Part shown: positions 1 through 64,000 of the stretch, piece after piece | Numbering within the stretch: position 1 is the first letter of the stretch | Layout: each line of letters starts with the position of its first letter | NCBI RefSeq assembly: GCF_006716425.1 | Contig: NZ_VFOZ01000002.1 | Location: 248,001-312,000, forward strand | Direction: 5' to 3' | Length of the DNA: 64,000 nucleotides | DNA from: Actinoallomurus bryophytorum | GTDB lineage: Bacteria > Actinomycetota > Actinomycetes > Streptosporangiales > Streptosporangiaceae | Made by a program: the position numbers and the translations under genes | Notes under the pieces: generated by a model | What the model was told of the DNA's origin: nothing | What the model saw: only the letters and a program-made list of their open reading frames with translations | Database searches by the model: none

Positions 1-656
1 GCCGGCAGGAGTGGGCCGGCGGCGACATCGGCCTCCAGGGCGTGCCACGGCTGGAGATCGCCGGGTACGAGTTCGCCGGCGACGCGTCCTACGCCTACCT
101 CGCCCTCGGCGCGCTGGCGCTGGTGGCCCTGATCACCCGCAACGTGGTGGCCTCACGGCCGGGACGCGGCCTGCGCGCACTGGCCACCAGCGAGGTCGCC
201 GCCGCCTCCTCGGGTGTGCCGGTGCCGGCGTACAAGCAGGCGGTGTTCAGCCTGTCGGCGGGATACGCGGGACTGGCCGGCGGCATCTACGCCTTCTACA
301 TCGGCTACGTCGCGCCGGGGTCCTTCCCGGTCCTGCAGTCCTTCGAGTACGTGGTGATGGTCGCGGTGGGCGGCGCGGGCACGGTCTGGGGCGCGCTGGC
401 GGGCGCCACCGCGATCACGCTGCTCATCCAGCTGCTCAACAACGTCGGGACGATGGACGGGATGCCCGCCGCGGCCCCCACCGTGCTCTCGTACGCGGTC
501 TACGGAGCGCTTCTCATCCTCTCGGTGCTCTTCCTCCCCCGCGGGCTGGCGCCCAGCGTCGCCGCCTGGTGGGAACGCCGTGCCGCACGCCGCCGGCCTC
601 CGCCCGGCGACTCCTCCGTGCCGTCGCCGCACGATCTGGCCGGCACGCCCTCATGA
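1..656 (+). CDS. Branched-chain amino acid-type ABC transporter permease, LivM family (5' end outside window)
   Basis: This is the C-terminal part of a membrane permease of the LivM family, which imports branched-chain amino acids or, in catabolic clusters, aromatic or other carboxylates. The reading frame is open from the window edge (codons start at base 3) and contains the typical GGDIGLQGVPRLEI stretch, several hydrophobic segments and the conserved region around GYAGLAGGIYAFYIGYVAP. About 217 residues are visible; family members are usually near 300-350, so roughly the first third is missing. It stops 37 nt before the SDR gene and probably belongs to the same operon, which suggests that the transported substrate feeds the downstream CoA pathway. 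The substrate itself cannot be read from the sequence. Confidence 0.85.
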   Translation, partial: RQEWAGGDIGLQGVPRLEIAGYEFAGDASYAYLALGALALVALITRNVVASRPGRGLRALATSEVAAASSGVPVPAYKQAVFSLSAGYAGLAGGIYAFYIGYVAPGSFPVLQSFEYVVMVAVGGAGTVWGALAGATAITLLIQLLNNVGTMDGMPAAAPTVLSYAVYGALLILSVLFLPRGLAPSVAAWWERRAARRRPPPGDSSVPSPHDLAGTPS

Positions 657-693
657 CGGCTCCTTCGCCCCCACTCGAGAGGAACCACAGCGA

Positions 694-1605
694 ATGATCG
701 ATCTGACCGGCAGGGTCGCCGTCGTGACCGGCAGCGGACGTGGCCTGGGCCGTGCCTACGCCATGGCGCTGACGCGCGCCGGCGCCTCCGTCGTCGTCAA
801 CGACGTCGAGGGCGCGGCGGCCGGGGAGACGGTGGAGGCGATCCGCGCGGCCGGCGGCGCGGCGGCGGCCGAGCCCGGACCGGTCGGTACCGCCGAGACC
901 GCCGCCCGGCTGGTCGCGCGTGCCGTCGAGAGCTACGGACGGCTCGACGTCATGGTCACCAACGCCGGCATCCTGCGCGACCGGGTCCTGTGGAAGATGA
1001 CCGACGAGGACTTCGACGCGGTGGTCGGCGTGCACCTGCGCGGGACGTTCACGTGCGCGCGTGCCGCGGCGGTGCGGATGCGCGAGCAGGGCGAGGGCGG
1101 CTCGCTGATCCTCGTCGGGTCCCCCGCCGGGCAGCGCGGCAACTTCGGCCAGACCAACTACGCGGCCGCCAAGGCCGGGATCGCGGCGATGGTCCGCACC
1201 TGGTCGATGGAGCTGGCGCGGTCGCGGGTGACCGTGAACGCCGTCATCCCGGTCGCCGCCACCGCGATGACCGAGACCATCCCGGCCTTCTCCCCCTACG
1301 TCCAGGCCCACCGGGACGGCGCGGACTTCCCCGACTTCCTGCGCAAGGGCGAGGGGTTCGGGTCGGCCGAGGACTGCGCGGCGCTGGTGCCGTTCCTGGC
1401 CTCGGACGCCGCGCGGGAGATCACCGGCCAGTGCATCGGGATCGGCGGGGACAAGCTCGCCCTGTGGTCCCATCCGCGTGAGGTGACGGTCGCCTACGCC
1501 GACGGCGGATGGACGCCGGACGCCATCGCGGCCGCGTGGCCCTCGTCGCTCGGCCGCGAACCGGAGACCGTCGGCATTCCGGCTCCGGCGATCCCGGAGG
1601 CCTGA
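694..1605 (+). CDS. SDR-family dehydrogenase, probably acting on 3-hydroxyacyl-CoA
   Basis: A 303-residue NAD(P)-dependent short-chain dehydrogenase. The Rossmann motif TGSGRGLG is near residue 13, the NAG motif follows at about 90, and the catalytic Ser and YxxxK (NYAAAKAG) are intact around residue 155. The C-terminal half (GSAEDCAALVPFLASD...) resembles the dehydrogenase unit of MFE-2-type (3R)-hydroxyacyl-CoA enzymes. That fits the MaoC hydratase gene three positions downstream; together they could run one beta-oxidation-like turn. I chose the ATG at 694 because GAGAGGAA lies just upstream and the protein then begins IDLTGRVAVVTG; an in-frame start further upstream would overlap the permease gene. 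The substrate is inferred from context only. Confidence 0.88.
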   Translation: MIDLTGRVAVVTGSGRGLGRAYAMALTRAGASVVVNDVEGAAAGETVEAIRAAGGAAAAEPGPVGTAETAARLVARAVESYGRLDVMVTNAGILRDRVLWKMTDEDFDAVVGVHLRGTFTCARAAAVRMREQGEGGSLILVGSPAGQRGNFGQTNYAAAKAGIAAMVRTWSMELARSRVTVNAVIPVAATAMTETIPAFSPYVQAHRDGADFPDFLRKGEGFGSAEDCAALVPFLASDAAREITGQCIGIGGDKLALWSHPREVTVAYADGGWTPDAIAAAWPSSLGREPETVGIPAPAIPEA

Positions 1606-1606
1606 G

Positions 1607-2500
1607 ATGGACCTGGCCGGGCTGACCGCCATCGACGTGCACACGCACGCGGAGGTGTCCTCACGCGGCGGCACCTCCCTCGACGATGCCCTGCACGAGG
1701 CGTCCAGCGCGTACTTCAAGATCGACAGCGCGGCGCGCAGGCCGACCCTCCAGGAGATGGCGGCCTACTACCGCGAACGCAAGATGGCCGCCGTGGTGTT
1801 CACCGTGGACGCCGAGCACGCCACCGGCAACGCGCCGGTGCCCAACGAGGAGGTCGCCGAAGCGGCCGCGGCCAACCCCGACGTCCTGATCCCCTTCGCC
1901 TCGATCGACCCGTTCAAGGGCAGGGCCGGGGTACGGCAGGCGCGCCGGCTGGTCGAGCAGTACGGCGTGAAGGGGTTCAAGTTCCACCCCAGCATCCAGG
2001 GCTTCTTCCCCGACGACCGGCTCGCCTACGGGTTGTACGAGGCGATCGAGGAGCTCGGCGCGATCGCGCTGTTCCACACCGGGCAGACCGGGATCGGCGC
2101 GGGCCTGCCCGGCGGCGGGGGCATCCGGCTGAAGTACTCCGATCCGATGCGCGTGGACGACGTCGCCGTCGACTTCCCCGACATGAAGATCATCCTCGCG
2201 CACCCGTCCTTTCCGTGGCAGGACGCCGCGCTGAGCGTCGCGACCCACAAGCGAGGCGTCCACATCGACCTGTCGGGCTGGTCGCCGAAGTACTTTCCGC
2301 CCCAGCTCGTCAAGTACGCCAACAGCCTGCTCCAGGACAAGGTGCTGTTCGGCTCGGACTACCCGGTCATCAGCCCGGACCGCTGGCTGGCCGACTTCGC
2401 CGCGCTGCCGATGAAGGACGAGGTCCGCCCGAAGATCCTCAAGGACAACGCGGCCCGCCTGCTCGGGCTGGTCGCCGACACCGCCCGGCCGGCCTCCTGA
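1607..2500 (+). CDS. Amidohydrolase family 2 (COG2159) protein
   Basis: A 297-residue TIM-barrel metal-dependent hydrolase or decarboxylase of the amidohydrolase-2 family, which includes ACMSD, gamma-resorcylate decarboxylase and related enzymes of aromatic ring catabolism. The N-terminal metal motif D-x-H-x-H (DVHTHAE) is at residues 9-13. KGFKFHP near 122, an ALFHTG His, the ILAHPS His and the late GSDYP Asp complete the usual ligand set. It starts one base after the SDR stop, and the SDR 3' end supplies the GGAGG ribosome-binding site. Family members are often annotated as hydrolases although many are lyases, so the exact reaction is not assigned. Confidence 0.88.
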   Translation: MDLAGLTAIDVHTHAEVSSRGGTSLDDALHEASSAYFKIDSAARRPTLQEMAAYYRERKMAAVVFTVDAEHATGNAPVPNEEVAEAAAANPDVLIPFASIDPFKGRAGVRQARRLVEQYGVKGFKFHPSIQGFFPDDRLAYGLYEAIEELGAIALFHTGQTGIGAGLPGGGGIRLKYSDPMRVDDVAVDFPDMKIILAHPSFPWQDAALSVATHKRGVHIDLSGWSPKYFPPQLVKYANSLLQDKVLFGSDYPVISPDRWLADFAALPMKDEVRPKILKDNAARLLGLVADTARPAS

Positions 2501-2513
2501 GACGGGGTACTCG

Positions 2514-3992
2514 ATGCGCAACCAAGGGCTCGGCTCGTGGCCGGTACGGCGAGCGCGCAAGACCCCGAACGACATCGCCCTCGTCCACGACGGCACGCCG
2601 CTCACGTACGCCGGGCTGCGCGACCGCGTCGCCGACCTGGCCCGCGCGCTGCGCGAGCTGGGCACCGGCCCGGGTGACCGGGTCGCCTATCTCGGCTTCA
2701 ACCATCCGTCGTTCCTGCAGACGCTGTTCGCCACCGGGATGCTCGGCGGCGTGTTCGTCCCGCTCAACGCCCGGCTGACCGGGCCGGAGATCGCCTACCA
2801 GCTCACCGACTCGGGCGCCTCGGTGCTCGTGTACGCCCCGACCCATGCCGCCGTGGTCGGCGGCCTGCCGGTACGGGCCACGATCGGGCTGGAGGAGCTC
2901 GAGCGGCTGCCGGTCTCCGAGCCGGTGGACGTGCCCGTCGAGCTCGACGACCCCTGCATGATCATGTACACGTCCGGGACGACGGGGCGCCCCAAGGGGG
3001 CGATGCTCACCCATGGCAACATCACCTGGAACGCCGTCAACGTCCTGATAGACCACGATCTGATCGCGGACGAGGTGGCCCTGGTGTCCGCGCCGCTGTT
3101 CCACACCGCCGGGCTCAACATGCTCACGCTGCCGGTGCTGCTCAAGGGCGGCACGTGCGTCTTAACGACCGGCTTCGACCCCGATGCGACACTCGACCTG
3201 GTCGAGCGGCACCGGATCACCTTCATGTTCGGCGTACCGGCGATGTTCCAGGCCGTGGCGCGCGCGGCACGGTGGGAGGCCGCGGACCTGTCCTCGCTGC
3301 GCCTGCTGACCTGCGGCGGCGCACCCGTTCCGCCCTCGCTCATCGCGACCTACCAGGCGCGCGGCCTGACGTTCCTGCAGGGGTACGGGATGACCGAGGC
3401 CGCACCCGGCACGCTGTTCCTGGACGCCGCGCACGCGGTGACCAAGGCCGGCTCGGCCGGTGTCCCGCACTTCTTCAGCGACGTGAAGGTGGTCGGGCCC
3501 GGGCTGGCCGAGGTGCAGCCCGGCCAGCCCGGCGAGGTCGTCGTGAAGGGACCGCACGTGATGCCCGGCTACTGGGGCCTGCCGGAGGAGACCGCCCGGT
3601 CCTTCACCGACGGCTGGTTCCACACCGGCGACGCCGCCCGCCTCGACACCGACGGCTACGCCTACATCGTGGACCGGATCAAGGACGTGATCATCTCCGG
3701 TGGGGAGAACATCTACCCCGCCGAGGTCGAGAACGCCCTCCTCTCCGATCCCGACGTCCTGGAGTGCGCCGTCATCGGCGTACCGCACGACCGATGGGGC
3801 GAGACCGGCCGCGCCATCGTGGTCCCCCGCGAGGGTTCGGGGCTGACCGCCGAACGCCTGCTCGGCTCCCTCGCCGGCCGCATCGCCAAGTACAAGCTCC
3901 CCACATCAGTGGTCTTCGCCACCGAGATCCCCCGCAACGCGACCGGCAAGATCCTTAAGGCCCGGCTGCGTGATCTCTACGGAACGGAGTGA
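2514..3992 (+). CDS. AMP-forming acyl-CoA synthetase / CoA ligase
   Basis: A 492-residue member of the ANL superfamily that activates a carboxylic acid to its CoA thioester with ATP. The P-loop-like YTSGTTGRPKG is near residue 155, QGYGMTEA near 288, the hinge region KDVIISGGENIYPAEVE near 400, and the catalytic lysine lies in NATGKILK near the C-terminus. Length and motif order match medium- or long-chain and aromatic acyl-CoA ligases; specificity cannot be decided by eye. It lies 13 nt after the amidohydrolase and overlaps the MaoC gene by 4 nt, so it is very likely cotranscribed. It would supply the CoA ester used by the SDR and the hydratase. Confidence 0.9.
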   Translation: MRNQGLGSWPVRRARKTPNDIALVHDGTPLTYAGLRDRVADLARALRELGTGPGDRVAYLGFNHPSFLQTLFATGMLGGVFVPLNARLTGPEIAYQLTDSGASVLVYAPTHAAVVGGLPVRATIGLEELERLPVSEPVDVPVELDDPCMIMYTSGTTGRPKGAMLTHGNITWNAVNVLIDHDLIADEVALVSAPLFHTAGLNMLTLPVLLKGGTCVLTTGFDPDATLDLVERHRITFMFGVPAMFQAVARAARWEAADLSSLRLLTCGGAPVPPSLIATYQARGLTFLQGYGMTEAAPGTLFLDAAHAVTKAGSAGVPHFFSDVKVVGPGLAEVQPGQPGEVVVKGPHVMPGYWGLPEETARSFTDGWFHTGDAARLDTDGYAYIVDRIKDVIISGGENIYPAEVENALLSDPDVLECAVIGVPHDRWGETGRAIVVPREGSGLTAERLLGSLAGRIAKYKLPTSVVFATEIPRNATGKILKARLRDLYGTE

Positions 3993-4444
3993 CCGTGAAC
4001 GTTCATATCGACGACCTCCCCGAACTGATCGGCAAGGACCTCGGTCCGGGCGGCTGGCTGACCGTCGCCCAGCACCGGATCAACACCTTCGCCGACGCCA
4101 CCGACGACCACCAGTGGATCCACGTCGACGCCGAGAAGGCCCGGCAGGGTCCGTTCGGCGGCACCATCGCGCACGGGTACCTGACCCTGGCGCTGTTCAT
4201 CCCGCTCTTCAGCTCCCTGCTGGACGTCACCGGCGTCACGACCAAGGTCAACTACGGGCTCAACAAGGTGCGCTTCCCCGCGCCCGTACCGGCCGGTGCC
4301 CGGATCCGTCTCGGCGCCAGGATCACCGAGGTGCGGCCGGTCCAGGGCGACGGCGTGCAGGTCACGCTGGACGGCACGATCGAGATCGACGGCTCCGCCA
4401 AGCCCGCGTGCGTCCTGGAGAGCGTCCTGAGGTTCTACCGGTGA
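3989..4444 (+). CDS. MaoC-like (R)-specific enoyl-CoA hydratase
   Basis: A 151-residue hot-dog-fold protein. The hydratase-2 motif is clear around residue 45 (DATDDHQWIH), with conserved Asp and His about five residues apart, followed by GPFGGTIAHGYLTL. It starts with a GTG whose last two bases form part of the TGA stop of the ligase gene (GTGA overlap), so translation is probably coupled. The length is that of single-domain MaoC hydratases. In this operon it most likely hydrates the enoyl-CoA made from the activated acid, giving the (R)-3-hydroxyacyl-CoA that the SDR would oxidise. Confidence 0.9.
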   Translation: MTVNVHIDDLPELIGKDLGPGGWLTVAQHRINTFADATDDHQWIHVDAEKARQGPFGGTIAHGYLTLALFIPLFSSLLDVTGVTTKVNYGLNKVRFPAPVPAGARIRLGARITEVRPVQGDGVQVTLDGTIEIDGSAKPACVLESVLRFYR

Positions 4445-4475
4445 CCGCCGCCGGCCCTCCCGGGCTGAGAGCCCC

Positions 4476-5345
4476 CTACGATCGCGGCCTCCCGTGGATC
4501 TCCTCCACGTCCAGACCCCGGTCGACGCCGTGCGGGATCACGGTCTGGCCCGGTGCGAGCTTGAGCCGCTCGCCGTCGAGCAGCACCGAGATCCGGTCCG
4601 GCTCGAAGGACACCATCCCCGAGACGCGCGCGGACTCGGGGTAGGCATTCGGGTACGACCACGCCGCACGGCCCGAGTCGCCGATGTCGTAGTAGTCGCA
4701 CACCCCCTTGTAGGGACAGAAGGTCTGACCCTTGGCCGGGGTGAGCGCGGACTCGTCGACGTCGGCGCGGGGGACGTACCAGCGGGGCGCGAACCCGGAC
4801 TCGTAGAGCGCGACGGGGCTTCTCGTGTCGGCGACGATCCGGTCGGCCGAGTAGACCACCAGCCGGCGCGACGTCGCGCGGATGTCGATGCGGTGGTAGT
4901 TGTCGGCGGCGTGGCCGAAGATCCTCTCGTCCTCCTCGTAGAACGCCTCCATCGCGCGCCAGGCGAAGGCGACCCGTTCGCCGAGCTCGCCCGCGTGGCC
5001 GGGCAGGTCGGTGTGCCGCCAGGCCCCGCGCTGCGCGAGGTCCGCACCGGCACGGACCGCGTACCAGGCGGTCTTGCCCAGATCCTTGTGCTCGGTGACG
5101 TGCTCGGTGGACTCCAGCACGCCGGGCGCGATGTCGCCCAGCGGGAAGTAGGCCACCGGATAGCGGCCGGGTTCGTGCAGCAGGAGGACGTCTTCGCTGT
5201 CGGCGATCCACTGACCGCCGAACCTCACCTGCATCCGGCGCCGTAGGGGCTCGGCGAACAGCAGGCGCTGGGGCAGCGGTTCGGGGGTGAGAAACCGTCC
5301 GATGGAGCGCGGGGAGATCGGACCCTGCTGCCAGGACAGACCCAT
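4476..5345 (-). CDS. DUF427 domain protein
   Basis: A 289-residue cytoplasmic protein with two DUF427-like halves. The C-terminal half carries the recognisable DUF427 core: VVYSADRIVADT near residue 155, ALYESGFAPRWYVPRADVD, then the CPYKGVCDYYDI element with its two cysteines and the WSYPNAYPES end. The N-terminal half has a similar but more diverged pattern (WIADSEDVLLLHEPGRYPVAYFPLGDI). The biochemical function of DUF427 is unknown. It is transcribed divergently from the LysR gene with about 160 bp between them, a common arrangement for a LysR target, so the regulator may control it. The preceding operon converges with it, leaving a 31-nt gap. Confidence 0.85.
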   Translation of the reverse strand: MGLSWQQGPISPRSIGRFLTPEPLPQRLLFAEPLRRRMQVRFGGQWIADSEDVLLLHEPGRYPVAYFPLGDIAPGVLESTEHVTEHKDLGKTAWYAVRAGADLAQRGAWRHTDLPGHAGELGERVAFAWRAMEAFYEEDERIFGHAADNYHRIDIRATSRRLVVYSADRIVADTRSPVALYESGFAPRWYVPRADVDESALTPAKGQTFCPYKGVCDYYDIGDSGRAAWSYPNAYPESARVSGMVSFEPDRISVLLDGERLKLAPGQTVIPHGVDRGLDVEEIHGRPRS

Positions 5346-5494
5346 GGTTTTCCTCTCCGCACGCCGGTCAGGAACGTGCTGGTCAGAGCGGTGGGGGTCG
5401 GGCTCTCGTGTCCTGCGGAGCCCATATCAGCGAGGCTAATCCCCTCACAACGGACGATCAGCGTTCGGGACATGAAACCTTTGGGGACTATTGA

Positions 5495-5500
5495 TAGGTT
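5495..5500 (+). promoter_or_regulatory. Candidate -10 box of a leaderless promoter for the LysR gene
   Basis: TAGGTT is followed by exactly six bases (TTGCGA) and then the ATG at 5507. No Shine-Dalgarno sequence is present. A TANNNT box at this distance is the usual signature of leaderless mRNAs in actinobacteria. I see no convincing -35. The 5346-5494 region is the shared divergent control region with the DUF427 gene and is AT-rich near this end. Confidence 0.45.
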
Positions 5501-5506
5501 TTGCGA

Positions 5507-6391
5507 ATGGCCACCCTCCGGGCGCTCGAGTGCCTCGTGGCCTTGGTCGACACCGGATCGGTGACCAAGGCGGCGGCCCAGCTGCACATGTCCCAGCCCG
5601 CGCTCTCCCACCAGATCGCCGCTCTGGAGCGCGAGCTCGACACGCCGGTCGTGGAGCGGCTGTCGCGCGGTGTCCGGGTCACGGCCGCGGGCCGCGCCGC
5701 GGCAGGCGAGGCGCGCGTCGCGCTGCACGCCGCGGCCCAGACCGTCCAGATCGGCCGCGACGTCGGTGCCGGGCGCGCCGGGCGGCTACGGATCGCCTGT
5801 GCCGAGACGATGACCGCCTGGCTGCTCGTGCCGGTCCTGCGCCGATGGCGCACGCACCGTCCCGGCGTGCATCTGGACCTGAAGGAGTTCACCAGCTCGG
5901 ACCGGATGGTGGCCGAGCTGGTGGCGGGCGCCGTGGACCTCGTCGTGGGTCCGCGGCCGACCAGCGTCTCCGCCCACGTCGACGTGCTGGGACAGGAGGA
6001 GATGGTCGTGGTGGCCGCCGATCACCATCCCTTCGCGGACCGGTCCTCGGTCACCGTCCCGCAGCTCGCGGCCGAGCCGTTCGTGCACTACGACCCCGGC
6101 AACGGCCTGGCGATGTGGGTCGACCGGCTCGCCGCCGCACACCAGGTCGCGCTCACCCCCGTACTCCGGACGCGCAGCCCGCGGACCGCGGCCCAGCTCG
6201 CAGGGGCCGGAATGGGCGTGACCGTCGTGCCGGCGTCGGCTCTCCTTGCCCGGCCGACCGGCGTCGTCCGCCCGCTGGAGCCACGTGTCCATCGCGACGT
6301 GATCGCGATCGTCGCCGCCCCCGGCGACGGGCTCGCCCGGCGGTTCGTCGCCGACCTGCGCCGGGGCGGCCTTCCCCCGTCCACGGCTTGA
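5507..6391 (+). CDS. LysR-family transcriptional regulator
   Basis: A 294-residue LysR-type regulator. The N-terminal winged helix-turn-helix is clear (ALVDTGSVTKAAAQLHMSQPALSHQIAALE, residues about 11-40), and the rest is a periplasmic-binding-protein-like effector domain. The ATG at 5507 was chosen over an in-frame TTG two codons upstream because the leaderless -10 box is spaced for the ATG. It is divergent from the DUF427 gene and lies upstream of, and codirectional with, the SDR at 6601; either may be a target. A 14-base palindrome sits directly after its stop codon. Confidence 0.9.
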   Translation: MATLRALECLVALVDTGSVTKAAAQLHMSQPALSHQIAALERELDTPVVERLSRGVRVTAAGRAAAGEARVALHAAAQTVQIGRDVGAGRAGRLRIACAETMTAWLLVPVLRRWRTHRPGVHLDLKEFTSSDRMVAELVAGAVDLVVGPRPTSVSAHVDVLGQEEMVVVAADHHPFADRSSVTVPQLAAEPFVHYDPGNGLAMWVDRLAAAHQVALTPVLRTRSPRTAAQLAGAGMGVTVVPASALLARPTGVVRPLEPRVHRDVIAIVAAPGDGLARRFVADLRRGGLPPSTA

Positions 6392-6393
6392 CC

Positions 6394-6407
6394 GCTTTTC
6401 GAAAAGC
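6394..6407. repeat. Perfect 14-bp palindrome after the LysR gene
   Basis: GCTTTTCGAAAAGC is its own reverse complement and starts three bases after the LysR stop codon, at the upstream end of the 209-bp gap before the SDR gene. It has no U-tract, so it is more likely an operator than a terminator, but no binding protein can be named. Confidence 0.4.
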
Positions 6408-6565
6408 ACGCTCGGCCGGGTCCGCAGGGAAAGGCGCGCGAATTTCCCGGGCGCCGATCCGCCGGCCATTGGCGGCCGTCTTCCCCAATCGCGGTATTCG
6501 CGAAATCTCGCCTTCTCCACCGGAAATCTCATGTCGCGGCGGCCGCCGCGCCAGATGGGCGCCTT

Positions 6566-6586
6566 TAGGCTCGATTGCGATGAGCC
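6566..6586 (+). promoter_or_regulatory. Possible promoter and small hairpin before the SDR gene
   Basis: TAGGCT fits a -10 box and overlaps an inverted repeat (GGCTC, nine bases, GAGCC) directly before the AAAGGAG ribosome-binding site of the gene at 6601. The rest of 6408-6565 has a lower GC content than its surroundings and no other feature I can name. Confidence 0.3.
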
Positions 6587-6600
6587 AAAGGAGAACTCCC

Positions 6601-7317
6601 ATGTCAGCGATATTGCGCGACCAAACCGTGCTCGTGGTCGGCCGCGGAGGCGGAATCGCGCGTGCGGTCACACTGGCCGTGCGCGACGCCGGCGCGCGCG
6701 TCGTCGTCGCCGGCCGCGACCGCGACGCCCTGGACGCCGCCTACGACGACCCCGACATCAGCGCCGAGACGGTCGATCTCACCGACGAACCCTCCGTCGC
6801 CTCACTGGCCGAACGCCTCGGCCAGGTCGACCACGTGGTCTCCACCGCCTCGGCGCGGGCCCGCGGACGCGTCGCCGACCTGACCCAGGAGCCCCTGCTG
6901 CGGTCCCTCAACACCAAGGTCATCGGCCCGATCATGCTCGCCAAGCACTTCGCGGCCCGGATGCCGCAGCACGGGTCGTTCGTCCTCTTCTCCGGTTCCT
7001 CCGCGCTCAAGCCGGCCGTCGGCGCCCTCGGCGTCGCCATCACCAACGGCGCGGTCGACGTCCTCACCCGCTCTCTCGCCGTGGAGCTGGCGCCGATCCG
7101 CGTCAACGCCATCTCTCCCGGCACCATCGACACCGGCGCCTGGGACGGCCTCGGCGACGAGAAGAAACAAGAAATGTTCGCCGACCGGGTCGCGCGCAAC
7201 CCCGCGCGCCGAATCGGAATCGCGCAGGACATCGGCGAGGCCGTTCTCTTCGCGCTCACCAACACATTCATGACCGGCGTCTCCCTGCCCATAGACGGCG
7301 GCGAACCTCTCGTCTGA
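6601..7317 (+). CDS. Atypical SDR-family protein lacking the YxxxK pair
   Basis: A 238-residue protein with a short-chain dehydrogenase fold. The nucleotide-binding turn VGRGGGIA is at residues 13-20, the strand VAGRD follows, and SGSSA near residue 137 matches the catalytic Ser region. The usual catalytic segment (Y-x3-K) reads GVAITNGAV, so Tyr and Lys are replaced by Val and Asn. The C-terminal ending (FMTGVSLPIDGGEPL) is canonical. It may be a non-catalytic or regulatory SDR, or use another mechanism. AAAGGAG precedes the ATG by seven bases. It is a single gene downstream of, and codirectional with, the LysR gene. Confidence 0.82.
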   Translation: MSAILRDQTVLVVGRGGGIARAVTLAVRDAGARVVVAGRDRDALDAAYDDPDISAETVDLTDEPSVASLAERLGQVDHVVSTASARARGRVADLTQEPLLRSLNTKVIGPIMLAKHFAARMPQHGSFVLFSGSSALKPAVGALGVAITNGAVDVLTRSLAVELAPIRVNAISPGTIDTGAWDGLGDEKKQEMFADRVARNPARRIGIAQDIGEAVLFALTNTFMTGVSLPIDGGEPLV

Positions 7318-7406
7318 CCCTCCGGCGCGACCTGGCCACAATCGGCGCCGGCGCATCTCCTCCTCACCCCTTGACGCGAAGGCACGGAAGCGCGTTCATG
7401 GGGCAA

Positions 7407-7427
7407 AACCCGAACTCCGTTCGGGTT
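7407..7427 (+). terminator. Hairpin between the SDR and the esterase genes
   Basis: AACCCGAA, five bases, TTCGGGTT forms a perfect 8-bp stem. A second GC-rich hairpin (ACCGGCCG / CGGCCGGT) follows at about 7435-7459, just before the esterase ribosome-binding site. The first is a plausible terminator for the SDR gene although it lacks a U-tract; both could also act on the 5' end of the esterase mRNA. Confidence 0.4.
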
Positions 7428-7477
7428 GCCGTTCACCGGCCGGCTCCACCGCGGCCGGTCGTGACGAGGAGACGACC

Positions 7478-9019
7478 ATGAGGCCCCGCCGCCTTGCCGT
7501 TCAGGGCGTCGTCATCGCGTTAGGCCTGGCGATGACGTCCCCGGCGATCCACGCCGCCGCCTCGGCCGGGGCGACGGTACGTACGGAGTCGGGCCTGGTC
7601 GGCGGGAGGTCCGCGCGGGAGTTCCTCGGCATCCCGTACGCGGCGCCCCCGGTGGGGGCGTTGCGCTGGCGGCCACCGCGGCCGCACGCGGCATGGTCCG
7701 GCGTACGCGCCGCGACCTCCTTCGGCGACGGCTGTGTCCAGGGCGCGTCCTGGGACCCCGGCTACGAGACACCGAAGCTGACCGAGGACTGCCTCTACCT
7801 GAACGTCTACCGGCCCCGGCCCGCGCCGCACGGGCTACCGGTCATGGTGTGGATCCACGGTGGCGGTTTCACCGGGGGCGCCGGCAACGACGTCGTGCCC
7901 ACCGAGTTCGCCCGCAAAGGCGACGTCATCGCGGTTACCGTGAACTACCGGCTCGGCGCGATGGGCTTCCTCGCCCACCCGGCGCTCGGCGCCGGCTCGG
8001 GGAACTACGGCCTGATGGACCAGCAGGCCGCGCTGCGCTGGGTCCAGCGGAACATCGCGCGCTTCGGCGGCGACCCGGCCAAGGTCACCATCGCCGGCGA
8101 GTCGGCGGGCGGCCAGTCGGTCTGCGACCAGCTGGCCTCGCCCGCCGCACGTGGCCTGTTCCGCGGCGCCATCATCGAGAGCGGCTCCTACGGCGACTGC
8201 GCCGCACGTGCGCGTACGGACGCCGACCAGGCGGGCATCGCGTTCGCGCGGTCACTGGGGTGCGCGGACGCCGCCTGCCTGCGCGGCAGGCCGGCTCAGG
8301 AGATCCTGACCGCGCAGGGCGGGTTCTCCTTCGGCCCGGTCGCCGGCGGCCCCGTCCTGCCGGTCCAGCCGGCGGACGCGTTCGCGTCCGGCCGCTACAA
8401 CCGCGTGCCGCTGGTCAACGGCGCCAACCACGACGAGGGCCGTCTCTTCGTCTTCGGCGCCTACGACGCGGGCGGGCATCCCCTGACGGCCGAGCAGTAC
8501 CCGGTGGCACTGCGGAACTCCTACGGTGACGCCGCCGGCCGGATCCTGGCGCGTTACCCGCTGAGCGCCTATCCCTCGCCCGGCCTGGCGCTGTCGGCGG
8601 TCGAGACCGACCAGCTGATGTCGTGCCCCGTACTCGACGTCAACGCGCTCGTACGGCGCCACTCCCCCGCCTACACCTACGAGTTCGCCGACGAGACCTC
8701 GCCGCCGTTCGAGTCGCTGCGCGACCTGCACACGGACTTCCCGTTCGGCGCCACCCACGTGAACGAACTGCAGTACCTCTTCCTGCACTTCGGCCATCCG
8801 TCACCGCTCGATCCCGCCCAGCGCGAGCTGTCGGACCAGATGATCGGGTACTGGACGACGTTCGTCCGCACGGGAAGGCCGGTCGTCGCGGGGCTGCCGC
8901 CGATGCCTCGCTATGACGCGACGCAGCGGGTGCTGAGCCTCAGTACGCACGGCAACGCGATCTCCGGCGGCTTCGACGGCTTCCACAAGTGCGCGTTCTG
9001 GAGAGAGGTGAACCGATGA
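7478..9019 (+). CDS. Secreted type-B carboxylesterase
   Basis: A 513-residue alpha/beta-hydrolase of the carboxylesterase type B family with a Sec signal peptide (basic start, hydrophobic core at residues 7-25, probable cleavage after a small-residue stretch near 30). Family marks are GIPYAAPPVGALRWRPP, EDCLYLNVY, the oxyanion region WIHGGGF, the nucleophile elbow GESAGG, the acid in NHDEGRLF, and the His in FGATHVNEL. It is preceded by GAGGAG. Its stop overlaps the start of the GH3 gene (ATGA), so the two exported enzymes are probably made together. A joint role in removing acyl groups and sugars from plant or microbial glycosides is inference. Confidence 0.92.
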   Translation: MRPRRLAVQGVVIALGLAMTSPAIHAAASAGATVRTESGLVGGRSAREFLGIPYAAPPVGALRWRPPRPHAAWSGVRAATSFGDGCVQGASWDPGYETPKLTEDCLYLNVYRPRPAPHGLPVMVWIHGGGFTGGAGNDVVPTEFARKGDVIAVTVNYRLGAMGFLAHPALGAGSGNYGLMDQQAALRWVQRNIARFGGDPAKVTIAGESAGGQSVCDQLASPAARGLFRGAIIESGSYGDCAARARTDADQAGIAFARSLGCADAACLRGRPAQEILTAQGGFSFGPVAGGPVLPVQPADAFASGRYNRVPLVNGANHDEGRLFVFGAYDAGGHPLTAEQYPVALRNSYGDAAGRILARYPLSAYPSPGLALSAVETDQLMSCPVLDVNALVRRHSPAYTYEFADETSPPFESLRDLHTDFPFGATHVNELQYLFLHFGHPSPLDPAQRELSDQMIGYWTTFVRTGRPVVAGLPPMPRYDATQRVLSLSTHGNAISGGFDGFHKCAFWREVNR

Positions 9020-11505
9020 GAGGACCGGCCTTCGGAGCGCTGGCCGTCGCCGTCGCGCTCGTGAGCCTGGCGGGTCAGGTACACGCCGTCGCCGCACCCG
9101 CGCGTCCCTGGATGGACACCGCGCAGAGCCCGCGGACCCGCGCGGAGCGGCTGCTGGCCCAGATGACCCTGGACGAGAAGATCACGATGGTGCATGGCGA
9201 CGGGTTCGCCTTCAACACCGGCTACGCCGGTCACGTCCCGGCCAACACCCGGCTCGGCATTCCCGGCCTGTACCTGTCCGACGGCCCGAACGGCGTCGGC
9301 AACGGCAGTACCGGCGTCACCGCGTTCCCGGCCGCGGTGAACGGCGCGGCCACCTGGGACACCGGCCTGATGCGCCGGTACGGCACCGCCTACGGCGAGG
9401 AGCAGTCCGCCAAGGGGCACAACATCGCCCTGGCACCGACGATCAACATCCTGCGCACGCCGAAGTGGGGACGCGCGGCCGAGACGTTCGGCGAGGACCC
9501 GTACCTGACCGGCCGGATCGCCGCGGCCGAGACCGCGGGCACCCAGAGCCGTCACGTCATCGCGACGCCGAAGCACTACGCCGCCAACAACCAGGAGCTG
9601 TTCCGCAGCGGCATCGACGTGAGGGTCTCCGAGCGGGCGCTGCGCGAGATCTACCTCCCCGGCTTCGAGGCCGCGGTGCGCGAGGGCGGGGCGGGCGCCG
9701 TGATGTGCTCCTATCCGCGTGTCAACGGCACGTACGCCTGCGAGAACCCCTCGACGCTCGGCACGCTCAAGACCGACCTCGGCTTCGACGGCCTGGTCAT
9801 GTCGGACTGGGGTGCCACGCACAGCACGGTCGGCTCCGCCAACGCCGGGCTGGACCTGGAGATGCCCGGCGGCACACTGCTCGGCCCGGAGTACTACGGC
9901 ACCGCGCTCAAGGCCGCGGTCCTCGCCGGCCAGGTCACGATGGCGACGCTCGACGACAAGGTCCGGCGGATCCTGACGTCGATGTTCCGCATCGGGCTGT
10001 TCGACCATCCGCCGACGGGCGGCAGGGACACCACGGCCGGCACGCAGGCCCACCGTGACCTGGCGCGCGACCTGGCCGCGCAGGGCACCGTCCTGCTCAA
10101 GAACGAACGCGGCGTCCTGCCCCTGAACGTCCGGTCGCTGGCCGTCATCGGCGACGACGCCGGCCAGAACGCGCAGATCGGCATGGGCGGATCGGCCGCC
10201 GTCACCCCGACCGGCGCGGTGAGCACGCCGATCGGCGGCATCACCGCGCGAGCCGGCTCGAAGGTGAAGGTGACGTACGCGCGCGGCACCCTCGGCACCA
10301 AGCCGCTGCCGGTGCTGTCCGGAGGCACGCTCGGCTCCGGCTTCACGGCGAGCTACTACAGCGGCCCGGATCTCAGCGGGCCCGCCACCATCACCCGGAC
10401 CGAGCCGAGCGTGGACCTCACCGCGGCGCCCGCCGGCCTGCCGGCCTCCTGGTCGGCGCGGTGGACCGCGACCTTCACGCCGCCCGCGACCGGCGCGTAC
10501 CGGTTCTCCCTGGACGGCGCCGGTGACGCGAGCCTGTACGTCGGCGGCCACAAGGTGGCGACGAATCACCAGGAGTTCTCCGGCGTCTCCCACGCCGTGG
10601 TCGACCTCACCGCCGGGCAGGCCGTACCGATCTCCGTGGAGTACGCCTCCGCCGCCGCGCTCACCGGCCCCGCGCTGCACCTGGGCTGGGCCGCGCCGGA
10701 CCCGGGCCTCACGGGCGACGCCGTCGCCGCGGCCAGGAGATCCGACGCCGCGGTGGTCTTCGTCAACGACGTGACCAGCGAGGGCAGCGACCGTACGACG
10801 CTGGCGCTTCCCGGCGACCAGGACCGGCTGATCCAGGCGGTGGCCGCCGCGAACCCCCACACGATCGTCGTGCTCAACACCAGCGGCCCCGTGCTGATGC
10901 CGTGGGCCGGTCGCGTGGCCGGTGTCCTCGAGGCCTGGTATCCGGGCCAGGAGGACGGGAACGCGATCGCCTCGGTGCTGTTCGGCGACGTCGACCCGGC
11001 CGGCAAACTGCCGATGACCTTCCCCGCCGACGAGCGGCAGGGGCCCGCCAAGACCCCGGCCGAGTATCCGGGTGACGGCGTGACCGTGCACTACGACGAG
11101 GGCGTGCTCGTCGGCTACCGCTGGTACGACGCGAAGGGCGAGAAACCGATGTTCCCGTTCGGCCACGGCCTGTCGTACACCACCTTCCGCTACGGCGGCC
11201 TGAAGGTGAGCCGGGACACCGTACGCGTGCGCGTCACCAACATCGGGCGTCGGGACGGGACCGAGGTCGTCCAGCTGTACCTCGGCCTGCCCGCCTCCGC
11301 GGGCGAGCCGCCGGACCAGCTCAAGGGCTTCCAGAAGGTGCGCCTGTCCCCCGGCCGGACCGCGACGGTCACGTTCCGGCTGACCTCGCGGTCGCTGTCG
11401 ACCTGGGACGGCGCCTGGCGCGTACGGCCGGGCACCTACAAGGTCGCCGTGGGGAGCTCCTCCCGCGACATCCGCGCCACCGGCCGCTTCACCGTCGCGC
11501 GCTGA
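9016..11505 (+). CDS. Secreted GH3 beta-glycosidase with PA14 domain
   Basis: An 829-residue glycoside hydrolase family 3 enzyme with a signal peptide in the first 30 residues. The N-terminal GH3 barrel carries GIPGLYLSDGPNGVG, ATPKHYAANNQE and the nucleophile Asp in LVMSDWGATHS near residue 262. The GH3 C-domain is interrupted by a PA14-like carbohydrate-binding insert (SGFTASYYSGPDLSG through about residue 560), and the protein ends in a fibronectin III-like domain (VRVTNIGRRDGTEVVQLYLG). This order is typical of beta-glucosidases, beta-xylosidases and rhamnosidase-like GH3 enzymes with PA14. The ATG at 9016 overlaps the esterase stop; an upstream in-frame start would lie inside the esterase gene. 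Confidence 0.93.
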   Translation: MRGPAFGALAVAVALVSLAGQVHAVAAPARPWMDTAQSPRTRAERLLAQMTLDEKITMVHGDGFAFNTGYAGHVPANTRLGIPGLYLSDGPNGVGNGSTGVTAFPAAVNGAATWDTGLMRRYGTAYGEEQSAKGHNIALAPTINILRTPKWGRAAETFGEDPYLTGRIAAAETAGTQSRHVIATPKHYAANNQELFRSGIDVRVSERALREIYLPGFEAAVREGGAGAVMCSYPRVNGTYACENPSTLGTLKTDLGFDGLVMSDWGATHSTVGSANAGLDLEMPGGTLLGPEYYGTALKAAVLAGQVTMATLDDKVRRILTSMFRIGLFDHPPTGGRDTTAGTQAHRDLARDLAAQGTVLLKNERGVLPLNVRSLAVIGDDAGQNAQIGMGGSAAVTPTGAVSTPIGGITARAGSKVKVTYARGTLGTKPLPVLSGGTLGSGFTASYYSGPDLSGPATITRTEPSVDLTAAPAGLPASWSARWTATFTPPATGAYRFSLDGAGDASLYVGGHKVATNHQEFSGVSHAVVDLTAGQAVPISVEYASAAALTGPALHLGWAAPDPGLTGDAVAAARRSDAAVVFVNDVTSEGSDRTTLALPGDQDRLIQAVAAANPHTIVVLNTSGPVLMPWAGRVAGVLEAWYPGQEDGNAIASVLFGDVDPAGKLPMTFPADERQGPAKTPAEYPGDGVTVHYDEGVLVGYRWYDAKGEKPMFPFGHGLSYTTFRYGGLKVSRDTVRVRVTNIGRRDGTEVVQLYLGLPASAGEPPDQLKGFQKVRLSPGRTATVTFRLTSRSLSTWDGAWRVRPGTYKVAVGSSSRDIRATGRFTVAR

Positions 11506-11774
11506 CCCGGTGCCGCCCCGCACGGCACCGCGGAGGGGAAGAGCGGTCGCGGTTTCGAGCTCGCCGGTGCCCGCTGTGGGCCATTGGCCGACCCTGGCTT
11601 CCCGTGGCATTTCCGTTCAACGCGTCCTCATGAAAGCCGAAAGGCGGAGCGGGCGAGCGAATCGGTCGATCGGCACGTTGCCGGTATCCGTAGTGGCCCA
11701 TAATGGCCCGGGGAGATCACGGCATTTGTCGACCGTTCAGTCTTTTGAGCGGCGCGGGGAGACACGGGTGGAAC

Positions 11775-12515
11775 ATGTCACAAGAGTCGTCTGAGGATAC
11801 GCCTTTCGCATCACCGGCCGGCCCCTCACCGGCACCGCCGGAGCAGCCCATTCCGCCGCCGCCCCCGCCCTACCCGCAGCCGTACGGTCAGCCTTACGGC
11901 GCGCCGCCGCCAGGCCCGTACGGAGCGCCGCGACCAGGCCCGTACGGTCCGCCGCATCCCGCGCCCGGCGGAGGATGGCAGCCACCGAACGCCTATGGCC
12001 GGCCGCCGATGGACCCGAGCCTCGCCGAGGCGTGGCAACGCCTCGTCGCCCGGCTCATCGACGGCCTCGTCCTCGCGGTGATCATGTCACCGCTGTGGAT
12101 CTGGTTCTTCGACTGGTACTTCAACAAGATCAGGAGCATCCTCCCGGACGATCCCGGGGATCCGGTCGCCATGGACCGCTTGATGAGCGCCGAGCTGAGG
12201 CTCATGGGAATCAGCCTCCTCGTGGGGTTGGTCGGCGGGACCATCGCCTTTGTCTACGACGGCTTTCAGCACGCCAAGTGGGGCCAGACGATCGGCAAGC
12301 GCGCGATGAGCATCAAGGTCGTCGCGCTTCCCGACCGGGCGCCGCTGAGCATGTTCGCCGCCGTGAAACGAGCCGCGATCTACGCGCTCGTCCCTCAGGT
12401 TCCCGGCATAGGCGGTTTCTTCAGCCTGCTCGACTCCCTGTGGCTGCTCTGGGACAAACCGCACCGCCAATGCCTCCATGACAAGGTCGCCGACACGATC
12501 GTCGTCAAGGTCTAG
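11775..12515 (+). CDS. RDD-family membrane protein with proline-rich N-terminus
   Basis: A 246-residue inner-membrane protein. The first 85 residues are low-complexity Pro/Tyr/Gly (repeats of PYG and PPGPYG) and probably lie in the cytoplasm. The RDD domain follows (AWQRLVARLIDGLVLAVIMSPLWIW) with about three transmembrane segments and the conserved HAKWGQTIGKRAMSIKVV element. The function of RDD proteins is mostly unknown; a few have been linked to transport. The ATG at 11775 follows a GGGTGGA-type site. It stands alone between the GH3 gene and the aldo/keto reductase. Confidence 0.85.
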   Translation: MSQESSEDTPFASPAGPSPAPPEQPIPPPPPPYPQPYGQPYGAPPPGPYGAPRPGPYGPPHPAPGGGWQPPNAYGRPPMDPSLAEAWQRLVARLIDGLVLAVIMSPLWIWFFDWYFNKIRSILPDDPGDPVAMDRLMSAELRLMGISLLVGLVGGTIAFVYDGFQHAKWGQTIGKRAMSIKVVALPDRAPLSMFAAVKRAAIYALVPQVPGIGGFFSLLDSLWLLWDKPHRQCLHDKVADTIVVKV

Positions 12516-12562
12516 ACGGGCCGCGGAAGCCACCGGCATGCAGGTCACGCGGGTCGGGGTCG

Positions 12563-12568
12563 TACGAT
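12563..12568 (+). promoter_or_regulatory. Candidate -10 box of a leaderless promoter for the aldo/keto reductase
   Basis: TACGAT stands seven bases before the GTG start at 12576, and there is no ribosome-binding site. The distance is right for transcription starting at or next to the start codon. The -35 region is not obvious. Confidence 0.45.
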
Positions 12569-12575
12569 CTGGCAT

Positions 12576-13553
12576 GTGGAAAACCGCGAATTGGGCAGAA
12601 CAGGCAGGCAGGTCGGAGTAGTCGGGCTCGGGGCGTGGCAGCTCGGCGCCGACTGGGGCGAGGTCACCGAGGACGACGCGCTGGCGACGCTGAACACCGC
12701 CGTCGACGCGGGTGTCACCTTCATCGACACCGCCGACGTGTACGGCGACGGGCGCAGCGAGCAGGTCGTCGGAAAGCTCATCAAGGAGCGGCCCGGCCTC
12801 ACCGTGGCCACGAAGATGGGCCGCCGGGTCCCGCAGGAGGCCTCCGCCTACACCCTGGACAACTTCCGCGCCTGGAACGACCGTTCCCGGGAGAACCTCG
12901 GGGTCGACACGATCGACCTCGTGCAGCTGCACTGCCCGCCGACCGCCGTCTTCTCCGACCAGGCCGTCTACGACGCGCTGGACTCCATGGTCGAGGAGCG
13001 CAGGATCGCCGCGTACGGCGTCAGCGTGGAAACCTGCGAGCAGGCCCTGACGGCCATCGCCCGGCCGGGCGTCGCCACCGTGCAGATCATCCTCAACGCC
13101 TTCCGCCTCAAGCCGCTGGAGCAGGTCCTTCCCGCGGCGGCCGGGGCCGGGGTCGGCATCATCGCCCGGGTCCCGCTCGCCAGCGGGCTGCTGTCGGGGC
13201 GCTATGACCGCGACACCACCTTCGGCCAGGACGACCACCGCAACTTCAACCGGCACGGCGAGTCGTTCGACGTCGGCGAGACCTTCGCCGGGGTCGACTA
13301 CGAGACCGGGCTGGCGGCGGTCGAGCGCCTCAGGTCCCTCGTGCCGGACGGCATGACGATGGCGCAGTTCGCGCTGCGCTGGATCATCGACCAGCCCGGC
13401 GTCAGCGTGGTCATCCCCGGCGCGCGGAACCAGCGCCAGGCGGAGGCGAACGCCGAGGCCACGCGCCTCTCCCCGCTGGACGAGCAGACCCACGCCGCGG
13501 TGACCGCCGTCTACGACGAGCTGATCCGTCCCCTGGTCCACGACCGCTGGTAG
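12576..13553 (+). CDS. Aldo/keto reductase
   Basis: A 325-residue NADPH-dependent oxidoreductase of the aldo/keto reductase superfamily. The catalytic Asp and Tyr lie in FIDTADVYGDGRSE (residues about 49-62), the Lys in VATKMG and the His region in LVQLHCPP; the cofactor-binding end reads VSVVIPGARNQRQAEAN. The sequence resembles the AKR11/general-stress-like group used on small carbonyls. It begins with GTG without a Shine-Dalgarno, consistent with a leaderless mRNA. The GMC oxidoreductase follows 18 nt downstream on the same strand, so the two may be cotranscribed. The substrate is unknown. Confidence 0.9.
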   Translation: MENRELGRTGRQVGVVGLGAWQLGADWGEVTEDDALATLNTAVDAGVTFIDTADVYGDGRSEQVVGKLIKERPGLTVATKMGRRVPQEASAYTLDNFRAWNDRSRENLGVDTIDLVQLHCPPTAVFSDQAVYDALDSMVEERRIAAYGVSVETCEQALTAIARPGVATVQIILNAFRLKPLEQVLPAAAGAGVGIIARVPLASGLLSGRYDRDTTFGQDDHRNFNRHGESFDVGETFAGVDYETGLAAVERLRSLVPDGMTMAQFALRWIIDQPGVSVVIPGARNQRQAEANAEATRLSPLDEQTHAAVTAVYDELIRPLVHDRW

Positions 13554-13571
13554 CACCCACGGGAGCCGCCG

Positions 13572-15086
13572 ATGACCGAGCACGACCACATCGTGGTGGG
13601 CGGCGGGACCGCGGGCTGCGTCCTGGCGTCCCGGCTCTCCGAGGACCCGCGCCGCAGTGTGCTCCTGGTCGAGGCCGGTGCCGCCACCGGCCCGCCCGCC
13701 ATGGCCGATCCGCTCGGCTGGGCCGCCCTGCAGGGTGGCCCGGCCGACTGGTCCTACGAGACGGTCGAGCAGCCCGGACTGGGCGGGGCGCGCCTCCCGG
13801 TACCCCTGGGAAAGGTGCTCGGAGGCTCCAGTGCCATCAACGCGATGTGCCACGTCCGAGCCCATCGCGCGAGCTTCGACGCCTGGGCCGCCGCGGGCGG
13901 CACCGCCTGGAGCCATGACGAACTGCTCCCGTTCCTGCGCCGCAGCGAGCGCGCGGACGGCCGGGACCCGGCGTACCGGGGTCTCGACGGGCCGATGCGG
14001 GTCGCCGCGCCGGTCGTGGACGACCCCCTGTGGCTCGCGATGCGGCGGGCGGCGCTGGAAGCCGGGCACGCCGAGACGACGGATCTGAGCGGTGCCGTCC
14101 AGGAGGGTGTGGCCTGGCTGGAGGTCAACGTGGTGGACGGGCGCCGGCAGAGCGCGGCCGACGCCTACCTGCGTGACGTGCTCGACCGCCCGAACCTCAC
14201 GGTACGCACCGGTGCCCGCGTGCTGCGCCTGACCGTGGAGAACGGCCGCTGCCGAGGCGTGGAGTACGTCGCCGGGGGCGAGCCTCGGCGCGCCCGGGCC
14301 GGTGCCGAGGTCGTGCTGGCGGCGGGCGCGATCGGATCCCCGCGCTTGCTCATGCTCTCGGGGATCGGCCCGGCCGGGCATCTGCGGGAGGTGGGCGTCG
14401 AGGTGGTGACCGACCTGCCCGGGGTCGGCGCGAACCTCCAGGACCATCCGCAGACTCGCGTCGGCTACACCGCGACGCGGCCGACACGGATGCCCGTCCT
14501 CGCCCGCAGGCCGCTGGTCGTGCTGCGCAGCGACCCGTCCGCGGCCGAGCCGGACCTGCAGTTCGTGTTCGGTCGCGCGGCGAGGCGCCTGCGTGGCGTA
14601 GCCGTCCCCGGAGACGGCTACTCGATCAGTGTCGGGCTGATGACACCGGCTAGCCGAGGCGGCCTGCGGCTGGCGAGCGCCGACCCTGCCGCCGCCCCGC
14701 TGATCGATCCGGCGTACCTGGCCGACGAACGCGACCTGGAGCGGCTGGTCACCGGCCTGCGCCTGGCCCGCGAGATCGGCGCCGCTCCGGCCCTGGCGGA
14801 CTGGCGGGACGAGGAGATCTCTCCCGGCCCATCGCTGCGGAGCGACGATGATCTACGCGACTATGTGCGGCGCAGCGTGAGCACCTACTTTCACCTGACC
14901 GGCACCTGCGGGATGGGCACCGGCGAGATGGCCGTCGTGGACCCGCGGCTGCGCGTACGCGGCGTCGAGGGGCTACGGGTGGCCGACGCGTCGGTGATGC
15001 CCGCGATCGTGTCGGCGAACACCAACGCCACGGTCCTGGCCATCGCCGAACGCGCGGCGGCCTGGCTCACCGGGCGCGACGGCTGA
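13572..15086 (+). CDS. GMC-family FAD oxidoreductase (choline dehydrogenase-like)
   Basis: A 504-residue flavoprotein of the glucose-methanol-choline family that oxidises a primary or secondary alcohol. The ADP-binding fold is at the N-terminus (VVGGGTAGCVLASRLSED), GGSSAINAM near residue 87 is the GMC signature region, and the C-terminal FAD/active-site block contains His in YFHLTGTCGMG and Asn in SANTNATV. The length is slightly below that of choline dehydrogenase and there is no export signal, so it is cytoplasmic or membrane-associated. There is no betaine or sarcosine gene nearby to support choline as the substrate, so I leave the substrate open. Confidence 0.9.
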   Translation: MTEHDHIVVGGGTAGCVLASRLSEDPRRSVLLVEAGAATGPPAMADPLGWAALQGGPADWSYETVEQPGLGGARLPVPLGKVLGGSSAINAMCHVRAHRASFDAWAAAGGTAWSHDELLPFLRRSERADGRDPAYRGLDGPMRVAAPVVDDPLWLAMRRAALEAGHAETTDLSGAVQEGVAWLEVNVVDGRRQSAADAYLRDVLDRPNLTVRTGARVLRLTVENGRCRGVEYVAGGEPRRARAGAEVVLAAGAIGSPRLLMLSGIGPAGHLREVGVEVVTDLPGVGANLQDHPQTRVGYTATRPTRMPVLARRPLVVLRSDPSAAEPDLQFVFGRAARRLRGVAVPGDGYSISVGLMTPASRGGLRLASADPAAAPLIDPAYLADERDLERLVTGLRLAREIGAAPALADWRDEEISPGPSLRSDDDLRDYVRRSVSTYFHLTGTCGMGTGEMAVVDPRLRVRGVEGLRVADASVMPAIVSANTNATVLAIAERAAAWLTGRDG

Positions 15087-15146
15087 TACGGACCGCACGC
15101 GCACCCACGAGCGTCGCATCGGTTCGGTATCGCGGTCGCGATGGAT

Positions 15147-15175
15147 GCAACCTCCTGGCGACCCGGCGGCATTAG
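15147..15175 (+). promoter_or_regulatory. Possible ECF-type promoter of the sigma factor gene
   Basis: GCAACC at 15147-15152 resembles the AAC-containing -35 element of ECF-dependent promoters, with a possible -10 near GCATTAG (15169-15175). Just upstream is the inverted repeat ATCGCG-GT-CGCGAT at 15129-15142. ECF operons are often autoregulated, but the match is weak. Confidence 0.25.
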
Positions 15176-15205
15176 AAACGGTGTGAAGCATCCGACGAGA
15201 GGGCG

Positions 15206-15724
15206 GTGCCTGTGGCGGGAACAGCACGGGACGAGCAGTACACCGCGTACGTCGCCGCGCGACTTCCGTGGCTGCAGCGCGTCGCCTACCTGCTCTGCCA
15301 GGACTGGGACCGTGCCGACGATCTCGTACAGGCGGCCCTGACCAGGTTGTACGTGAAATGGCACCGCGCGGGCTCGGTGGAGAACGTCGATGGTTACGCG
15401 CGGACCGTCCTCGTACGGGTGTTCCTCGCCGAACAGCGAACCGGCTGGTGGAGACGGGTGTCGCCGGTACGGGAACCGCCCGAGCCCAGCCCGTACCTCG
15501 CCGACCGCGACAGCGACCTGGACCTGCGCGCGGCACTGCGGGAGCTGGCCCCACGGCAGCGCGCGGCCGTGGTGCTCCGCTTCTACTGCGACCTGTCGAT
15601 CGAACAGACGGCCGAGGTCCTGAACTGCTCCACCGGAACCGTCAAGAGCCAGACCTCGCGAGGGCTGGCGGCGCTGCGTCAAGCACTCTTGCCGACCATG
15701 AGTCTCGAGGAGGGAACGGCCTGA
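15206..15724 (+). CDS. ECF sigma factor, SigE-family of Actinobacteria (sigma-70 group 4)
   Basis: A 172-residue ECF sigma factor. Region 2 lies around residues 10-70 (QRVAYLLCQDWDRADDLVQAALTRLYVKW) and region 4 around 105-160 (LAPRQRAAVVLRFYCDLSIEQTAEVLNCSTGTVKSQTSRGLAALR). The sequence is of the type usually labelled SigE-family in Streptomyces and relatives, distinct from true SigE. It starts with GTG after GAGAGGG; a second GTG two codons later is possible. Its stop overlaps the ATG of the next gene, which encodes a membrane protein with the layout of a partner anti-sigma factor. Confidence 0.9.
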   Translation: MPVAGTARDEQYTAYVAARLPWLQRVAYLLCQDWDRADDLVQAALTRLYVKWHRAGSVENVDGYARTVLVRVFLAEQRTGWWRRVSPVREPPEPSPYLADRDSDLDLRAALRELAPRQRAAVVLRFYCDLSIEQTAEVLNCSTGTVKSQTSRGLAALRQALLPTMSLEEGTA

Positions 15725-16818
15725 TGACCGACGAGACCCTGGATCTCCACCGCAGGCTGGAACAGATCGCGAGCACTCCCCGCCGGCGCCCGCAGATCGA
15801 CGTCGCCGCGCTCGCCGCTCGTGGCCGCCGGAGGCTGCGAGTGCGGCGCGCTTGTGCCCTGGCGGGAACGGCCGTGGCGGTTGGCCTGGTCGTGACGCTG
15901 GCGGCCACCGGGCTACCACGACTCGGCGCCGAACCCGACCGGCGGCCCGCCTCCCCGCCGCCGCAGTCGAGTGACGGGGCCTATCCCAACCCGCTCGTGC
16001 AGCGCGCCTTCTTCGGGTGGCTGCCCAAGGGATACACGCCACGGACGGTCATCGAGGACCACCAGAACGGCCGGCACACGTTCGAAGTGATGGCCGCCGG
16101 CCTGGGCGGTGCCCGCGGAGGGACCATTGACCTGACCGACCTCGGTGCGGGTCCTGAACCGATACTCGGCTATCTCTCAGGCGGCAAGCCGATCAATCCG
16201 CTGCCCGCCGCTCCCGTGAACAAAAGGCAGGCTCACTGGGCCACCAAGCCGGGTACCGGATACGGCGGCAGGTTGCGCTGGCAGTACGGGTCGCGCCGCT
16301 GGGCCGAAGTCTCCGTAAAGGGAGCCGCTGACGACACCGGCACCATCTACCGGATCGCCAGGTCGATCACGTTCGGCACCGCCAAGCCCACCGCGTTCCC
16401 CTTCCACGTCGAAGGACTGCCCGGCGGGCTGAAGATCTATCTGTCTACAGCCGGCCCGGGTCTGGGGGGCGGGTCCGCCGATTCGGCCGCGGTCAGCCTC
16501 GCCGCCGGAGCGTATTCACCGGACAACGGGCTGGAGATCGGGGTGACCCCTGCGGGGCTGGTGGCTCGTCCCGCCGGCGATCCCGGCCACAGGGTCATCG
16601 TCGACGGTCACCGCGCCATCAATCGCCAGTCCACGTCAGGTGGCGTGGCCAGGCACACACTCATCGTCCTGGGCGTCGACGGGTTCGACGTCACGATCCA
16701 GTCCTCCGGCCAGACGTTGCGGCGGCTCCAGGCCACCGGAGGGGTCACCGGCCTGTACCGCCGGATCACCGTGCTCGGCACGGCCCCGTCCCGGTGGACC
16801 ACCGCGCCTCTCGGATGA
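15724..16818 (+). CDS. Single-pass membrane protein, probable anti-sigma partner
   Basis: A 364-residue protein that overlaps the upstream sigma gene by one base and is therefore probably coupled to it. A short cytoplasmic N-terminus (about 38 residues, rich in Arg) is followed by one transmembrane segment (ACALAGTAVAVGLVVTLAATGL) and a large extracytoplasmic part with no family I recognise. Downstream genes of SigE-family sigma factors in actinobacteria often have exactly this shape and are thought to modulate the sigma factor. No zinc anti-sigma motif (HxxxCxxC) is present, so the role is inferred from position and topology. Confidence 0.7.
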   Translation: MTDETLDLHRRLEQIASTPRRRPQIDVAALAARGRRRLRVRRACALAGTAVAVGLVVTLAATGLPRLGAEPDRRPASPPPQSSDGAYPNPLVQRAFFGWLPKGYTPRTVIEDHQNGRHTFEVMAAGLGGARGGTIDLTDLGAGPEPILGYLSGGKPINPLPAAPVNKRQAHWATKPGTGYGGRLRWQYGSRRWAEVSVKGAADDTGTIYRIARSITFGTAKPTAFPFHVEGLPGGLKIYLSTAGPGLGGGSADSAAVSLAAGAYSPDNGLEIGVTPAGLVARPAGDPGHRVIVDGHRAINRQSTSGGVARHTLIVLGVDGFDVTIQSSGQTLRRLQATGGVTGLYRRITVLGTAPSRWTTAPLG

Positions 16819-16924
16819 CGTGGGCACCGGATCCGTCTGTCGTCTGGGGCGGAAGGACCGATCCGGGCCGCTGCCTTTACAATGTAGATCACAAGCGGAA
16901 CGCGCCAGGAGGGCGGCTCGTGGA

Positions 16925-17644
16925 TCAGGGAGCGACCCGGCCGCCCGCCTCGAAGGCCGCGTGGGTCAGTGGCATCAGTGCGGCCCACTCGCGCTCCATC
17001 TCCTCCGCCACCATCTCGATCTCCCGCTGCGGGAAGGAAGGGAACTTGGAGTCGTCCCGCCGGGTGCGCAGCGACAGGAAGTTCATCAGGGCGCGGGCGT
17101 TGCACGTGGCGTACATCGAGGAGTAGAGCCCGACGGGCAGCACCGTGCGTGCCACCTCGCGGGCCACGCCCGCCTCCAGCATCTCCCGGTAGGCCGCGTA
17201 CGCCTGCCGGCACGCCTCCCGTGTGGACTCGGACACGAGCTTGTGCTGCTCCGGCGTGCCCTCGACGAACTCATACTTTCCCGGCTTGCCCTGCTGGACC
17301 AGCTTGCGCGACGGGCCGGGGACGTAGAACTCCGGCGCCAGCTCGCGGTAGCGGCCGCTCTCCTCGTTGTAGCTGAACGTGCGGTGCCGCATGAACTCGC
17401 GGAACACGAAGATCGGCGCGCGGACGTAGAAGGTCATCGTGGAGTGCTCGAACGGCGTGCCGTGCCGGTCGCGCATCAAGAAGTTGATCAGGCCGCGGGA
17501 GCGCTCCGGGTCGGCCTCGACATCGGCCAGGGAGCTCTCCCCCTTGGTGGACACCCGGGCCGCCCAGACCACGTCGGCGTCCGAGGCGGCGTGCTTGACC
17601 AGCTCGACCGTCATGTCGCCGCGGAACCGGATCTCGTCCGTCAT
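16925..17644 (-). CDS. thyX: FAD-dependent thymidylate synthase ThyX
   Basis: A 239-residue flavin-dependent thymidylate synthase that makes dTMP from dUMP using FAD, NADPH and methylene-tetrahydrofolate. The diagnostic ThyX motif RHR-x7-S is intact at residues 86-96 (RHRTFSYNEES), followed by GRY. The length is normal. It is the downstream gene of a two-gene unit with a second ThyX-like gene, four bases after that gene's stop. Of the pair this copy has the canonical active-site motif and is the likely functional synthase. Confidence 0.95.
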   Translation of the reverse strand: MTDEIRFRGDMTVELVKHAASDADVVWAARVSTKGESSLADVEADPERSRGLINFLMRDRHGTPFEHSTMTFYVRAPIFVFREFMRHRTFSYNEESGRYRELAPEFYVPGPSRKLVQQGKPGKYEFVEGTPEQHKLVSESTREACRQAYAAYREMLEAGVAREVARTVLPVGLYSSMYATCNARALMNFLSLRTRRDDSKFPSFPQREIEMVAEEMEREWAALMPLTHAAFEAGGRVAP

Positions 17645-17648
17645 CGGG

Positions 17649-18446
17649 TCACACCTTCCGCCACTCAGGGGTCCACGCGCCGTCCTCGACCACGTAGTCG
17701 CCGAAAAGCGCCGGGGCCTCCCGCCGCATCAGCTCGCCGACCTTACCGAAGAGCAGGCGGATCTCCTCCTCGGCCCCCGCGGCCGTACGTGCCTCGATCA
17801 CGTGCCGGAGGGTGCGGACGTTGGCGGTCCAGACCAGGCCGGTCCCCACGCCCTCGGGTGCGAAGCGCCGCATGAAGCTCGTCTTGTGCTTCTTCTCCTT
17901 GAACGGGACGCCCTCGGTGTCCAGGCCGAAGTGCTCGGCCATCCAGCCCTGGAACTCCTCCATCTGGGTGAGCAGGGCGGAGGCACGCTTCATCAGCTCC
18001 GCGTCCTTCTGCGCCCACTCGGGGAACCAGAACGGGATGTCCTGCAGGCGCACGAAACGCAGCGACTCCTGCGAGATCGCCACGCCGGGCCGGTGCCGTG
18101 CCAGCTCGTGGGTGAGGACACGGCTGACGTTGTGCAGGACGAACGAGAAGCTGACATGCTCCAGCACCGACCCGTGCAGGCTGCGGAGGATGTTCTCCAG
18201 ATACTGCGTCTGGTCGGTACGCACCTTGGTCACGTTGGGGTTGAGCCCCGGCTCCCAGGACCGGTAGCAGAGGCGGCCGGCGAACTCGGCGAGGTTCTGC
18301 GGGTCGCTCAGCTCCTCCTCGAGGTCGCCGCGGTCCAGCCGCTCCAGCCAGGCGGTGCCGCCCACCTCACCGAGGTACCGCGCCACCTCGTCGTAGTCGA
18401 GCTCGGGACGGGCGACCAGGTAGACCTCAGGTTCAACGCTCTTCAT
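17649..18446 (-). CDS. Divergent ThyX-family paralogue
   Basis: A 265-residue protein of the flavin-dependent thymidylate synthase family. The fold is recognisable from FAGRLCYRSW (residue 55), LEHVSFSFVLHNVSR (95), ELARHRPGVAISQESLRFV (114-132) and NVRTLRHVIEART. The signature is altered: RHR at 117-119 is separated from the conserved Ser at 128 by eight residues instead of seven, and the Tyr after GR/LR is Phe. It precedes canonical thyX by four bases in the same operon. It could be a synthase variant, act on a modified pyrimidine, or be a regulatory partner; the sequence does not decide. Confidence 0.85.
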   Translation of the reverse strand: MKSVEPEVYLVARPELDYDEVARYLGEVGGTAWLERLDRGDLEEELSDPQNLAEFAGRLCYRSWEPGLNPNVTKVRTDQTQYLENILRSLHGSVLEHVSFSFVLHNVSRVLTHELARHRPGVAISQESLRFVRLQDIPFWFPEWAQKDAELMKRASALLTQMEEFQGWMAEHFGLDTEGVPFKEKKHKTSFMRRFAPEGVGTGLVWTANVRTLRHVIEARTAAGAEEEIRLLFGKVGELMRREAPALFGDYVVEDGAWTPEWRKV

Positions 18447-18535
18447 GAGCCACCAGCCTAGAGCCGGCCACCGTCACGGCGACGGGCGACACCACCACCC
18501 GCCCGGCCAGGGCGTAATGCCCGTCCAGGGATGAC

Positions 18536-18550
18536 ATACCTGGCAGGTAT
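18536..18550. promoter_or_regulatory. Perfect 15-bp palindrome, candidate operator
   Basis: ATACCTG-G-CAGGTAT is fully symmetric. It lies between the divergent thyX pair (start at 18446) and the short ORF at 18582, directly before an AT-rich stretch (AAATAAGG). The position suits an operator for either direction. The ATA...TAT ends recall Rrf2-type sites, but I cannot name the binding protein. Confidence 0.45.
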
Positions 18551-18581
18551 AAATAAGGGAGTATCCGTCTCAGGAGGACCT

Positions 18582-18641
18582 GTGAGTGATCGGACCGAGG
18601 GACCCCATAGGCCCGTGGGGTCGACGAAGGAGGCCCCGTGA
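18582..18641 (+). CDS. Nineteen-codon upstream ORF coupled to the next gene
   Basis: GTG at 18582 is preceded by a strong AGGAGG (18572-18577, about four bases before the GTG) and opens a 19-codon frame encoding MSDRTEGPHRPVGSTKEAP. Its TGA (18639-18641) overlaps the GTG start of the next gene at 18638. An inverted repeat (GACCCCA / TGGGGTC, 18601-18622) lies inside it. The layout looks like a translated leader that couples or gates expression of the downstream pair. It contains no run of a single amino acid codon, so classical attenuation is not suggested. Confidence 0.45.
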   Translation: MSDRTEGPHRPVGSTKEAP

Positions 18642-19141
18642 CGGAAGCCGCGATCACCAGGACCGACGCTTACCAGCCCCGCACCATCGGCTTCCTCAAG
18701 CTGCACGAGGCGGCCGGCTGGCGGCTGAAGTTCTACGGCATCACCACGACCGGCGCGCCGCCACGGCCCGAGCTCGTCACCGTCGCCGAGGCGCTGGTCC
18801 CCTCGGTCCTGCCGAGCCCGGCCGTCCACAGCGGCGGCGACGACCCGTACGACATCGACCGGTACGGCATCGGCTACGTCATCCTCCACGAGGCGAGCGA
18901 CTACGCCTTCGCGATCTTCGACTGGTGGGCCGGTGAGAACGAGCTCCACCAGCGGATGTACTCCTCGCTGCCGACCAGGCTCGGCACGATGCGCCCGCAC
19001 CCGACCTCCGCCATCGGCTGCGTGTGGGAGCTCGCCGTCTCCGACTTCGAACGGCGGGCCTGGCTGCGGCACGTACTCGCCCGGCCCGAGGGCCCCGACA
19101 TCGAGGGCTACCTCGGCGAGCGTTACGAGGATGAGGTGTGA
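18638..19141 (+). CDS. Conserved-looking protein of unknown function, coupled to a molybdoenzyme gene
   Basis: A 167-residue soluble protein that I do not recognise. It is rich in aromatic residues (FAIFDWWAGENELHQRMYSS near residue 90), has no signal peptide or transmembrane segment, and has only one cysteine, so it is not an iron-sulfur partner. The GTG start follows GAAGGAGG closely. Its stop overlaps the GTG of the molybdopterin oxidoreductase (GTGA), so the two are surely co-translated. This makes it a candidate chaperone, subunit or pathway partner of that enzyme. Its N-terminus is preceded by the coupled 19-codon ORF. Confidence 0.8.
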   Translation: MTEAAITRTDAYQPRTIGFLKLHEAAGWRLKFYGITTTGAPPRPELVTVAEALVPSVLPSPAVHSGGDDPYDIDRYGIGYVILHEASDYAFAIFDWWAGENELHQRMYSSLPTRLGTMRPHPTSAIGCVWELAVSDFERRAWLRHVLARPEGPDIEGYLGERYEDEV

Positions 19142-21162
19142 AGAAGGTCCTCGGAGCCTGCCCGCTCGACTGCCCCGACGGATGTTCGTGGGTGGTGTCC
19201 GTCGAGGACGGCGAGGCCGTCGGCATGCGCGGAAACCCCGAGCACCCGGTCACGCGGGGCGCGCTGTGCGTCAAGGTGAACCGCTACCTCGAGCAGACCA
19301 GGGCGCCCGACCGTGTCCTGCATCCGATGCGGCGCGTCGGCCGCAAGGGCGAGGGGCGGTTCGAGCGGATCGGCTGGGACGAGGCCCTCGACGAGATCGC
19401 CGGGCGCCTCGGCGAGGTCACGCGGGAGTACGGCGGTCAGGCCGTCTGGCCGTTCCAGGGCACCGGTTCACTGGGCTACATCCAGGGGCTGGAGGGCTTC
19501 GCGGGGCGCCGTTTCTTCAACGTGCTCGGGGCCTCGATCCACGATCCGACCATCTGCTCGATCGCGGGCAGCACCGGCCTGAAGTACACGCTCGGCACCT
19601 CGGGCGGCATGGACCCCGAGGACTTCGCGCACGCGAAGCTGATCCTGCTGTGGGGCACCAACCCGCTCACCAGCGGCCACCACGTCTGGAAGTTCATCCA
19701 GGACGCCCGCCGCGACGGCGCGTACGTCGTGGCCATCGACCCGGTACGCACGCGGTCGGCGGCGCAGGCCGACGAGCATCTGGCCCCGATGCCGGGCACC
19801 GACGCCGCCCTCGCGCTCGGCCTGCTCAACGTGATCGTCGGCATGGGCGCGCACGACCAGGCCTACATCGACGCGCACACGCTCGGCTGGGACGCCTTCC
19901 GCGCCCGGATCGAGGAGTTCCCGCCGGAGCGGGTGGCACGGATCACCGGGCTGCCGGAGGAGAGCATCGTGGCGCTCGCCGAGCGCGTCGCGCGAACCCG
20001 GCCGACCGCGATCCGCGCGACGCAGGGCATGCAGCGGCACGCGGGCGGCGGGATGGCGCTGCGGACCCTCGCCTGCCTTCCCGGCGTGACCGGCGACTGG
20101 GCGCTGCGTGGCGGGGGGCTCTGCTACTCCACGAGCGGGCACTTCAAGCTCAACCTGCCGAAGCTGGTCAGGATCGACCTGCTGCCGCACCCGGTGCGGA
20201 CCCTGTCGATGACCCGCCTCGGCGAGGGCCTGCTCGACGTCGGCGACCCGCCGGTCAAGGCGCTGTTCGTGATCGGCGCCAACCCGGTGGGCAGCAACCC
20301 GCACCAGCGCAAGGTGGTCCGTGGCCTGGCCCGCGAGGACCTGTTCACCGTCGTCCTGGAGCACTTCCTCACCGACACGACCGACTACGCCGACATCGTC
20401 CTGCCCGCGACGATGCAGACCGAGCACCTGGACCTGATCGCCGGCTACGGGCACCTGTACCTCGTATGGAACGAACCCGCCGTCGACCCGCCCGGTGAGT
20501 GCCTGTCCACCTCCGAGACGTTCCGGCGGCTGGCCCGCCGGATGGGGATGACCGAGCCGAGCCTGTACGACTCCGACGAGGACCTCGCACGGCAACTGCT
20601 CGACTCACCGCACCCCTCGCTCGCCGGCATCACCGTCGAGGGGCTGCGCAAGCAGGGATACGCGCGGCTGAACGTCGACCGGCCGTTCCTGCCGTTCGCC
20701 GAGGGGTTCCCGACCACCTCCGGCCGGCTGGAGTTCCACTCCCAGCGCGCCCTACGCGCCGGGCACGAACCACTGCCCGGTTTCACCCCGCACGCCGACC
20801 CCGGTGACGGCCTCGTCCTGATCTCCGCCGCCTCGCACCACTTTCTCAACACGACCTTCGGCAACAACCCCGAGCTGCGGCGGCGTACCGGCAAGCCGGT
20901 GATCATCCTGCACCCGGACGACGCGGCGGCCCGCGGCATCTCCGGTCAGGACGCCGTGCGCGTCGAGAACACGCGGGGGTCGTTCGAGGCCGTCGCCGAG
21001 GTCTCGGACCGGGTACGGCCCGGGGTCGCGGCGACGACCAAGGGACACTGGGCCAAGTTCAACGGGGGCGCCACGGTCAACGCGACCATCGACGAACGCG
21101 ATGCCGACATGGGCGGCGGCGCGGTCTTCCACGACAACCGCGTCGAGGTCGCCCTCGCCTGA
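19138..21162 (+). CDS. Molybdopterin-dependent oxidoreductase with one [4Fe-4S] cluster
   Basis: A 674-residue cytoplasmic enzyme of the DMSO reductase superfamily. The N-terminal [4Fe-4S] domain shows C-x3-C-x3-C (CPLDCPDGC, residues 8-16) and a fourth Cys in GALCVK near 43. The molybdopterin-binding domain follows, with GTNPLTSGHHVW, FVIGANPVGSNP and the C-terminal dinucleotide-binding domain. There is no Tat signal and no obvious electron-transfer subunit beyond the coupled 167-residue protein. The sequence is of the formate dehydrogenase/nitrate reductase-like type often annotated only as molybdopterin oxidoreductase; the substrate is not assigned. Confidence 0.9.
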   Translation: MKKVLGACPLDCPDGCSWVVSVEDGEAVGMRGNPEHPVTRGALCVKVNRYLEQTRAPDRVLHPMRRVGRKGEGRFERIGWDEALDEIAGRLGEVTREYGGQAVWPFQGTGSLGYIQGLEGFAGRRFFNVLGASIHDPTICSIAGSTGLKYTLGTSGGMDPEDFAHAKLILLWGTNPLTSGHHVWKFIQDARRDGAYVVAIDPVRTRSAAQADEHLAPMPGTDAALALGLLNVIVGMGAHDQAYIDAHTLGWDAFRARIEEFPPERVARITGLPEESIVALAERVARTRPTAIRATQGMQRHAGGGMALRTLACLPGVTGDWALRGGGLCYSTSGHFKLNLPKLVRIDLLPHPVRTLSMTRLGEGLLDVGDPPVKALFVIGANPVGSNPHQRKVVRGLAREDLFTVVLEHFLTDTTDYADIVLPATMQTEHLDLIAGYGHLYLVWNEPAVDPPGECLSTSETFRRLARRMGMTEPSLYDSDEDLARQLLDSPHPSLAGITVEGLRKQGYARLNVDRPFLPFAEGFPTTSGRLEFHSQRALRAGHEPLPGFTPHADPGDGLVLISAASHHFLNTTFGNNPELRRRTGKPVIILHPDDAAARGISGQDAVRVENTRGSFEAVAEVSDRVRPGVAATTKGHWAKFNGGATVNATIDERDADMGGGAVFHDNRVEVALA

Positions 21163-21215
21163 CCCTCCTGGTGCCCGCCGGGACCTCGTGTCCTGGATCG
21201 CCCGCGAACGGCCGG

Positions 21216-21259
21216 GGCGGGTGAGGAGCGGATCGGCCGTGCGGCGCCTCTCACCCGCC
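21216..21259. terminator. Inverted repeat between convergent genes
   Basis: GGCGGGTGAG at 21216-21225 pairs perfectly with CTCACCCGCC at 21250-21259 across a 24-base loop. It lies in the 139-bp gap between the convergent molybdoenzyme and trpEG genes, where a bidirectional terminator is expected. No U-tract is visible. Confidence 0.45.
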
Positions 21260-21301
21260 TGGCCGCGCCGTCGCCGGAGCGGTCGCGCGACGGCCTGCGG
21301 C

Positions 21302-23437
21302 TCACCGCCGCGGGGCGCGGCACATCTCCAGCACGTTGGCGATGATCCGGTGACCGGTCTCGCCGGTGGCGGTGAGGATCGACTCGGGATGGAACTGCAC
21401 CGCCCAGCGCCGGCGGACCGGGTCCTCGATCGCCATGACGACGTCGCCGAGCGCCGCCGTGACCTCGAACTCCCCGCCCACCCGGTCGGGTGTCGTGTGC
21501 AGCGAGTGGTAGCGCGCCGCGGTGAACGCGCCGGGCAGCCCGTCGAACAGGTGCCCGCCGCCCACCTCGACCCGGCCGGGCTTGCCGTGCGACGGCTCGG
21601 GCAGCAGTGCGAGCTCGCCGCCCGCGTGCTCGACCATGCCCTGCAGCCCGAGGCAGACCCCGAACACCGGGACGTCACGTGCGTACACCGAGTCCAGCAG
21701 CGACGCCGTGTCGAAGTCGGCCGGACGGCCCGGCCCCGGCGAGAGCACCACGAGGTCGGGGCGGATCTCGTCCAGCATCTTGTCGGGGAAGCCGAAGCGC
21801 AGCGTCGTGACGTCGGCGCCCTGCTGACGGAAGTAGTCGGCGAGCGTGTTGACGAAGGAGTCCTGATGGTCGACGAGCAGGACCTTCAGCCCGTCGCCCG
21901 CGTGCTCGCGCGCGCCGGCCGCCCCGGCGGCGGCCGCCGACGGGGACAGCGCCTCGATGAGGGCGCGCGCCTTGAGGTAGGTCTCGCGCTCCTCCTCGTC
22001 GGGATCGGAGTCGTACAGCAGCGTGGCCCCGGCGCGTACGGCGGCGATGCCGTCGCGGATCTGCGCGGTCCGCAGGGTGAGGCCGGTGTTCATCGAGCCG
22101 TCGAAGCCGATGCAGCCGACCGCGCCGCCGTACCAGCGCCGCGGGGTCTGCTCGTGGTCCTCGATGAACTGCATCGCCCAGGTCTTGGGGGCGCCCGTCA
22201 CCGTGACCGCCCACATGTGGGTCAGGAAGGCGTCGAGGGCGTCGTAGCCGGGCCGCAGCCGCCCCTCGATGTGGTCGACGGTGTGGATTAGCCGGGAGTA
22301 CATCTCGATCTGCCGGCGGCCGATCACCTTCACGCTGCCGGGCACACAGACCCGCGACTTGTCGTTGCGGTCGACGTCGGTGCACATCGTCAGCTCGGAC
22401 TCGTCCTTGGCCGAGTTGAGAAGCGTGCGGATGTTGTCGGCGTCCTCCAGAGGGTCGCCGCCACGCTTGATCGTGCCGGAGATCGGGCAGGTCTCGACCC
22501 GGTCCCCGGTGACGCGCACGAACATCTCCGGCGACGCGCCGACGAGGTACTCCCCCTCCCCCAGGTTGAAGAAGAACTCATACGGCGCGGGGTTGGTGAC
22601 CCGCAGCCGCTCGAAGAAGGCCGCAGGCGAGTCGACCGGGCCGTACATCACGTGGCCGGGGACCACCTCGAACAGGTCTCCGCGGACGAACTTCTCCTTG
22701 GCCTCGCGCACCACCTCGGCGTACGCGCCCGGAGTCGGGCCCGGCGGCAGTTCGCGTGCCTGTGCCGGAGGCGTCGTCTCGGTACGCCTCGGCATGCCCC
22801 GCGTGCTCACGCCGCCGACCTCGAAGTCATAGGACAGCCGCGCCGACGTCTCACGCTTGCGGTCGACGACGATCATCTCGTCGGCGAGGTGGAGCACGAG
22901 GTCGCGCTGGTCGGCCGGGCGCTCGATGTTCATCCTGATCGGCTCGAACTGGAACGCCAGGTCGTACCCGAACGCCCCGTACAGGCCCAGGTGCGGGTCG
23001 TCTCCCGCGAACAGGTCACCGATGGCGCGCAGCGCGGTGAACACGGTGGGCCGCCGGCTGCGGTCCTCCTCGGCGAAGACCTCGTCGGAGGAGGGCACGA
23101 AGACCTCGACGCCGCCGGGCACCTCGGCGGGCTCGCCGGCGGCGGCCAGCGCCGCGGTGATGGCGGGGAGCAGGACCGTGCCCCGGTCGTTGAGCGCGTG
23201 CACGGCCAGGTGACGGCCGCGCGCGACCACCTCGAGGCAGGGGTCGATGTAGGCCATGTGCCAGCGGCTGTAGCGCCCGGGGTACTCCATGCCGGAGCTG
23301 AGGACGCCGCCCCGGCGCGTGCCCACGGCCGCCACCAGAGCGTCCAGCTCGTCGGTCTTGCGCCCGGAGTCCACCGGCGTGGCGCTGCGGACGACGCGCA
23401 CGCCGCCCGCCGTCATATAGTCGGTCGTCGTCTCCAC
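21302..23437 (-). CDS. trpEG: Fused anthranilate synthase, TrpE-TrpG
   Basis: A 711-residue single-chain anthranilate synthase that converts chorismate and glutamine to anthranilate, the first step of tryptophan synthesis. The N-terminal two thirds are the chorismate-binding TrpE part (PISGTIKRGGDPLEDADN, then the MWAVTVTGAPK region). The C-terminal third is a class I glutamine amidotransferase with nucleophile Cys in GVCLGLQGM and His/Glu in FHPES. The start is taken at GTG 23437, after AGGGG, because fused homologues contain residues upstream of the AGGV segment; ATG 23416 is the alternative. The other trp genes are not in the window. Expression is governed by the attenuator just upstream. 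Confidence 0.92.
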   Translation of the reverse strand: METTTDYMTAGGVRVVRSATPVDSGRKTDELDALVAAVGTRRGGVLSSGMEYPGRYSRWHMAYIDPCLEVVARGRHLAVHALNDRGTVLLPAITAALAAAGEPAEVPGGVEVFVPSSDEVFAEEDRSRRPTVFTALRAIGDLFAGDDPHLGLYGAFGYDLAFQFEPIRMNIERPADQRDLVLHLADEMIVVDRKRETSARLSYDFEVGGVSTRGMPRRTETTPPAQARELPPGPTPGAYAEVVREAKEKFVRGDLFEVVPGHVMYGPVDSPAAFFERLRVTNPAPYEFFFNLGEGEYLVGASPEMFVRVTGDRVETCPISGTIKRGGDPLEDADNIRTLLNSAKDESELTMCTDVDRNDKSRVCVPGSVKVIGRRQIEMYSRLIHTVDHIEGRLRPGYDALDAFLTHMWAVTVTGAPKTWAMQFIEDHEQTPRRWYGGAVGCIGFDGSMNTGLTLRTAQIRDGIAAVRAGATLLYDSDPDEEERETYLKARALIEALSPSAAAAGAAGAREHAGDGLKVLLVDHQDSFVNTLADYFRQQGADVTTLRFGFPDKMLDEIRPDLVVLSPGPGRPADFDTASLLDSVYARDVPVFGVCLGLQGMVEHAGGELALLPEPSHGKPGRVEVGGGHLFDGLPGAFTAARYHSLHTTPDRVGGEFEVTAALGDVVMAIEDPVRRRWAVQFHPESILTATGETGHRIIANVLEMCRAPRR

Positions 23438-23482
23438 GATCGGCCCCTCGATTTTCTGGCCCTCGCGGCGGAAACGAAGAAC

Positions 23483-23505
23483 GACCGCCGGACGAGGGCG
23501 GTCGC
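23483..23505 (-). terminator. trp attenuator terminator hairpin
   Basis: On the minus strand CGACCGCC, seven bases, GGCGGTCG form a perfect 8-bp stem followed by GTTCTTCGTTT, a U-rich run. The hairpin lies between the Trp-rich leader peptide (ending 23539) and the trpEG start (23437). The order leader peptide, terminator, structural gene is that of a classical transcription attenuator: slow reading of the Trp codons when tryptophan is scarce should favour an alternative fold and read-through. Confidence 0.8.
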
Positions 23506-23538
23506 TGCGGTGTCTGAGAATGCGTGAACCCGCGCCGC

Positions 23539-23577
23539 CTAGCGGCGCCACCACCACTGCCTGGCCGGGGTTCGCAT
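23539..23577 (-). CDS. trpL: trp leader peptide
   Basis: Twelve codons encode MRTPARQWWWRR, with three consecutive TGG codons at positions 8-10, then a TAG stop. The ORF sits about 100 nt upstream of trpEG on the same strand, directly before the attenuator hairpin. Three tandem Trp codons in so short a frame at this place are very unlikely by chance, and leader peptides of this kind are known before actinobacterial trpE genes. The leader appears to be leaderless itself: TAGCCT lies seven bases before the ATG. Confidence 0.88.
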   Translation of the reverse strand: MRTPARQWWWRR

Positions 23578-23584
23578 GGCCTGA

Positions 23585-23590
23585 AGGCTA
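23585..23590 (-). promoter_or_regulatory. Candidate -10 box of the trp leader transcript
   Basis: TAGCCT on the minus strand is followed by TCAGGCC and the ATG of the leader peptide, so transcription would start at or very near that ATG. A -35 element is not clear. The remaining bases up to the DUF3311 start at 23795 hold the divergent control region; it turns AT-richer around 23700-23730. Confidence 0.45.
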
Positions 23591-23794
23591 CCCGGTCACC
23601 GGACGGTGCGCCAGCAGGACACGACGGGCGGGCGCGCACAACGCCCCTGATAGCGGCTCGAAACGTCCAAAGAGACGCGCAGCCGAGACCGAACCGAGAT
23701 CCACTCTTCCTTAAATCTTCTGCCAAGGAATTCGGTCGTCCGGATACCCGCCGGGCGGCCGATTCGCGCGTTGGCATTTGGCATAGGAGGACCG

Positions 23795-24058
23795 TTGGCC
23801 GACACAGAGCCCGGACCACGCCGGAGTGACCGCAGTCCGTGGAACTGGCTGCTGATCCTTCCGGTCGTCGTTCCGCTCCTGACGTTCCTGTTCAACAGGG
23901 ACAAGCCGCGGCTCGGCGGGTTCCCGTTCTTCTACTGGGCGCAGTTCGCCTTCATCCTGCTCGGGGTCGGGTGCACGACCCTGGTCTACCTGATGACGCG
24001 GCGCCCGCAGGACACCATCGCCCGTGACTCCGGCACGGCTTCAGAGACGGAGGACTGA
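23795..24058 (+). CDS. DUF3311 membrane protein, small partner of the MctP-type symporter
   Basis: An 87-residue protein with two transmembrane segments (WNWLLILPVVVPLLTFL and YWAQFAFILLGVGCTTLVYLMT). DUF3311 proteins are regularly encoded directly before sodium:solute symporters of the MctP type, as here, and probably help fold or regulate the transporter. The TTG at 23795 is the likely start: AGGAGG lies eight bases before it, while the upstream in-frame start has no such site. Three bases separate it from the symporter gene. Confidence 0.82.
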   Translation: MADTEPGPRRSDRSPWNWLLILPVVVPLLTFLFNRDKPRLGGFPFFYWAQFAFILLGVGCTTLVYLMTRRPQDTIARDSGTASETED

Positions 24059-24061
24059 GCG

Positions 24062-25687
24062 ATGTCCGGCAGGCACACCACCGAGCTCGTCATCTTCGCC
24101 GTCATCTTCGTGATCGTCAGCGGGATGGGCTTTCTCGCGGCGCGCTGGCGCCGCCCCGACAACATGAAGAGCCTGGATGAATGGGGTCTGGGCGGCCGTA
24201 GCTTCGGCTCGTGGGTCACCTGGTTCCTCGTGGGCGGTGACCTTTACACGGCCTACACCTTCGTAGCGGTGCCCGCGCTGGTGTTCGGCGCCGGCGCGGC
24301 GGGCTTCTACGCCGTGCCGTACACGATCGTCGTCTACCCGCTGGTGTTCCTGGTGCTGATCCGGCTCTGGTCGGTCTCGCACGTGCACGGGTTCGTCACC
24401 CCGGCCGACTTCGTACGCGCCCGCTTCGGATCCTCCACCCTCGCGCTACTGGTGGCGATCACCGGCATCGTCGCGACCATGCCCTACATCGCCCTGCAGC
24501 TCGTCGGCATCCAGGCGACGCTGGAGGCGATGGGCGTCAAGGGCCACTGGCCGATCGTCATCGCGTTCGCGATCCTGGCCGCCTACACCTACCAGTCCGG
24601 TCTGCGCGCCCCGGCGCTCATCGCGTTCGTCAAGGACGCACTGATCTACGTCGTGATCCTGGTCGCGATCTTCTACATCCCGCACAAGCTCGGCGGCTGG
24701 AGCCACATCTTCGGCTCGGCGCACGCCAAGTTCGAAAAGACACCCGCACCCACGGACGGGACGTTCCTCAACCACAACAACCAGCTCAACTACGCCATGC
24801 TCGCCCTCGGATCGGCCCTGGCGCTGTTCCTGTACCCGCACAGCGTCACCGGCGTGCTGGCCAGCAAGAACCGCAACGTCATCAAGCGGAACATGGCCGC
24901 GCTCCCGGCGTACAGCTTCCTGCTGGGCCTGATCGCGCTGCTCGGCTTCATGGCCATCTCCGCCGGCATCAAGCCGGTCACCGGGGCGAACGGCAAACCG
25001 GACGGCAACACGATCGTGCCGCTGCTGTTCGACCACGTCTTCCCCAGCTGGTTCACCGGCGTCGCCTACGCCGCCATCGGCATCGGCGCACTCGTCCCCG
25101 CCGCGATCATGTCCATCGCCGCCGCGAACCTGTTCACCCGCAACATCTACACCGAGTACATCCGCAAGGACGCCAGCCCGGCCGAAGAGGCCACCGTCAG
25201 CAAACTCGCCTCACTCGTCGTCAAGATCGGCGCGGTGCTCGCGATCCTGCTGCTGGACCCGCAGTTCTCCATCGACCTGCAACTCATCGGCGGCGTGGTC
25301 ATCCTCCAGACCCTGCCATCGGTCGCACTCGGCCTCATCACCCGCTGGTTCCACCGCGGCGGCCTCATCGCCGGCTGGGTCGCCGGCATGGCGGCGGGCA
25401 TCTGGATGCTCTACCGCATCCCCAACCCCGCCAACGGCCACAAGCACTTCGGCGGCTCCGCCTACGCCCTGAGCGACATCGGCATCGACACCAAGATGAC
25501 CGTCTACGTCGGCGCCATCGCACTGGCGGTCAACCTCGTCGTCGCGGTGGTCGCGACGATCGTGCTCAAGGCGGCCAAGACCGCGGACGGCGTGGACGTC
25601 ACGCGTACGAGCGACTACTACGCCGACGAGGGCGACCCCAAGGTCGTCCGCGGCACCCGCGAGGTCGAGGAGGGCCTCGCCACCTGA
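24062..25687 (+). CDS. Sodium:solute symporter family permease, MctP-like monocarboxylate transporter
   Basis: A 541-residue polytopic membrane protein of the SSS family with about 13 hydrophobic segments. Recognisable blocks are WGLGGRSFGSWVTWFLVGGDLYTAYTF near residue 40, the VTGVLASKNRNVIKRNMAALPAYSF region near 260 and AAIMSIAAANLFTRNIYTEYI near 350. The pairing with a DUF3311 protein is the hallmark of the monocarboxylate (lactate, pyruvate, alanine) permease type, so organic acid uptake is the best guess. A strong hairpin follows the stop codon. Confidence 0.9.
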   Translation: MSGRHTTELVIFAVIFVIVSGMGFLAARWRRPDNMKSLDEWGLGGRSFGSWVTWFLVGGDLYTAYTFVAVPALVFGAGAAGFYAVPYTIVVYPLVFLVLIRLWSVSHVHGFVTPADFVRARFGSSTLALLVAITGIVATMPYIALQLVGIQATLEAMGVKGHWPIVIAFAILAAYTYQSGLRAPALIAFVKDALIYVVILVAIFYIPHKLGGWSHIFGSAHAKFEKTPAPTDGTFLNHNNQLNYAMLALGSALALFLYPHSVTGVLASKNRNVIKRNMAALPAYSFLLGLIALLGFMAISAGIKPVTGANGKPDGNTIVPLLFDHVFPSWFTGVAYAAIGIGALVPAAIMSIAAANLFTRNIYTEYIRKDASPAEEATVSKLASLVVKIGAVLAILLLDPQFSIDLQLIGGVVILQTLPSVALGLITRWFHRGGLIAGWVAGMAAGIWMLYRIPNPANGHKHFGGSAYALSDIGIDTKMTVYVGAIALAVNLVVAVVATIVLKAAKTADGVDVTRTSDYYADEGDPKVVRGTREVEEGLAT

Positions 25688-25695
25688 CCGTGCGC

Positions 25696-25732
25696 CTCCG
25701 GCGGCCGTGCCCCTCGTGCGCGGCCGCCGGAG
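25696..25732. terminator. Bidirectional terminator hairpin
   Basis: CTCCGGCGGCCG (25696-25707) and CGGCCGCCGGAG (25721-25732) form a perfect 12-bp stem with a 13-base loop. It fills the gap between the convergent symporter and TetR genes, the expected site for a shared terminator. Confidence 0.7.
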
Positions 25733-25735
25733 CTC

Positions 25736-26368
25736 TCAGGTACGGCCGCCCGCGGGAAAGCCGTCCAGGAGCAGGTCCACGATGCTGTCGACCACGGTCG
25801 CGCGCGGCACACCGGAGTGGTCGAGCCACCACTCCCCCGCGGCCTGGACCATGCCGACCGTGGCATGGCCCCAGATGTGACCGCGGACCGGGTCCGGCAG
25901 GCGTCCCTCGGCGAGCAGGATCTCGGCCAGCTCCCCGCCCAGGCCGCGGATGAGCGTGCTCATCGCGCTGTGCGTCGCGGTGTCCTCGGCGCCGGCACGA
26001 TGGACGAGGAAGCCGTACAGGTGCCGGTTGGCCGCGATCGCCGCGAGATAGGTGTCGATCGCCGCCCGCGCCCTCTCGCGTACCTCACCCGGCCGCCGGA
26101 ACGCGGCGCGTACCGCGTCCACGAGCAGGCCGGTGTGGCGTTCGGCCAGCGCCTGGTAGAGACCGCTCTTGTCGCCGAAGTGGCGGTACAGGATCGGCTT
26201 GGTGATGCCCGCCTCGGCCGCGATCGAGGCCATGGAGACGTCGGGCCCCTCGCGGCGGATGATGCGGTCGGCGGCCTCCAGCAGAGCGCGCCGGCGGCGC
26301 GGGTCGCGCCCCGGCGCCGTCGTACGGCTCGCCGCGGCCGTCTCGGTCCTGTCCGCACCGGCACTCAC
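25736..26368 (-). CDS. TetR-family transcriptional regulator
   Basis: A 210-residue regulator. The N-terminal TetR helix-turn-helix is clear at residues about 27-73 (RRALLEAADRIIRREGPDVSMASIAAEAGITKPILYRHFGDKSGLYQAL, read in pieces). The C-terminal ligand domain resembles that of regulators of fatty acid or drug response genes (LVHRAGAEDTATHSAMSTLIRGLG). It converges with the symporter gene and starts next to the broken amidase gene, so its target is not evident; the lost amidase gene may once have been the neighbour it controlled. Confidence 0.9.
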   Translation of the reverse strand: MSAGADRTETAAASRTTAPGRDPRRRRALLEAADRIIRREGPDVSMASIAAEAGITKPILYRHFGDKSGLYQALAERHTGLLVDAVRAAFRRPGEVRERARAAIDTYLAAIAANRHLYGFLVHRAGAEDTATHSAMSTLIRGLGGELAEILLAEGRLPDPVRGHIWGHATVGMVQAAGEWWLDHSGVPRATVVDSIVDLLLDGFPAGGRT

Positions 26369-26438
26369 GCGACGAGCGTAGTCCGGCAGAGGTCCTGCTC
26401 AAATCTGTGCCAGCCCGGCGTCCGGTGCGTCGCTCCCT

Positions 26439-26886
26439 TTGATCCACGGTGACGGGTCGACTGGCGGGAGGCGTTCCGGATCCCCGCGTCGTGCTGCGGC
26501 GTGGTCGGTCTCAAACCGACGCAGGGGCGGGTGTCGCTCGGGCCGTACGGTGACGAGAGCGGACCCGCCGTCCATTTCTGCCACACGCGCTCCGTCCGTG
26601 ACGCCGCCGCCGGCGCGTACGTACGTGAGCTCGGCGCCGACCCCGGTTCGCTGCGCATCGATCTGTACTGGCGGCGCGGTCGGACCGGTGTGTGGCCTTC
26701 ACGCAGCCGTTCAACATCAGTGGCCAGCCCGCGATCAGCCTGCCGCTGCACTGGTCCGCGGACGGCCTGCCCGTGGGCGTGCAGCTCGTCGCCGCGTACG
26801 GACGCGAAGACGTGCTGCTGCGGGTGGCACACCAGCTCGAACAGGCCCGGCCGTGGGCCGGCCGGCATCCCGGCACCGGCGCCTAG
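26439..26886 (+). pseudogene. Remnant of an amidase-signature family gene
   Basis: Three pieces of an amidase (GatA-like family) lie in order but in three different frames. A GDGSTGG fragment matches the Gly/Ser-rich catalytic loop. IPASCCGVVGLKPTQGRVSLGP (26480-26545, usually continuous with the first piece) is in a second frame. The typical C-terminal end ([25 protein letters not shown]..., 26692-26886) is in a third. The first about 150 residues and most of the middle are missing, and stops interrupt the frames. It is therefore a decayed gene, not a sequencing slip. The next gene starts 87 bp downstream. Confidence 0.8.
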
Positions 26887-26972
26887 CCCGTCGTCTCGGT
26901 CATGGGAGGTGCGTTCCCGTGGCAGACTCTGTCCCCGTTTCTCCTGCCGCCGCGCCCTGGAGGGGTTCTCGA

Positions 26973-27953
26973 ATGGTCACGCCGCGCCTTCCCCGTGCCC
27001 GTGGTCTGGGCAGGTGCCTGGCGGCCGTGGCGGTCATCATCGCGGTCTGGGTCACCACGCTGGGCGCGGCACGGGTCGACCTGTACGCCAGGCCCGGTGC
27101 GCTGCCCGCGCTCTCGGTGTCCACCCTCGCCGCGCGGTACAAGGCGAACCGGCGGGCGATCGGGCAGGCGCTCAGGACGGCACGGCGGATTCAGGACGGT
27201 GACCGGGCACGGGCCCTGGACCGGCTGCTCACGCCCGGCCGCAAGTTCCTGTTCTTCGACCCGCGGGGCACGGGCCGTGCGGTGGAGGTCATCGGCGACC
27301 TGGCCCATGCCCGGCGGCTGGCGATCCTCGTGCCCGGCGCCGACACGACGCTGTCCACGTTCGACGAACGCGGGCAGCAGCCGTACTCCACTCCCGGCGG
27401 CGGCGCGCGCGCCCTGCTGGCCCAGGCGCGGCGGCTCGCCCCGCACCCGCGTCTCGCCGTCGTCGCGTGGCTGGGCTACAGCCCGCCGCAGGTCACCAGC
27501 GCGGGGGTGATGACCGACGTACGTGCCGACGCGGGGGCGGTCCGGCTGCGCCGGCTGGTCGATGAGCTGCACGATCTCAACCCGGCGGCGGAGACGGCAC
27601 TGCTCTGCCACAGCTACGGCTCGGTGGTCTGCGGCGAGGCGCTCAAAGGACTGCCCGTCGACGACGTGGCGGCGTTCGGCAGCCCCGGGATGCGGGCGTC
27701 CACGGCCGGCGCCCTCGGCACGCGCGCGAACGTCTGGGCCGCGCGTGGCTCACGTGACTGGATGCAATTCGTGCCCCATGTCCGCGTGCTCGGACTGGGA
27801 TTCGGCACCGATCCCGTCTCGCCTGGATTCGGGGCTCGGGTATTCGCCGCCGGTGCGGCCGGGCACGGCGACTATCTGCGTCCGGGCTCATTGTCACTGC
27901 GGAACCTCGCGCTCATCGCGCTCGGACGCGGCCCCCAGGTCTCGCTCGCCTGA
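26973..27953 (+). CDS. DUF1023-type alpha/beta-hydrolase with N-terminal membrane anchor or signal
   Basis: A 326-residue protein with a basic start and one hydrophobic segment (LAAVAVIIAVWVTTLGAA, residues 14-31), so exported or anchored. The rest fits the DUF1023 alpha/beta-hydrolase family: LAILVPGADTTLSTF, WLGYSPPQ, and the nucleophile region LLCHSYGSVVCGEAL, where the first Gly of G-x-S-x-G is Cys. The acid and His appear late (SRDWMQFVPH, AGHGDYL). The ATG at 26973 follows TGGAGGGG. The substrate is unknown. It lies directly downstream of the amidase remnant. Confidence 0.8.
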   Translation: MVTPRLPRARGLGRCLAAVAVIIAVWVTTLGAARVDLYARPGALPALSVSTLAARYKANRRAIGQALRTARRIQDGDRARALDRLLTPGRKFLFFDPRGTGRAVEVIGDLAHARRLAILVPGADTTLSTFDERGQQPYSTPGGGARALLAQARRLAPHPRLAVVAWLGYSPPQVTSAGVMTDVRADAGAVRLRRLVDELHDLNPAAETALLCHSYGSVVCGEALKGLPVDDVAAFGSPGMRASTAGALGTRANVWAARGSRDWMQFVPHVRVLGLGFGTDPVSPGFGARVFAAGAAGHGDYLRPGSLSLRNLALIALGRGPQVSLA

Positions 27954-27963
27954 GCCATCTATC

Positions 27964-28020
27964 TGACACTTTTTTCTCAAGGGTGTCAACGGCGAAATCA
28001 ACTAGAAATCGGCCAATTTC
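27964..28020. promoter_or_regulatory. Two inverted repeats before the SGNH lipase gene
   Basis: TGACAC at 27964-27969 and GTGTCA at 27983-27988 flank a T-rich 13-base spacer. A second inverted repeat, GAAAT-CGGCCA-ATTTC, lies at 28005-28020. The 134-bp region is the most AT-rich stretch nearby and carries the lipase promoter; a terminator role for the first repeat is possible but its T-run is in the loop. Confidence 0.35.
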
Positions 28021-28087
28021 GGCTTCTCCACAAAAGGCGAAAACGGTGTTTGAGTAAAGCGAGCGCCAGTCCCGTCTTGGAGAGCCG

Positions 28088-28912
28088 ATGAAAATCCCCC
28101 GCCTCGTCGCTTCAGCCGTCTGTGCCGTGTCTCTCTCGGCCGCCGCCATCACCGCCGCGACGACTCCCGCCTACGCGTCGACCACCAACTACGTCGCTCT
28201 CGGCGACTCCTACTCGTCCGGAAACGGAGCCGGGTCCTACGACGGAAGCAGTTGCGAACGCAGCAGCAACGCCTATGCCTCCAAGTGGGCCGCCGCGCAT
28301 TCACCCGCGTCGTTCAGTTTCGTCGCGTGCTCGGGTGCGAGAACGGCGGACGTCCGCAACAACCAGCTCAGCGCCCTCAACTCAGGAACGACGCTCGCGA
28401 GCATCACGATCGGCGGCAATGACGCGGGCTTCGCCGATGTGATGCAGACCTGTGTACTCAGCTCCGACTCGACCTGTGTCTCGGCGGTCAACAACGCCGA
28501 GAACACGATGCGGACCACCCTTCCGGGAAGCCTCAGTTCGCTTTACGACGCGATGCGCGCCAAGGCCCCGTCCGCGCGTTTCGTGGTGCTGGACTATCCG
28601 CATCTGTACATCATCACCAGCTTCTGCATCGGGCTGAGCAACACCAAGCGGAACGCGCTGAACGCCGCGGCCGACGTGCTCGACGGTGTCATCTCCACGG
28701 CGGCCTCGAACGCCGGTTTCACCTTCGCCGACGTGCGCAACCAGTTCAAGGGCCACGAACTGTGCTCGGGCGACAACTGGCTCAACTCAGTCACCTGGCC
28801 GATCGGCGACTCGTACCACCCGACCGCGCTCGGGCAGTCGTCCGGATACCTGCCGGCGTTCACGTCGGCGGCCGGTGCGGCGCTCGCCCACTCGCACGCG
28901 AAGGACAGCTGA
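28088..28912 (+). CDS. Secreted SGNH/GDSL lipase or esterase
   Basis: A 274-residue exported hydrolase. The signal peptide is clear (residues 1-30, ending near AYAST). Block I contains the nucleophile (YVALGDSYSSGNGAGSYDG), block II the Gly region, block III ITIGGNDAGF with the oxyanion Asn, and block V the Asp-x-x-His (SYHPTALGQ). Six Cys in the mature part can pair as three disulfides, as in the Streptomyces SGNH lipase type. GGAGAG precedes the ATG. A strong hairpin follows the gene. Confidence 0.92.
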   Translation: MKIPRLVASAVCAVSLSAAAITAATTPAYASTTNYVALGDSYSSGNGAGSYDGSSCERSSNAYASKWAAAHSPASFSFVACSGARTADVRNNQLSALNSGTTLASITIGGNDAGFADVMQTCVLSSDSTCVSAVNNAENTMRTTLPGSLSSLYDAMRAKAPSARFVVLDYPHLYIITSFCIGLSNTKRNALNAAADVLDGVISTAASNAGFTFADVRNQFKGHELCSGDNWLNSVTWPIGDSYHPTALGQSSGYLPAFTSAAGAALAHSHAKDS

Positions 28913-28943
28913 GCGGCGATCGACCGCCCGGAATCGGCTCTAT

Positions 28944-28975
28944 GGCCGGGCCGCCCGCACATGGGCGGCCCGGCC
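28944..28975 (+). terminator. Terminator of the SGNH lipase gene
   Basis: GGCCGGGCCGCCC and GGGCGGCCCGGCC form a perfect 13-bp stem around the loop GCACAT, 31 bases after the lipase stop codon. A short AT-rich run (GCATTACG) follows. Confidence 0.7.
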
Positions 28976-29028
28976 GCATTACGATCTCCCGCAGCGCCGG
29001 GACGCCCTCCGGCGCCGGAGCGACTGCG

Positions 29029-29829
29029 ATGGACGATCTCGAGCGGCTGATGGCAGGCCTGGACGAGCTGTTCCCGGGCCATGCCCTGGATGAGTCACTC
29101 TCCGTGACATTGCCGGCCGGATACGCGGTCTGGCCTGATCCCGGTTTTCCCCAGCACCGGCCGGCCGAGCGTCCCGCGTTCTGGATGAGCGAGGAACCGG
29201 TGACCGGTGACGTGTGGGCGCGTTTCCGCGCCGGGCACTCCTCCTCGGGACTGTGGCCCGTGCTCCTGGACGACTCCGCCCAGCCCTGGTCGGCCGGGCA
29301 GATCGCCCCCGAACCGGTCGCCGAGATCGCGACCTACGATCCTGCCGCGTTCATGGCCGAGGTCTGGACCGAGTGGCACGAGCCGCCCATGGACATCACC
29401 CCGTTCGGCTACTACTCTCCCGGCCCGGCGATGCCCGGAGAGCCGGTGGAGGACGCCGACGCGGCGGCGGACCGGTACGCGGGACACCTGCCCGGCCGCC
29501 CCCTGGGCCTCGTACCCGCCGGGCGGGGCGCCGACGTGCTCGCGGCCATCGGCTGGCAGGGCGCGCGCCACCACAACCCGCTGACGGCGCCGCTCTCCGC
29601 GGTGATCCGCGGCTGGGAGGACAGGTTCGGGGCGCGGGTCGTCGGCATCGGGTTCGACACCCTCGACCTGAGCATCGCCGCACCGCCCATGACCTTCCGG
29701 CACGCGCTGCACGTGGCGGCCGAACACGCGACGTTCTGCCCCGAGGCCATCGTCCAGGGGCCGGGCACCCTGGAGGGTCACGCCGAACAGATTCGCGGCG
29801 CGCGGGCCTGGTCGTTCCACTGGGAATGA
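29029..29829 (+). CDS. DUF4253 domain protein
   Basis: A 266-residue soluble protein. The C-terminal part matches the DUF4253 pattern: GYYSPGPAMPGEPV, LGLVPAGRGADVLAAIGWQGARHHNPLTAPLSAVIRGWEDRFGARVVGIGFDTLDLS (read in pieces) and the ending HALHVAAEHATFCPE. The N-terminal part is acidic and variable. The function of the family is unknown. The ATG at 29029 is the first in-frame start that does not lie in the terminator region; the ribosome-binding site is weak (CGGAG). Confidence 0.8.
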   Translation: MDDLERLMAGLDELFPGHALDESLSVTLPAGYAVWPDPGFPQHRPAERPAFWMSEEPVTGDVWARFRAGHSSSGLWPVLLDDSAQPWSAGQIAPEPVAEIATYDPAAFMAEVWTEWHEPPMDITPFGYYSPGPAMPGEPVEDADAAADRYAGHLPGRPLGLVPAGRGADVLAAIGWQGARHHNPLTAPLSAVIRGWEDRFGARVVGIGFDTLDLSIAAPPMTFRHALHVAAEHATFCPEAIVQGPGTLEGHAEQIRGARAWSFHWE

Positions 29830-29903
29830 CGAGCCGTCACACTGGACCGTCACACTGAGAGATGGCCCCGCGCCATACCGTTGCGACGGACGGGAGTCCG
29901 ATC

Positions 29904-30308
29904 ATGTCCGGCCTGACCGACGAGGCCAAGGCGCTGCTGGCCGAGGCAATCCCCGGATGGGCGACGACGGTGCGCCCCGACGGGTCCCTGCACAGCACGG
30001 TCGTCTGGGTGGACGTCGAGGGAGACGACGTCATCTTCAACACGGCGATCGGGCGCGCCAAGGAGAAGCACCTGCGCGCCGACCCCCGGGTCTCGGTCAG
30101 CGTGGCCCACCCCCGCGACGCCTTCCGCTTCGTCAGCGTCTCCGGCATCGCGCGGCTCGAGGAAGAGGGCGCCGCCGACGTCTTCGACCAACTCGCCCGT
30201 AAGTACCTCGGGATCGCCGACCATCCCCACCGCTCGGGCGCCGGGGAGCGCATCACCATCCGCGTACGGCCCGACCGCGTCATCTTCAAGCCCGGCGGTC
30301 AGGGGTGA
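29904..30308 (+). CDS. PPOX-class F420/FMN-dependent oxidoreductase
   Basis: A 134-residue split-barrel flavin- or F420-binding protein. Marks are the conserved start LTDEAKALLAEAIPGWATTVRPDGSLHSTVVWV (in pieces), VIFNTAIGRAKEKHLRADPRVSVSV, and the C-terminal ITIRVRPDRVIFKP. The length is normal for PPOX-class F420-dependent enzymes, which reduce diverse compounds or protect cofactors. I take the ATG at 29904, after CGGGAG; an upstream in-frame ATG at 29862 would add 14 residues that do not look like the family. Confidence 0.88.
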   Translation: MSGLTDEAKALLAEAIPGWATTVRPDGSLHSTVVWVDVEGDDVIFNTAIGRAKEKHLRADPRVSVSVAHPRDAFRFVSVSGIARLEEEGAADVFDQLARKYLGIADHPHRSGAGERITIRVRPDRVIFKPGGQG

Positions 30309-30331
30309 GCGACGCGGGAGCCTCGTGCGTG

Positions 30332-30367
30332 CCGTACCGGCGCGGGCAAACATCCTCGCCGGTACGG
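30332..30367 (+). terminator. Hairpin after the PPOX-class gene
   Basis: CCGTACCGGCG and CGCCGGTACGG form a perfect 11-bp stem with a 14-base loop, 24 bases after the PPOX-class stop. It is a likely terminator, without a clear U-tract. Confidence 0.55.
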
Positions 30368-30399
30368 TGCCGCTTCCGGACATAGCCGTTGACGCCGCG

Positions 30400-30411
30400 T
30401 CACGTACGTGA
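30400..30411. promoter_or_regulatory. Perfect 12-bp palindrome before the GH59 gene
   Basis: TCACGTACGTGA lies 36 bases before the GH59 start, just after a TTGACG sequence (30389-30394) that could serve as a -35 element. A repressor site is plausible because secreted glycosidases are usually inducible, but no regulator is encoded nearby. Confidence 0.4.
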
Positions 30412-30446
30412 AAGTCCGTGGTGCGGAGCATCCGTGAGGAGACGCC

Positions 30447-32912
30447 ATGCGCCCGCACCCCCGCTGGATCCTGGCCGCCGCCGGCGTCCTGGTCGCCCTG
30501 TCGCTCGCCACGCCCGCGCGTGCGGCGGCGCCCCGGCAAGTGACGATCGACGGTGCGGCGGGCGGCCGTGTCTTCGACGGAGTGGGCGCGCTCAGCGCGG
30601 GTGGTTCGTCGCGCTTACTCATCGACTACCCCGAGCCGCAGCGCAGCCGGATCCTCGACTACCTGTTCAAGCCCGGCTACGGCGCCGCCCTGCAGATCCT
30701 GAAGGTCGAGATCGGCGGCGACACCAACTCCACCGACGGCGCCGAGCCGAGCCACATGCGCACGCCGTCGGACCTCGACTGCGACCGCGGGTACGAATGG
30801 TGGCTCATGGAGCAGGCCAAGGCGCGCAACCCTCGCATCAAGCTGTCCGCGCTGCAGTGGGGCGCCCCCGGCTGGGCCGGCAGCGGTGAGGCGCGCCCGA
30901 CCGTCTGGACGACGCCCGACATCGACTACCTGACCTCCTGGCTCGGCTGCGCCGCACGGCATCATCTGCACATCGACTACCTGGGCGGCTGGAACGAGGC
31001 CTACTCCGACCCCGGCTGGTACGTCCGCCTGCACCAGGCCCTGCGCGACCACGGCCACGGCGACATCAAGGTGGTCGCCGACGACAGCTTCAACTGGGAC
31101 GTCCTCGGGCCGATCGCCGCCGACGCAGGTTTCCGCGACGCCGTCGACGTGGTCGGCCAGCACTACGTCTGCGGATACCTCAGCGACTACCTGCGCTGCC
31201 CGAGCCCGGCGGCGGCGCAGGCGCTCGGCAAGCCGCTGCACGCGAGCGAGCAGGGGTCGCTGCCCTACGACTCCGGCGCCGCACCGCTGGCACGCGCGCT
31301 CTCCCGTCCCTACATCGACGGCGGGATGACCTCGACGATCAACTGGTCGCTGATCGCGTCGTGGTACGACACGATGCCGTTCCAGGCGTCCGGGCTGATG
31401 GGCGCCGACGAGCCCTGGTCCGGCGCGTACGTCGCCGGGCCGAGCATCTGGGCCACCGCGCACACCACGCAGTTCACGGCGCCGGGCTGGCACTACGTCG
31501 ACTCGGCCAAGGGCTACCTCAACGGCGGCGGCAGCTATGTCGCGCTGCGCTCGCCGGACTCGCGGGACTACAGCCTGGTCGCCGAGACCGTGGACGCGAC
31601 CGCGCCGCAGCGGCTGAGGTTCTCCGTGACGGGCGGCCTGCCGGACCGCCCGGTGGCCGTGTGGTCGACGGACCTGTCCTCCACGGACTCCCGCCGGTGG
31701 TTCGTGCGGGCCGGGTCCGTACGGCCCGGCGACACGCTCACGCTACGGCCCGGCCACGTCTACACGCTGTCCACGACGACGGGGCAGGGGAAGGGCCGGG
31801 CCGTCTCACCACCGCCCGCGCCGCTGCGGCTGCCGTACCGCGACGGATTCCAGTCCTACGCCGACGGAGCGACGCCCCGTTACATCTCCGACCTGGACGG
31901 GGCGTTCGAGGTCTCCCCCTGCACGGGCCGCGCGGGACGCTGCCTGCGGCAGGTGATCGGGACGCAGCCGGTGTGGTGGAACGGCTGGCTCAGGCGCCCG
32001 GTGACCGTCGTCGGGGACCTGAAGTCATGGCGCGACTACGAGGCCGGAGTGGACGTACGCCTCGACGGCGACGGCTGGGCCGAACTGCTCGGCCGCGTCG
32101 ACGGCCAGTGGGCCGACGCCGTGTCCGGAATCCACCTGCGGCTGTCGGCCGACGGCGACTGGCAGCTCTACGACGAGAACCTGCGGGGGCAGGACTCCAC
32201 GCTCTGCGTGCCTAGTGACCCGGCGTGCGCCGGCGTGGCGCGGCAGCGTACACATCCGGCCCAGCGCCGGACGCTGGCCGCCGGCCATGCGGCCGTCCCG
32301 GCACGTAAGTGGCACCGGCTGCGGCTCGGCTTCTCCGGCGACCAGGTCACCGCCTCCCTGGACGGTGCGAGGCTCGCACGGGTGGGCACCCCGGTGCACG
32401 CCTCGGGTCAGGTCGGCCTCGGCGTCTCACCATGGCGGCACGCGGAGTTCGACGACCTGTCGGTGACGCCGGTCCGGCCCACGGGCGACATCCGCTATCT
32501 GCCGGCGCGGTCACTCAGGGCGACGGGCACCGGCTTCCACCACGGCTACGAGCCGCGCAAGGCCGTCGACGGGAGCGTCCAGTCGATGTGGCACAGCGAG
32601 TGGAGCCCGCTCACCCCGCTCCCGCAGTCGGTGACGGTCGACACCGGCCGTACGCGGCGGATCTCCCAGGTCACCTACCAGCCGCGTGAGGACGGCAACC
32701 CGAACGGCGTCATCACGCGTTATGAGCTGGCGGCGAGCACCGACGGGGTCTCCTACACGCCGGTCGCGACCGGCACCTGGCCACTCGACGCGACGCGGAA
32801 GACGATCGGCCTGCCGGGCGTCGCCGCGCGCTTCGTCCGGCTCACCGCACTCGGCGCGGGCGCCGGATACGCCTCCGCGGCCGAGATCCAGATCGGCATA
32901 CCCGCCGGGTAG
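30447..32912 (+). CDS. Secreted GH59 (galactosylceramidase-like) glycosidase with C-terminal F5/8-type domain
   Basis: An 821-residue exported enzyme. After a signal peptide (residues 1-27) comes a GH59 barrel: FDGVGALSAGGSSRLLIDYP, ILKVEIGGDTNSTDGAEPSHM, LGGWNEAYSD with the acid/base Glu, and HASEQGSLP with the nucleophile Glu. A beta-sandwich region and a lectin-like domain follow (SDLDGAFEVSPC...). The last about 140 residues form an F5/8 type C (CBM32-like) domain (AVDGSVQSMWHSEWSP, RFVRLTALG). GH59 contains beta-galactosidases acting on galactosylceramide and other beta-galactosides; in a soil bacterium a plant or microbial galactoside is likelier. The ATG follows GAGGAG. Confidence 0.88.
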   Translation: MRPHPRWILAAAGVLVALSLATPARAAAPRQVTIDGAAGGRVFDGVGALSAGGSSRLLIDYPEPQRSRILDYLFKPGYGAALQILKVEIGGDTNSTDGAEPSHMRTPSDLDCDRGYEWWLMEQAKARNPRIKLSALQWGAPGWAGSGEARPTVWTTPDIDYLTSWLGCAARHHLHIDYLGGWNEAYSDPGWYVRLHQALRDHGHGDIKVVADDSFNWDVLGPIAADAGFRDAVDVVGQHYVCGYLSDYLRCPSPAAAQALGKPLHASEQGSLPYDSGAAPLARALSRPYIDGGMTSTINWSLIASWYDTMPFQASGLMGADEPWSGAYVAGPSIWATAHTTQFTAPGWHYVDSAKGYLNGGGSYVALRSPDSRDYSLVAETVDATAPQRLRFSVTGGLPDRPVAVWSTDLSSTDSRRWFVRAGSVRPGDTLTLRPGHVYTLSTTTGQGKGRAVSPPPAPLRLPYRDGFQSYADGATPRYISDLDGAFEVSPCTGRAGRCLRQVIGTQPVWWNGWLRRPVTVVGDLKSWRDYEAGVDVRLDGDGWAELLGRVDGQWADAVSGIHLRLSADGDWQLYDENLRGQDSTLCVPSDPACAGVARQRTHPAQRRTLAAGHAAVPARKWHRLRLGFSGDQVTASLDGARLARVGTPVHASGQVGLGVSPWRHAEFDDLSVTPVRPTGDIRYLPARSLRATGTGFHHGYEPRKAVDGSVQSMWHSEWSPLTPLPQSVTVDTGRTRRISQVTYQPREDGNPNGVITRYELAASTDGVSYTPVATGTWPLDATRKTIGLPGVAARFVRLTALGAGAGYASAAEIQIGIPAG

Positions 32913-32958
32913 CCGTGGCCGCCGGGAGCCGTCCGCACGCTGTGGAAGGGTGTCGGGC

Positions 32959-35031
32959 ATGGCTACGGACTCCCTTCACGGCCGGCTCTTCCCGACTCGG
33001 CGCTTCTCCCTGGGCGTCCCCGGCCACTTCACGGTCACGCCGGACGGGGCGTCCGTGCTGTTCCTCCGCAGCCGGGCGGGCGATGACCCCGTGACCTGCC
33101 TGTGGGCGCTGGACACGGACTCCGGAACCGAGCGGCTCCTCGCCGACCCCGCCGAGCTCCTCGGTGCCTCCGCTCCGGCGGGCGCGGGCGTCGACGCCTA
33201 TGCCACCGACCCGGCGGCCGGGCTCGCCGCCGTCACGCTGGCCGGCGGATTGTGGACGGTGGATCTCGCCGGCGGGCGGGTCCGGTGCCTGCCCGCCGAG
33301 GGCCCGGTCGCCGACCCACGGCCCGCCCCGGGCGCGCGGCGGATCGCGTACGTGTGCGGCGGTGCCCTGCGGGTGATCGAGACGGACGGGACCGGGGACC
33401 GCGCGATCGCCGCCCCCGACGGGCCCGAGGTCACGTTCGGGACCGCCGAGCACACGCACGCCACGTCGCCGGACGGCCCGCGGGGGCACTGGTGGGCACC
33501 GGACGGCGCGCGGCTGCTGGTCGCGCGGGTGGATCCGGCGCGAGTCGGGCGGTGGCACGCCGCCGACGCGGCCGAGCCCGGCACGGCGCCGCGCACCGTG
33601 CGCTACGCGACGGCCGGCACGGCCAACGCCGAGGTCACGCTATGGATCACGGGGATCGACGGCTCGCGGACCGAGGCGGTCTGGGACCGTGACGCCTTCG
33701 AATACCTGGTGGGCGCCGGCTGGGACGCCCATGGCCCCTACGCCGTCGTGCAGTCCCGCGACCAGCGCACCGTCCGTTTCCTCGTGATCGACCCGGCCGG
33801 CGGCGGGACACGGGTCCTGAGCGAGCAGCGCGACGCGTGCTGGGTACAGCTGCTGCCGGGCCTGCCGGCGCGCACCGCCTCCGGGGCCCTGGTCGCCCAC
33901 GCCGACCTGCGGGGGACGCGGCACCTGACCGTGGACGGCCTCACCGTCACGCCGCCGGGCCTTCAGGTACGTGCCGTGCTCGGCGTGGACGGCGACGAGG
34001 TGGTGTTCACCGCGTCGGATGAGCCCGCCGAGACCCACGTGTGGAGCCATCGGGCCGGAGGGGGCGTCCGGCGGCTGAGCGCGGAGGCGGGCGTGCACTC
34101 GGCCGTGCGCCGCGGCGGGACCCTGGTGCGCGTCGCCCGGTGCGCGGACCGGCCGGGCGGGCGGGTCTCGGTGTCGCGTGACGGGAGACCGGCCGTCCCC
34201 ATCGCGTCACTGGTCGAACGGCCCCCGCTGGACGTACGCGTGACACGGCTCGTTCTCGGGCCGCGCGAGCTGCGCGGCGCGCTCTACCTCCCCTCCTGGC
34301 ACCGTACGGGCGTGCGACTGCCGGTCCTGGTCGATCCCTACGGTGGTGCGGGGCGGCAGCAGGTCACCGCCGAGCTCACCTGGCGGTGCCTCGTGTCACA
34401 GTGGTTCGCCGAGCAGGGCTTCGCGGTCCTGGTCGCCGACGGTGCGGGCACGCCGGGCCGCGGACCGGACTGGGAGCGCGAGGTCCACGGCGACCTGTTC
34501 GGGCCGGTGCTGGAAGACCAGGTGACCGCTCTTCGGGAGGCCGCGCGCCTCCACCCGGATCTCGATCTCGGGCGGGTGGGCATCCGCGGCTGGTCCTTCG
34601 GCGGGTCGCTCGCGGCGCTGGCCGTGCTCCGGCGGCCGGATGTCTTCCACGCCGCCGTGGCCGGTGCGGGTGTCACCGACCAGCTGCTCTACAACACGCA
34701 CTGGCGCGAACGGTTCCTCGGCCACCCCCGTGAGTTCCCCGGCCGGTACGAGGCGTCCTCACTGGTCGCCGCGGCACCGGACCTGACCCGGCCACTGCTC
34801 CTCATCCACGGCCTCGCCGACACCAACGTCCACCCGGCCAACACCCTGCGGCTGTCCACCGCCCTGCTGGCGGCAGGCCGCCCACACGAAGTGCTCCTCC
34901 TGCCCGGCGTCGGCCACCACGCGATGGCGACGGCGGCCACCGAGAACCTGCTGCACCACCAGGCACACTTCCTGCGACGACACCTCTGCCCGTCCGGCGA
35001 CGCGACACGGTCGGCCGATGGCATCGCGTGA
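32959..35031 (+). CDS. S9 family peptidase (dipeptidyl peptidase IV / prolyl oligopeptidase type)
   Basis: A 690-residue cytoplasmic serine peptidase. The N-terminal half is a beta-propeller of the DPPIV-N type ([15 protein letters not shown] and repeated blades). The C-terminal alpha/beta-hydrolase domain contains the nucleophile in [12 protein letters not shown] near residue 545, the Asp in [10 protein letters not shown] and the His in GVGHHAM. The [10 protein letters not shown]-like region and the double blade pattern with Glu-rich segments suit DPPIV-like exo-peptidases. No signal peptide is present. The ATG at 32959 was chosen because the family N-terminus ([11 protein letters not shown]) begins shortly after; the ribosome-binding site is GGAAGGG. 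Confidence 0.9.
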
Positions 35032-35044
35032 GGTCGCGCCCGCT

Positions 35045-35050
35045 TACGAT
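35045..35050 (+). promoter_or_regulatory. Candidate -10 box for the nhaA fusion gene
   Basis: TACGAT stands 60 bases before the chosen ATG at 35111, in the short gap after the S9 peptidase gene. It would give a 5' leader of about 50 bases that includes the CAGAGGAG ribosome-binding site. Confidence 0.3.
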
Positions 35051-35110
35051 GTGTTTTGTGGGAATGCCGACCGGTCTCCTGAGGAGACGGCACCAGAGGA
35101 GTACGCCCGG

Positions 35111-37003
35111 ATGACGGAGCCGCGGGAGGCCGCCGCGCGGTTCTCCGGAAGTACCGCCTGGGCCCGGCAGCTCAAGACCCCGTTGCGGGAGTTCCTCCGC
35201 ACCGAGACCGGCGGCGCCGCCCTGCTGCTGGGCGCCACCGTAGCGGCCCTGATCTGGGCGAACGTCGACGCCGCGTCGTACGAATCCCTGTGGAGGACCC
35301 GGCTCTCGATCCGCGTCGGCGGGTCCGAGCTGTCCCAGGACCTGCGCGAGTGGATCAACACCGGGCTGATGACCCTCTTCTTCTTCGTCGTCGGCCTGGA
35401 GGCACGGCGCGAGTTCGACATGGGCGAGCTGCGCGACCGGCGGCGGCTGACGCTGCCGCTGGTGGCCGGCGTCGGCGGAATGCTGGTGCCGATCGCGATC
35501 TTCCTCTCCATCAACGCGGGACGCTCGTCCGTGCACGGCTGGGGCGCCGCGATGTCGACCGACACCGCGTTCGCCCTCGGCATGCTCACCCTGGCCGCCT
35601 CCCATCTGCCGGCCCGGATGCGCACCTACCTGCTCACCGTCACGGTCGTCGACGACCTGGTCGCCCTCATCGTGATCGGGATCTTCTACAGCCGGCACAT
35701 ACGGCCCATGGCGCTGCTCGTCACCCTGGCGATCTTCGCGGTGATCCTGCTCCTGCGCATCGGAGGGCAACAACACCACGGCGCCGTGTTCGCGATGCTC
35801 GGCGTCGCGGCGTGGGTGGCGATGTTCGAGTCCGGGGTGGAACCCATCGTCGTCGGCCTCATCATGGGCCTGCTCGTGTACGCGTCCCCGGCCGCGCGCG
35901 ATGACCTGCAGCGGGCCAGCGATCTGTTCCGGTCGTTCCGCGAGCAGCCGACGGCCGAGCTGGCGCGTACCGTGACCGGCGGGCTGGCCTCGGCGATCTC
36001 CCCCAACGAGCGACTGCAGCTGCTGTACCACCCGTGGACGAGCTACGTGATCGTTCCGCTGTTCGCACTCGCCAACGCGGGCATCACCATCAGCGGCGGG
36101 CTCCTCGGCCGGGCGTTCACCTCGCCCATCACCCTGGGGATCCTGTTCGCGTACGTGCTCGGCAAACCGCTGGGGATCACCGGCTCCTCCTGGCTGCTCA
36201 ACCGCCTGAGCCGCGGCCGCGTGGAGGTGCCGGTCGGCTGGGCGGCCGTGGTCGGCGGCGGCGCGATCGCGGGCATCGGCTTCACCGTCTCCCTGCTGAT
36301 CGCCACGCTCGCCTTCAACGGGGTCGAACTCGAAGAGGCCAAGCTCGGCATCCTCACCTCGGCGCTCGTCGCGTCGGCGCTCACCTGGGCGATCTTCCGC
36401 GTCACCCGCATGCTGCCCAAGAGACTGAAGCTGCGGGCGCTCCTGGGCACCGCCGAGGCGATCATCGACCTCGCCGCGCCGGTCGACCCGGAGCGGGACC
36501 ACATCCGCGGTTCCGGCGACGCCCCGGTGACCGTGGTGGAGTACGGCGACTTCGAGTGCCCGTACTGCGGGCAGGCCGAGCCCGTGGTCCGTGAGCTGCT
36601 CGCCGACTTCGGCGACGTGCGGTACGTCTGGCGGCACCTGCCCCTGCACGACGTGCATCCGGCGGCCCAGCTCGCGGCCGAGGCCTCCGAGGCGGCCGCC
36701 GAGCAGGGGTTCTTCTGGGAGATGCACGACCTCCTGCTCGACTGCCAGGACAAGCTGCGCGTCCGCGACCTCATCGGTTACGCCGGGGACATCGGCCTCG
36801 ACGTCGAGCGGTTCAGCGCCGACCTGAGGCGCCACCTCGGCGCGGCCCGCGTCGCCGAGGACCTCGACACGGCGGACCTGAGCGGCGTGACCGGCACCCC
36901 GACGTTCTTCATCAACGGCCGGCGTCACCATGGGGCGTACGACATCGAGACCCTGTCCGCGGCGGTCCGCTCCGCACGTGCCCGTGCCTACCTGAACGCC
37001 TGA
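35111..37003 (+). CDS. nhaA: NhaA Na+/H+ antiporter fused to a DsbA/thioredoxin-like domain
   Basis: A 630-residue two-domain protein. Residues 20-420 are a complete NhaA antiporter with about 12 transmembrane segments; the [15 protein letters not shown] segment holds the conserved double Asp of the ion site. Residues about 455-625 are a DsbA-like thioredoxin fold with the redox motif CPYC ([11 protein letters not shown]) and [15 protein letters not shown] near the end. Such NhaA-thioredoxin fusions occur in actinobacteria, so this is not a frameshift artefact. The extra domain probably faces the cytoplasm and may sense or adjust redox state. An upstream in-frame start inside the S9 gene was rejected. 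Confidence 0.92.
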
Positions 37004-37067
37004 TCTCTCTGCCCGAAGTGCACCGATCCGGCCTGCTATCCGTCCAAGAAACGACGAAAGGACGTAC

Positions 37068-37391
37068 ATGGGCAAGGACGGGCGTACGGCGGTCGGTATC
37101 GCCTGGGCGTTGGCGCCGCTGGTCACCTTCGGGCTGGCCACGGTGCCGGTCTTCGTGTATCCGGCGATCCGGCTGCGCAGGACCGCGTACTGGGCCGTCC
37201 TGGCGGCGTACGCCGCCTTGGCGATCACGGCGCTCATCACCCTGGGATGGATCGAGGAACCCGGCGGCGACGCTCTCTTCACCGCCGTCTCCCTGGTGTC
37301 GTGGCTGGGCGGCACCGTCCACGCGTTCGCGATCCGTTCCCGCGTCTTCGGCGCAGGCGAGGACGGTGCTCACCCGGTACGCACCGGGTGA
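37068..37391 (+). CDS. Small membrane protein of unknown function
   Basis: A 107-residue protein with three hydrophobic segments (GIAWALAPLVTFGLATVPVFVYPAI, YWAVLAAYAALAITALITLG and ALFTAVSLVSWLGGTVHAFAI). It matches the general pattern of small actinobacterial integral membrane proteins; no family could be named with confidence. The ATG follows AAAGGA. It is codirectional with nhaA but separated by 64 bases, and converges with the flavin oxidase gene. Confidence 0.7.
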   Translation: MGKDGRTAVGIAWALAPLVTFGLATVPVFVYPAIRLRRTAYWAVLAAYAALAITALITLGWIEEPGGDALFTAVSLVSWLGGTVHAFAIRSRVFGAGEDGAHPVRTG

Positions 37392-37401
37392 GCACCCGCC
37401 G

Positions 37402-38970
37402 CTATGAGCCGACCGTCTGGGGAGCGCGGAAGACGCGGTCGGGGTCGTACCGGTTCTTCACCTTGAGCAGGCGGGCGTAGTTGGCACCGAAGTAGGCCTG
37501 CTTCCAGGTGGACAGCCCCGCGTCGGCGTAGTTCTGGTACGCCTGCCCGCTCGCGTACGGCGTCATCGCGTCGTGCAGGGCGCGCAGCCACGTCTGCTGG
37601 GCGCCGATCGCGCCGGCCGGTGCGTCCATCGCCCACGTCGTGGTGAACTGCCCGTTGAAAAGACCGTTCCGGTGGACGAACGCGGTCGCGTCGGGGGCCA
37701 CCCGGTTGACGGCACCGCCCAGTGCGTCGAAGGCGATCCCCCCGTTCCCGCCGCCGGCCAGGCCGCCGCGACGCTGGACCGCGGCCAGGATCGCGTCGAT
37801 GGCCGTCCCGGTCAGCGGGGTGGTGAAGATGTGCGAGGCGGCGTACTCCGGTTCGCGGCTCTCCCGGCCTCCGGACGTGCGGCCGGGGAGTGTGCCCGGC
37901 AGATGACACTGGTCCGCGCTCAGCGTCGTGCAGCCGGCCATGATCATCATGGCGTGGTCGTAGGAGGTCGTCTCGATCACCTGCGAGGAGGGCTCCGCGC
38001 CGATCCGGCCCTTCAGGGTCTCGATCAGCCGTTCGGCGTCCTCCCGAGCGCCGAGATAGGTCCCCCCGACCTGGACCGTGGGAGTGGACTTTCCCTGGCC
38101 GTTCAGGACGTGGAGGTTGGACCACAGCTCGTCCGGCGCCGACGGTGCCCAGCGTTGCCAGGAGTCGACCACCGACCGGGCGGCCGGCCATGGCCAGTCG
38201 AGGAAGAAGACCACGATGTCGGAGGTGGGGTACGTGGCGAACGTCAGCGAGGTCGCCACGCCGAAGGTCCCCCCGCCGCCCCCGCGGCAGGCCCAGAACA
38301 GATCGGAGTTGTTCTCCGCGTCACAGGTGAGCGTCCGTCCGTCCGCGGTCACCACCTCGGCCGAGCGGAGACTGTCGGACAGGATCCCGCGGGCCCGCGT
38401 GACCACGCCGACGCCGCCGCCGAGGGTCAGGCCGGAGATGCCGACCGTCGGGCAGGATCCGGCCGGTATCGTGACGCCCGCTCCGCCGAGCCGGTCGTAG
38501 ACGTCGACCAGGCGCGCCCCAGCGCCGATCGTCGCGGTGTTCGACGCGGCGTCGGCACGGACGGAGGACAGGGGGCTCACGTCGATCACCAGCCCGCTGA
38601 CGAGCGAGGCCCCCGTGTAGCTGTGCCCGCCGCACCGCGGCGTCACGGCCAGGTCGTGACGGCGGACGAAGGCCAGGCACTCCGCGACGTCACGGGCGCT
38701 TTCGCAGTAGGCGATGCCCGCCGGGCGGATCCGGTCGAAGCGCGGGTTGAAGTTCGTGCGCGCCACCGCGTACTCGCCGTCGTCCGGCCGTACGAGCCGG
38801 CCCGCCAGCGAACCGCGGAGCGCCGACCAGGCGGCGGCCGTCGGCGTACCGGACACCGCCGACGGGCTGCTCGCGGTGTCGCCCACACCGGGCGCGGCGC
38901 ACGCCCCGGCCGCCAGTCCGGCGACGCTTAATCCGGCGGCGCGGAGAAATCGCCTTCGATCGAGGGTCAC
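37402..38970 (-). CDS. Tat-exported BBE-like FAD-linked oxidase
   Basis: A 522-residue flavoprotein of the berberine bridge enzyme-like family. The N-terminus is a Tat lipoprotein-like signal: DRRRFLRAAGLSVAGLAAGACA, with the twin Arg and a Cys that could be lipidated. The FAD domain contains CGGHSYTG, where His is the usual covalent FAD site, and AGSCPTVGISG, whose Cys fits a second covalent bond. The C-terminal BBE domain ends NYARLLKVKNRYDPDRVF. Relatives oxidise oligosaccharides or secondary metabolites. GTG 38970 is preferred because CATACT, a possible -10 box, lies six bases before it. Confidence 0.9.
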   Translation of the reverse strand: MTLDRRRFLRAAGLSVAGLAAGACAAPGVGDTASSPSAVSGTPTAAAWSALRGSLAGRLVRPDDGEYAVARTNFNPRFDRIRPAGIAYCESARDVAECLAFVRRHDLAVTPRCGGHSYTGASLVSGLVIDVSPLSSVRADAASNTATIGAGARLVDVYDRLGGAGVTIPAGSCPTVGISGLTLGGGVGVVTRARGILSDSLRSAEVVTADGRTLTCDAENNSDLFWACRGGGGGTFGVATSLTFATYPTSDIVVFFLDWPWPAARSVVDSWQRWAPSAPDELWSNLHVLNGQGKSTPTVQVGGTYLGAREDAERLIETLKGRIGAEPSSQVIETTSYDHAMMIMAGCTTLSADQCHLPGTLPGRTSGGRESREPEYAASHIFTTPLTGTAIDAILAAVQRRGGLAGGGNGGIAFDALGGAVNRVAPDATAFVHRNGLFNGQFTTTWAMDAPAGAIGAQQTWLRALHDAMTPYASGQAYQNYADAGLSTWKQAYFGANYARLLKVKNRYDPDRVFRAPQTVGS

Positions 38971-39108
38971 CGCGCAAGTATGGCCAGACGACCACGGCAC
39001 GCGTGTACTGAAAGTCTAGACTTTCGGCGAAAGAATCCCGGCTCAAGGCGCGGCCCGGCGAAGCCGTCTCCGTCGCGCGATATTCGTGATCGGCGGTGCT
39101 GAGCGTGG

Positions 39109-39114
39109 CACAAT
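39109..39114 (+). promoter_or_regulatory. Candidate -10 box of a leaderless hypF transcript
   Basis: CACAAT is seven bases upstream of the GTG at 39122 and no ribosome-binding site is seen. The 150-bp region between the divergent flavin oxidase gene and hypF (38971-39121) thus seems to carry two back-to-back promoters, each close to its start codon. Confidence 0.35.
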
Positions 39115-39121
39115 CCTCACC

Positions 39122-41389
39122 GTGCGCGTTCGCACCGAAGTGAGGGTCGAGGGCACCGTGCAGGGGGTCGGATTCCGGCCGTTCGTGCACGGTCTCGCGA
39201 CGGGCCTGGGGCTCGCCGGGCTGGTCGGAAACGACGCGGCCGGTGTCTTCATCGAGGTCGAAGGGGACGCGGGTACGGTCGAGCGGTTCCTGCGCGGGCT
39301 GCGGGAGCCGCCTCCCCTCGCGGTGATCGAGCGGATCAGCACCCGGTCGCTCGCACCGCACGGGCACGGTGGTTTCAGCATCGTCGGCAGCGAGGCGTCC
39401 GGGCGGCGGCGCACCCTGGTGTCCGCGGACTCCGCGACCTGCGCCGACTGCCTGCGCGAGCTGCGCGACCCGGCCGACCGGCGGTTCGGCTACCCGTTCG
39501 TCAACTGCACCAACTGCGGGCCGCGCTTCACGATCGTCACCGACGTGCCCTACGACCGGCCGAACACCACGATGGCCGGGTTCGCGATGTGCGCCGACTG
39601 TGCCGCCGAGTACCGCGATCCGGCCGACCGGCGATTCCACGCCCAGCCCGTGTGCTGCCCGGCCTGCGGCCCGCACGTGACGCTGAGGGACCCGGACGGG
39701 CGGGCGCTCCCCGGTGAGCCGATGGCCGCGGCGCGCGCCCTGCTGCGCGACGGTGGCGTCCTCGCGCTCAAGGGCCTGGGCGGCTACCACCTGGCCGCCA
39801 CCGCCGCCGACGGATCCGCGGTCGCGGCCCTGCGCTCCCGCAAGCACCGCGAGGACAAGCCGTTCGCGGTGATGACCGCGGACGTGCGCTCGGCGCGGAG
39901 CCTGGGCGAGGTCGGGCCGGCCGAGGAGGCGCTCCTGACGAGCGTGCGGCGGCCCATCGTCCTGCTGCGGCGGCTCGCGGACGCGCCGCTCGCCGCGGCC
40001 GTCGCGCCGGGGAACCGCTCCATCGGGGTGATGCTGCCCTACACGCCCCTGCACCACCTGCTGGCCGGCGAACCGCTGGTGCTCACCAGCGGCAATGTCT
40101 CCGACGAGCCGATCGCGTACCGCGACGAGGACGCCTTCGCCGCCCTGCGCGAGATCGCGGACGCCTTCCTCACCCACGACCGGCCGATCCACGTGCGCAC
40201 CGACGACTCGGTCACGAGGGTCTTCCGCGGGAGGGAGATGCCGCTGCGGCGCTCTCGCGGGTACGTGCCCGGACCCGTGCCCCTGCCCGCCGGCGGCCCT
40301 CCGGTGCTGGCCTGCGGGGCCGAGCTCAAGAACACCTTCTGCCTGGCGAAAGACGGGCGCGCGTTCGTCTCCCACCACATCGGGGATCTGGAGAACTACG
40401 AGACGCTTCGCGCCTACCGCGAGGGCATCGAGCACTTCGGGCGGCTCTTCGACATCACTCCGTCGCTGATCGCCCACGACCTGCACCCCGAATACCTCTC
40501 GACCAAGTACGCCCTCGAACAGGACCTGCCGCTGGTCGGGGTGCAGCACCACCACGCGCACATCGCCTCGTGCATGGCCGACAACGAGCGGACCGAGCCG
40601 GTCATCGGCGTCGCGTTCGACGGCACCGGGTACGGCACGGACGGCACGCTGTGGGGCGGTGAGTTCCTGGTCGCGGACCTCACCGGCTTCGAACGTGCCG
40701 GGCACCTGCGGCCGGTGCCGCTGCCGGGCGGCACGATGGCGATCAGGGAGCCCTGGCGGATGGCGGCCGCGCACGGCGTGCCCGCGGACCTGGACGTCGC
40801 CCGGCGCAACGCCGCGCGCTGGGACACCGTCGTGGCCATGGGCGACCGCGGGGTCGGCTCACCCCTGACCTCGAGCATGGGACGGCTCTTCGACGCGGTC
40901 GCCGCCCTGCTCGGCGTCCGCGACCGGGTCACCTACGAGGGACAGGCCGCGATCGAGCTCGAACAGCGCGCCGACCCACGCGTGGGCGACGCGTACCCGG
41001 TGCGTCTCGACGACGGGTCGCCGTTCACGGTCTCGGGCGCGGACCTGGTCGCCGCCGTCGTCGCGGACCTGCGCGCGGGCGTGGACGTCCCGTCGATCGC
41101 GGCGCGGTTCCACAACGCCGTCGCCGGCCTCGTCGTCGCCGGGGCGCTGCGCGTGCGCGAGACGACAGGCCTGACGACGGTCGCGCTGTCCGGCGGCGTG
41201 TTCCAGAACCTCCTGCTGCTGGAGCGCGCGGTGGCCGGCCTGGAGGCCGGCGGCTTCGGCGTGCTGGTCCACCACCGCGTGCCGCCGGGCGACGGCGGCA
41301 TCAGCCTGGGCCAGGCGGCGGTCGCCGCCGCCCGGCCCCATGGCGCGTCCGAGCCGGTCACGCGGGAGGCAGGTACGGACCCTCGGTGA
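39122..41389 (+). CDS. hypF: Hydrogenase maturation carbamoyltransferase HypF
   Basis: A 755-residue HypF that makes the thiocarboxamide on HypE, the source of the cyanide ligands of the [NiFe] centre. Domains in order: acylphosphatase (VEGTVQGVGFRPFVHGLA, residues 8-25), two zinc-finger pairs (CADC...CTNC and CADC...CPAC, about 100-180), a YrdC-like domain (LKGLGGYHLAATAADGS, 220 on) and a Kae1-like carbamoyltransferase domain (GVQHHHAHIASCMADN near 480; VALSGGVFQN near 690). It is encoded opposite to the rest of the hydrogenase genes; its 3' end overlaps the last gene of that operon by 32 nt on the other strand. Confidence 0.95.
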   Translation: MRVRTEVRVEGTVQGVGFRPFVHGLATGLGLAGLVGNDAAGVFIEVEGDAGTVERFLRGLREPPPLAVIERISTRSLAPHGHGGFSIVGSEASGRRRTLVSADSATCADCLRELRDPADRRFGYPFVNCTNCGPRFTIVTDVPYDRPNTTMAGFAMCADCAAEYRDPADRRFHAQPVCCPACGPHVTLRDPDGRALPGEPMAAARALLRDGGVLALKGLGGYHLAATAADGSAVAALRSRKHREDKPFAVMTADVRSARSLGEVGPAEEALLTSVRRPIVLLRRLADAPLAAAVAPGNRSIGVMLPYTPLHHLLAGEPLVLTSGNVSDEPIAYRDEDAFAALREIADAFLTHDRPIHVRTDDSVTRVFRGREMPLRRSRGYVPGPVPLPAGGPPVLACGAELKNTFCLAKDGRAFVSHHIGDLENYETLRAYREGIEHFGRLFDITPSLIAHDLHPEYLSTKYALEQDLPLVGVQHHHAHIASCMADNERTEPVIGVAFDGTGYGTDGTLWGGEFLVADLTGFERAGHLRPVPLPGGTMAIREPWRMAAAHGVPADLDVARRNAARWDTVVAMGDRGVGSPLTSSMGRLFDAVAALLGVRDRVTYEGQAAIELEQRADPRVGDAYPVRLDDGSPFTVSGADLVAAVVADLRAGVDVPSIAARFHNAVAGLVVAGALRVRETTGLTTVALSGGVFQNLLLLERAVAGLEAGGFGVLVHHRVPPGDGGISLGQAAVAAARPHGASEPVTREAGTDPR

Positions 41390-41675
41390 CGGAACCCTGC
41401 GGGTCGACGCCCGAGGAACCCTCGGGCTCGGTCTTACCGTACGGACGTCCGGAGGCACCCTGGGTGCCCTCGGTGGTCCTGCCCTCCTCGTCGCCGGAGT
41501 CGGCGATGTCCTCGGCGCTGCGCCGCTTGCTCTCCCCCGCGTCATCCGGCGGAGCGCCCTCGTCGGTGGTGCCGGCGGCGCTGGGGCCGACAAAGCCCTC
41601 TCCGTCTTCGGTCTCGTCCGGGCCCTCGAACGCCTTGTCGGCGCCCTGTACGGCCGGGTCCTCGGGGTCGCTCAT
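41358..41675 (-). CDS. Small acidic, probably disordered protein at the end of the hydrogenase operon
   Basis: A 105-residue protein with a very acidic, Gly/Ser/Pro-rich sequence (AFEGPDETEDGEGFVG, ADSGDEEGRTTEGTQG) and no Cys, His or hydrophobic segment. I recognise no family. The ATG is preceded by GAGGAG at a good distance and lies ten bases after the hypE stop, which supports it as a real gene of the operon. Its last 32 bases are antisense to the 3' end of hypF. The low complexity and the position leave some chance that it is a spurious frame. Confidence 0.55.
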   Translation of the reverse strand: MSDPEDPAVQGADKAFEGPDETEDGEGFVGPSAAGTTDEGAPPDDAGESKRRSAEDIADSGDEEGRTTEGTQGASGRPYGKTEPEGSSGVDPQGSVTEGPYLPPA

Positions 41676-41685
41676 GGTGTGCTCC

Positions 41686-42843
41686 TCAGCAGATGCGGGG
41701 AAGGGGGTCGCCGACCAGCAGGTCGACGATTCGGGTGCCGCCGAAGGCCGTCTTGAGCAGCACGAGCCCGGGCGGGTCGTCCTTGATCCTTCCGACGAGG
41801 GCGGCGCCGGCGCCCAGCGGATGCGAGCGCAGGGCGGCCAGCGCCTCGTCGGCCACGTCTCCGGACACGATCGCCACCATGCGGCCCTCGCAGGCGACGT
41901 ACAGCGGGTCGATGCCGAGCAGTTCGCACGCGCCGCGTACGTCGGGGCGTACCGGGAACGCGTCCTCCTCCACGACGACGGCGACGCCCGCGTCGGCGGC
42001 CACCTCGTTGAGGATCGTCGCCACGCCGCCTCGCGTCGCGTCGCGCATCCGGCGCACGCCCTCGCCACAGGCGTCCATCAGCGTCGCGACCAGGCCGTTC
42101 AACGGCGCGGTGTCCGAGGTCACGTCGGACTCGATGTCCAGCTCGCCCCGCGCCAGCATGACCGTCACGCCGTGCTCGCCGATCGGGCCGGAGACCAGGA
42201 TCGCGTCGCCGGGCCGCACCTCGCCGCCGAGCGGACGCCGGATCGCGCCGACTCCGGCGGTGTTGATGTAGCAGCCGTCGGCCTTGCCGCGCTGGACCAC
42301 CTTGGTGTCGCCGGTGACGATCTGCACGCCGGCGACCTCCGCCGCCACCCGCATCGACGCGACGATCCGCTTCAGGTCCGCGACCGGGAAGCCCTCCTCC
42401 AGGATGAACCCGGCCGACAGGTGCAGCGGCTCGGCACCGGAGACGGCCAGGTCGTTGACGGTGCCGTTGACGGCCAGGTCGCCGATGTCGCCGCCGGGAA
42501 AGAACAGCGGCGACACGACGTAGGAGTCGGTGGTGAACGCCAGCGAGGCGCCGTCGATGCTGAGCCGCGCGCCGTCGTCGAGGGGTTCGAGCAGCGGGTT
42601 GCGGAAGGCGTCGAGGAAGACCGCCTGGATCAGCGTCTGGGTGGCCTTGCCGCCCGCGCCGTGCGAGAGGGTGATGTTCTCCTCGCGCAGCCGCGGCCGG
42701 GCCCGCCGGGCGCGGTCGATGCGTTCGAGCACCTGCTCCTCGCGGGAGGCCATCTCGACGTGCGCGTGCTCGCGTACGGCGGCCTCGGCCCAGTCGGCGG
42801 ACCGCTCGGGCGCGGATCCCTCGATCACGGGTCGCTCAGCCAC
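41686..42843 (-). CDS. hypE: Hydrogenase maturation protein HypE
   Basis: A 385-residue HypE, the ATP-dependent dehydratase that turns the carbamoyl group on its C-terminal Cys into a thiocyanate. The C-terminus reads LPRIC, the modified cysteine. SHGAGGKATQTLI near residue 60, TTDSYVVSPLFFPGGDIGDLAVNGTVNDLAVSGAEP (in pieces) and RDATRGGVATILNE match the family. An N-terminal extension of about 45 residues precedes the conserved part. I kept the long form because its ATG overlaps the hypD stop by 8 nt, the usual coupling in this operon. Confidence 0.95.
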   Translation of the reverse strand: MAERPVIEGSAPERSADWAEAAVREHAHVEMASREEQVLERIDRARRARPRLREENITLSHGAGGKATQTLIQAVFLDAFRNPLLEPLDDGARLSIDGASLAFTTDSYVVSPLFFPGGDIGDLAVNGTVNDLAVSGAEPLHLSAGFILEEGFPVADLKRIVASMRVAAEVAGVQIVTGDTKVVQRGKADGCYINTAGVGAIRRPLGGEVRPGDAILVSGPIGEHGVTVMLARGELDIESDVTSDTAPLNGLVATLMDACGEGVRRMRDATRGGVATILNEVAADAGVAVVVEEDAFPVRPDVRGACELLGIDPLYVACEGRMVAIVSGDVADEALAALRSHPLGAGAALVGRIKDDPPGLVLLKTAFGGTRIVDLLVGDPLPRIC

Positions 42844-43963
42844 GGGTGGCCTCCTGGACCCGCTCGCGGGTGAACCGGCCGAAGTTGTAGTACGCCGCGC
42901 AGGCGCCCTCGGAGGAGACCATGCAGGTGCCGATGGGCGTCTCCGGGGTGCACGCGGTGCCGAACACCTTGCACTCCCAGGGTTTGAGCACGCCCTTGAG
43001 CACCTCGCCGCACTGGCAGGCCTTCGGGTCCGCGACCCGGCTGCCCGGGATCTCGAAGATCCGCTCGGCGTCGAACTCGGCGTACGCCTCGCGGACCCGC
43101 AGCGCCGAGTGGGAGATGAAACCCAGCCCGCGCCACTCGAAGTAGGGCCGCAGCTCCATCGTCTCGTTGATCACCTTGAGCGCCTTGAGGTTGCCGTCCC
43201 ACGGCACGACGCGCCCGTACTGGTTCTCCACCTCCGAGCGGCCCTCGGCGAGCTGCTGGAGCAGCATGTGGATCGAGGCCAGGATGTCCAGTGGCTCGAA
43301 CCCGGCCACGACGATCGGCTTGCCGTACTCCCCCGCGATGAAGTCGTACGGCCGGCAGCCGATCACCGTCGAGACGTGACCCGGGCCGATGAACCCGTCG
43401 AGGCGCAGGTCGGGTGAGTCCAGGATCGCCTTGATGGCCGGGATGATCGTCACGTGGTTGCAAAAGATCGAGAAGTTGGTCAGCCCCTCGGCCTTGGCCC
43501 GCAGTACGGTCATCGCCGTGGACGGCGCGGTGGTCTCGAAGCCGATCGCCATGAAGACGACCTTCTTGTCCGGGTTCTGCCGGGCGACCTTCAGCGCGTC
43601 GAGCGGTGAGTACACCATCCGGATGTCGGCGCCGGCCGCCTTGGAGTCGAAGAAGGACCCGCGCCCGCCGGGCACCCGCATCATGTCGCCGAAGGAGGTC
43701 ATGATGACGTCGTCCTGCTCGGCGATGTGGATCGTGTCGTCCACCCGGCCCATCGGGATCACGCAGACGGGGCAGCCCGGCCCGTGCACGAGCGTGACGT
43801 TCTCCGGGAGGTAGTCCTCCAGCCCGTGCTTGTAGATCGTGTGCGTGTGCCCGCCGCAGACCTCCATGAACTTGTACTGCCGGCCCGGCTCGCACAGGTT
43901 CGCGATGGAGGCGGCCAGTGCGCGTGCCTTCTCCGCGTCGCGGTACTCGTCGACGAAGCGCAT
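42836..43963 (-). CDS. hypD: Hydrogenase maturation protein HypD
   Basis: A 375-residue HypD, the iron-sulfur protein on which the Fe(CN)2CO unit is assembled together with HypC. Conserved parts are MEVCGGHTHTIYKHG (residues 32-46), HGPGCPVCVIP, IGFETTAPSTA, FIGPGHVSTVIG and the C-terminal cluster Cys residues in ACQCGEVL, WECKVFG and CMVSSEGACAAYY. The ATG at 43963 overlaps the last base of the hypC stop (TGATG); a GTG one codon earlier is equally possible. Confidence 0.96.
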   Translation of the reverse strand: MRFVDEYRDAEKARALAASIANLCEPGRQYKFMEVCGGHTHTIYKHGLEDYLPENVTLVHGPGCPVCVIPMGRVDDTIHIAEQDDVIMTSFGDMMRVPGGRGSFFDSKAAGADIRMVYSPLDALKVARQNPDKKVVFMAIGFETTAPSTAMTVLRAKAEGLTNFSIFCNHVTIIPAIKAILDSPDLRLDGFIGPGHVSTVIGCRPYDFIAGEYGKPIVVAGFEPLDILASIHMLLQQLAEGRSEVENQYGRVVPWDGNLKALKVINETMELRPYFEWRGLGFISHSALRVREAYAEFDAERIFEIPGSRVADPKACQCGEVLKGVLKPWECKVFGTACTPETPIGTCMVSSEGACAAYYNFGRFTRERVQEATRG

Positions 43964-44235
43964 CACTCGATCCTCGATTCCATCAGTGCCTCGATCTCGT
44001 CGGCGTAGGCCTGGCCGATCCCTTCGAGGAAGTCCATCGCCGCCTTGGCCTCGGCTTCGTCGATCTTGGAGAGGGCGAAGCCGACGTGGATGAGGATCCA
44101 GTCCCCCGGCTGCGGATTGTCTTCGGTGATCAGGCCGATGTTGATATTTCGCCGCACGCCGCTGATGTCGACCTTGGCGAGATCAGGTTGATCGGAAAGA
44201 ATCTCCACGATCTCCCCGGGTATTCCCAGGCACAT
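43963..44235 (-). CDS. hypC: Hydrogenase maturation chaperone HypC
   Basis: A 90-residue HypC/HupF chaperone that binds HypD and carries the iron unit to the large subunit. It has the essential N-terminus MCLGIPGEIVEI with Cys2, the middle KVDISGVRRNINIGLI and GDWILIHVGFALSKIDE. Its start lies inside the 3' end of hypA (53-nt overlap) and its stop overlaps the start of hypD. It is the classical HypC of the cluster; a second, unusual HypC-like gene lies at 51900. Confidence 0.96.
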   Translation of the reverse strand: MCLGIPGEIVEILSDQPDLAKVDISGVRRNINIGLITEDNPQPGDWILIHVGFALSKIDEAEAKAAMDFLEGIGQAYADEIEALMESRIE

Positions 44236-44575
44236 CCCGCGCCTCCGCTATCTCGATGGATTCCAGCACCAATTCGTCGCCGCCGGTCATCTGCACGTCA
44301 CCGTCTCCGCAGGCGGGACAGACGGCCAGCGGGTCGAGCGTGCCGGCCTCATGGCCGCACGAACGGCAGCTCAGCCGGGCCGGGGTTACGACCATGTCGA
44401 TGGCCGCGCCCTCGGCGATCGTGCCCTCGGTGACCATCTGGAACGCCAGGTCCATGGAGGGCTCGACGACACGCAGGAGCGCGCCGGCACGTATCTTCGC
44501 CCGGCGCACCGGACGCCCGGCGGCGCGCTTCTCGACCGCCTCGAGGATCGCCTCGGCGAGCCCGATCTCGTGCAC
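44183..44575 (-). CDS. hypA: Hydrogenase nickel-insertion protein HypA
   Basis: A 130-residue HypA. It begins MHEIGLAEAI, where His2 and Glu3 form the nickel site, and has the zinc site CRSCGH...CPACG around residues 70-90, then DELVLESIEI. The tail after that element (about 20 residues) is longer than usual and overlaps the hypC start. The usual partner GTPase HypB is not encoded anywhere in the window. Confidence 0.95.
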   Translation of the reverse strand: MHEIGLAEAILEAVEKRAAGRPVRRAKIRAGALLRVVEPSMDLAFQMVTEGTIAEGAAIDMVVTPARLSCRSCGHEAGTLDPLAVCPACGDGDVQMTGGDELVLESIEIAEARDVPGNTRGDRGDSFRST

Positions 44576-44576
44576 G

Positions 44577-45089
44577 TCAGCTCACCGTCCCCGGTACGCC
44601 CGTGGCCGTCTCGGTCTCCGGGGCCTGGGTTCTCGGACCATGGCGCTCCTCCTCGATGAGTTCGCGAACCACTTGAACGGCGGGCTCGATGGCGGCCGTG
44701 ACCGCCGGGCTGAGCTCTATCCCGGGCGAGATGTCCGCCGGCTCGCAGCCGACCAGCAGGACCCGCCGCATCTCGCCGCCGACCACCCCGACCAGGTCGA
44801 GTACGGCGTCGGGCGTCATCCCGTGCGCGTCGATGATGCCCGTGGGCTCGCCCTCCTCCAGCTCGAGGGTGTAGATCGTGCCGGGCGGCTCGCCGCGCGG
44901 CGTTGCGTCCACCAGGATCGTCACGTCATAGTCGGACAGCTCGTAGGCGAGATGGATGCCGCGGATGCCGAAGTCGCCGACGTCGACGTCGACGGGCAGT
45001 TCGATGTCGGCCAGCCGCCGGGCGACCTCGACGCCGAACCCGTCGTCGCCCAGGAAGACGTTCCCGACACCCGCGACCAGGATCTTCAC
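44577..45089 (-). CDS. Hydrogenase maturation endopeptidase (peptidase M52)
   Basis: A 170-residue protease that removes the C-terminal tail of the large subunit after nickel insertion. The M52 features are visible: GVGNVFLGDDGFGVEVARRL (residues 7-26) with the metal-binding acidic residue, DFGIRGIHLAYEL, and LVDAT with the second acid. Its start overlaps the stop of the upstream gene by 4 nt, and its stop is two bases before the hypA start. It presumably cuts HhyL after the His of its C-terminal CxxCxxH. Confidence 0.92.
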   Translation of the reverse strand: MKILVAGVGNVFLGDDGFGVEVARRLADIELPVDVDVGDFGIRGIHLAYELSDYDVTILVDATPRGEPPGTIYTLELEEGEPTGIIDAHGMTPDAVLDLVGVVGGEMRRVLLVGCEPADISPGIELSPAVTAAIEPAVQVVRELIEEERHGPRTQAPETETATGVPGTVS

Positions 45090-46330
45090 AGCGGCTCCAC
45101 GTCGTCTGGGGCGAAGTACCAGTAGCGGCCCTGCGCACGCCGCATGTCGGTGCCGGGGTCGTCGTCGATGGTCACGGCCAGGTGCTGTGAGCCGTCGACG
45201 TCGAACAGCACCGCCTCGACGGTGGCGACCCGGCCGGTGACGAACATGTCCTGCGCGTCGGCGCGCCCGGACGGCCGGAGAACCACCTTGCTGCCCTTGC
45301 CGACCTCATGCCCCGCGACCGTGATCCGGTCGGTCTCCGGCGAGACGGACGCATCGGCGCCAGGGTCCCACCAGGGTTCATCGGTGGTGAAGACCGGCAC
45401 CTCGTCCGGTCCGTTGTCCCAGCCGCGCCGTGGGCCGGGCGAGCGGATCGCGCCGTGCAGGCGGTCGAGCAGCTCGGGTGGCATCGCGTCGACCCGGTCG
45501 ATGATCTCGGCCGCGCGCGGGTCGGTGGCGCGCGCCTCGCGCTTCTCCTCGTCGGTCAGCGTCATGGTGCGCAGACTGAGGATCTCGTCGATCTCGGTCG
45601 CGTCGAACAGGTCGCCGGGGCTCTCCGGCGCGATCTGGGGCCGGTCCTCCAGGATGATCGGCGAGGACAGGACCACGTCGTCGTCGATCAGCACCGGCCA
45701 GGTGCGGAGGTTCTCGCAGCCGTCGACCGCGGGCCGGGCCCATTCGGGTGGGTCGACCAGGGACACGAACCTCCCGCCGGTGAGCGCGATCAGCGTGTGC
45801 GCGGCGACCAGGGAGTGCCGCAGCGCCTCGGGGCGCTCCTCTCCGGTCCACTCGCCGGTGTTCTCCAGCCGCAGCCGCAGCCGGACCACGCCGTACGGGC
45901 CGGGGATCTGCTCGGCGGCGGCGCGCACCCGGACGTGCAGGGGCTGCCAGGTACGGGTGACTCCGTCCACGGTCTCCCGCCCGCCCGGGATTCGGATGTC
46001 GCGGACCTGCTCGCCCTCCAGCAGCTCTTCCAGCCGCCAGACGTGGTCGATCTCGCGCTCGGCCGCTTCGTCGAACGGCTCGGCGCCTTCGGACGTGCGA
46101 GCCTGGACGTGCAGGAACCGGGAGCGCGCGTGCACGACCTCGCCGGCCTCGATCAGGCACTCGGTCTGGCAGGCGGACGGCTCTTCGGTCACTGTGAAGC
46201 CGGGCGGCACGAACACCCCGAACTGCCAGCGCACCTGGTTCTTCACCGCGCTGGCGCGGTACGGATAGAGCAGGTAGCCCTCGTACAGGACGGCGTCCGC
46301 GATCTTGCGCGCGGCCTCCAGATCCCTCAC
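45086..46330 (-). CDS. Hydrogenase-cluster protein of unknown function (414 residues)
   Basis: A soluble 414-residue protein that I do not recognise beyond its place in the operon. It starts RDLEAARKIADAVLYEGYLLYPYRASAVKN, followed by a central acidic part. The C-terminal domain of about 75 residues (GHEVGKGSKVVLRPSG, FVTGRVATVEAVLFDVDGSQHLAVTIDDDPG in pieces) could be a small beta-barrel. It has one CxxxC (ACQTEC) but no iron-sulfur motif. The GTG at 46330 overlaps the stop of the preceding gene (GTGA), which decides the start; longer in-frame alternatives would run into that gene. A role in maturation, assembly or electron transfer is inference from position. Confidence 0.85.
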   Translation of the reverse strand: MRDLEAARKIADAVLYEGYLLYPYRASAVKNQVRWQFGVFVPPGFTVTEEPSACQTECLIEAGEVVHARSRFLHVQARTSEGAEPFDEAAEREIDHVWRLEELLEGEQVRDIRIPGGRETVDGVTRTWQPLHVRVRAAAEQIPGPYGVVRLRLRLENTGEWTGEERPEALRHSLVAAHTLIALTGGRFVSLVDPPEWARPAVDGCENLRTWPVLIDDDVVLSSPIILEDRPQIAPESPGDLFDATEIDEILSLRTMTLTDEEKREARATDPRAAEIIDRVDAMPPELLDRLHGAIRSPGPRRGWDNGPDEVPVFTTDEPWWDPGADASVSPETDRITVAGHEVGKGSKVVLRPSGRADAQDMFVTGRVATVEAVLFDVDGSQHLAVTIDDDPGTDMRRAQGRYWYFAPDDVEPL

Positions 46331-46983
46331 GGCCGGGCCTCCTTGCCCTGCGTGAGTTTGGCCTGGGCGAGCAGGTCGGCGATGACGTCGTCCCAGCCTG
46401 CCAGCGCCTTCGCCGTCTTGTAGAGCATCAGCTCGGCGATGGTCGCGCGGCGCAGCCGCAGCCAGCCCGAGCCCGGGAAGAAGCGGTCCATCGCCTCCCG
46501 CCAGACGGCGACCGGCACGCGCTGCGGGGTCTCGCTGGTCCACGGGACCTGGTTGACGGTGAAGCCCGTCGGGGTCCGGACGAAGACGGTGCCACTGAAC
46601 AGCAGCAGCATTGGGATCTCGCCGTCCTCCAGCGAGGCGAAGTACTTGTTGGCCGCGACCTCCAGGTCATAGGAGCACGGCACGGGCAGGTCGACCTCGG
46701 TCTCGCCGGTGAACCCGGGCACCATCACCGCGACCGTGGCGTACTGCAGCGGTTTGAGGGTGTCGCCCCAGCGGTCGGGCGTGCCGAACAGGTCACCGAG
46801 CAGCGGCGTCTCGGCCTCGGAGTACTTGCGACGGTGCGGCTCGATCCGAAGCTGGCAGCGCAGCGCGATGGCGTTCACGGCGCGGCCGCCGGTCTCGGCG
46901 ATGCGCAGCCGGAAGACCAGCGTGGGCGAGGCTGCGTACGGGTCGGACCGTACGCCGAGGCACTCGAAAGTGAGATCAGCCAT
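46327..46983 (-). CDS. Hydrogenase-cluster protein, DUF6084-like
   Basis: A 218-residue protein without cysteine clusters, signal peptide or membrane segment. It opens with a beta-rich stretch (FECLGVRSDPYAASPTLVFRLRI), contains LLGDLFGTPDRWGDTLKPLQYATV near 80 and ends in a helical part. I believe this is the family called DUF6084, which travels with actinobacterial hydrogenases, but the name is from memory. Start and stop overlap both neighbours (8 and 4 nt). The structure suggests a scaffold or binding protein more than an enzyme. Confidence 0.82.
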   Translation of the reverse strand: MADLTFECLGVRSDPYAASPTLVFRLRIAETGGRAVNAIALRCQLRIEPHRRKYSEAETPLLGDLFGTPDRWGDTLKPLQYATVAVMVPGFTGETEVDLPVPCSYDLEVAANKYFASLEDGEIPMLLLFSGTVFVRTPTGFTVNQVPWTSETPQRVPVAVWREAMDRFFPGSGWLRLRRATIAELMLYKTAKALAGWDDVIADLLAQAKLTQGKEARP

Positions 46984-47671
46984 GCGCCTCCTCCCTGACC
47001 ACTCGCTCGCCGCGGTCGCGCAGGGCGGCGAAGAAGCCGTTGATCGCGTTCCACGCCTCCTCGCCCCCGTCGAAGCCCTTCCAGTACAGCCGGACCAGGC
47101 CGACGAGCTCGTAGCAGACGTCGATCGGCACGAGGTAGGCGCCGGACCTGCGGTCGATGAGGAGTGCCTCGACGTCGGGCTGGACGTCGGCGACGGCGGG
47201 GTTCGCGGCCAGTATCCGCACCCAGGCGTCCAGGGACAGCTCCGACTCGGTCGCCCCGGCCGGACTCGGATAGAACGCGACCGTGCGGCCCATGCCGGTG
47301 TTGCGGAAGAAGAACGCCATACGTACCGGAATGGCCAGCTCGTCCCAGTCGCCTTCGGACATCGCGAAGTCCGGGTCATAGCGGTAGCGCTCGGGTACCG
47401 CTTGGAACCGCCGTATCGGAGAGTCGGCGCCGTCCGTGGGGCGGCGTTCCGTGCCCGCGCCGGCATGGGTGAACAGCAGCATGCAGGGTCGGCAGGTGCA
47501 GAGGATATGCCGGTCCTCGAGGTTCGCGACGTGACCGTGCACCTCGCCGATCGGCTCGGCGCACATCTCGCACTTCTCGACGGGAGGCCCGGCGGGAGCC
47601 GGGGCGGGCTCGGTGGCCGCCCGCTCACGCTCGAACTGCTCCCGCCCCGCGGCGAACCGGCGCAGGCTCAC
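46976..47671 (-). CDS. Hydrogenase-cluster protein, DUF5947-like, with CxxC pairs
   Basis: A 231-residue protein with two Cys pairs in the N-terminal part, EKCEMCAEPI (about residue 33) and LCTCRPCMLLF (about 57-65), plus His residues between them, which look like a metal (zinc or iron-sulfur) site. The rest (RYRYDPDFAMSEGDWDELAIPVRMAFFF in pieces; GAYLVPIDVCYELVGLVRLYWKGFDGGEEAW in pieces) is conserved-looking. I think it is DUF5947, a family seen in hydrogenase clusters. GTG 47671 follows a strong GGAGGG. It could carry electrons or metals for the hydrogenase; no function is known to me. Confidence 0.84.
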   Translation of the reverse strand: MSLRRFAAGREQFERERAATEPAPAPAGPPVEKCEMCAEPIGEVHGHVANLEDRHILCTCRPCMLLFTHAGAGTERRPTDGADSPIRRFQAVPERYRYDPDFAMSEGDWDELAIPVRMAFFFRNTGMGRTVAFYPSPAGATESELSLDAWVRILAANPAVADVQPDVEALLIDRRSGAYLVPIDVCYELVGLVRLYWKGFDGGEEAWNAINGFFAALRDRGERVVREEAHG

Positions 47672-47708
47672 GTTCGTTCCCTCCTGTCGTCCGCGCTGCC
47701 GGAAAGAG

Positions 47709-48248
47709 TCACGACGAGACCTCCTCCGGCACCGCGCACTCCTTGCCCTGGTACGGGTGGATCTGCAGCAGCGTGGGTTCTGCCGCGACGCCCTCGACGA
47801 CGACCTCGGTGATCTCCGGAGCGTCCTCCAGGATGGCTCTCTCGATCGACATCGTGGCGGTGACCTGCGATGACGGGCACCCTGAACAGTTACCCTCCAG
47901 ACGGAGGCGTACAACCCCCGACAGGTCGATGCCCAGGAGCTCGACGCCGCCGGCGTGTGATCCGAGGTAGGGCCGGACCCGCTCGAGCGCACCACGGACG
48001 CGTTCGGCGGTGTTGAGCGGATGGATGTCGTGCACGATCAGCAGCGAGCCGACCAGGTTGTCGCCGGCGAGGGTGCGCGCCGTCTCGTCCCCGACCATCT
48101 CCAGGATCCGGGCCAGGCCTGCCCCGTACACCTCGATGAGCGCGGTGACCAGTTCCTCGGCCCGGTCGCGGTCGGCCGGGTCGTCGATCTCGGCGAGCAG
48201 CTGCTCCACGCGCGCGCCCGCGTCTTTTACGTCCTTGGATCCAGGCAT
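47709..48248 (-). CDS. NifU C-terminal domain protein (iron-sulfur scaffold)
   Basis: A 179-residue protein. The second half is a NifU C-terminal domain with the cluster-binding C-x2-C in GNCSGCPSS (residues 121-124). The first half is helical and has no NifU N-terminal (IscU) motif. Proteins of this type hold a [4Fe-4S] cluster and pass it on. In this place, just after the large subunit gene, it most likely delivers clusters to the small subunit, whose proximal site is unusual. The ATG at 48248 follows AAGGGG. Confidence 0.9.
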   Translation of the reverse strand: MPGSKDVKDAGARVEQLLAEIDDPADRDRAEELVTALIEVYGAGLARILEMVGDETARTLAGDNLVGSLLIVHDIHPLNTAERVRGALERVRPYLGSHAGGVELLGIDLSGVVRLRLEGNCSGCPSSQVTATMSIERAILEDAPEITEVVVEGVAAEPTLLQIHPYQGKECAVPEEVSS

Positions 48249-48285
48249 CGGCCAAGCCCCTTCCGGTCGGTCATGGTGCGGGCGG

Positions 48286-48323
48286 CTCCGCCGCGGCCCC
48301 GGCCCGGTGGGGCCGCGGCGGAG
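48286..48323 (-). terminator. Strong 15-bp hairpin between the large subunit gene and nifU
   Basis: CTCCGCCGCGGCCCC (48286-48300) and GGGGCCGCGGCGGAG (48309-48323) pair perfectly around an 8-base loop. It is the only large gap inside the operon (89 nt). Without a U-tract it may act as a leaky terminator or as an mRNA-stabilising end that raises the amount of structural message over accessory message. Confidence 0.6.
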
Positions 48324-48337
48324 TACCGGGGAGTGGC

Positions 48338-50113
48338 TCAGCCCTCGCCCGTGAAGGCGTGAGGAGAGTGGACCCGGTCGAGGGACTTACCGTTGCCCAT
48401 GTACATGTGCACGCCGCAGGGCAGGCACGGGTCGAAGCTGCGGACGGTGCGCATGATGTCGATCCCCTTGAAGTTCTCCGGGGAGTTCTCCTCGAAGATC
48501 GGGGTGTTCTGAACGGCGTCCTCGTAGGGCCCGGGTGTGCCGTACTCGTCCCGCACGCTGGCGTTCCATGGCGTGGGCGGGTAGGGGTGGTAGTTCGCGA
48601 TCTTGCCGCCCTTGATCACCATGTGGTGGGACAGCACGCCGCGTACGGCCTCGGTGAAGCCGACGCTGATCGCCTCGTCCGGGACCTTGAACGGCTCCCA
48701 CGTCTTGGTGTGGCCGGCCCGGATCTCGGCGAGCGCCTTCTCCACGAAGTACAGCGCCTGCGCGGCGGCGTACGCCTGGAAGTAGGTGCGGGCCCGGTTC
48801 CGTTCGATCGCGTTGGACAGCGGCTCCCCGTTCCACATGGGGATCTTCCACTCGAACGTCTTCTCCGGCGCTCCCATGGTCTTCGGCAGGTTGATCTCGA
48901 CGCTGTGCCCGGTCGCCCGGACGTACCCGGTGTCCACGAGTCCCGACAGCGCGGTGGACCACAGGCGCGCGAGCGGGCCGCCGCCGGTGTCGAGGGCCAG
49001 GTGGTCCTTGCCGTCGAACCAGCGCGGCGACATGACCCAGCTGTACTTGTCCTCGAAGTTGCGCTTACCGGGCTTGGGGATCGTGTGCTGGTTCCACGGG
49101 TGGTGGATGTCGACCGGGTTGCCGAGCGGGTCGTGGGTGACGAACTTGTCCTTGTCCGTCCAGTTCTCGTAGTACGAGCTGCCCAGCAGGATGCGAATGC
49201 CGAGGTTGATGTCGACAAGGTCGTTGGTGACGAGCCTCCCGTCGACGACGATGCCGGGGGTCACGAACATCTTCTTGCCCCAGGCGGCCATGTTCTTGTA
49301 CGTGAAGTCGCAGTGGTCCGGGTCGTTGAAGGAGCCCCAGCAGTTCAGCAGGACCCGCCGCTGCCCGACCGCCTGGTAGCCCGGCAGGGCCTCGTAGAAG
49401 AAGTCGAACAGGTCGTCGTGCATGGGCACGACCCGCTTCATGAACTCCACGTACCGCATCAGGCGGGTGAGGTAGTCCGTGAACAACTGGATGGTCGCGA
49501 CCGTGCCGACGCCGCCCGGGTAGAGCGTCGAGGGGTGCACGTGGCGCCCCTCCATCAGGCAGAACATCTCGCGGGTCGAGCGGCTGACCTGCAGAGCCTC
49601 GCGGTAGAACTCGCCCTCGAGCGGGTTCAGCGACTTCATGATGCCGGCGATGGTCTTGTAACCGTGGTCCTCCGCGTGCGGCGCCGGAGTGCGCTCGGCC
49701 AGGGCGAGCACGCCCGGGTTGGTCTCCCTGACCATCTTTTCGCAGTAGTCGACCCCTACCAGGTTCTCCTGGAAGATGTTGTGGTCGAACATGTATTCGG
49801 CGGCCTCGCCGAGGTTGATGATCCACTCAGCGAGGTGCGGTGGCCGGACGCCGTAGGCCATGTTCTGGGCGTAGACCGAGCACGTCGCGTGGTTGTCACC
49901 GCAGATCCCGCAGATGCGGCTCGTGATGAAGTGCGCGTCCCGCGGGTCCTTGCCCTTCATGAAGATGCTGTAGCCGCGGAACACCGATGAGGTGCTGTAG
50001 CAGTCCGCGACCGTGTTGTTGTTGAAGTCGACTTTGGCGTAGATCCCGAGGCTGCCCACGATGCGGGTGATCGGGTCCCACGCCATCTCGACGATGCCGT
50101 CTTGCGTTGCCAT
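48338..50113 (-). CDS. hhyL: [NiFe] hydrogenase large subunit, group 1h
   Basis: A 591-residue catalytic subunit that oxidises H2. The N-terminal nickel ligands are C68 and C71 (RICGICGDNHA) and the C-terminal ones C563 and C566 (DPCLPCGVH). A tail of 22 residues after that His should be removed by the M52 protease. The L0 segment reads DPITRIVGSLG: the Glu of the usual RIEGH is Val, a difference from many other groups. ATG 50113 follows GGAG at eight bases; a GTG at 50131 overlapping the small subunit stop is an alternative. Together with the small subunit it is assigned to the actinobacterial group 1h. Confidence 0.95.
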   Translation of the reverse strand: MATQDGIVEMAWDPITRIVGSLGIYAKVDFNNNTVADCYSTSSVFRGYSIFMKGKDPRDAHFITSRICGICGDNHATCSVYAQNMAYGVRPPHLAEWIINLGEAAEYMFDHNIFQENLVGVDYCEKMVRETNPGVLALAERTPAPHAEDHGYKTIAGIMKSLNPLEGEFYREALQVSRSTREMFCLMEGRHVHPSTLYPGGVGTVATIQLFTDYLTRLMRYVEFMKRVVPMHDDLFDFFYEALPGYQAVGQRRVLLNCWGSFNDPDHCDFTYKNMAAWGKKMFVTPGIVVDGRLVTNDLVDINLGIRILLGSSYYENWTDKDKFVTHDPLGNPVDIHHPWNQHTIPKPGKRNFEDKYSWVMSPRWFDGKDHLALDTGGGPLARLWSTALSGLVDTGYVRATGHSVEINLPKTMGAPEKTFEWKIPMWNGEPLSNAIERNRARTYFQAYAAAQALYFVEKALAEIRAGHTKTWEPFKVPDEAISVGFTEAVRGVLSHHMVIKGGKIANYHPYPPTPWNASVRDEYGTPGPYEDAVQNTPIFEENSPENFKGIDIMRTVRSFDPCLPCGVHMYMGNGKSLDRVHSPHAFTGEG

Positions 50114-50127
50114 CTGCGCGTCTCCGC

Positions 50128-51186
50128 TCACCAAGAGGATTTGTAGCCGGTGGCCAAATCACCCTTCTTGCGCCACTTGGGTTCCTTGTCGAGCTTCCTG
50201 GCGGTGATCCCGCGCAGAGCGCGGATCACCCCGCCGTACGCGCCGCTGGCCATCGAGGACACGCGTGCGCCTGGGGGTTCGTCCATGAAGGGCATGAACT
50301 TGTCCGGGAAACCCGGCATGGTGCAGCCGATGCAGATGCCGCCGACGTTCGGGCAGCCGCCGATGCCGTTGATCCAGCCGCGCTTGGGCACGTTGCACTT
50401 CACGACCGGGCCCCAGCAGCCGATCTTGACCAGGCACTTCGGGGAGCCGTACTCGGTCGCGAACTGGCCCTGCTCGTAGTAGCCCGCGCGGTCGCAGCCC
50501 TCGTGGACGGTCGCGCCGAACAGCCAGGTCGGCCGCAGCGCCTCGTCCAGCGGGATCATCGGCGCCTGCCCGGCGACCTGGTACAGCAGGTACAGGATCG
50601 TCTCGGACAGGTTGTCCGGCTGGATCGGGCAGCCCGGCACGTTGACGATCGGGAGCCCGGCCTTGGACTTGTAGTCCCAGCCGAGGTAGTCGGCCACGCC
50701 CATCGCGCCGGTCGGGTTGCCGGCCATGGCGTGGATGCCGCCGTACGTCGCGCAGGTGCCGACGGCGAGCACCGCGGTCGCCCTGGGCGCCAGGATGTCC
50801 AGCCATGCGCTGGTGGTACGGGGCTGGCCGGTCGCCGGGTCGTTGCCGAACCCGGACCAGTAGCCCTCTTCCTTGATCGACTCGTTCGGAATGGAGCCCT
50901 CGATGACCAGCACGAAGGGTTCGAGCTCGCCGCGTTCGGCCTTGTAGAACCATTCGATGAAGGTGTCGGCCCCCTTGTCGGGCCCGCACTCGAAGTCGAT
51001 CAGCGGCCAGTGCACAGCGATCTTGGGGAGACCCGGAAGGGCGCCGAGGGCGATCTCCTCGATACTCGGCTGCGTGGCCGCCGTCAGGGCGACCGAGTCG
51101 CCGTCGCAGCTGAGGCCCGCGTTGATCCAGAGGATGTGGACGACAGGTTCTTCCTGTGTGGTCTCCGACTCGGTCGGCGTCGTCAT
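50128..51186 (-). CDS. hhyS: [NiFe] hydrogenase small subunit, group 1h, with Asp at the proximal cluster
   Basis: A 352-residue iron-sulfur subunit. In place of the CxxC that starts the proximal-cluster site of most [NiFe] hydrogenases it has C27-D-G-D30 (NAGLSCDGDSVAL), as described for group 1h enzymes in which an Asp replaces one Cys ligand. Further ligands are visible in GTCATYGG, VPGCPIQ, HEGCDRAG, GCWGPVVKC and GGCPNVGGICIGCTMPGFPD. There is no Tat signal, and no C-terminal membrane anchor, so the enzyme is cytoplasmic. Its stop lies 15-18 bases before the large subunit start. Confidence 0.95.
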   Translation of the reverse strand: MTTPTESETTQEEPVVHILWINAGLSCDGDSVALTAATQPSIEEIALGALPGLPKIAVHWPLIDFECGPDKGADTFIEWFYKAERGELEPFVLVIEGSIPNESIKEEGYWSGFGNDPATGQPRTTSAWLDILAPRATAVLAVGTCATYGGIHAMAGNPTGAMGVADYLGWDYKSKAGLPIVNVPGCPIQPDNLSETILYLLYQVAGQAPMIPLDEALRPTWLFGATVHEGCDRAGYYEQGQFATEYGSPKCLVKIGCWGPVVKCNVPKRGWINGIGGCPNVGGICIGCTMPGFPDKFMPFMDEPPGARVSSMASGAYGGVIRALRGITARKLDKEPKWRKKGDLATGYKSSW

Positions 51187-51264
51187 GCCACGTTCACCAC
51201 CTTGGGGTAGGCGGTCGGGTTGGGGTGGCGTACGCGGCGGGGCCGCGTGCCATCGGGGTGCGCG

Positions 51265-51903
51265 TCAGAGCGCGTACTGGGTGAGCTCCCACAGGGCGTG
51301 GTAGACCGTGGTCTGGGCCTCCTGGATCCGGTGCACCGATGACGACGGCACCGTGAAGAGGTGATCGAGGCCCTCGATCTCGGCCATCTGCCCGCCCGTG
51401 TGTCCGGCCAGTCCGATCGTCAGCATTCCTCGACGCATCGCCTCCTCGAAAGCGCGGATCAGGTTGGCGGAGTTGCCACTCGTCGAAAGGCCCAGCGCGA
51501 TGTCGCCGGCGCGGCCGAACGCGCCGAGCTGACGGGCGAACACGACCTCGAAGCCGATGTCGTTGGACAGGGCGGTCATGACCGCGACGTCGGTGGTCAG
51601 CGCGAGCGCGGGCAGCGGGCGCGACTCCCCGCCGGGGTTGAGGAAGAGCGCGGCGACATCCTGCGCGTCGGTGGAGCTGCCGCCGTTGCCGAAGGTGAAC
51701 AGCCGTCCCCCGGCGCGGAAGGCCTCGGCCATCCGCTCCGCGCACTCGGTCAGCCGCGCGCCGTCGGCGGCGAGCACGCTCTCGCGGAGCGCGACGATCT
51801 CGTTCGCCTTCTCGGCGGTGGAGCGGCGCACCTCGTCCATGACGGACTCGAGGTCGGTGTCGCCGGAGTAGAGGAACGGGTAAAGCTCCCGCATTTCGCT
51901 CAT
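51265..51903 (-). CDS. SIS-domain protein of the GmhA type, copy 1
   Basis: A 212-residue SIS-domain protein related to sedoheptulose-7-phosphate isomerase GmhA. The sugar-phosphate loop FTFGNGGSSTDAQ is at residues 69-81 and GLSTSGNSANLI near 137. At the GmhA metal positions (H-x3-E after AQ) it has D82 and L86, while the late Q-x7-H is kept (Q194, H202). No other gene of heptose synthesis is present. Its ATG overlaps the stop of the HypC-like gene. It probably works with the second SIS protein at 52118. Confidence 0.88.
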   Translation of the reverse strand: MSEMRELYPFLYSGDTDLESVMDEVRRSTAEKANEIVALRESVLAADGARLTECAERMAEAFRAGGRLFTFGNGGSSTDAQDVAALFLNPGGESRPLPALALTTDVAVMTALSNDIGFEVVFARQLGAFGRAGDIALGLSTSGNSANLIRAFEEAMRRGMLTIGLAGHTGGQMAEIEGLDHLFTVPSSSVHRIQEAQTTVYHALWELTQYAL

Positions 51904-52121
51904 GGCGCAGGCACCAGCCCGATCGCCTCTTTGGCGTGGACGAGCACGGTGTCGCCGACCGCGGCGTCCACGAGCGCGACGCTGACCTCCTCCGTACGGC
52001 CGTCGCCGACATCGACGTCCGCGAGGTCGCCGTCGTGCAGGCGTACGACCCGCACCGCGACGGCCTCATCGGAGCAGGTGACGCAGTGGTCGCCTTCGCA
52101 GTGATTCAGGCCTGCGCTCAT
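51900..52121 (-). CDS. HypC-like mini-protein lacking the MC N-terminus
   Basis: A 73-residue protein whose second part follows the HypC pattern (VRVVRLHDGDLADVDVGDGRTEEVSVALVDAAVGDTVLVHAKEAIGLV, read in pieces). The N-terminus is not the obligatory MC[LI] of HypC: it reads MSAGLNHCEGDHCVTCSDE, with C8, C13 and C16 and two His, a possible metal site. It is sandwiched between the two SIS genes with ATGA overlaps on both sides. I infer an accessory chaperone or metal carrier specific to this hydrogenase type. Confidence 0.85.
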   Translation of the reverse strand: MSAGLNHCEGDHCVTCSDEAVAVRVVRLHDGDLADVDVGDGRTEEVSVALVDAAVGDTVLVHAKEAIGLVPAP

Positions 52122-52777
52122 GCGATCACTTCTGGAGCGAGCACACCCGGCTGTTCGAGGAACACATGGACCAGCTCCCACAGCACGTGGTAGGTCGTGA
52201 CGTGCACTTCCTTGACCACGCGCGGGTCGGCGGAGGGCACGATCACCTGATGGTCGGCCACCGCGGCACGGGCGACGTCGCCGCCGTCACCGCCGAGCAG
52301 CGCCACCGTCAGCAGGCCCAGGTCCTTGGCGGTCCGCAGGCCGCGCAGCACGCCGGCGCACCGGCCGTCGGGCGAGATGCCGAGCGCGATGTCGTCGGCC
52401 TCGGCGAAGTGGCGGAGCTGGTGGGCGAACACGTCGTCGAAGCCGGCCATCGCGCCGACACCGGTGAGGGTGGCGACGTCCCCGGTCAGCGACAGGGCGG
52501 GCAGGGCGCGCTTTCCGACGATCACCGGATGGACGAACTCGACCGCGATGTGCTGGGCGTCCGTGGCCGCACCGCCGTTGCCGAAGGTGAACAGCCGTCC
52601 GCCGCGGTGAAAGCGTTCGGAGATCGCGTGACAGGCCTGTGCGATCACGTCCGCGCTGTCCACCAGCGCTCGTCCGGGAGCCTGTCTCCGGGCGAAGACC
52701 TCATGTACGCGTCCCGCTGTCCGCTGCATTTGCGGACCACTTCCCTGGGTGAAATCGGAAGGGCTTGATAACGACAT
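52118..52777 (-). CDS. SIS-domain protein of the GmhA type, copy 2 (first gene of the hydrogenase operon)
   Basis: A 219-residue SIS-domain protein. The loop FTFGNGGAATDAQHIAVEF (residues 63-81) keeps the GmhA H76 and E80, but the late Gln position is K189 (KEVHVTTYH, H197). Copy 1 shows the opposite pattern. It opens the operon: a promoter candidate lies about 20 bases upstream. The ATG at 52777 has only a weak ribosome-binding site; an in-frame ATG at 52729 preceded by AGGGAAG is a good alternative and would remove 16 residues of low conservation. Confidence 0.86.
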   Translation of the reverse strand: MSLSSPSDFTQGSGPQMQRTAGRVHEVFARRQAPGRALVDSADVIAQACHAISERFHRGGRLFTFGNGGAATDAQHIAVEFVHPVIVGKRALPALSLTGDVATLTGVGAMAGFDDVFAHQLRHFAEADDIALGISPDGRCAGVLRGLRTAKDLGLLTVALLGGDGGDVARAAVADHQVIVPSADPRVVKEVHVTTYHVLWELVHVFLEQPGVLAPEVIA

Positions 52778-52795
52778 GTGACAGACGACTCACGG

Positions 52796-52824
52796 AACAT
52801 ACATCAGGGCCCCGTGGCGTACAA
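52796..52824 (-). promoter_or_regulatory. Candidate promoter of the hydrogenase operon
   Basis: On the minus strand TTGTAC (52824-52819) and TATGTT (52801-52796) are 17 bases apart. Transcription would start near 52789, just before the first SIS gene. This is the only gap of any size at the head of the operon. Confidence 0.5.
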
Positions 52825-52850
52825 GGCACCGAAAACCAAAGGTTTAAGCT

Positions 52851-52945
52851 TGATCACCTACAGTGACGTCACGCAGGCAGTGATCATCTTGACCGCTGTC
52901 AGGGCATTGTTCAGCACTTCCAGGCATGATCCATAAATGATCATT
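52851..52945. promoter_or_regulatory. Cluster of palindromes upstream of the hydrogenase promoter
   Basis: Four symmetric sites lie within 95 bases: TGATCA (52851), GTGACGTCAC (52863-52872), TGATCA (52881) and AATGATCATT (52936-52945). They sit about 60-155 bases upstream of the proposed transcription start, on an AT-rich background. CRP/FNR-type regulators use related TGA...TCA half-sites, but the spacing here is not the classical one. The remainder of 52946-53070 is AT-rich and shows nothing else I can name. Confidence 0.45.
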
Positions 52946-53070
52946 TTCAGTCCCCGGCTATTAGACCGTTCCAAAGATCTTGTGGCCCTTACAAAGGGAC
53001 ATATGGACCGAAAATATCGCCATATCTGGAAATTCAAGAAATAATGTCGTTACTCTGCGTACACGCCTCG

Positions 53071-53784
53071 TCAGGAGATCGTGGCGGTGAAGATCGGCTG
53101 ACTCGTCGGCCGGGACGACCCTTCCGCGGGCTCGACGGTGAGGCCGATCTGGGTGGCGTCGCCGAGGCCGGTCGCCAGGATCGGCTTGGGGTTGCCGTGC
53201 ACGGGCGGCCGCATCGTGCCGGCCGGGCGTGGCGGCTGAGGACCCATGAGCCACAGTTCGTAGGTCTTGGCAGAGGAGAGTTGTGGCAGCCCCGACATGA
53301 CGATGACGGCCTTGCCGAGTGACCGGGAGGCGACGACGGTGCCGCTGCCGCCGGGGCGTACCGAGCCGCTGACGGTGCGGGCGTCCGATGCCGCCATCAC
53401 CGCGGCGATCTCGCGGTTCAGCCGGTCGGCCCGCTCCCTGGTGTGCTGTTCCCGTAGCGTCGCGAGGCCCAGCACGACGGCGAGGACGAGACAGGCCGCG
53501 GACAGCATCCAGCCGAGTCTACGGGTGCGCCCGGAGCCCGGACGGCGTACGCGGGGCGGCAGCTGCCGGGTACGGGCGGCCTGGGCGAGCACGCGCTCAC
53601 GCAGCGCCTCGGGCGGCTCCTGCGCCGCCGCGGTGGCGAGCCGGGTGACGGTCTCGCGCATCCCGTCGACCTCGTCGGCACAGGTGTCGCAGTCATTGAG
53701 ATGGGTGTCGAAGCGACGTCGTTCGACGTCGGTGAGGCTGTCGAGGGCATACGCGGCGGCCAGCGTGTGCATGTTCTCGCTCAT
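53071..53784 (-). CDS. rskA: Anti-sigma-K factor, RskA family
   Basis: A 237-residue membrane anti-sigma factor. The cytoplasmic N-terminus holds a zinc anti-sigma motif HLNDCDTC (residues 28-35), one transmembrane segment follows (LGWMLSAACLVLAVVLGLA, about 89-107), and the extracytoplasmic part is the RskA domain with VIVMSGLPQLSSAKTYELWLMG in pieces. It lies 64 bases downstream of sigK on the same strand, the standard arrangement. RskA is cleaved by membrane proteolysis in its better-known relatives to free SigK. Confidence 0.92.
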   Translation of the reverse strand: MSENMHTLAAAYALDSLTDVERRRFDTHLNDCDTCADEVDGMRETVTRLATAAAQEPPEALRERVLAQAARTRQLPPRVRRPGSGRTRRLGWMLSAACLVLAVVLGLATLREQHTRERADRLNREIAAVMAASDARTVSGSVRPGGSGTVVASRSLGKAVIVMSGLPQLSSAKTYELWLMGPQPPRPAGTMRPPVHGNPKPILATGLGDATQIGLTVEPAEGSSRPTSQPIFTATIS

Positions 53785-53848
53785 GAACCCTCCTTCGTCG
53801 GAAGGGTGACCAGGGCGCCGGTTTCATCGATTCGCTCGCTGCGCTCGC

Positions 53849-54454
53849 TCAAGGGTTCACCCCGAGGCAGTCGCGAAGACGGATGAGTCCGTCCCGCATC
53901 CGGGTCTTGATCGTGCCGAGTGGCACCTTCAGCAGCTCTCCGACCTCACGGTAGGTGTAGCCGACGTAGTAGGCGAGCGTGATCGACTCACGCTGGGTCT
54001 CGGTGAGGGTGGAAAGGCAGCGCCGTACCTGCTCGCGCTCCAGGTTGACCTGGACGTTCTCGGCGACCTCGTCGTAGGCGGGCCCGGCATCGCGGCCCGC
54101 ACGCTGCTCGCGCTCGGACGCCGCCTGGGCGGACCTGACCCGGTCGACCGCGCGCCGGTGGGCGAGCATCATGACCCACGACATCGCGCTCCCCCGGCCG
54201 GGCTCGTACCGGGACGCGGTGCGCCAGACGTCGATGAGGACCTCCTGGGCGACCTCCTCGGACTGCGCCGGATCACGCACGATCCGCAACGCGAGCCCGT
54301 ACACGGGCCCGGAGACCTCGTCGTAGACCCGTTCGAACGCCGCTTGGTCCCCCCGCGCCACGTGAGTCAGCAGGTCACCGAGGTCGGCCTGCTGTTCGTG
54401 GCCGCCCGGATCACCCTTCCAGAGTCGCGCCGCGCGCCGATCGCTCATCTCCAC
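53849..54454 (-). CDS. sigK: ECF sigma factor SigK
   Basis: A 201-residue ECF sigma factor of the SigK type. Region 2 is at residues about 35-100 (FERVYDEVSGPVYGLALRIVRDPAQSEEVAQEVLIDVWRTASRY in pieces; SWVMMLAHRRAVDRVRS), region 4 at about 135-195 (LTETQRESITLAYYVGYTYREVGELLKVPLGTIKTRMRDGL in pieces). The start may be the ATG at 54454 or one two codons later. It is followed by its anti-sigma gene. Confidence 0.93.
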   Translation of the reverse strand: MEMSDRRAARLWKGDPGGHEQQADLGDLLTHVARGDQAAFERVYDEVSGPVYGLALRIVRDPAQSEEVAQEVLIDVWRTASRYEPGRGSAMSWVMMLAHRRAVDRVRSAQAASEREQRAGRDAGPAYDEVAENVQVNLEREQVRRCLSTLTETQRESITLAYYVGYTYREVGELLKVPLGTIKTRMRDGLIRLRDCLGVNP

Positions 54455-54538
54455 ACACTCGATTCGTTACCGCTGCGGTGGTGGATTGGTCCGGACCATC
54501 GCTCGTCCGGGTCCGCCAACACCGGCCAGTGGTCCCGA

Positions 54539-55372
54539 TCATGCCGCATCCGCATCCGCATCCGCATCCGGGACGAGCCGGGTCGGAGAACCTGCCGCGT
54601 CCGTCAGGCCCCCCGTGGCACGCCCGATCAGGCCGAGACCCTCCAGCCCCGGCAGCCGGTCGATGCGGGCGTCGATGCTCGCGGCCGTGCGTTCGCCGCC
54701 CCGCCCGGCGAGCAGGTACGACAGCAGGTGCCGCGTCTCGTCCGGTGCCATCACGCCCGAGCCGACGGGCCGCCAGTACCTCCGCAGCGCGAAACGCGTC
54801 AGCCGCCGCGCGCGCCGGGAGGCGGCCAACCGCGCACGCGCCTGGCCCACGTAGAACGCCACGTGCCGGGTCTCCTGGCGCATGATCCGTTCCAGCATCT
54901 CGGTGAGCACCGGGTGCCCTTCCCGTTCGATCAACCGGGCGTATCCCGCGTGGGTGCACCACTCGTTGATCGCCCCCCACGTCATGTGCACCGCGACGAA
55001 ATCCTCGCCGATCGCCTGCGCGAGGAGCGCCTGCTTGATCGGCGCCACCCGGTCCCGCCACCCCTGCGCGCGGCGGATCTCCCGTATGTGGTCATCCCCA
55101 CGGCCCGCGCCGTGCGCGGCGAGCACGTCGGCGAGCGCCTCGCCGTGCCAGTACTCCTCGTAGTTCCACATGGTGAGGAACGCCGTGACTTCGGGGTCGG
55201 TGTGCGACGGCGTCACGAGCAGGTCGCGCAGGTAGCAGACGGTGTGGTTCTCGACGTCGCACATGTAGCGGAGACACCGCAGCCCTGCGGCGCTTAACGG
55301 ACGCGTGCCGAACGCGGTGAAGTCCAGGTCGTCGGTCCGCACGGGGGCGGCTGATCTCGCGTAGTCATCCAT
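54539..55372 (-). CDS. Ferritin-like-fold protein of unknown function
   Basis: A 277-residue mostly helical protein. Helical motifs with Glu and His at the spacing of di-iron proteins are visible (WNYEEYWHGEAL near residue 90; RQETRHVAFYVG near 175), as in ferritin-like or ribonucleotide-reductase-like families. The start is uncertain: ATG codons at 55372, 55384 and 55405 are all in frame, and none has a ribosome-binding site. The C-terminus ends in a DADADADA run from a hexanucleotide repeat. It is codirectional with sigK, 84 bases upstream of it, and may be cotranscribed. Confidence 0.7.
   Translation of the reverse strand: MDDYARSAAPVRTDDLDFTAFGTRPLSAAGLRCLRYMCDVENHTVCYLRDLLVTPSHTDPEVTAFLTMWNYEEYWHGEALADVLAAHGAGRGDDHIREIRRAQGWRDRVAPIKQALLAQAIGEDFVAVHMTWGAINEWCTHAGYARLIEREGHPVLTEMLERIMRQETRHVAFYVGQARARLAASRRARRLTRFALRRYWRPVGSGVMAPDETRHLLSYLLAGRGGERTAASIDARIDRLPGLEGLGLIGRATGGLTDAAGSPTRLVPDADADADAA
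54544..54567 (+). repeat. Four tandem CCGCAT hexanucleotides
   Basis: (CCGCAT)4 on the plus strand encodes the Asp-Ala run at the end of the ferritin-like protein. In-frame changes in copy number would alter only the tail of the protein. Confidence 0.9.
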
Positions 55373-55420
55373 ACAGAACGCCATGCCGGGAATGTAGTCC
55401 TTCATACAGAACGCCCATGC
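55371..55420 (-). repeat. Imperfect direct repeat at the start of the ferritin-like gene
   Basis: The minus strand carries GCATGG(G)CGTTCTGTATG twice, about 33 bases apart; both copies encode AFCM-[KD]-DY in the same frame. The copy number decides which of several in-frame ATGs is used. It looks like a recent tandem duplication. Confidence 0.7.
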
Positions 55421-55517
55421 AGGGAATTCGGAGCACCGGCTTTCCCGGATTGCCCACCGCGGCGAGCGGCCGGTCGCCACATCGCTCGATTGATCACTCA
55501 GCGTGAGGTACGTCACC

Positions 55518-55545
55518 TGGACATGGCTCTCACCAGGGCTAAACT
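55518..55545 (+). promoter_or_regulatory. Candidate promoter for the small-protein pair
   Basis: TGGACA (55518-55523), 16 bases, TAAACT (55540-55545): a good housekeeping-type match pointing towards the gene at 55685, giving a leader of about 130 bases. The 55373-55684 intergenic region (312 bp) has nothing else I can name; it must also hold the promoter of the divergent ferritin-like gene. Confidence 0.45.
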
Positions 55546-55684
55546 TGTCGCGAGGGCCATGGCCCCACTCCCCCAAATTTCACCCTTTGTGATCGTTCGG
55601 GCCGGCGTCCCGCCTCCGCGGCGCCCTTGAACCCCCTCGCCGTCGCTCTCCGCCGATCACCTGAGCGTCCCCCGAAAGCCGAGT

Positions 55685-55933
55685 ATGAGCCTGCCCCCGA
55701 ACCCCACGTACGCCGTCTTCGAGATCGACCTCGTCCACGAGGAGGCCCGCCGCCGCGCCGAGGTGGTGACGGCGCTCGGCCCACACTGGGACCCGATCGC
55801 CGCGCTGCGAGCGGAGGAGGAGGCGCACGACCTGCTCTACTCCGGTCTCGACGCGCGGCAGCGGGCCACCTACGACATGCTGGTGTCGGCCGGCGTGCTG
55901 CCATCGCGGGAGACCGGTCATGCTGCCGATTGA
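55685..55933 (+). CDS. Small protein of unknown function (82 residues, possibly DUF6400)
   Basis: An 82-residue acidic protein with a helical look (FEIDLVHEEARRRAEVVTALGPHWDPIAALRAEEEAHDLLYSGL in pieces). I think it is the DUF6400 family of small actinobacterial proteins but cannot check. No ribosome-binding site of note precedes the ATG. It overlaps the next small gene by 14 nt, so they are probably translated together. Confidence 0.65.
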   Translation: MSLPPNPTYAVFEIDLVHEEARRRAEVVTALGPHWDPIAALRAEEEAHDLLYSGLDARQRATYDMLVSAGVLPSRETGHAAD

Positions 55934-56147
55934 CCCGGACGCCGACATCGGCCGCCGGGCTTGGATCGACTGCCCGCGCTGCCGCGACCACGAGCGATGC
56001 GACGACTGCCGTTCCGGCCGCAACTGCGGCACCCACTGGCGCTACCTGCTGGCGAACTCCGGCAGCGTCCTGCACGTGCAATGCCCCGCCTGCACCCACC
56101 TGTGGGACCACGAGACGTACTTCGGCCGCAGCGGAGACGCCGCGTAG
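55920..56147 (+). CDS. Small cysteine-rich, zinc-ribbon-like protein
   Basis: A 75-residue protein with seven Cys in pairs: CPRC (residues 18-21), CDDC (27-30), C36 and CPAC (55-58), plus His residues nearby. This is the pattern of one or two zinc ribbons. It may bind nucleic acid or protein; no known family is evident. It overlaps the preceding small gene and is followed by the convergent LuxR-type gene. Confidence 0.7.
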   Translation: MLPIDPDADIGRRAWIDCPRCRDHERCDDCRSGRNCGTHWRYLLANSGSVLHVQCPACTHLWDHETYFGRSGDAA

Positions 56148-56169
56148 GCGGCCATGTCGGTGCGACCGA

Positions 56170-59043
56170 TCACGAGGCGTTGTCCCGCCGGGTGATGATG
56201 TGGGCCAGTTCGACGCGTGAGCCGATGTCGAGTTTGCGGAACACCTGCCGGAGGTGGAACTTGACGGTGTGGGGTGAGATGAACATCTGCGCGGCGACCT
56301 GTTTGTTCGTCAGGCCTTCGGCGACGAGTTCGGCGACGCTGTTCTCGGTGTCGGTGAGGCTGTCCCAGCCGGTCTCGGGACGTTCGGAGTGCGCCCAGTA
56401 ACGTCGCCGGACGCCGAGTCCGCGGAGTCGCGCGCGGACGCGCGCCGCGTCGCGGGGCGCGCCGATCCGCTCGTACCCTTCGAGCGCCTGGTCGAGGTCG
56501 TCGATGGCCGTCTGGTGGTCGGGTTCGCTGGAGGCGCCGCCGAGCAGGACGCCCAGGTCCTCGGCGGCGGACGCGCGTGCCCACGGGTCGGGGGACCCCG
56601 CGGCGGCCTCACGGAGCGCGGCGGCGTCGCGGTGGAGGATTCCGCGGGCGTGGGCCGCGGCGTGGGTGAGGACGGGAAAGTCGGGGTTGTCGCGGGCGAT
56701 GCGGTCCATCGTGGCGACGATCATCTCGGCCTGGGCGCGGTCGCCGGCCGCCAGCGCGACGCGCGTGCCCCACGCCGCGAGGTTGGACTCGGCCACGAGG
56801 TGCCAGCGCCACATCGCGACGTCGGGGCAGATGGTGCGGAGTACGCGCATCGCCTCCCCTGGACCGCCGCGGGCCTCGGCGACCGCCGCCGTCGCCCAGC
56901 CCGCGGGGAACGCCAGGCCCCGGGCGGAGTGGGCCTGGTACCGCCGGATGTAGTCGGCGGCCGCGGACAGGTCGCCGCGTAGCAGCGACACGGTGGCGAG
57001 CACGAGGATCCCGATGGGAGTGAAGGTGTGGGTGCCGAGTTCATCGGCGGTCTCCAGCCCGGCCTCGGCCTCGGCGGCGGCGTCGTCCAGTTGGCCCGTG
57101 ACCAGCCGCAGGTAGGCGCGTACGTACGCGGCGCCGGCGGACTGCAGCGTGTGTCCCAACCGGCCGATCTGCTCGTCGGCGGCGCGCAGGACGTCTTCGG
57201 ACTCGGTGAACAGCCGTACGTTCAGCAGGCAGATCGCCAGGTTCAGGCGCGGGCCGGTGCTGTGCGCCCCGATCGACCCGCCGCCGGCGATCCGCGCGGC
57301 CTCGCGGACGAGGCCGAGCCCGTCGGCGACGCGCCCTTCGGCCCAGGCGATGTGCATGAGCAGGACGAGCGCCCCGACCAGGGCGCCGTCGCCGTGATGC
57401 TCCCGGGCGAACGCGATGGCCTCCGCCCGCTGACGGCCGCGCCAGATGTCCTGGTGGGAGAACAACCCCACGAACCACGTCAGCTCGGTCGCGTCGCGCA
57501 GGTCGGCGGCAAGGTCGGGCCGGGCGAGCACGTCCTCGAGCTCGGTCAGCGCCTCCTCCGGCCGGCCGTTGAACAGCAGGGTGAGAGCCAGCTGATGGCG
57601 CAGGTAGGGGGCCTGGCCGTCAGATGCGTGGTCCAGCCCGGTCCGGGCGAGCTCGGCGGCCTGCGACAGTCGCCCGGTGGCCGTCAACGCCTCGACCGCG
57701 GTCACCGTACGGTCGAACCAGCCTGGGTCGGCGGCGTCGGTGAGTTCCAGGGCCCGCGTGGCGAGGTCGGCGGCGGTCTGTGGTGAGGACGGCAGCACCT
57801 CGCGGGCCGCACGGTCCAGTCCGGCGAGGGCCTGCGTGGTGCCCGGCCGGGGATGCGCCATGAAGTGCGCCGCCGCGGGGATCGCCGAGCCGCCGCGGTC
57901 CAGCAGCATCTGCCCGGCCCGAAGGTGCAGCCACTGTCGTACGGGCTGGGGAATGCCGTCGGTCACCGCCTGCCACAGCAGATGGTGGCGGAACGCCAGT
58001 GTGTCACTCCTGGCCACCACGAGCTGCGTCGCCAACACCTCCTCGACGGCCGACAGCAGGTCGCCGGCGGGTTCGTCCAGTAGCTCGGCCACGTCCTCGA
58101 CCGCGAAGGAGTGGCCGAGCACCGCGGCCACCTGGAGCAGATGCCGGGCCCGCGGTGACAGCCCGTCCAGGCGGTTCTGCGCGAACGTCTGGATGCTTTC
58201 CGGCAGCCGGAGCGGCGGCTCGGTGACCAGCCGCGCGCGGCCGTCGGCCAGTTCGACGGCCGCCTCGTCGCGGAGCCCGGCCAGCAGTTCGACGAGCAGG
58301 AACGGATTACCCCCGGCCACGGCGGCCTGCGCGAGCACCGTGGTCTCGGGTGCCCCGCCGAGCACGTCCTCGGCGATCTCACCGACCGCCTCATCGTCCA
58401 GCGGCGCCAGGACCACCCGCGTGGCGCCCTCGCGTCCCAGAACGTCGTACAGGCGGTTCAGGGCGGCATCGTCGCCGCTGGTACGCGCCAGCATCCACAC
58501 GAGCGGGTACGAGGCCAGGTCCGACACCAGCGACCGCAGCGCCAGCAGGGTCGCCGGGTCCGCCCACTGCAGGTCATCCAGCGTGAGGAGCATCGGGCCT
58601 TGGACGAGACGTTCCTCCAGCCGCGCCCTCAGTTGGTCTACCAGCCATATCCGCAGGTCACCGGAGGACCCCACGCCTTTGGGAAAGCCCAGCGTACGAG
58701 CGGACTCACCGAGCGCCGACATCAGCGGCGCCAGCGGATCCAGCCACCGCAGCTCGTCGGCTCCGCCACGAGCGACCATGAAGCCGCGTTCCGCGGCGAC
58801 CTCGACCGCCTCCGCGAGCAGCCGGCTTTTGCCGATCCCCGACGGGCCCTCGACCAGCAGCACGCCGCCGCGGCCCGCCCCGGCCGCCCGCAGCGACTGG
58901 ATGACAACGCGCCACTCCCGGGCCCGGCCGCGGTGGCCGGGCCGGGACAGGTCTTCAGGGTCCCCACGCACGGCAGGCCGAAGTCCGCCCCCCATGTGTC
59001 TCAGAAAACCATCCGCGAAACCACCCCGCAACAGCGCGAACAT
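56170..59043 (-). CDS. Large ATP-binding LuxR-family regulator (LAL type)
   Basis: A 957-residue regulator. The N-terminal AAA/NACHT-like ATPase has a Walker A GPSGIGKS (residues 66-73) and a Walker B LLTLDDLQWADP (150 region). A long helical tetratricopeptide-like middle part follows. The C-terminal 65 residues are a LuxR helix-turn-helix (LTDTENSVAELVAEGLTNKQVAAQMFISPHTVKFHLRQVFRKL in pieces). Such regulators often activate secondary metabolite or carbohydrate genes. It is divergent from the S8-like gene, a possible target. An ATG at 58995 is an alternative start. Confidence 0.9.
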   Translation of the reverse strand: MFALLRGGFADGFLRHMGGGLRPAVRGDPEDLSRPGHRGRAREWRVVIQSLRAAGAGRGGVLLVEGPSGIGKSRLLAEAVEVAAERGFMVARGGADELRWLDPLAPLMSALGESARTLGFPKGVGSSGDLRIWLVDQLRARLEERLVQGPMLLTLDDLQWADPATLLALRSLVSDLASYPLVWMLARTSGDDAALNRLYDVLGREGATRVVLAPLDDEAVGEIAEDVLGGAPETTVLAQAAVAGGNPFLLVELLAGLRDEAAVELADGRARLVTEPPLRLPESIQTFAQNRLDGLSPRARHLLQVAAVLGHSFAVEDVAELLDEPAGDLLSAVEEVLATQLVVARSDTLAFRHHLLWQAVTDGIPQPVRQWLHLRAGQMLLDRGGSAIPAAAHFMAHPRPGTTQALAGLDRAAREVLPSSPQTAADLATRALELTDAADPGWFDRTVTAVEALTATGRLSQAAELARTGLDHASDGQAPYLRHQLALTLLFNGRPEEALTELEDVLARPDLAADLRDATELTWFVGLFSHQDIWRGRQRAEAIAFAREHHGDGALVGALVLLMHIAWAEGRVADGLGLVREAARIAGGGSIGAHSTGPRLNLAICLLNVRLFTESEDVLRAADEQIGRLGHTLQSAGAAYVRAYLRLVTGQLDDAAAEAEAGLETADELGTHTFTPIGILVLATVSLLRGDLSAAADYIRRYQAHSARGLAFPAGWATAAVAEARGGPGEAMRVLRTICPDVAMWRWHLVAESNLAAWGTRVALAAGDRAQAEMIVATMDRIARDNPDFPVLTHAAAHARGILHRDAAALREAAAGSPDPWARASAAEDLGVLLGGASSEPDHQTAIDDLDQALEGYERIGAPRDAARVRARLRGLGVRRRYWAHSERPETGWDSLTDTENSVAELVAEGLTNKQVAAQMFISPHTVKFHLRQVFRKLDIGSRVELAHIITRRDNAS

Positions 59044-59209
59044 CCCCTGTGACGTGGGTGGGCGAGGTGACTGGTGCGCCTGATCGCGTCCTGGGGACCG
59101 GCAGCTGAACGCGAGGATTGCTCATGTCCTCATCCGGTCACGGGGCTGTTCGTAACCGACCACGTCCATCACAGTGACGATCGCGATCAACGCGATTGAG
59201 GTGGGTCGG

Positions 59210-62200
59210 ATGAGGCGTCTCCTGACCATCGTGCTCGCCGTCGTGCTCGCGGTGGCACTGTCCGCGGGGCCCGGCGCCGCGGCGACGGCCTTCCCCGGCG
59301 GGCCGCCGAACGATCCCGACTACGCCCCCGCCGAACAGGGATCCGTGCTGACCTGCCTGACGAAGTCGGCGCCGGGCGCGGAGCAGCACAACCTCTATTC
59401 GTTCATGCCGCGGTGCACGCCGGGCGCCAAGGATCCCGAAGGCGCCTCGGGCATGTCCGTCGACACGGCCTGGCGCGACTACACCACCGGGTCGCCCGAC
59501 ACGGTGATCGCCTACGTCGAGGCCGGCGTCAACTGGCACGGCACGGACGTGGCCGACCTGGCGAACAAGGTCTATCTCAACACCGGTGAGCTGCCCAAGC
59601 CGCAGGGCGCCTCCTCCTACGACCGCGACGGCGACGGCGCGGTCACCGCCGCCGACTACTCCGGCGACGGGCGGGTCCACGACGCCAACGGCAACGGCGT
59701 GGTCGACCCTGAGGACCTCATCGTCGCGTTCTCCGACGGCACGGACGGCGACGGCAACGGCTTCACCGACGACATCTCCGGCTGGGACTTCTATGACGAC
59801 CAGAACGACCCGGCCACCTCCGACGCGACGTACGGGCACGCGAACGAGCAGCTCAGGAAGGCCGGCGCGCAGACCGACAACGGGAAGCTCGGCGCGGGGA
59901 TCTGCCCGAAGTGCCGGCTGATGCCGATCCGTGCCGGCCAGGAGGCGCTCGACCGTACCGACGACCTCGCGGCGGCCTGGCTGTACGCGGGGCGGGCGGG
60001 CGCCAAGGTCATCGTGAGCACCACCGCCGACCTCGGTTACTCCTCCGCCATGCGGCGCGCCGTGGACAAGCTCTGGAACGACGGCGTGGTCATGGTCGAG
60101 TCCAGCAACGACTTCGACTCCACGGACCACCAGGGCGGAATGTTCTGGCCGCACGTCCTCCCGGGGAACGGCCTGGTGCCCAACACCGACGGTGTGCCGA
60201 GCCCGCTCGCCAACCCGCTGACCACGACGTACCGGGAACGCTCGAACCTGACCTCGTTCGGCTCCCACTCGATGTTCTCGGTGGCCACGATGGGCGGCTC
60301 GACCTCGGAGTCGACGCCGACGACCGGCGGGATCTTCGGCCTGCTTCTGTCGTACGGCGCCCAGGCAGCCCAGGAGAAGAAGATCGCCTGGCCGCTGAGC
60401 AACGGTGAGGCCGTCCAGGTGATGCGCGCCACCGCGAGCGACGTCGCCGACACGAGCCTGGGCTGGCCGGGGCGTCCCGGCTGGGACAGCCAGTACGGCT
60501 ACGGCCGGCCCAACGTGCACGCGGCCATGGCGGCGGTCGCCAAGGGCGACATCCCGCCCGTCTCCTCGATCGAGAGCCCGGACTGGTACGCCCTCTATGA
60601 CCCGGAGACCACACCGTCGGTGCCGGTCACCGGGCACGTCGAGGCGCGCCGGGCCGCGAGCTTCCGGTACGAGCTGCAGGTCGCGCCCGGCCTCGATCCC
60701 GTCGACTCCGACTTCGCCGGGGCCGGGTCGGGTCAGGGCAGCGGCACCTACGACGGCAAGGTGGGCACGCTCGACCTGGCCGGGCTGCCCCGGTCGTTCT
60801 GGACCAAGGCGTACACGATGTCGGACGACAAGGCGCTGTCCACGACCGAGCAGTACACCGTCACACTGCGGCTGCGAGTGTGGGACGACCAGAACCGGAT
60901 GGGCGAGGAGCGCCGCACGGTCGCGGTCCATCACGACCCGGCACTGCGGTCCGGCTTCCCGCAGCGGTTCGGCATCGGTGGCGAGAGCCAGCCCGCCCTG
61001 ACCGACCTGCAGGGCAGCGGGCACGAGGCGATCGTGTTCGGCGACGCCGACGGCCGGGTGCACGCCGTCGACGGGGTCAGCGGCAAGGAGCTGCCCGGCT
61101 GGCCCGTCACCACGAACGCGAGCCGCGTGCGCGTCCCCGGCTTCGACCCCGGCCACGAACCGATCATCGCGCCGGTCGCGGCCGGCGACCTGTTCCACGA
61201 CGGGCGGCAGGAGGTCGTGGTCACCAGCACGACCGGGCGTACCTACGCCTTCGACGCGTCCGGCAAGGCGCTTCCCGGCTGGCCGAGGACGCTCGACACC
61301 GGGGTGAGCAAGCCCGCGATCCCGCGGCCCGCGCTGTCGTACACGCGGCCGCCGCACCAGGGCGCGACCGCCTCGCCGGTGCTGACCGACCTGGACGGCA
61401 AGCCGGGCCTGGAGGTCGTACAGGCGGGCTGGGACGGCCGGCTGCACGCCTGGCACGCCGACGGAAGCGACGTGGCGGGCTGGCCGGTGACGGTCGCCGA
61501 TCCGCCCAAGCCCGCCTCCGGCGTGGCCATCGACGACGCGAAGCTGGACGCGACCCCGGCCGTGGCCGACCTCGACGGCGACCACAGGCCGGAGATCGTG
61601 GTGCGATCGCAGCACTCGGAGACCTCGGGCGCGGGCATCCAGCCGCTCGGCGCGAACTACGTGTACGCCTACCACGCCGATGGCTCCCCGGTGAGCGGCT
61701 GGCCCGTACGGCTGCCGTCGATCATCACGTACTACGGCAGTGCGCAGGAGTTCATCACCGAGGCGGCGAACTCCCCCGCGGTGGCCGACGTCGACGGCGA
61801 CGGGAAGGACGAGGTGGCCACCGGCCCGTCGTTCGCGGCGACCTTCCTGGTCGGCGGGGACGGCAAGGTGCGGAACGCGTACGGGCCGCTGAACAACCCG
61901 GCGCTCGGCCTGCTGAACGGCGACGAGTCCGTGATCCGCGCGCTGCTGGGCGGGAAGCTGCCCGCCGACGTGCCCGCGTCGTTCACGACCAGCGGCGCGT
62001 TCGGCCGCTTCAGCGGGCGTCTCGGGTACGCCGAGTCCGGATCGGGCGCGGTGTCGCTGATCGCCGCGCTGCTGTACCCCGGCAGCGGCAGCCCGATCGG
62101 CAACTTCGAGCGCGGGTACGACGCGCTCACCGGCCTGCCCGCCGCGGGCTTCCCCCATCAGCGGCACGGCCTGGACTTCCTCGGCGGGCCGCTGATCACC

Positions 62201-62734
62201 GACGTCACCGGCGACGGGAAGGCCGAGATCGTCGACGGCGGCGACACCTCGACGGTGCACGCCTTCACCTCGTCCGGGCAGGCGGCGGGCTTCCCGAAGT
62301 TCACCGGCGGCTGGACGCTGTTCGCACCGTCGGCGGGCGACCTGGACGGCGACGGCCGTACGGACCTGGTCACCACGACCCGCGAGGGCTATCTGTTCGC
62401 CTGGAAGACCGACGGGAAGCCGGACGCCGAGTCGTGGGCCTACCACCACGACGAGTGGCGCACCGGCCGGTACGGCACCGACACGCGGCCGCCGGGGATC
62501 CTCCGGGACGTCCAGCGCTCCGGCGCGGCGGTCACCTTCACCGCGCCGGGCGACGACTGGTACGCGGGCCGCGCGACGTCGTACCGCGTCACCGCCGACG
62601 GGACGACCACGACGGTCCCCGCGACCGTGGACGCGGGCGGGAGGCAGACCGTCACGGTCCCGGCCGGCGCGCAGAAGATCACCGTCCAGGCGGTGGACGA
62701 CGCGGGCAACCTGGGCCCCCAGGCGGCCCTCTAG
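59210..62734 (+). CDS. Secreted subtilisin-like (S8) protein with EF-hand-like loops and FG-GAP repeats
   Basis: A 1174-residue exported protein. After the signal peptide (residues 1-25) comes an S8 peptidase-like domain. The first catalytic motif reads VIAYVEAGVNWHG, with Glu where S8 enzymes have Asp; the His may be that of YGHANEQL; the Ser lies in GGSTSESTPTTGG, in place of GTSMATPHVAG. Calcium-type loops (DRDGDGAVTAAD, DANGNGVVDPED, DGDGNGFTDD) are inserted between them. From about residue 600 seven FG-GAP/VCBS repeats (LTDLDGKPGLEVVQ, VADLDGDHRPEIV, ADVDGDGKDEV) form a propeller, and a fibronectin-like domain closes the protein. The ATG at 59210 follows GAGGTGG. Confidence 0.85.
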   Translation: MRRLLTIVLAVVLAVALSAGPGAAATAFPGGPPNDPDYAPAEQGSVLTCLTKSAPGAEQHNLYSFMPRCTPGAKDPEGASGMSVDTAWRDYTTGSPDTVIAYVEAGVNWHGTDVADLANKVYLNTGELPKPQGASSYDRDGDGAVTAADYSGDGRVHDANGNGVVDPEDLIVAFSDGTDGDGNGFTDDISGWDFYDDQNDPATSDATYGHANEQLRKAGAQTDNGKLGAGICPKCRLMPIRAGQEALDRTDDLAAAWLYAGRAGAKVIVSTTADLGYSSAMRRAVDKLWNDGVVMVESSNDFDSTDHQGGMFWPHVLPGNGLVPNTDGVPSPLANPLTTTYRERSNLTSFGSHSMFSVATMGGSTSESTPTTGGIFGLLLSYGAQAAQEKKIAWPLSNGEAVQVMRATASDVADTSLGWPGRPGWDSQYGYGRPNVHAAMAAVAKGDIPPVSSIESPDWYALYDPETTPSVPVTGHVEARRAASFRYELQVAPGLDPVDSDFAGAGSGQGSGTYDGKVGTLDLAGLPRSFWTKAYTMSDDKALSTTEQYTVTLRLRVWDDQNRMGEERRTVAVHHDPALRSGFPQRFGIGGESQPALTDLQGSGHEAIVFGDADGRVHAVDGVSGKELPGWPVTTNASRVRVPGFDPGHEPIIAPVAAGDLFHDGRQEVVVTSTTGRTYAFDASGKALPGWPRTLDTGVSKPAIPRPALSYTRPPHQGATASPVLTDLDGKPGLEVVQAGWDGRLHAWHADGSDVAGWPVTVADPPKPASGVAIDDAKLDATPAVADLDGDHRPEIVVRSQHSETSGAGIQPLGANYVYAYHADGSPVSGWPVRLPSIITYYGSAQEFITEAANSPAVADVDGDGKDEVATGPSFAATFLVGGDGKVRNAYGPLNNPALGLLNGDESVIRALLGGKLPADVPASFTTSGAFGRFSGRLGYAESGSGAVSLIAALLYPGSGSPIGNFERGYDALTGLPAAGFPHQRHGLDFLGGPLITDVTGDGKAEIVDGGDTSTVHAFTSSGQAAGFPKFTGGWTLFAPSAGDLDGDGRTDLVTTTREGYLFAWKTDGKPDAESWAYHHDEWRTGRYGTDTRPPGILRDVQRSGAAVTFTAPGDDWYAGRATSYRVTADGTTTTVPATVDAGGRQTVTVPAGAQKITVQAVDDAGNLGPQAAL

Positions 62735-62852
62735 CGCGCGCCGCCGCTCTCGCCGGCTCGCCCATGTCCGGCCGATGACGGGAGTCCGGTGACGGCCTGT
62801 ATCCGCCCTCACCGGCGGACGCGGCGGTGTTCCCGGTGGAGGCTGTGGAACG

Positions 62853-62858
62853 TACCGT
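62853..62858 (+). promoter_or_regulatory. Candidate -10 box of a leaderless promoter for the MOSC gene
   Basis: TACCGT stands seven bases before the ATG at 62866. A GGAG lies too close to the start (three bases) to serve as a normal ribosome-binding site, which favours a leaderless message. Confidence 0.4.
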
Positions 62859-62865
62859 TGGAGTC

Positions 62866-63519
62866 ATGAAGGTGCTCACGGTCAACGTCGGCAGGCCACG
62901 GCCCAACCCGTGGAAGGGCCTGAAAGTGACGGGCATCGACAAGCGACCCGTCGACGGACCGGTCGCCGTCGCCGCCCCCGGCCCCAAGGGCACCGGCGCG
63001 GTCGGTCTCGCCGGTGACCGGGTCTATGACGTCAAGAACCACGGCGGCTCCGACCAGGCGGTCTACGCCTACGCCCGCGAGGATCTCGACGGGTGGGAGG
63101 CCGAGCTGGGCCGGCCGCTCGAGAACGGCGTCTTCGGGGAGAACCTCACGACCCTGGACCTGGACGTCAGCGGCGCCCTGATCGGCGAGCGCTGGCGGGT
63201 CGGGCCCGACGTCGTGCTGGAGGTGTCGTGCCCGCGGATCCCGTGCGGGACCTTCCAGGGCTGGCTGGAGCGTGACGGCTGGATCAAGCAGTTCACCAGG
63301 GCAGCGGTGCCGGGCGCCTATCTGCGTGTGATCGAACCCGGCGACATCCGGGCCGCCGACCCGGTCGAGATCGTGCACCGGCCCGCCCACGACGTGACCG
63401 TCGCCCTGACCTTCCGCGCGATGACGCGCGAACCCGGGCTCCTGCCCCGGTTGCTGGTCGCCGACGCACTGCCGCTGGACATCCGGGAACTCATACGCCG
63501 GCGCACCGCCCAGGTCTGA
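62866..63519 (+). CDS. MOSC-domain protein
   Basis: A 217-residue soluble protein with a MOSC domain, the fold that handles the sulfur or molybdenum of molybdenum cofactor and that supports reduction of N-hydroxylated compounds (YiiM/MARC type). Visible parts are LAGDRVYDVKNHGGSDQAVYAYAREDLDGWEAELG in pieces, VFGENLTTLDLDVSGALIGERW in pieces and the conserved Cys in PRIPCGTFQ near residue 127. The first 12 residues of an in-frame upstream start are not supported by sequence or signal. Confidence 0.9.
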   Translation: MKVLTVNVGRPRPNPWKGLKVTGIDKRPVDGPVAVAAPGPKGTGAVGLAGDRVYDVKNHGGSDQAVYAYAREDLDGWEAELGRPLENGVFGENLTTLDLDVSGALIGERWRVGPDVVLEVSCPRIPCGTFQGWLERDGWIKQFTRAAVPGAYLRVIEPGDIRAADPVEIVHRPAHDVTVALTFRAMTREPGLLPRLLVADALPLDIRELIRRRTAQV

Positions 63520-63530
63520 GACCGCCACCC

Positions 63531-63887
63531 TCAGGTCAGGGTGGAGCGGACGGCCTCGTCGGTACGGGCGACCACGGCCGAGCCGTCGTCGGCGGTGATG
63601 ATCGGGCGCTGGATCAGGATCGGGTGGCCGGCCAGCGCGCGGAGCCAGCGGTCGCGGTCCTCCGGGGTGCGTGGCCAGCCGGACACGCCCAGCTCCTTGG
63701 CGACCTTCTCCCCGGTCCGCGTGATGTCCCAGGGTTCGAGGCCGAGACGGCCCAGCACCTCGCGCAGCTCTACCTCGGACGGCGGGTCGTCGAGATAGCG
63801 GCGTACGGTGTAGTCCGCGTTCTCGGCGTCCAGGATCGAGAGCGCCGAGCGGCACTTCGCGCAGCGCGGGTTGAGCCAGATTTCCAT
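63531..63887 (-). CDS. ArsC/Spx-family thioredoxin-fold protein
   Basis: A 118-residue protein of the arsenate reductase/Spx family. CAKC (residues 9-12) marks the redox site, followed by SALSILDAENADYTVRRYLDDPPSEVELREVL in pieces and the cis-Pro region QRPIITADDGSAVVAR. Its members reduce arsenate or other substrates with glutathione or a thiol carrier, or bind RNA polymerase; which one holds here is open. The ATG at 63887 follows GAGGAA. It starts eight bases after the stop of the membrane protein gene on the same strand. Confidence 0.9.
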   Translation of the reverse strand: MEIWLNPRCAKCRSALSILDAENADYTVRRYLDDPPSEVELREVLGRLGLEPWDITRTGEKVAKELGVSGWPRTPEDRDRWLRALAGHPILIQRPIITADDGSAVVARTDEAVRSTLT

Positions 63888-63894
63888 GGGTTCC

Positions 63895-64000
63895 TCACTC
63901 CCGCGATGTGCCGGCGACGGCGTCCGGCTCGGCCGGGGCGGCGGCGACGGCACCCGGTGCCGCGCGGCGGCCGATGGCGATGGCGAGCAGGGCGGCGGCG
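63895..64000 (-). CDS. C-terminal end of a membrane transport-type protein (start outside window)
   Basis: The minus-strand frame from the window edge encodes a hydrophobic stretch (AAALLAIAIGRR) and a variable Ala/Pro tail ending TSRE, then TGA at 63897-63895. A final transmembrane helix with a short basic and flexible tail is typical of MFS or similar transporters. It precedes the ArsC/Spx-like gene by 7 bases and is probably cotranscribed with it. The family cannot be fixed from 34 residues. Confidence 0.45.
   Translation of the reverse strand, partial: AAALLAIAIGRRAAPGAVAAAPAEPDAVAGTSRE

Follow-up and report, generated by a model that had tools for sequence, protein, structure and literature searches.

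What do the genes that accompany a group 1h [NiFe]-hydrogenase and lie outside the standard Hyp maturation set contribute to the enzyme? The question bears on two open problems, namely by what path electrons pass out of group 1h enzymes and how, under air and without HypX, the [NiFe] cofactor is assembled. It is raised here by 15 minus-strand open reading frames at positions 41358-52777 of the window, the whole 64,000-nt stretch of DNA that was analyzed. The reading we favor, with a probability of roughly 0.55, is that this operon encodes a group 1h [NiFe]-hydrogenase together with two additional modules: a block that serves the 1h enzyme (HhyE, a DUF5947 protein, a DUF6084 protein and a 414-aa protein), and a SIS1-HypC2-SIS2 complex for cofactor assembly.

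Organization of the operon

All 15 open reading frames are present in the order given in a preliminary description of this DNA. As it had also claimed, most starts and stops overlap (8 of the 14 junctions, the other six having gaps of 1-89 bases by their coordinates), and the run is faced by hypF on the plus strand (39086-41389; PF22521, PF17788, PF07503 and others), which overlaps the 3' end of the last gene. Thirteen of the 15 products match Pfam families above cut-off: SIS_2 and HupF_HypC (twice each), the NiFe small and large subunits, NifU, DUF5947, DUF6084, HycI, HypA, HypD and AIRS/HypE. The Pfam search returned no family for the 414-aa protein or for a 105-aa acidic protein. Gene order is much alike in relatives, with a recurrence far beyond chance. 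No RNA families or tRNAs were found within the 64-kb window.

The structural genes are hhyS (50128-51186; PF14720, PF01058), encoding the small subunit, and hhyL (48338-50113; PF00374), encoding a large subunit of 591 aa. Sequence identity of HhyL to six homologues encoded on plasmids is 71-82%, with 76% for one of them, HofG of Cupriavidus necator (5aa5), the only solved relative at E<=1e-60. Judged by sequence, the hydrogenase is a group 1h enzyme, as had been proposed, and the operon is a known kind of cluster for oxidizing trace H2 from air. Trace-H2 oxidation by soil bacteria has been named the primary sink of the hydrogen cycle (PMC6883350).

The 3' part of the operon holds the hydrogenase maturation protease (44577-45089; PF01750, and TIGR00072 over cut-off), hypA (44183-44575; PF01155), a canonical hypC whose product begins MCLGIP (43963-44235; PF01455, 88 bits), hypD (42836-43966; PF01924) and hypE (41686-42843; PF00586/PF02769). 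The last gene (41358-41675) encodes the acidic, low-complexity protein, with 26 acidic and 7 basic residues; tblastn with the low-complexity filter off gave matches at E<=0.01 in 12 of the loci L015-L134, several of them weak.

The remaining genes had been taken to form one dedicated module outside the standard Hyp set. They are indeed co-conserved and outside that set, but a single module is rejected because the two halves differ in distribution. Among the Actinomycetota, which our genome counts cover (the Pseudomonadota being represented by two plasmids), DUF5947 follows the 1h structural genes: it is encoded by 24 of the 26 genomes that gave group 1h matches and by none of the 10 that have the sister hydrogenase alone. 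The SIS module, by contrast, is found in 20 of the former and 8 of the latter.

Accessory proteins of the group 1h enzyme

By the preliminary description, absence of the unknown genes from most other group 1h clusters would have spoken against its proposal. For the first block the opposite was found: at 98 group 1h loci, hhyS-hhyL is accompanied by the NifU-like gene in 97, DUF5947 in 97, DUF6084 in 94 and the 414-aa gene in 97. These four are already known accessory proteins of 1h enzymes; conserved hypothetical proteins of 1h operons have been described (PMC6776052, PMC5900883). They would serve the 1h enzyme itself, either as assembly factors or as a link to the respiratory chain.

The first, hhyE (47709-48248), encodes a short NifU-like protein of 179 aa with the NifU domain (PF01106) and its CxxC, here CSGC. 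M. smegmatis needs HhyE to oxidize H2, and the protein was proposed there as the electron carrier from hydrogenase to quinone, although the same paper leaves a maturation role open (PMC6883350). The NifU motif has its second Cys in 104 of 108 sequences, in agreement with such a role. However, 11 of the 108 lack part or all of the CxxC pair, with one Cys gone in ten of these and both in C. necator, and the HhyE of the window has no region with the C-terminal CxxC pair, a form of NifU-like HhyE that is already known (PMC6883350). We consider it doubtful that HhyE, rather than DUF5947, carries the electrons.

The DUF5947 protein (46976-47671; PF19372, 222.5 bits) contains the motif CxxC-x7-HxH-x10-CxCxxC, in which five Cys and one His do not vary in any of 104 sequences and the second His is kept in 103. 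This makes it, on alignment evidence, the best candidate in the block for a metal or redox centre; the site may instead be a structural zinc site. The incomplete CxxC of HhyE and the invariant site of DUF5947, as read from these alignments, are new observations, and they shift the search for the redox partner. DUF5947 as a split-off C-terminal part of HhyE was ruled out: M. intracellulare encodes a NifU protein of the long kind and also, in a gene of its own, DUF5947.

For the DUF6084 protein (46327-46983; PF19562, 298.8 bits), a confident model (pLDDT 92.1) is mainly beta with a helical C-terminus; structure comparison gave weak matches, with TM-scores of 0.08-0.53 among the matches listed. 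The 414-aa protein (45086-46330, with a GTG start at 46330) has a highly conserved N-terminal EGYxLYPYR segment and a C-terminal part resembling an SH3-like barrel (match to PetP, TM 0.75 of the target over 73 columns, E 0.01). Its match to a chain of the DrmAB complex covers most of its length with no real superposition (TM 0.28), and was set aside. Sequence searches of the PDB gave nothing significant for DUF5947 (best E 0.39), DUF6084 (0.54) or the 414-aa protein (0.047).

A proposed SIS active site divided between two proteins

Upstream of hhyS lie SIS1 (52118-52777; SIS_2, 54.5 bits), HypC2 (51900-52121, ATG at 52121) and SIS2 (51265-51903; SIS_2, 72 bits), with HypC2 overlapping both SIS genes by 4 bases each. 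We came across no account of this module in the literature. SIS1 and SIS2 are GmhA-like SIS domains in complementary states of decay. From SIS1, which retains the metal ligands His, Glu and His, the phosphate-binding loop has been lost. SIS2 retains that loop (STSGNS) and a bridging Gln; its metal-binding His and Glu are gone, and it carries an N-terminal LYPFL motif. Both halves of this pattern are present in 52 of 54 actinobacterial loci, counting related sequences as separate entries; of the exceptions, L124 is cut by the end of its stretch, and in L104 only a 17-residue SIS1 tail is recognizable. The undivided SIS proteins of C. necator and Methylocystis keep all site residues, as do 18 of 20 hand-picked ordinary GmhA controls. 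In GmhA, one monomer contributes H61, E65 and H183 as zinc ligands and the adjoining monomer contributes Q175 (PMC5387315), a division between chains that matches the division of residues between SIS1 and SIS2. Given this complementary retention, we predict one composite SIS1:SIS2 site of the GmhA kind, with His, Glu and His from SIS1 and Gln and the phosphate loop from SIS2.

HypC2, a 73-aa HypC paralogue, scores 39.3 bits against PF01455 (cut-off 28.5; a longer frame was scored). It has no N-terminal Met-Cys and bears C-x4-C-x2-C-x-D and a conserved His, motif positions that are kept in 45-50 of 50 sequences. All three pairs occur as single-ORF fusions: SIS1-SIS2 at 23 loci, SIS1-HypC2 at four (that of L126 passing both Pfam cut-offs) and HypC2-SIS2 at one. 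The three proteins would form one physical complex acting on cofactor assembly at the HypC-HypD scaffold, in which HypC2, with its Cys residues near the place of HypC's Met-Cys, would couple the SIS enzyme to HypD/HypE.

Distribution of the SIS module

Of 36 genomes that encode a large subunit of the 1h type or of its sister group, 28 bear the module, against 10 of 260 others; with only HypD-positive genomes counted, the figures are 26 of 33 and 9 of 118. Many lineages have SIS or HypC2 genes among hypC/D/E/F, whereas at 14 of 56 loci, that of the window included, the SIS genes adjoin hhyS, 6-8.5 kb from the nearest hypC/D/E/F. MSMEG_2706 of M. smegmatis, a gene annotated gmhA, falls by its number between hypE (2705) and hypF (2711) (PMC5445863). 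Ten module-bearing genomes have no HhyL match, and in eight of them no full [NiFe] large subunit turned up. Three of these are accounted for, by hydrogenase genes cut at contig ends (G225, G053) or a decayed Hhy locus (G186), leaving five (G209, G231, G247, G267, G295) without an explained hydrogenase. The module is missing from all 14 named Streptomycetaceae genomes searched and from 8 of the 36 genomes with a 1h-type or sister enzyme, so such enzymes can do without it.

Possible roles of the SIS module

Together, gene context, fusions, complementary residue loss and a branch apart from GmhA suggest that SIS1-HypC2-SIS2 probably helps to build the metal centre of the enzyme in air-living bacteria. 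The split site and the HypC-paralogue fusions make it a concrete, testable candidate for an unrecognized maturation step.

A non-catalytic, O2-protective scaffold for the Fe(CN)2CO intermediate is a less likely role for the three proteins. HupF/HupK and HoxL/HoxV have scaffold or protective roles of this kind in other O2-tolerant hydrogenases. The membership of HypC2 in the HypC family speaks for such a scaffold, as does a distribution that tracks 1h and sister uptake hydrogenases rather than HypD in general, and a recent review mentions HypC paralogues that give hydrogenase specificity, its references naming a paper on HypC-HupK in oxic maturation (PMC12134894). A full metal and phosphate site divided over two proteins, with the regularity seen above, is not expected of a pure scaffold.

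That the module supplies the CO ligand of the [NiFe] site by an O2-compatible route in place of HypX is speculative, and we regard it as improbable. The composite metal site would make an enediol from a phosphosugar and cleave it, perhaps with O2, to free CO, which HypC2 would hand to the HypC-HypD iron. If true, this would give the hydrogenase Fe-CO a second enzymatic origin, in organisms without HypX; according to the 2025 review, HypX is the oxic route, and the most pressing gap is where anaerobes obtain the CO (PMC12134894). Neither hypX nor a hypB above cut-off was found in the window's own genome. Among genomes with a 1h-type or sister enzyme, HypX occurs in 1 of 28 that bear the module and 3 of 8 that do not (p=0.028), all three belonging to one family. 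Strict mutual exclusion is not borne out, since some genomes have both (G005, G009, G122) and others neither, among them eight named Streptomycetaceae. Replacement of HypB by the SIS proteins was ruled out, as C. necator, Methylocystis and Prauserella carry both.

Finally, that SIS1 and SIS2 act as ordinary heptose isomerases, or are unrelated to the genes beside them, is very improbable: GmhA proteins are their best solved relatives and the M. smegmatis gene is annotated as such (PMC5445863), but they score 119.3 and 137.1 bits against a TIGR00441 GmhA cut-off of 209.45, hydrogenase-linked SIS domains part from GmhA in an unrooted tree (100/100) on which SIS1 forms a group of its own (also 100/100), the SIS2 profile leaves a gap in the phylum scan between scores of at least 257 bits and at most 192 bits, and SIS domains occur fused to HypC2.

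Comparison with known systems

The operon resembles known group 1h operons (Hhy of M. smegmatis and Streptomyces, AH of C. necator) in HhyS, HhyL, HhyE, DUF5947, DUF6084, a 400-480 aa protein and the protease, with the order matched in five annotated plasmid clusters; it differs in having SIS1-HypC2-SIS2 upstream of hhyS. Like the sedoheptulose-7-phosphate isomerase GmhA, SIS1 and SIS2 belong to the SIS_2 family and jointly hold the full residue set. Unlike GmhA, they do not carry H/E/H/Q and the phosphate loop in one chain, their halves being complementarily degenerate, and they sit among hydrogenase and hyp genes. HypC2 shares the PF01455 match and the conserved His with the chaperones HypC, HybG and HupF, but lacks the Met-Cys that carries the Fe ligand group and is fused to SIS domains in some lineages. 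As proposed here, the SIS module would be, like the formyl-CoA CO synthase HypX of oxic maturation, an extra maturation factor of O2-tolerant hydrogenases. Its proteins are unrelated to HypX, which itself adjoins hhyS in many Streptomyces; none of the loci listed holds both HypX and the SIS module, and few genomes do.

The operon and its genome

In the window, the 15 minus-strand genes (41358-52824) lie in the order claimed for them by the preliminary description, with hypF facing them, and its reading of the operon was correct: this is a group 1h [NiFe]-hydrogenase operon of an already known kind. The starts we adopted are ATG 52121 for the HypC paralogue HypC2 (73 amino acids), ATG 50113 for HhyL (591 amino acids), GTG 47671 for the DUF5947 protein, ATG 46983 for the DUF6084 protein, GTG 46330 for the 414-aa protein and ATG 41675 for the acidic protein. 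Directly upstream, on the same strand, genes for an ECF sigma factor and an RskA-type anti-sigma factor (53071-54454) form a possible regulator of the operon.

The genome (9.47 Mb in three contigs, 95.78% complete) encodes a second group 1h large subunit (C1:6305441-6307216; locus L097). Genes for hhyS, a NifU-like protein and hypA stand beside it, and no DUF5947, DUF6084, 414-aa or protease gene was detected in its 19.9-kb stretch. No hypB over the cut-off was found in the whole genome, the best match (66.5 bits) being taken for UreG. Across the 62 genomes searched, hypB exceeded the cut-off in 24, and several had no HypB-like protein at E≤1e-8; 15 of 16 Streptosporangiales-type genomes lacked a hypB over the cut-off.

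The structural block of group 1h loci

Using profiles built in this analysis, we annotated six plasmid clusters (C. necator pHG1, Methylocystis parvus, M. intracellulare, Streptomyces fungicidicus, Kitasatospora and S. cattleyicolor, the last without annotation), 80 further loci (the best 80 of 576 relatives in a genome-contig scan, mostly Streptomycetaceae and Streptosporangiaceae) and 38 more from 45 match places in an evenly drawn phylum sample. An HhyL profile score >1000 defined group 1h loci (n=110, including the window), and gene content was counted in the 98 with at least 1.5 kb upstream and at least 5.5 kb downstream of hhyL. HhyS was present in all 98, the NifU-like protein (HhyE), DUF5947 and the 414-aa protein in 97 each, and DUF6084 and the protease in 94 each. 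The genes for HhyS, HhyL, NifU, DUF5947, DUF6084 and the 414-aa protein were all present and co-directional in 91 of 98 loci. In three of the exceptions (L013, L107, L112) the 414-aa gene precedes hhyS and DUF6084 is absent, in L065 NifU went undetected, and in L092 and L094 the 414-aa gene is on the opposite strand; L097 is the seventh. On the M. intracellulare plasmid, a nuoA-G run immediately follows the group 1h cluster (L011:18862-25749).

In a phylum sample of 296 Actinomycetota genomes, 36 had an HhyL profile match at E≤1e-150: 26 of group 1h (24 scoring >1000 bits and two, G064 and G220, whose genes are partial and were assigned by score per residue) and 10 of a sister group. DUF5947 was present in 26 of the 296, comprising 24 of the 26 group 1h genomes (absent from G078 and G220), none of the 10 sister-group genomes, and two genomes with no HhyL match (G225 and G306). 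In both of the latter the 1h block runs into a contig end, and in G306 the end of hhyL is still present beside it.

Metal motifs and protein models

Among HhyE sequences chosen by profile, by which a divergent copy may be missed and whose rows are related to each other, 11 of 108 lack at least one Cys of the NifU CxxC pair. The C. necator protein has neither, and a single Cys is absent from each of the remaining ten (from Methylocystis, two Streptosporangium, five Streptomycetaceae and two further genomes); the second Cys is retained in 104 of 108. In DUF5947, sampled in the same way, all 104 sequences share five Cys and one His, and 103 of them a second His. Given these gaps, it is unlikely that HhyE universally carries a cluster through that CxxC, and DUF5947, with its invariant residues, is a stronger candidate for a metal site that cannot be dispensed with, binding either Fe-S or zinc.

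The N-terminal EGYxLYPYR is among the best-conserved parts of the 414-aa protein, yet the first 40 residues are modeled alone with low confidence (mean pLDDT 42-59 per ten residues), a combination that suggests a docking segment. The DUF6084 model is confident and mainly beta with a helical end; structure comparison gave no telling match for it.

A putative divided GmhA-like enzyme with a HypC paralogue

Upstream of hhyS in the window, two SIS domains resembling GmhA (sedoheptulose-7-phosphate isomerase) accompany HypC2 as SIS1-HypC2-SIS2. We compared 56 loci with SIS domains, 54 of them actinobacterial, leaving out four loci with HypC2 alone. The three genes are separate in 22 loci; a single open frame joins SIS1 and SIS2 in 23/56, SIS1 and HypC2 in four (L102, L126, L136, L150), and HypC2 and SIS2 in one (L023). 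Gene orders include hypC-SIS1-HypC2-SIS2-hypD-hypE and hypF-hypC-HypC2-hypD-hypE-[SIS1-SIS2]. In 34/56 loci, no more than 3 kb separates a SIS gene from a hypC, D, E or F gene; in 14, including the window, the nearest is 6-8.5 kb off, with hhyS and following genes intervening, and in eight none was seen in the stretch examined.

Sorted by residue classes, 53 of 110 SIS domains keep the metal His and Glu and have lost the phosphate loop (the second His being present in 51 of these and the Gln in 22), and another 53 keep the phosphate loop and Gln and have lost the His/Glu pair. Only those of C. necator and Methylocystis hold the full residue set, and two are odd pieces (L026, L027). Both complementary kinds occur together in 52 of 54 actinobacterial loci, the exceptions being L124, which runs off the end of its stretch, and L104, in which the recognizable SIS1 is a 17-residue tail only. 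The full set is found in 18 of 20 ordinary GmhA proteins of the same phylum, hand-picked from lower SIS2-profile matches. An unrooted tree places the hydrogenase-linked SIS domains apart from GmhA (100/100), with SIS1 as one group (100/100) and SIS2 as another (99/97). Since the GmhA zinc is described as having three ligands from one monomer and a Gln from its neighbor (PMC5387315; ligand set also given in PMC5705639), by analogy a SIS1:SIS2 pair should contain one complete and one dead site. HypC2 conserves one Cys in 50/50 sequences, a second in 49/50 and a third in 45/50, and a His in its C-terminal half in 50/50.

The SIS2 profile separated two populations in the 296 genomes, at ≥257 bits (38 genomes) and at ≤192 bits, the latter being ordinary GmhA and SIS1. 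Of the 36 genomes whose large subunit is 1h-type or sister, 28 carry the module, versus 10 of 260 others; among HypD-bearing genomes only, the figures are 26/33 versus 9/118 (Fisher tests, ignoring the relatedness of the genomes). By group, it is present in 20/26 1h and 8/10 sister-group genomes; HypD accompanies it in 35/38. In a separate set of named genomes, all 11 non-streptomycete actinobacteria searched have it, 10 having been selected since the locus already showed the module, and none of the 14 Streptomycetaceae genomes searched does. It is also carried on the C. necator, Methylocystis and M. intracellulare plasmids.

Ten genomes carry the module but lack HhyL, and in eight of them no full [NiFe] large subunit was found. 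Among these eight, hydrogenase genes are truncated at contig ends in G225 and G053, and the Mycobacteriaceae-type genome G186, with no large subunit found, contains a decayed Hhy locus (L136:4155-4900), with an hhyS remnant beside hyp and SIS genes and, judged by eye, a remnant of the 414-aa gene. Five of the eight stay unexplained. In G231, a two-contig assembly 97% complete, locus L138 has hypA, B, C, D, E and F, the SIS module and the protease, and no [NiFe] large subunit was found in the genome.

HypX and the supply of CO

HypX, the CO-supplying factor for oxic maturation, was not found in the window's genome (two matches, ≤29 bits). Six of the 296 genomes encode it: three from a single family (f3, taken for Streptomycetaceae) also have HhyL, a fourth has HhyL together with the SIS module, and the other two lack HypD. 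Of the 36 genomes matching the HhyL profile, 27 have the module alone, three HypX alone, one both and five neither. No locus with both was seen among the loci listed. Among named genomes, HypX was found in 2/22 from lineages that have the SIS module (G005 and G009) and in 6/14 Streptomycetaceae; the latter were chosen so that 11 had a locus lacking HypX. This anticorrelation is compatible with replacement of HypX by the module, with few independent lineages behind it. Because of those few lineages, and because eight Streptomycetaceae have neither, a CO-supplying role for the module is speculative, and we keep it as the bold case only. According to PMC4767420, some high-affinity H2 oxidizers lack hypX. 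Two genomes with no HypD or HhyL-type match, G086 and G271, encode homologues of HypX (62% identity to that of Kitasatospora), which perhaps serve a purpose other than hydrogenase maturation.

Comparison with described systems

The restriction of DUF5947 to group 1h agrees with mentions of conserved hypothetical proteins specific for this group, of unknown function (PMC5900883, PMC6776052), and with statements in PMC6883350 that HhyE is needed for H2 oxidation in a role left unresolved there and that MSMEG_2717, homologous to PHG067, is another acceptor candidate. Gene order points to the DUF5947 protein as the probable identity of both MSMEG_2717 and PHG067. HhyE, DUF5947, DUF6084 and the 414-aa protein are known unknowns of a known operon kind. 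For SIS proteins, we found no description as maturation factors among the open-access full-text matches examined; in a legend of PMC5900883 an asterisk marks gmhA in the 1h clusters of Acidobacteria, PMC12727194 gives a SIS-domain row in its table of neighbors of [NiFe]-hydrogenases, and an expression table includes MSMEG_2706 gmhA (PMC5445863). The module in which a putative GmhA-like enzyme is divided between two SIS proteins and linked to a HypC paralogue appears to be previously undescribed.
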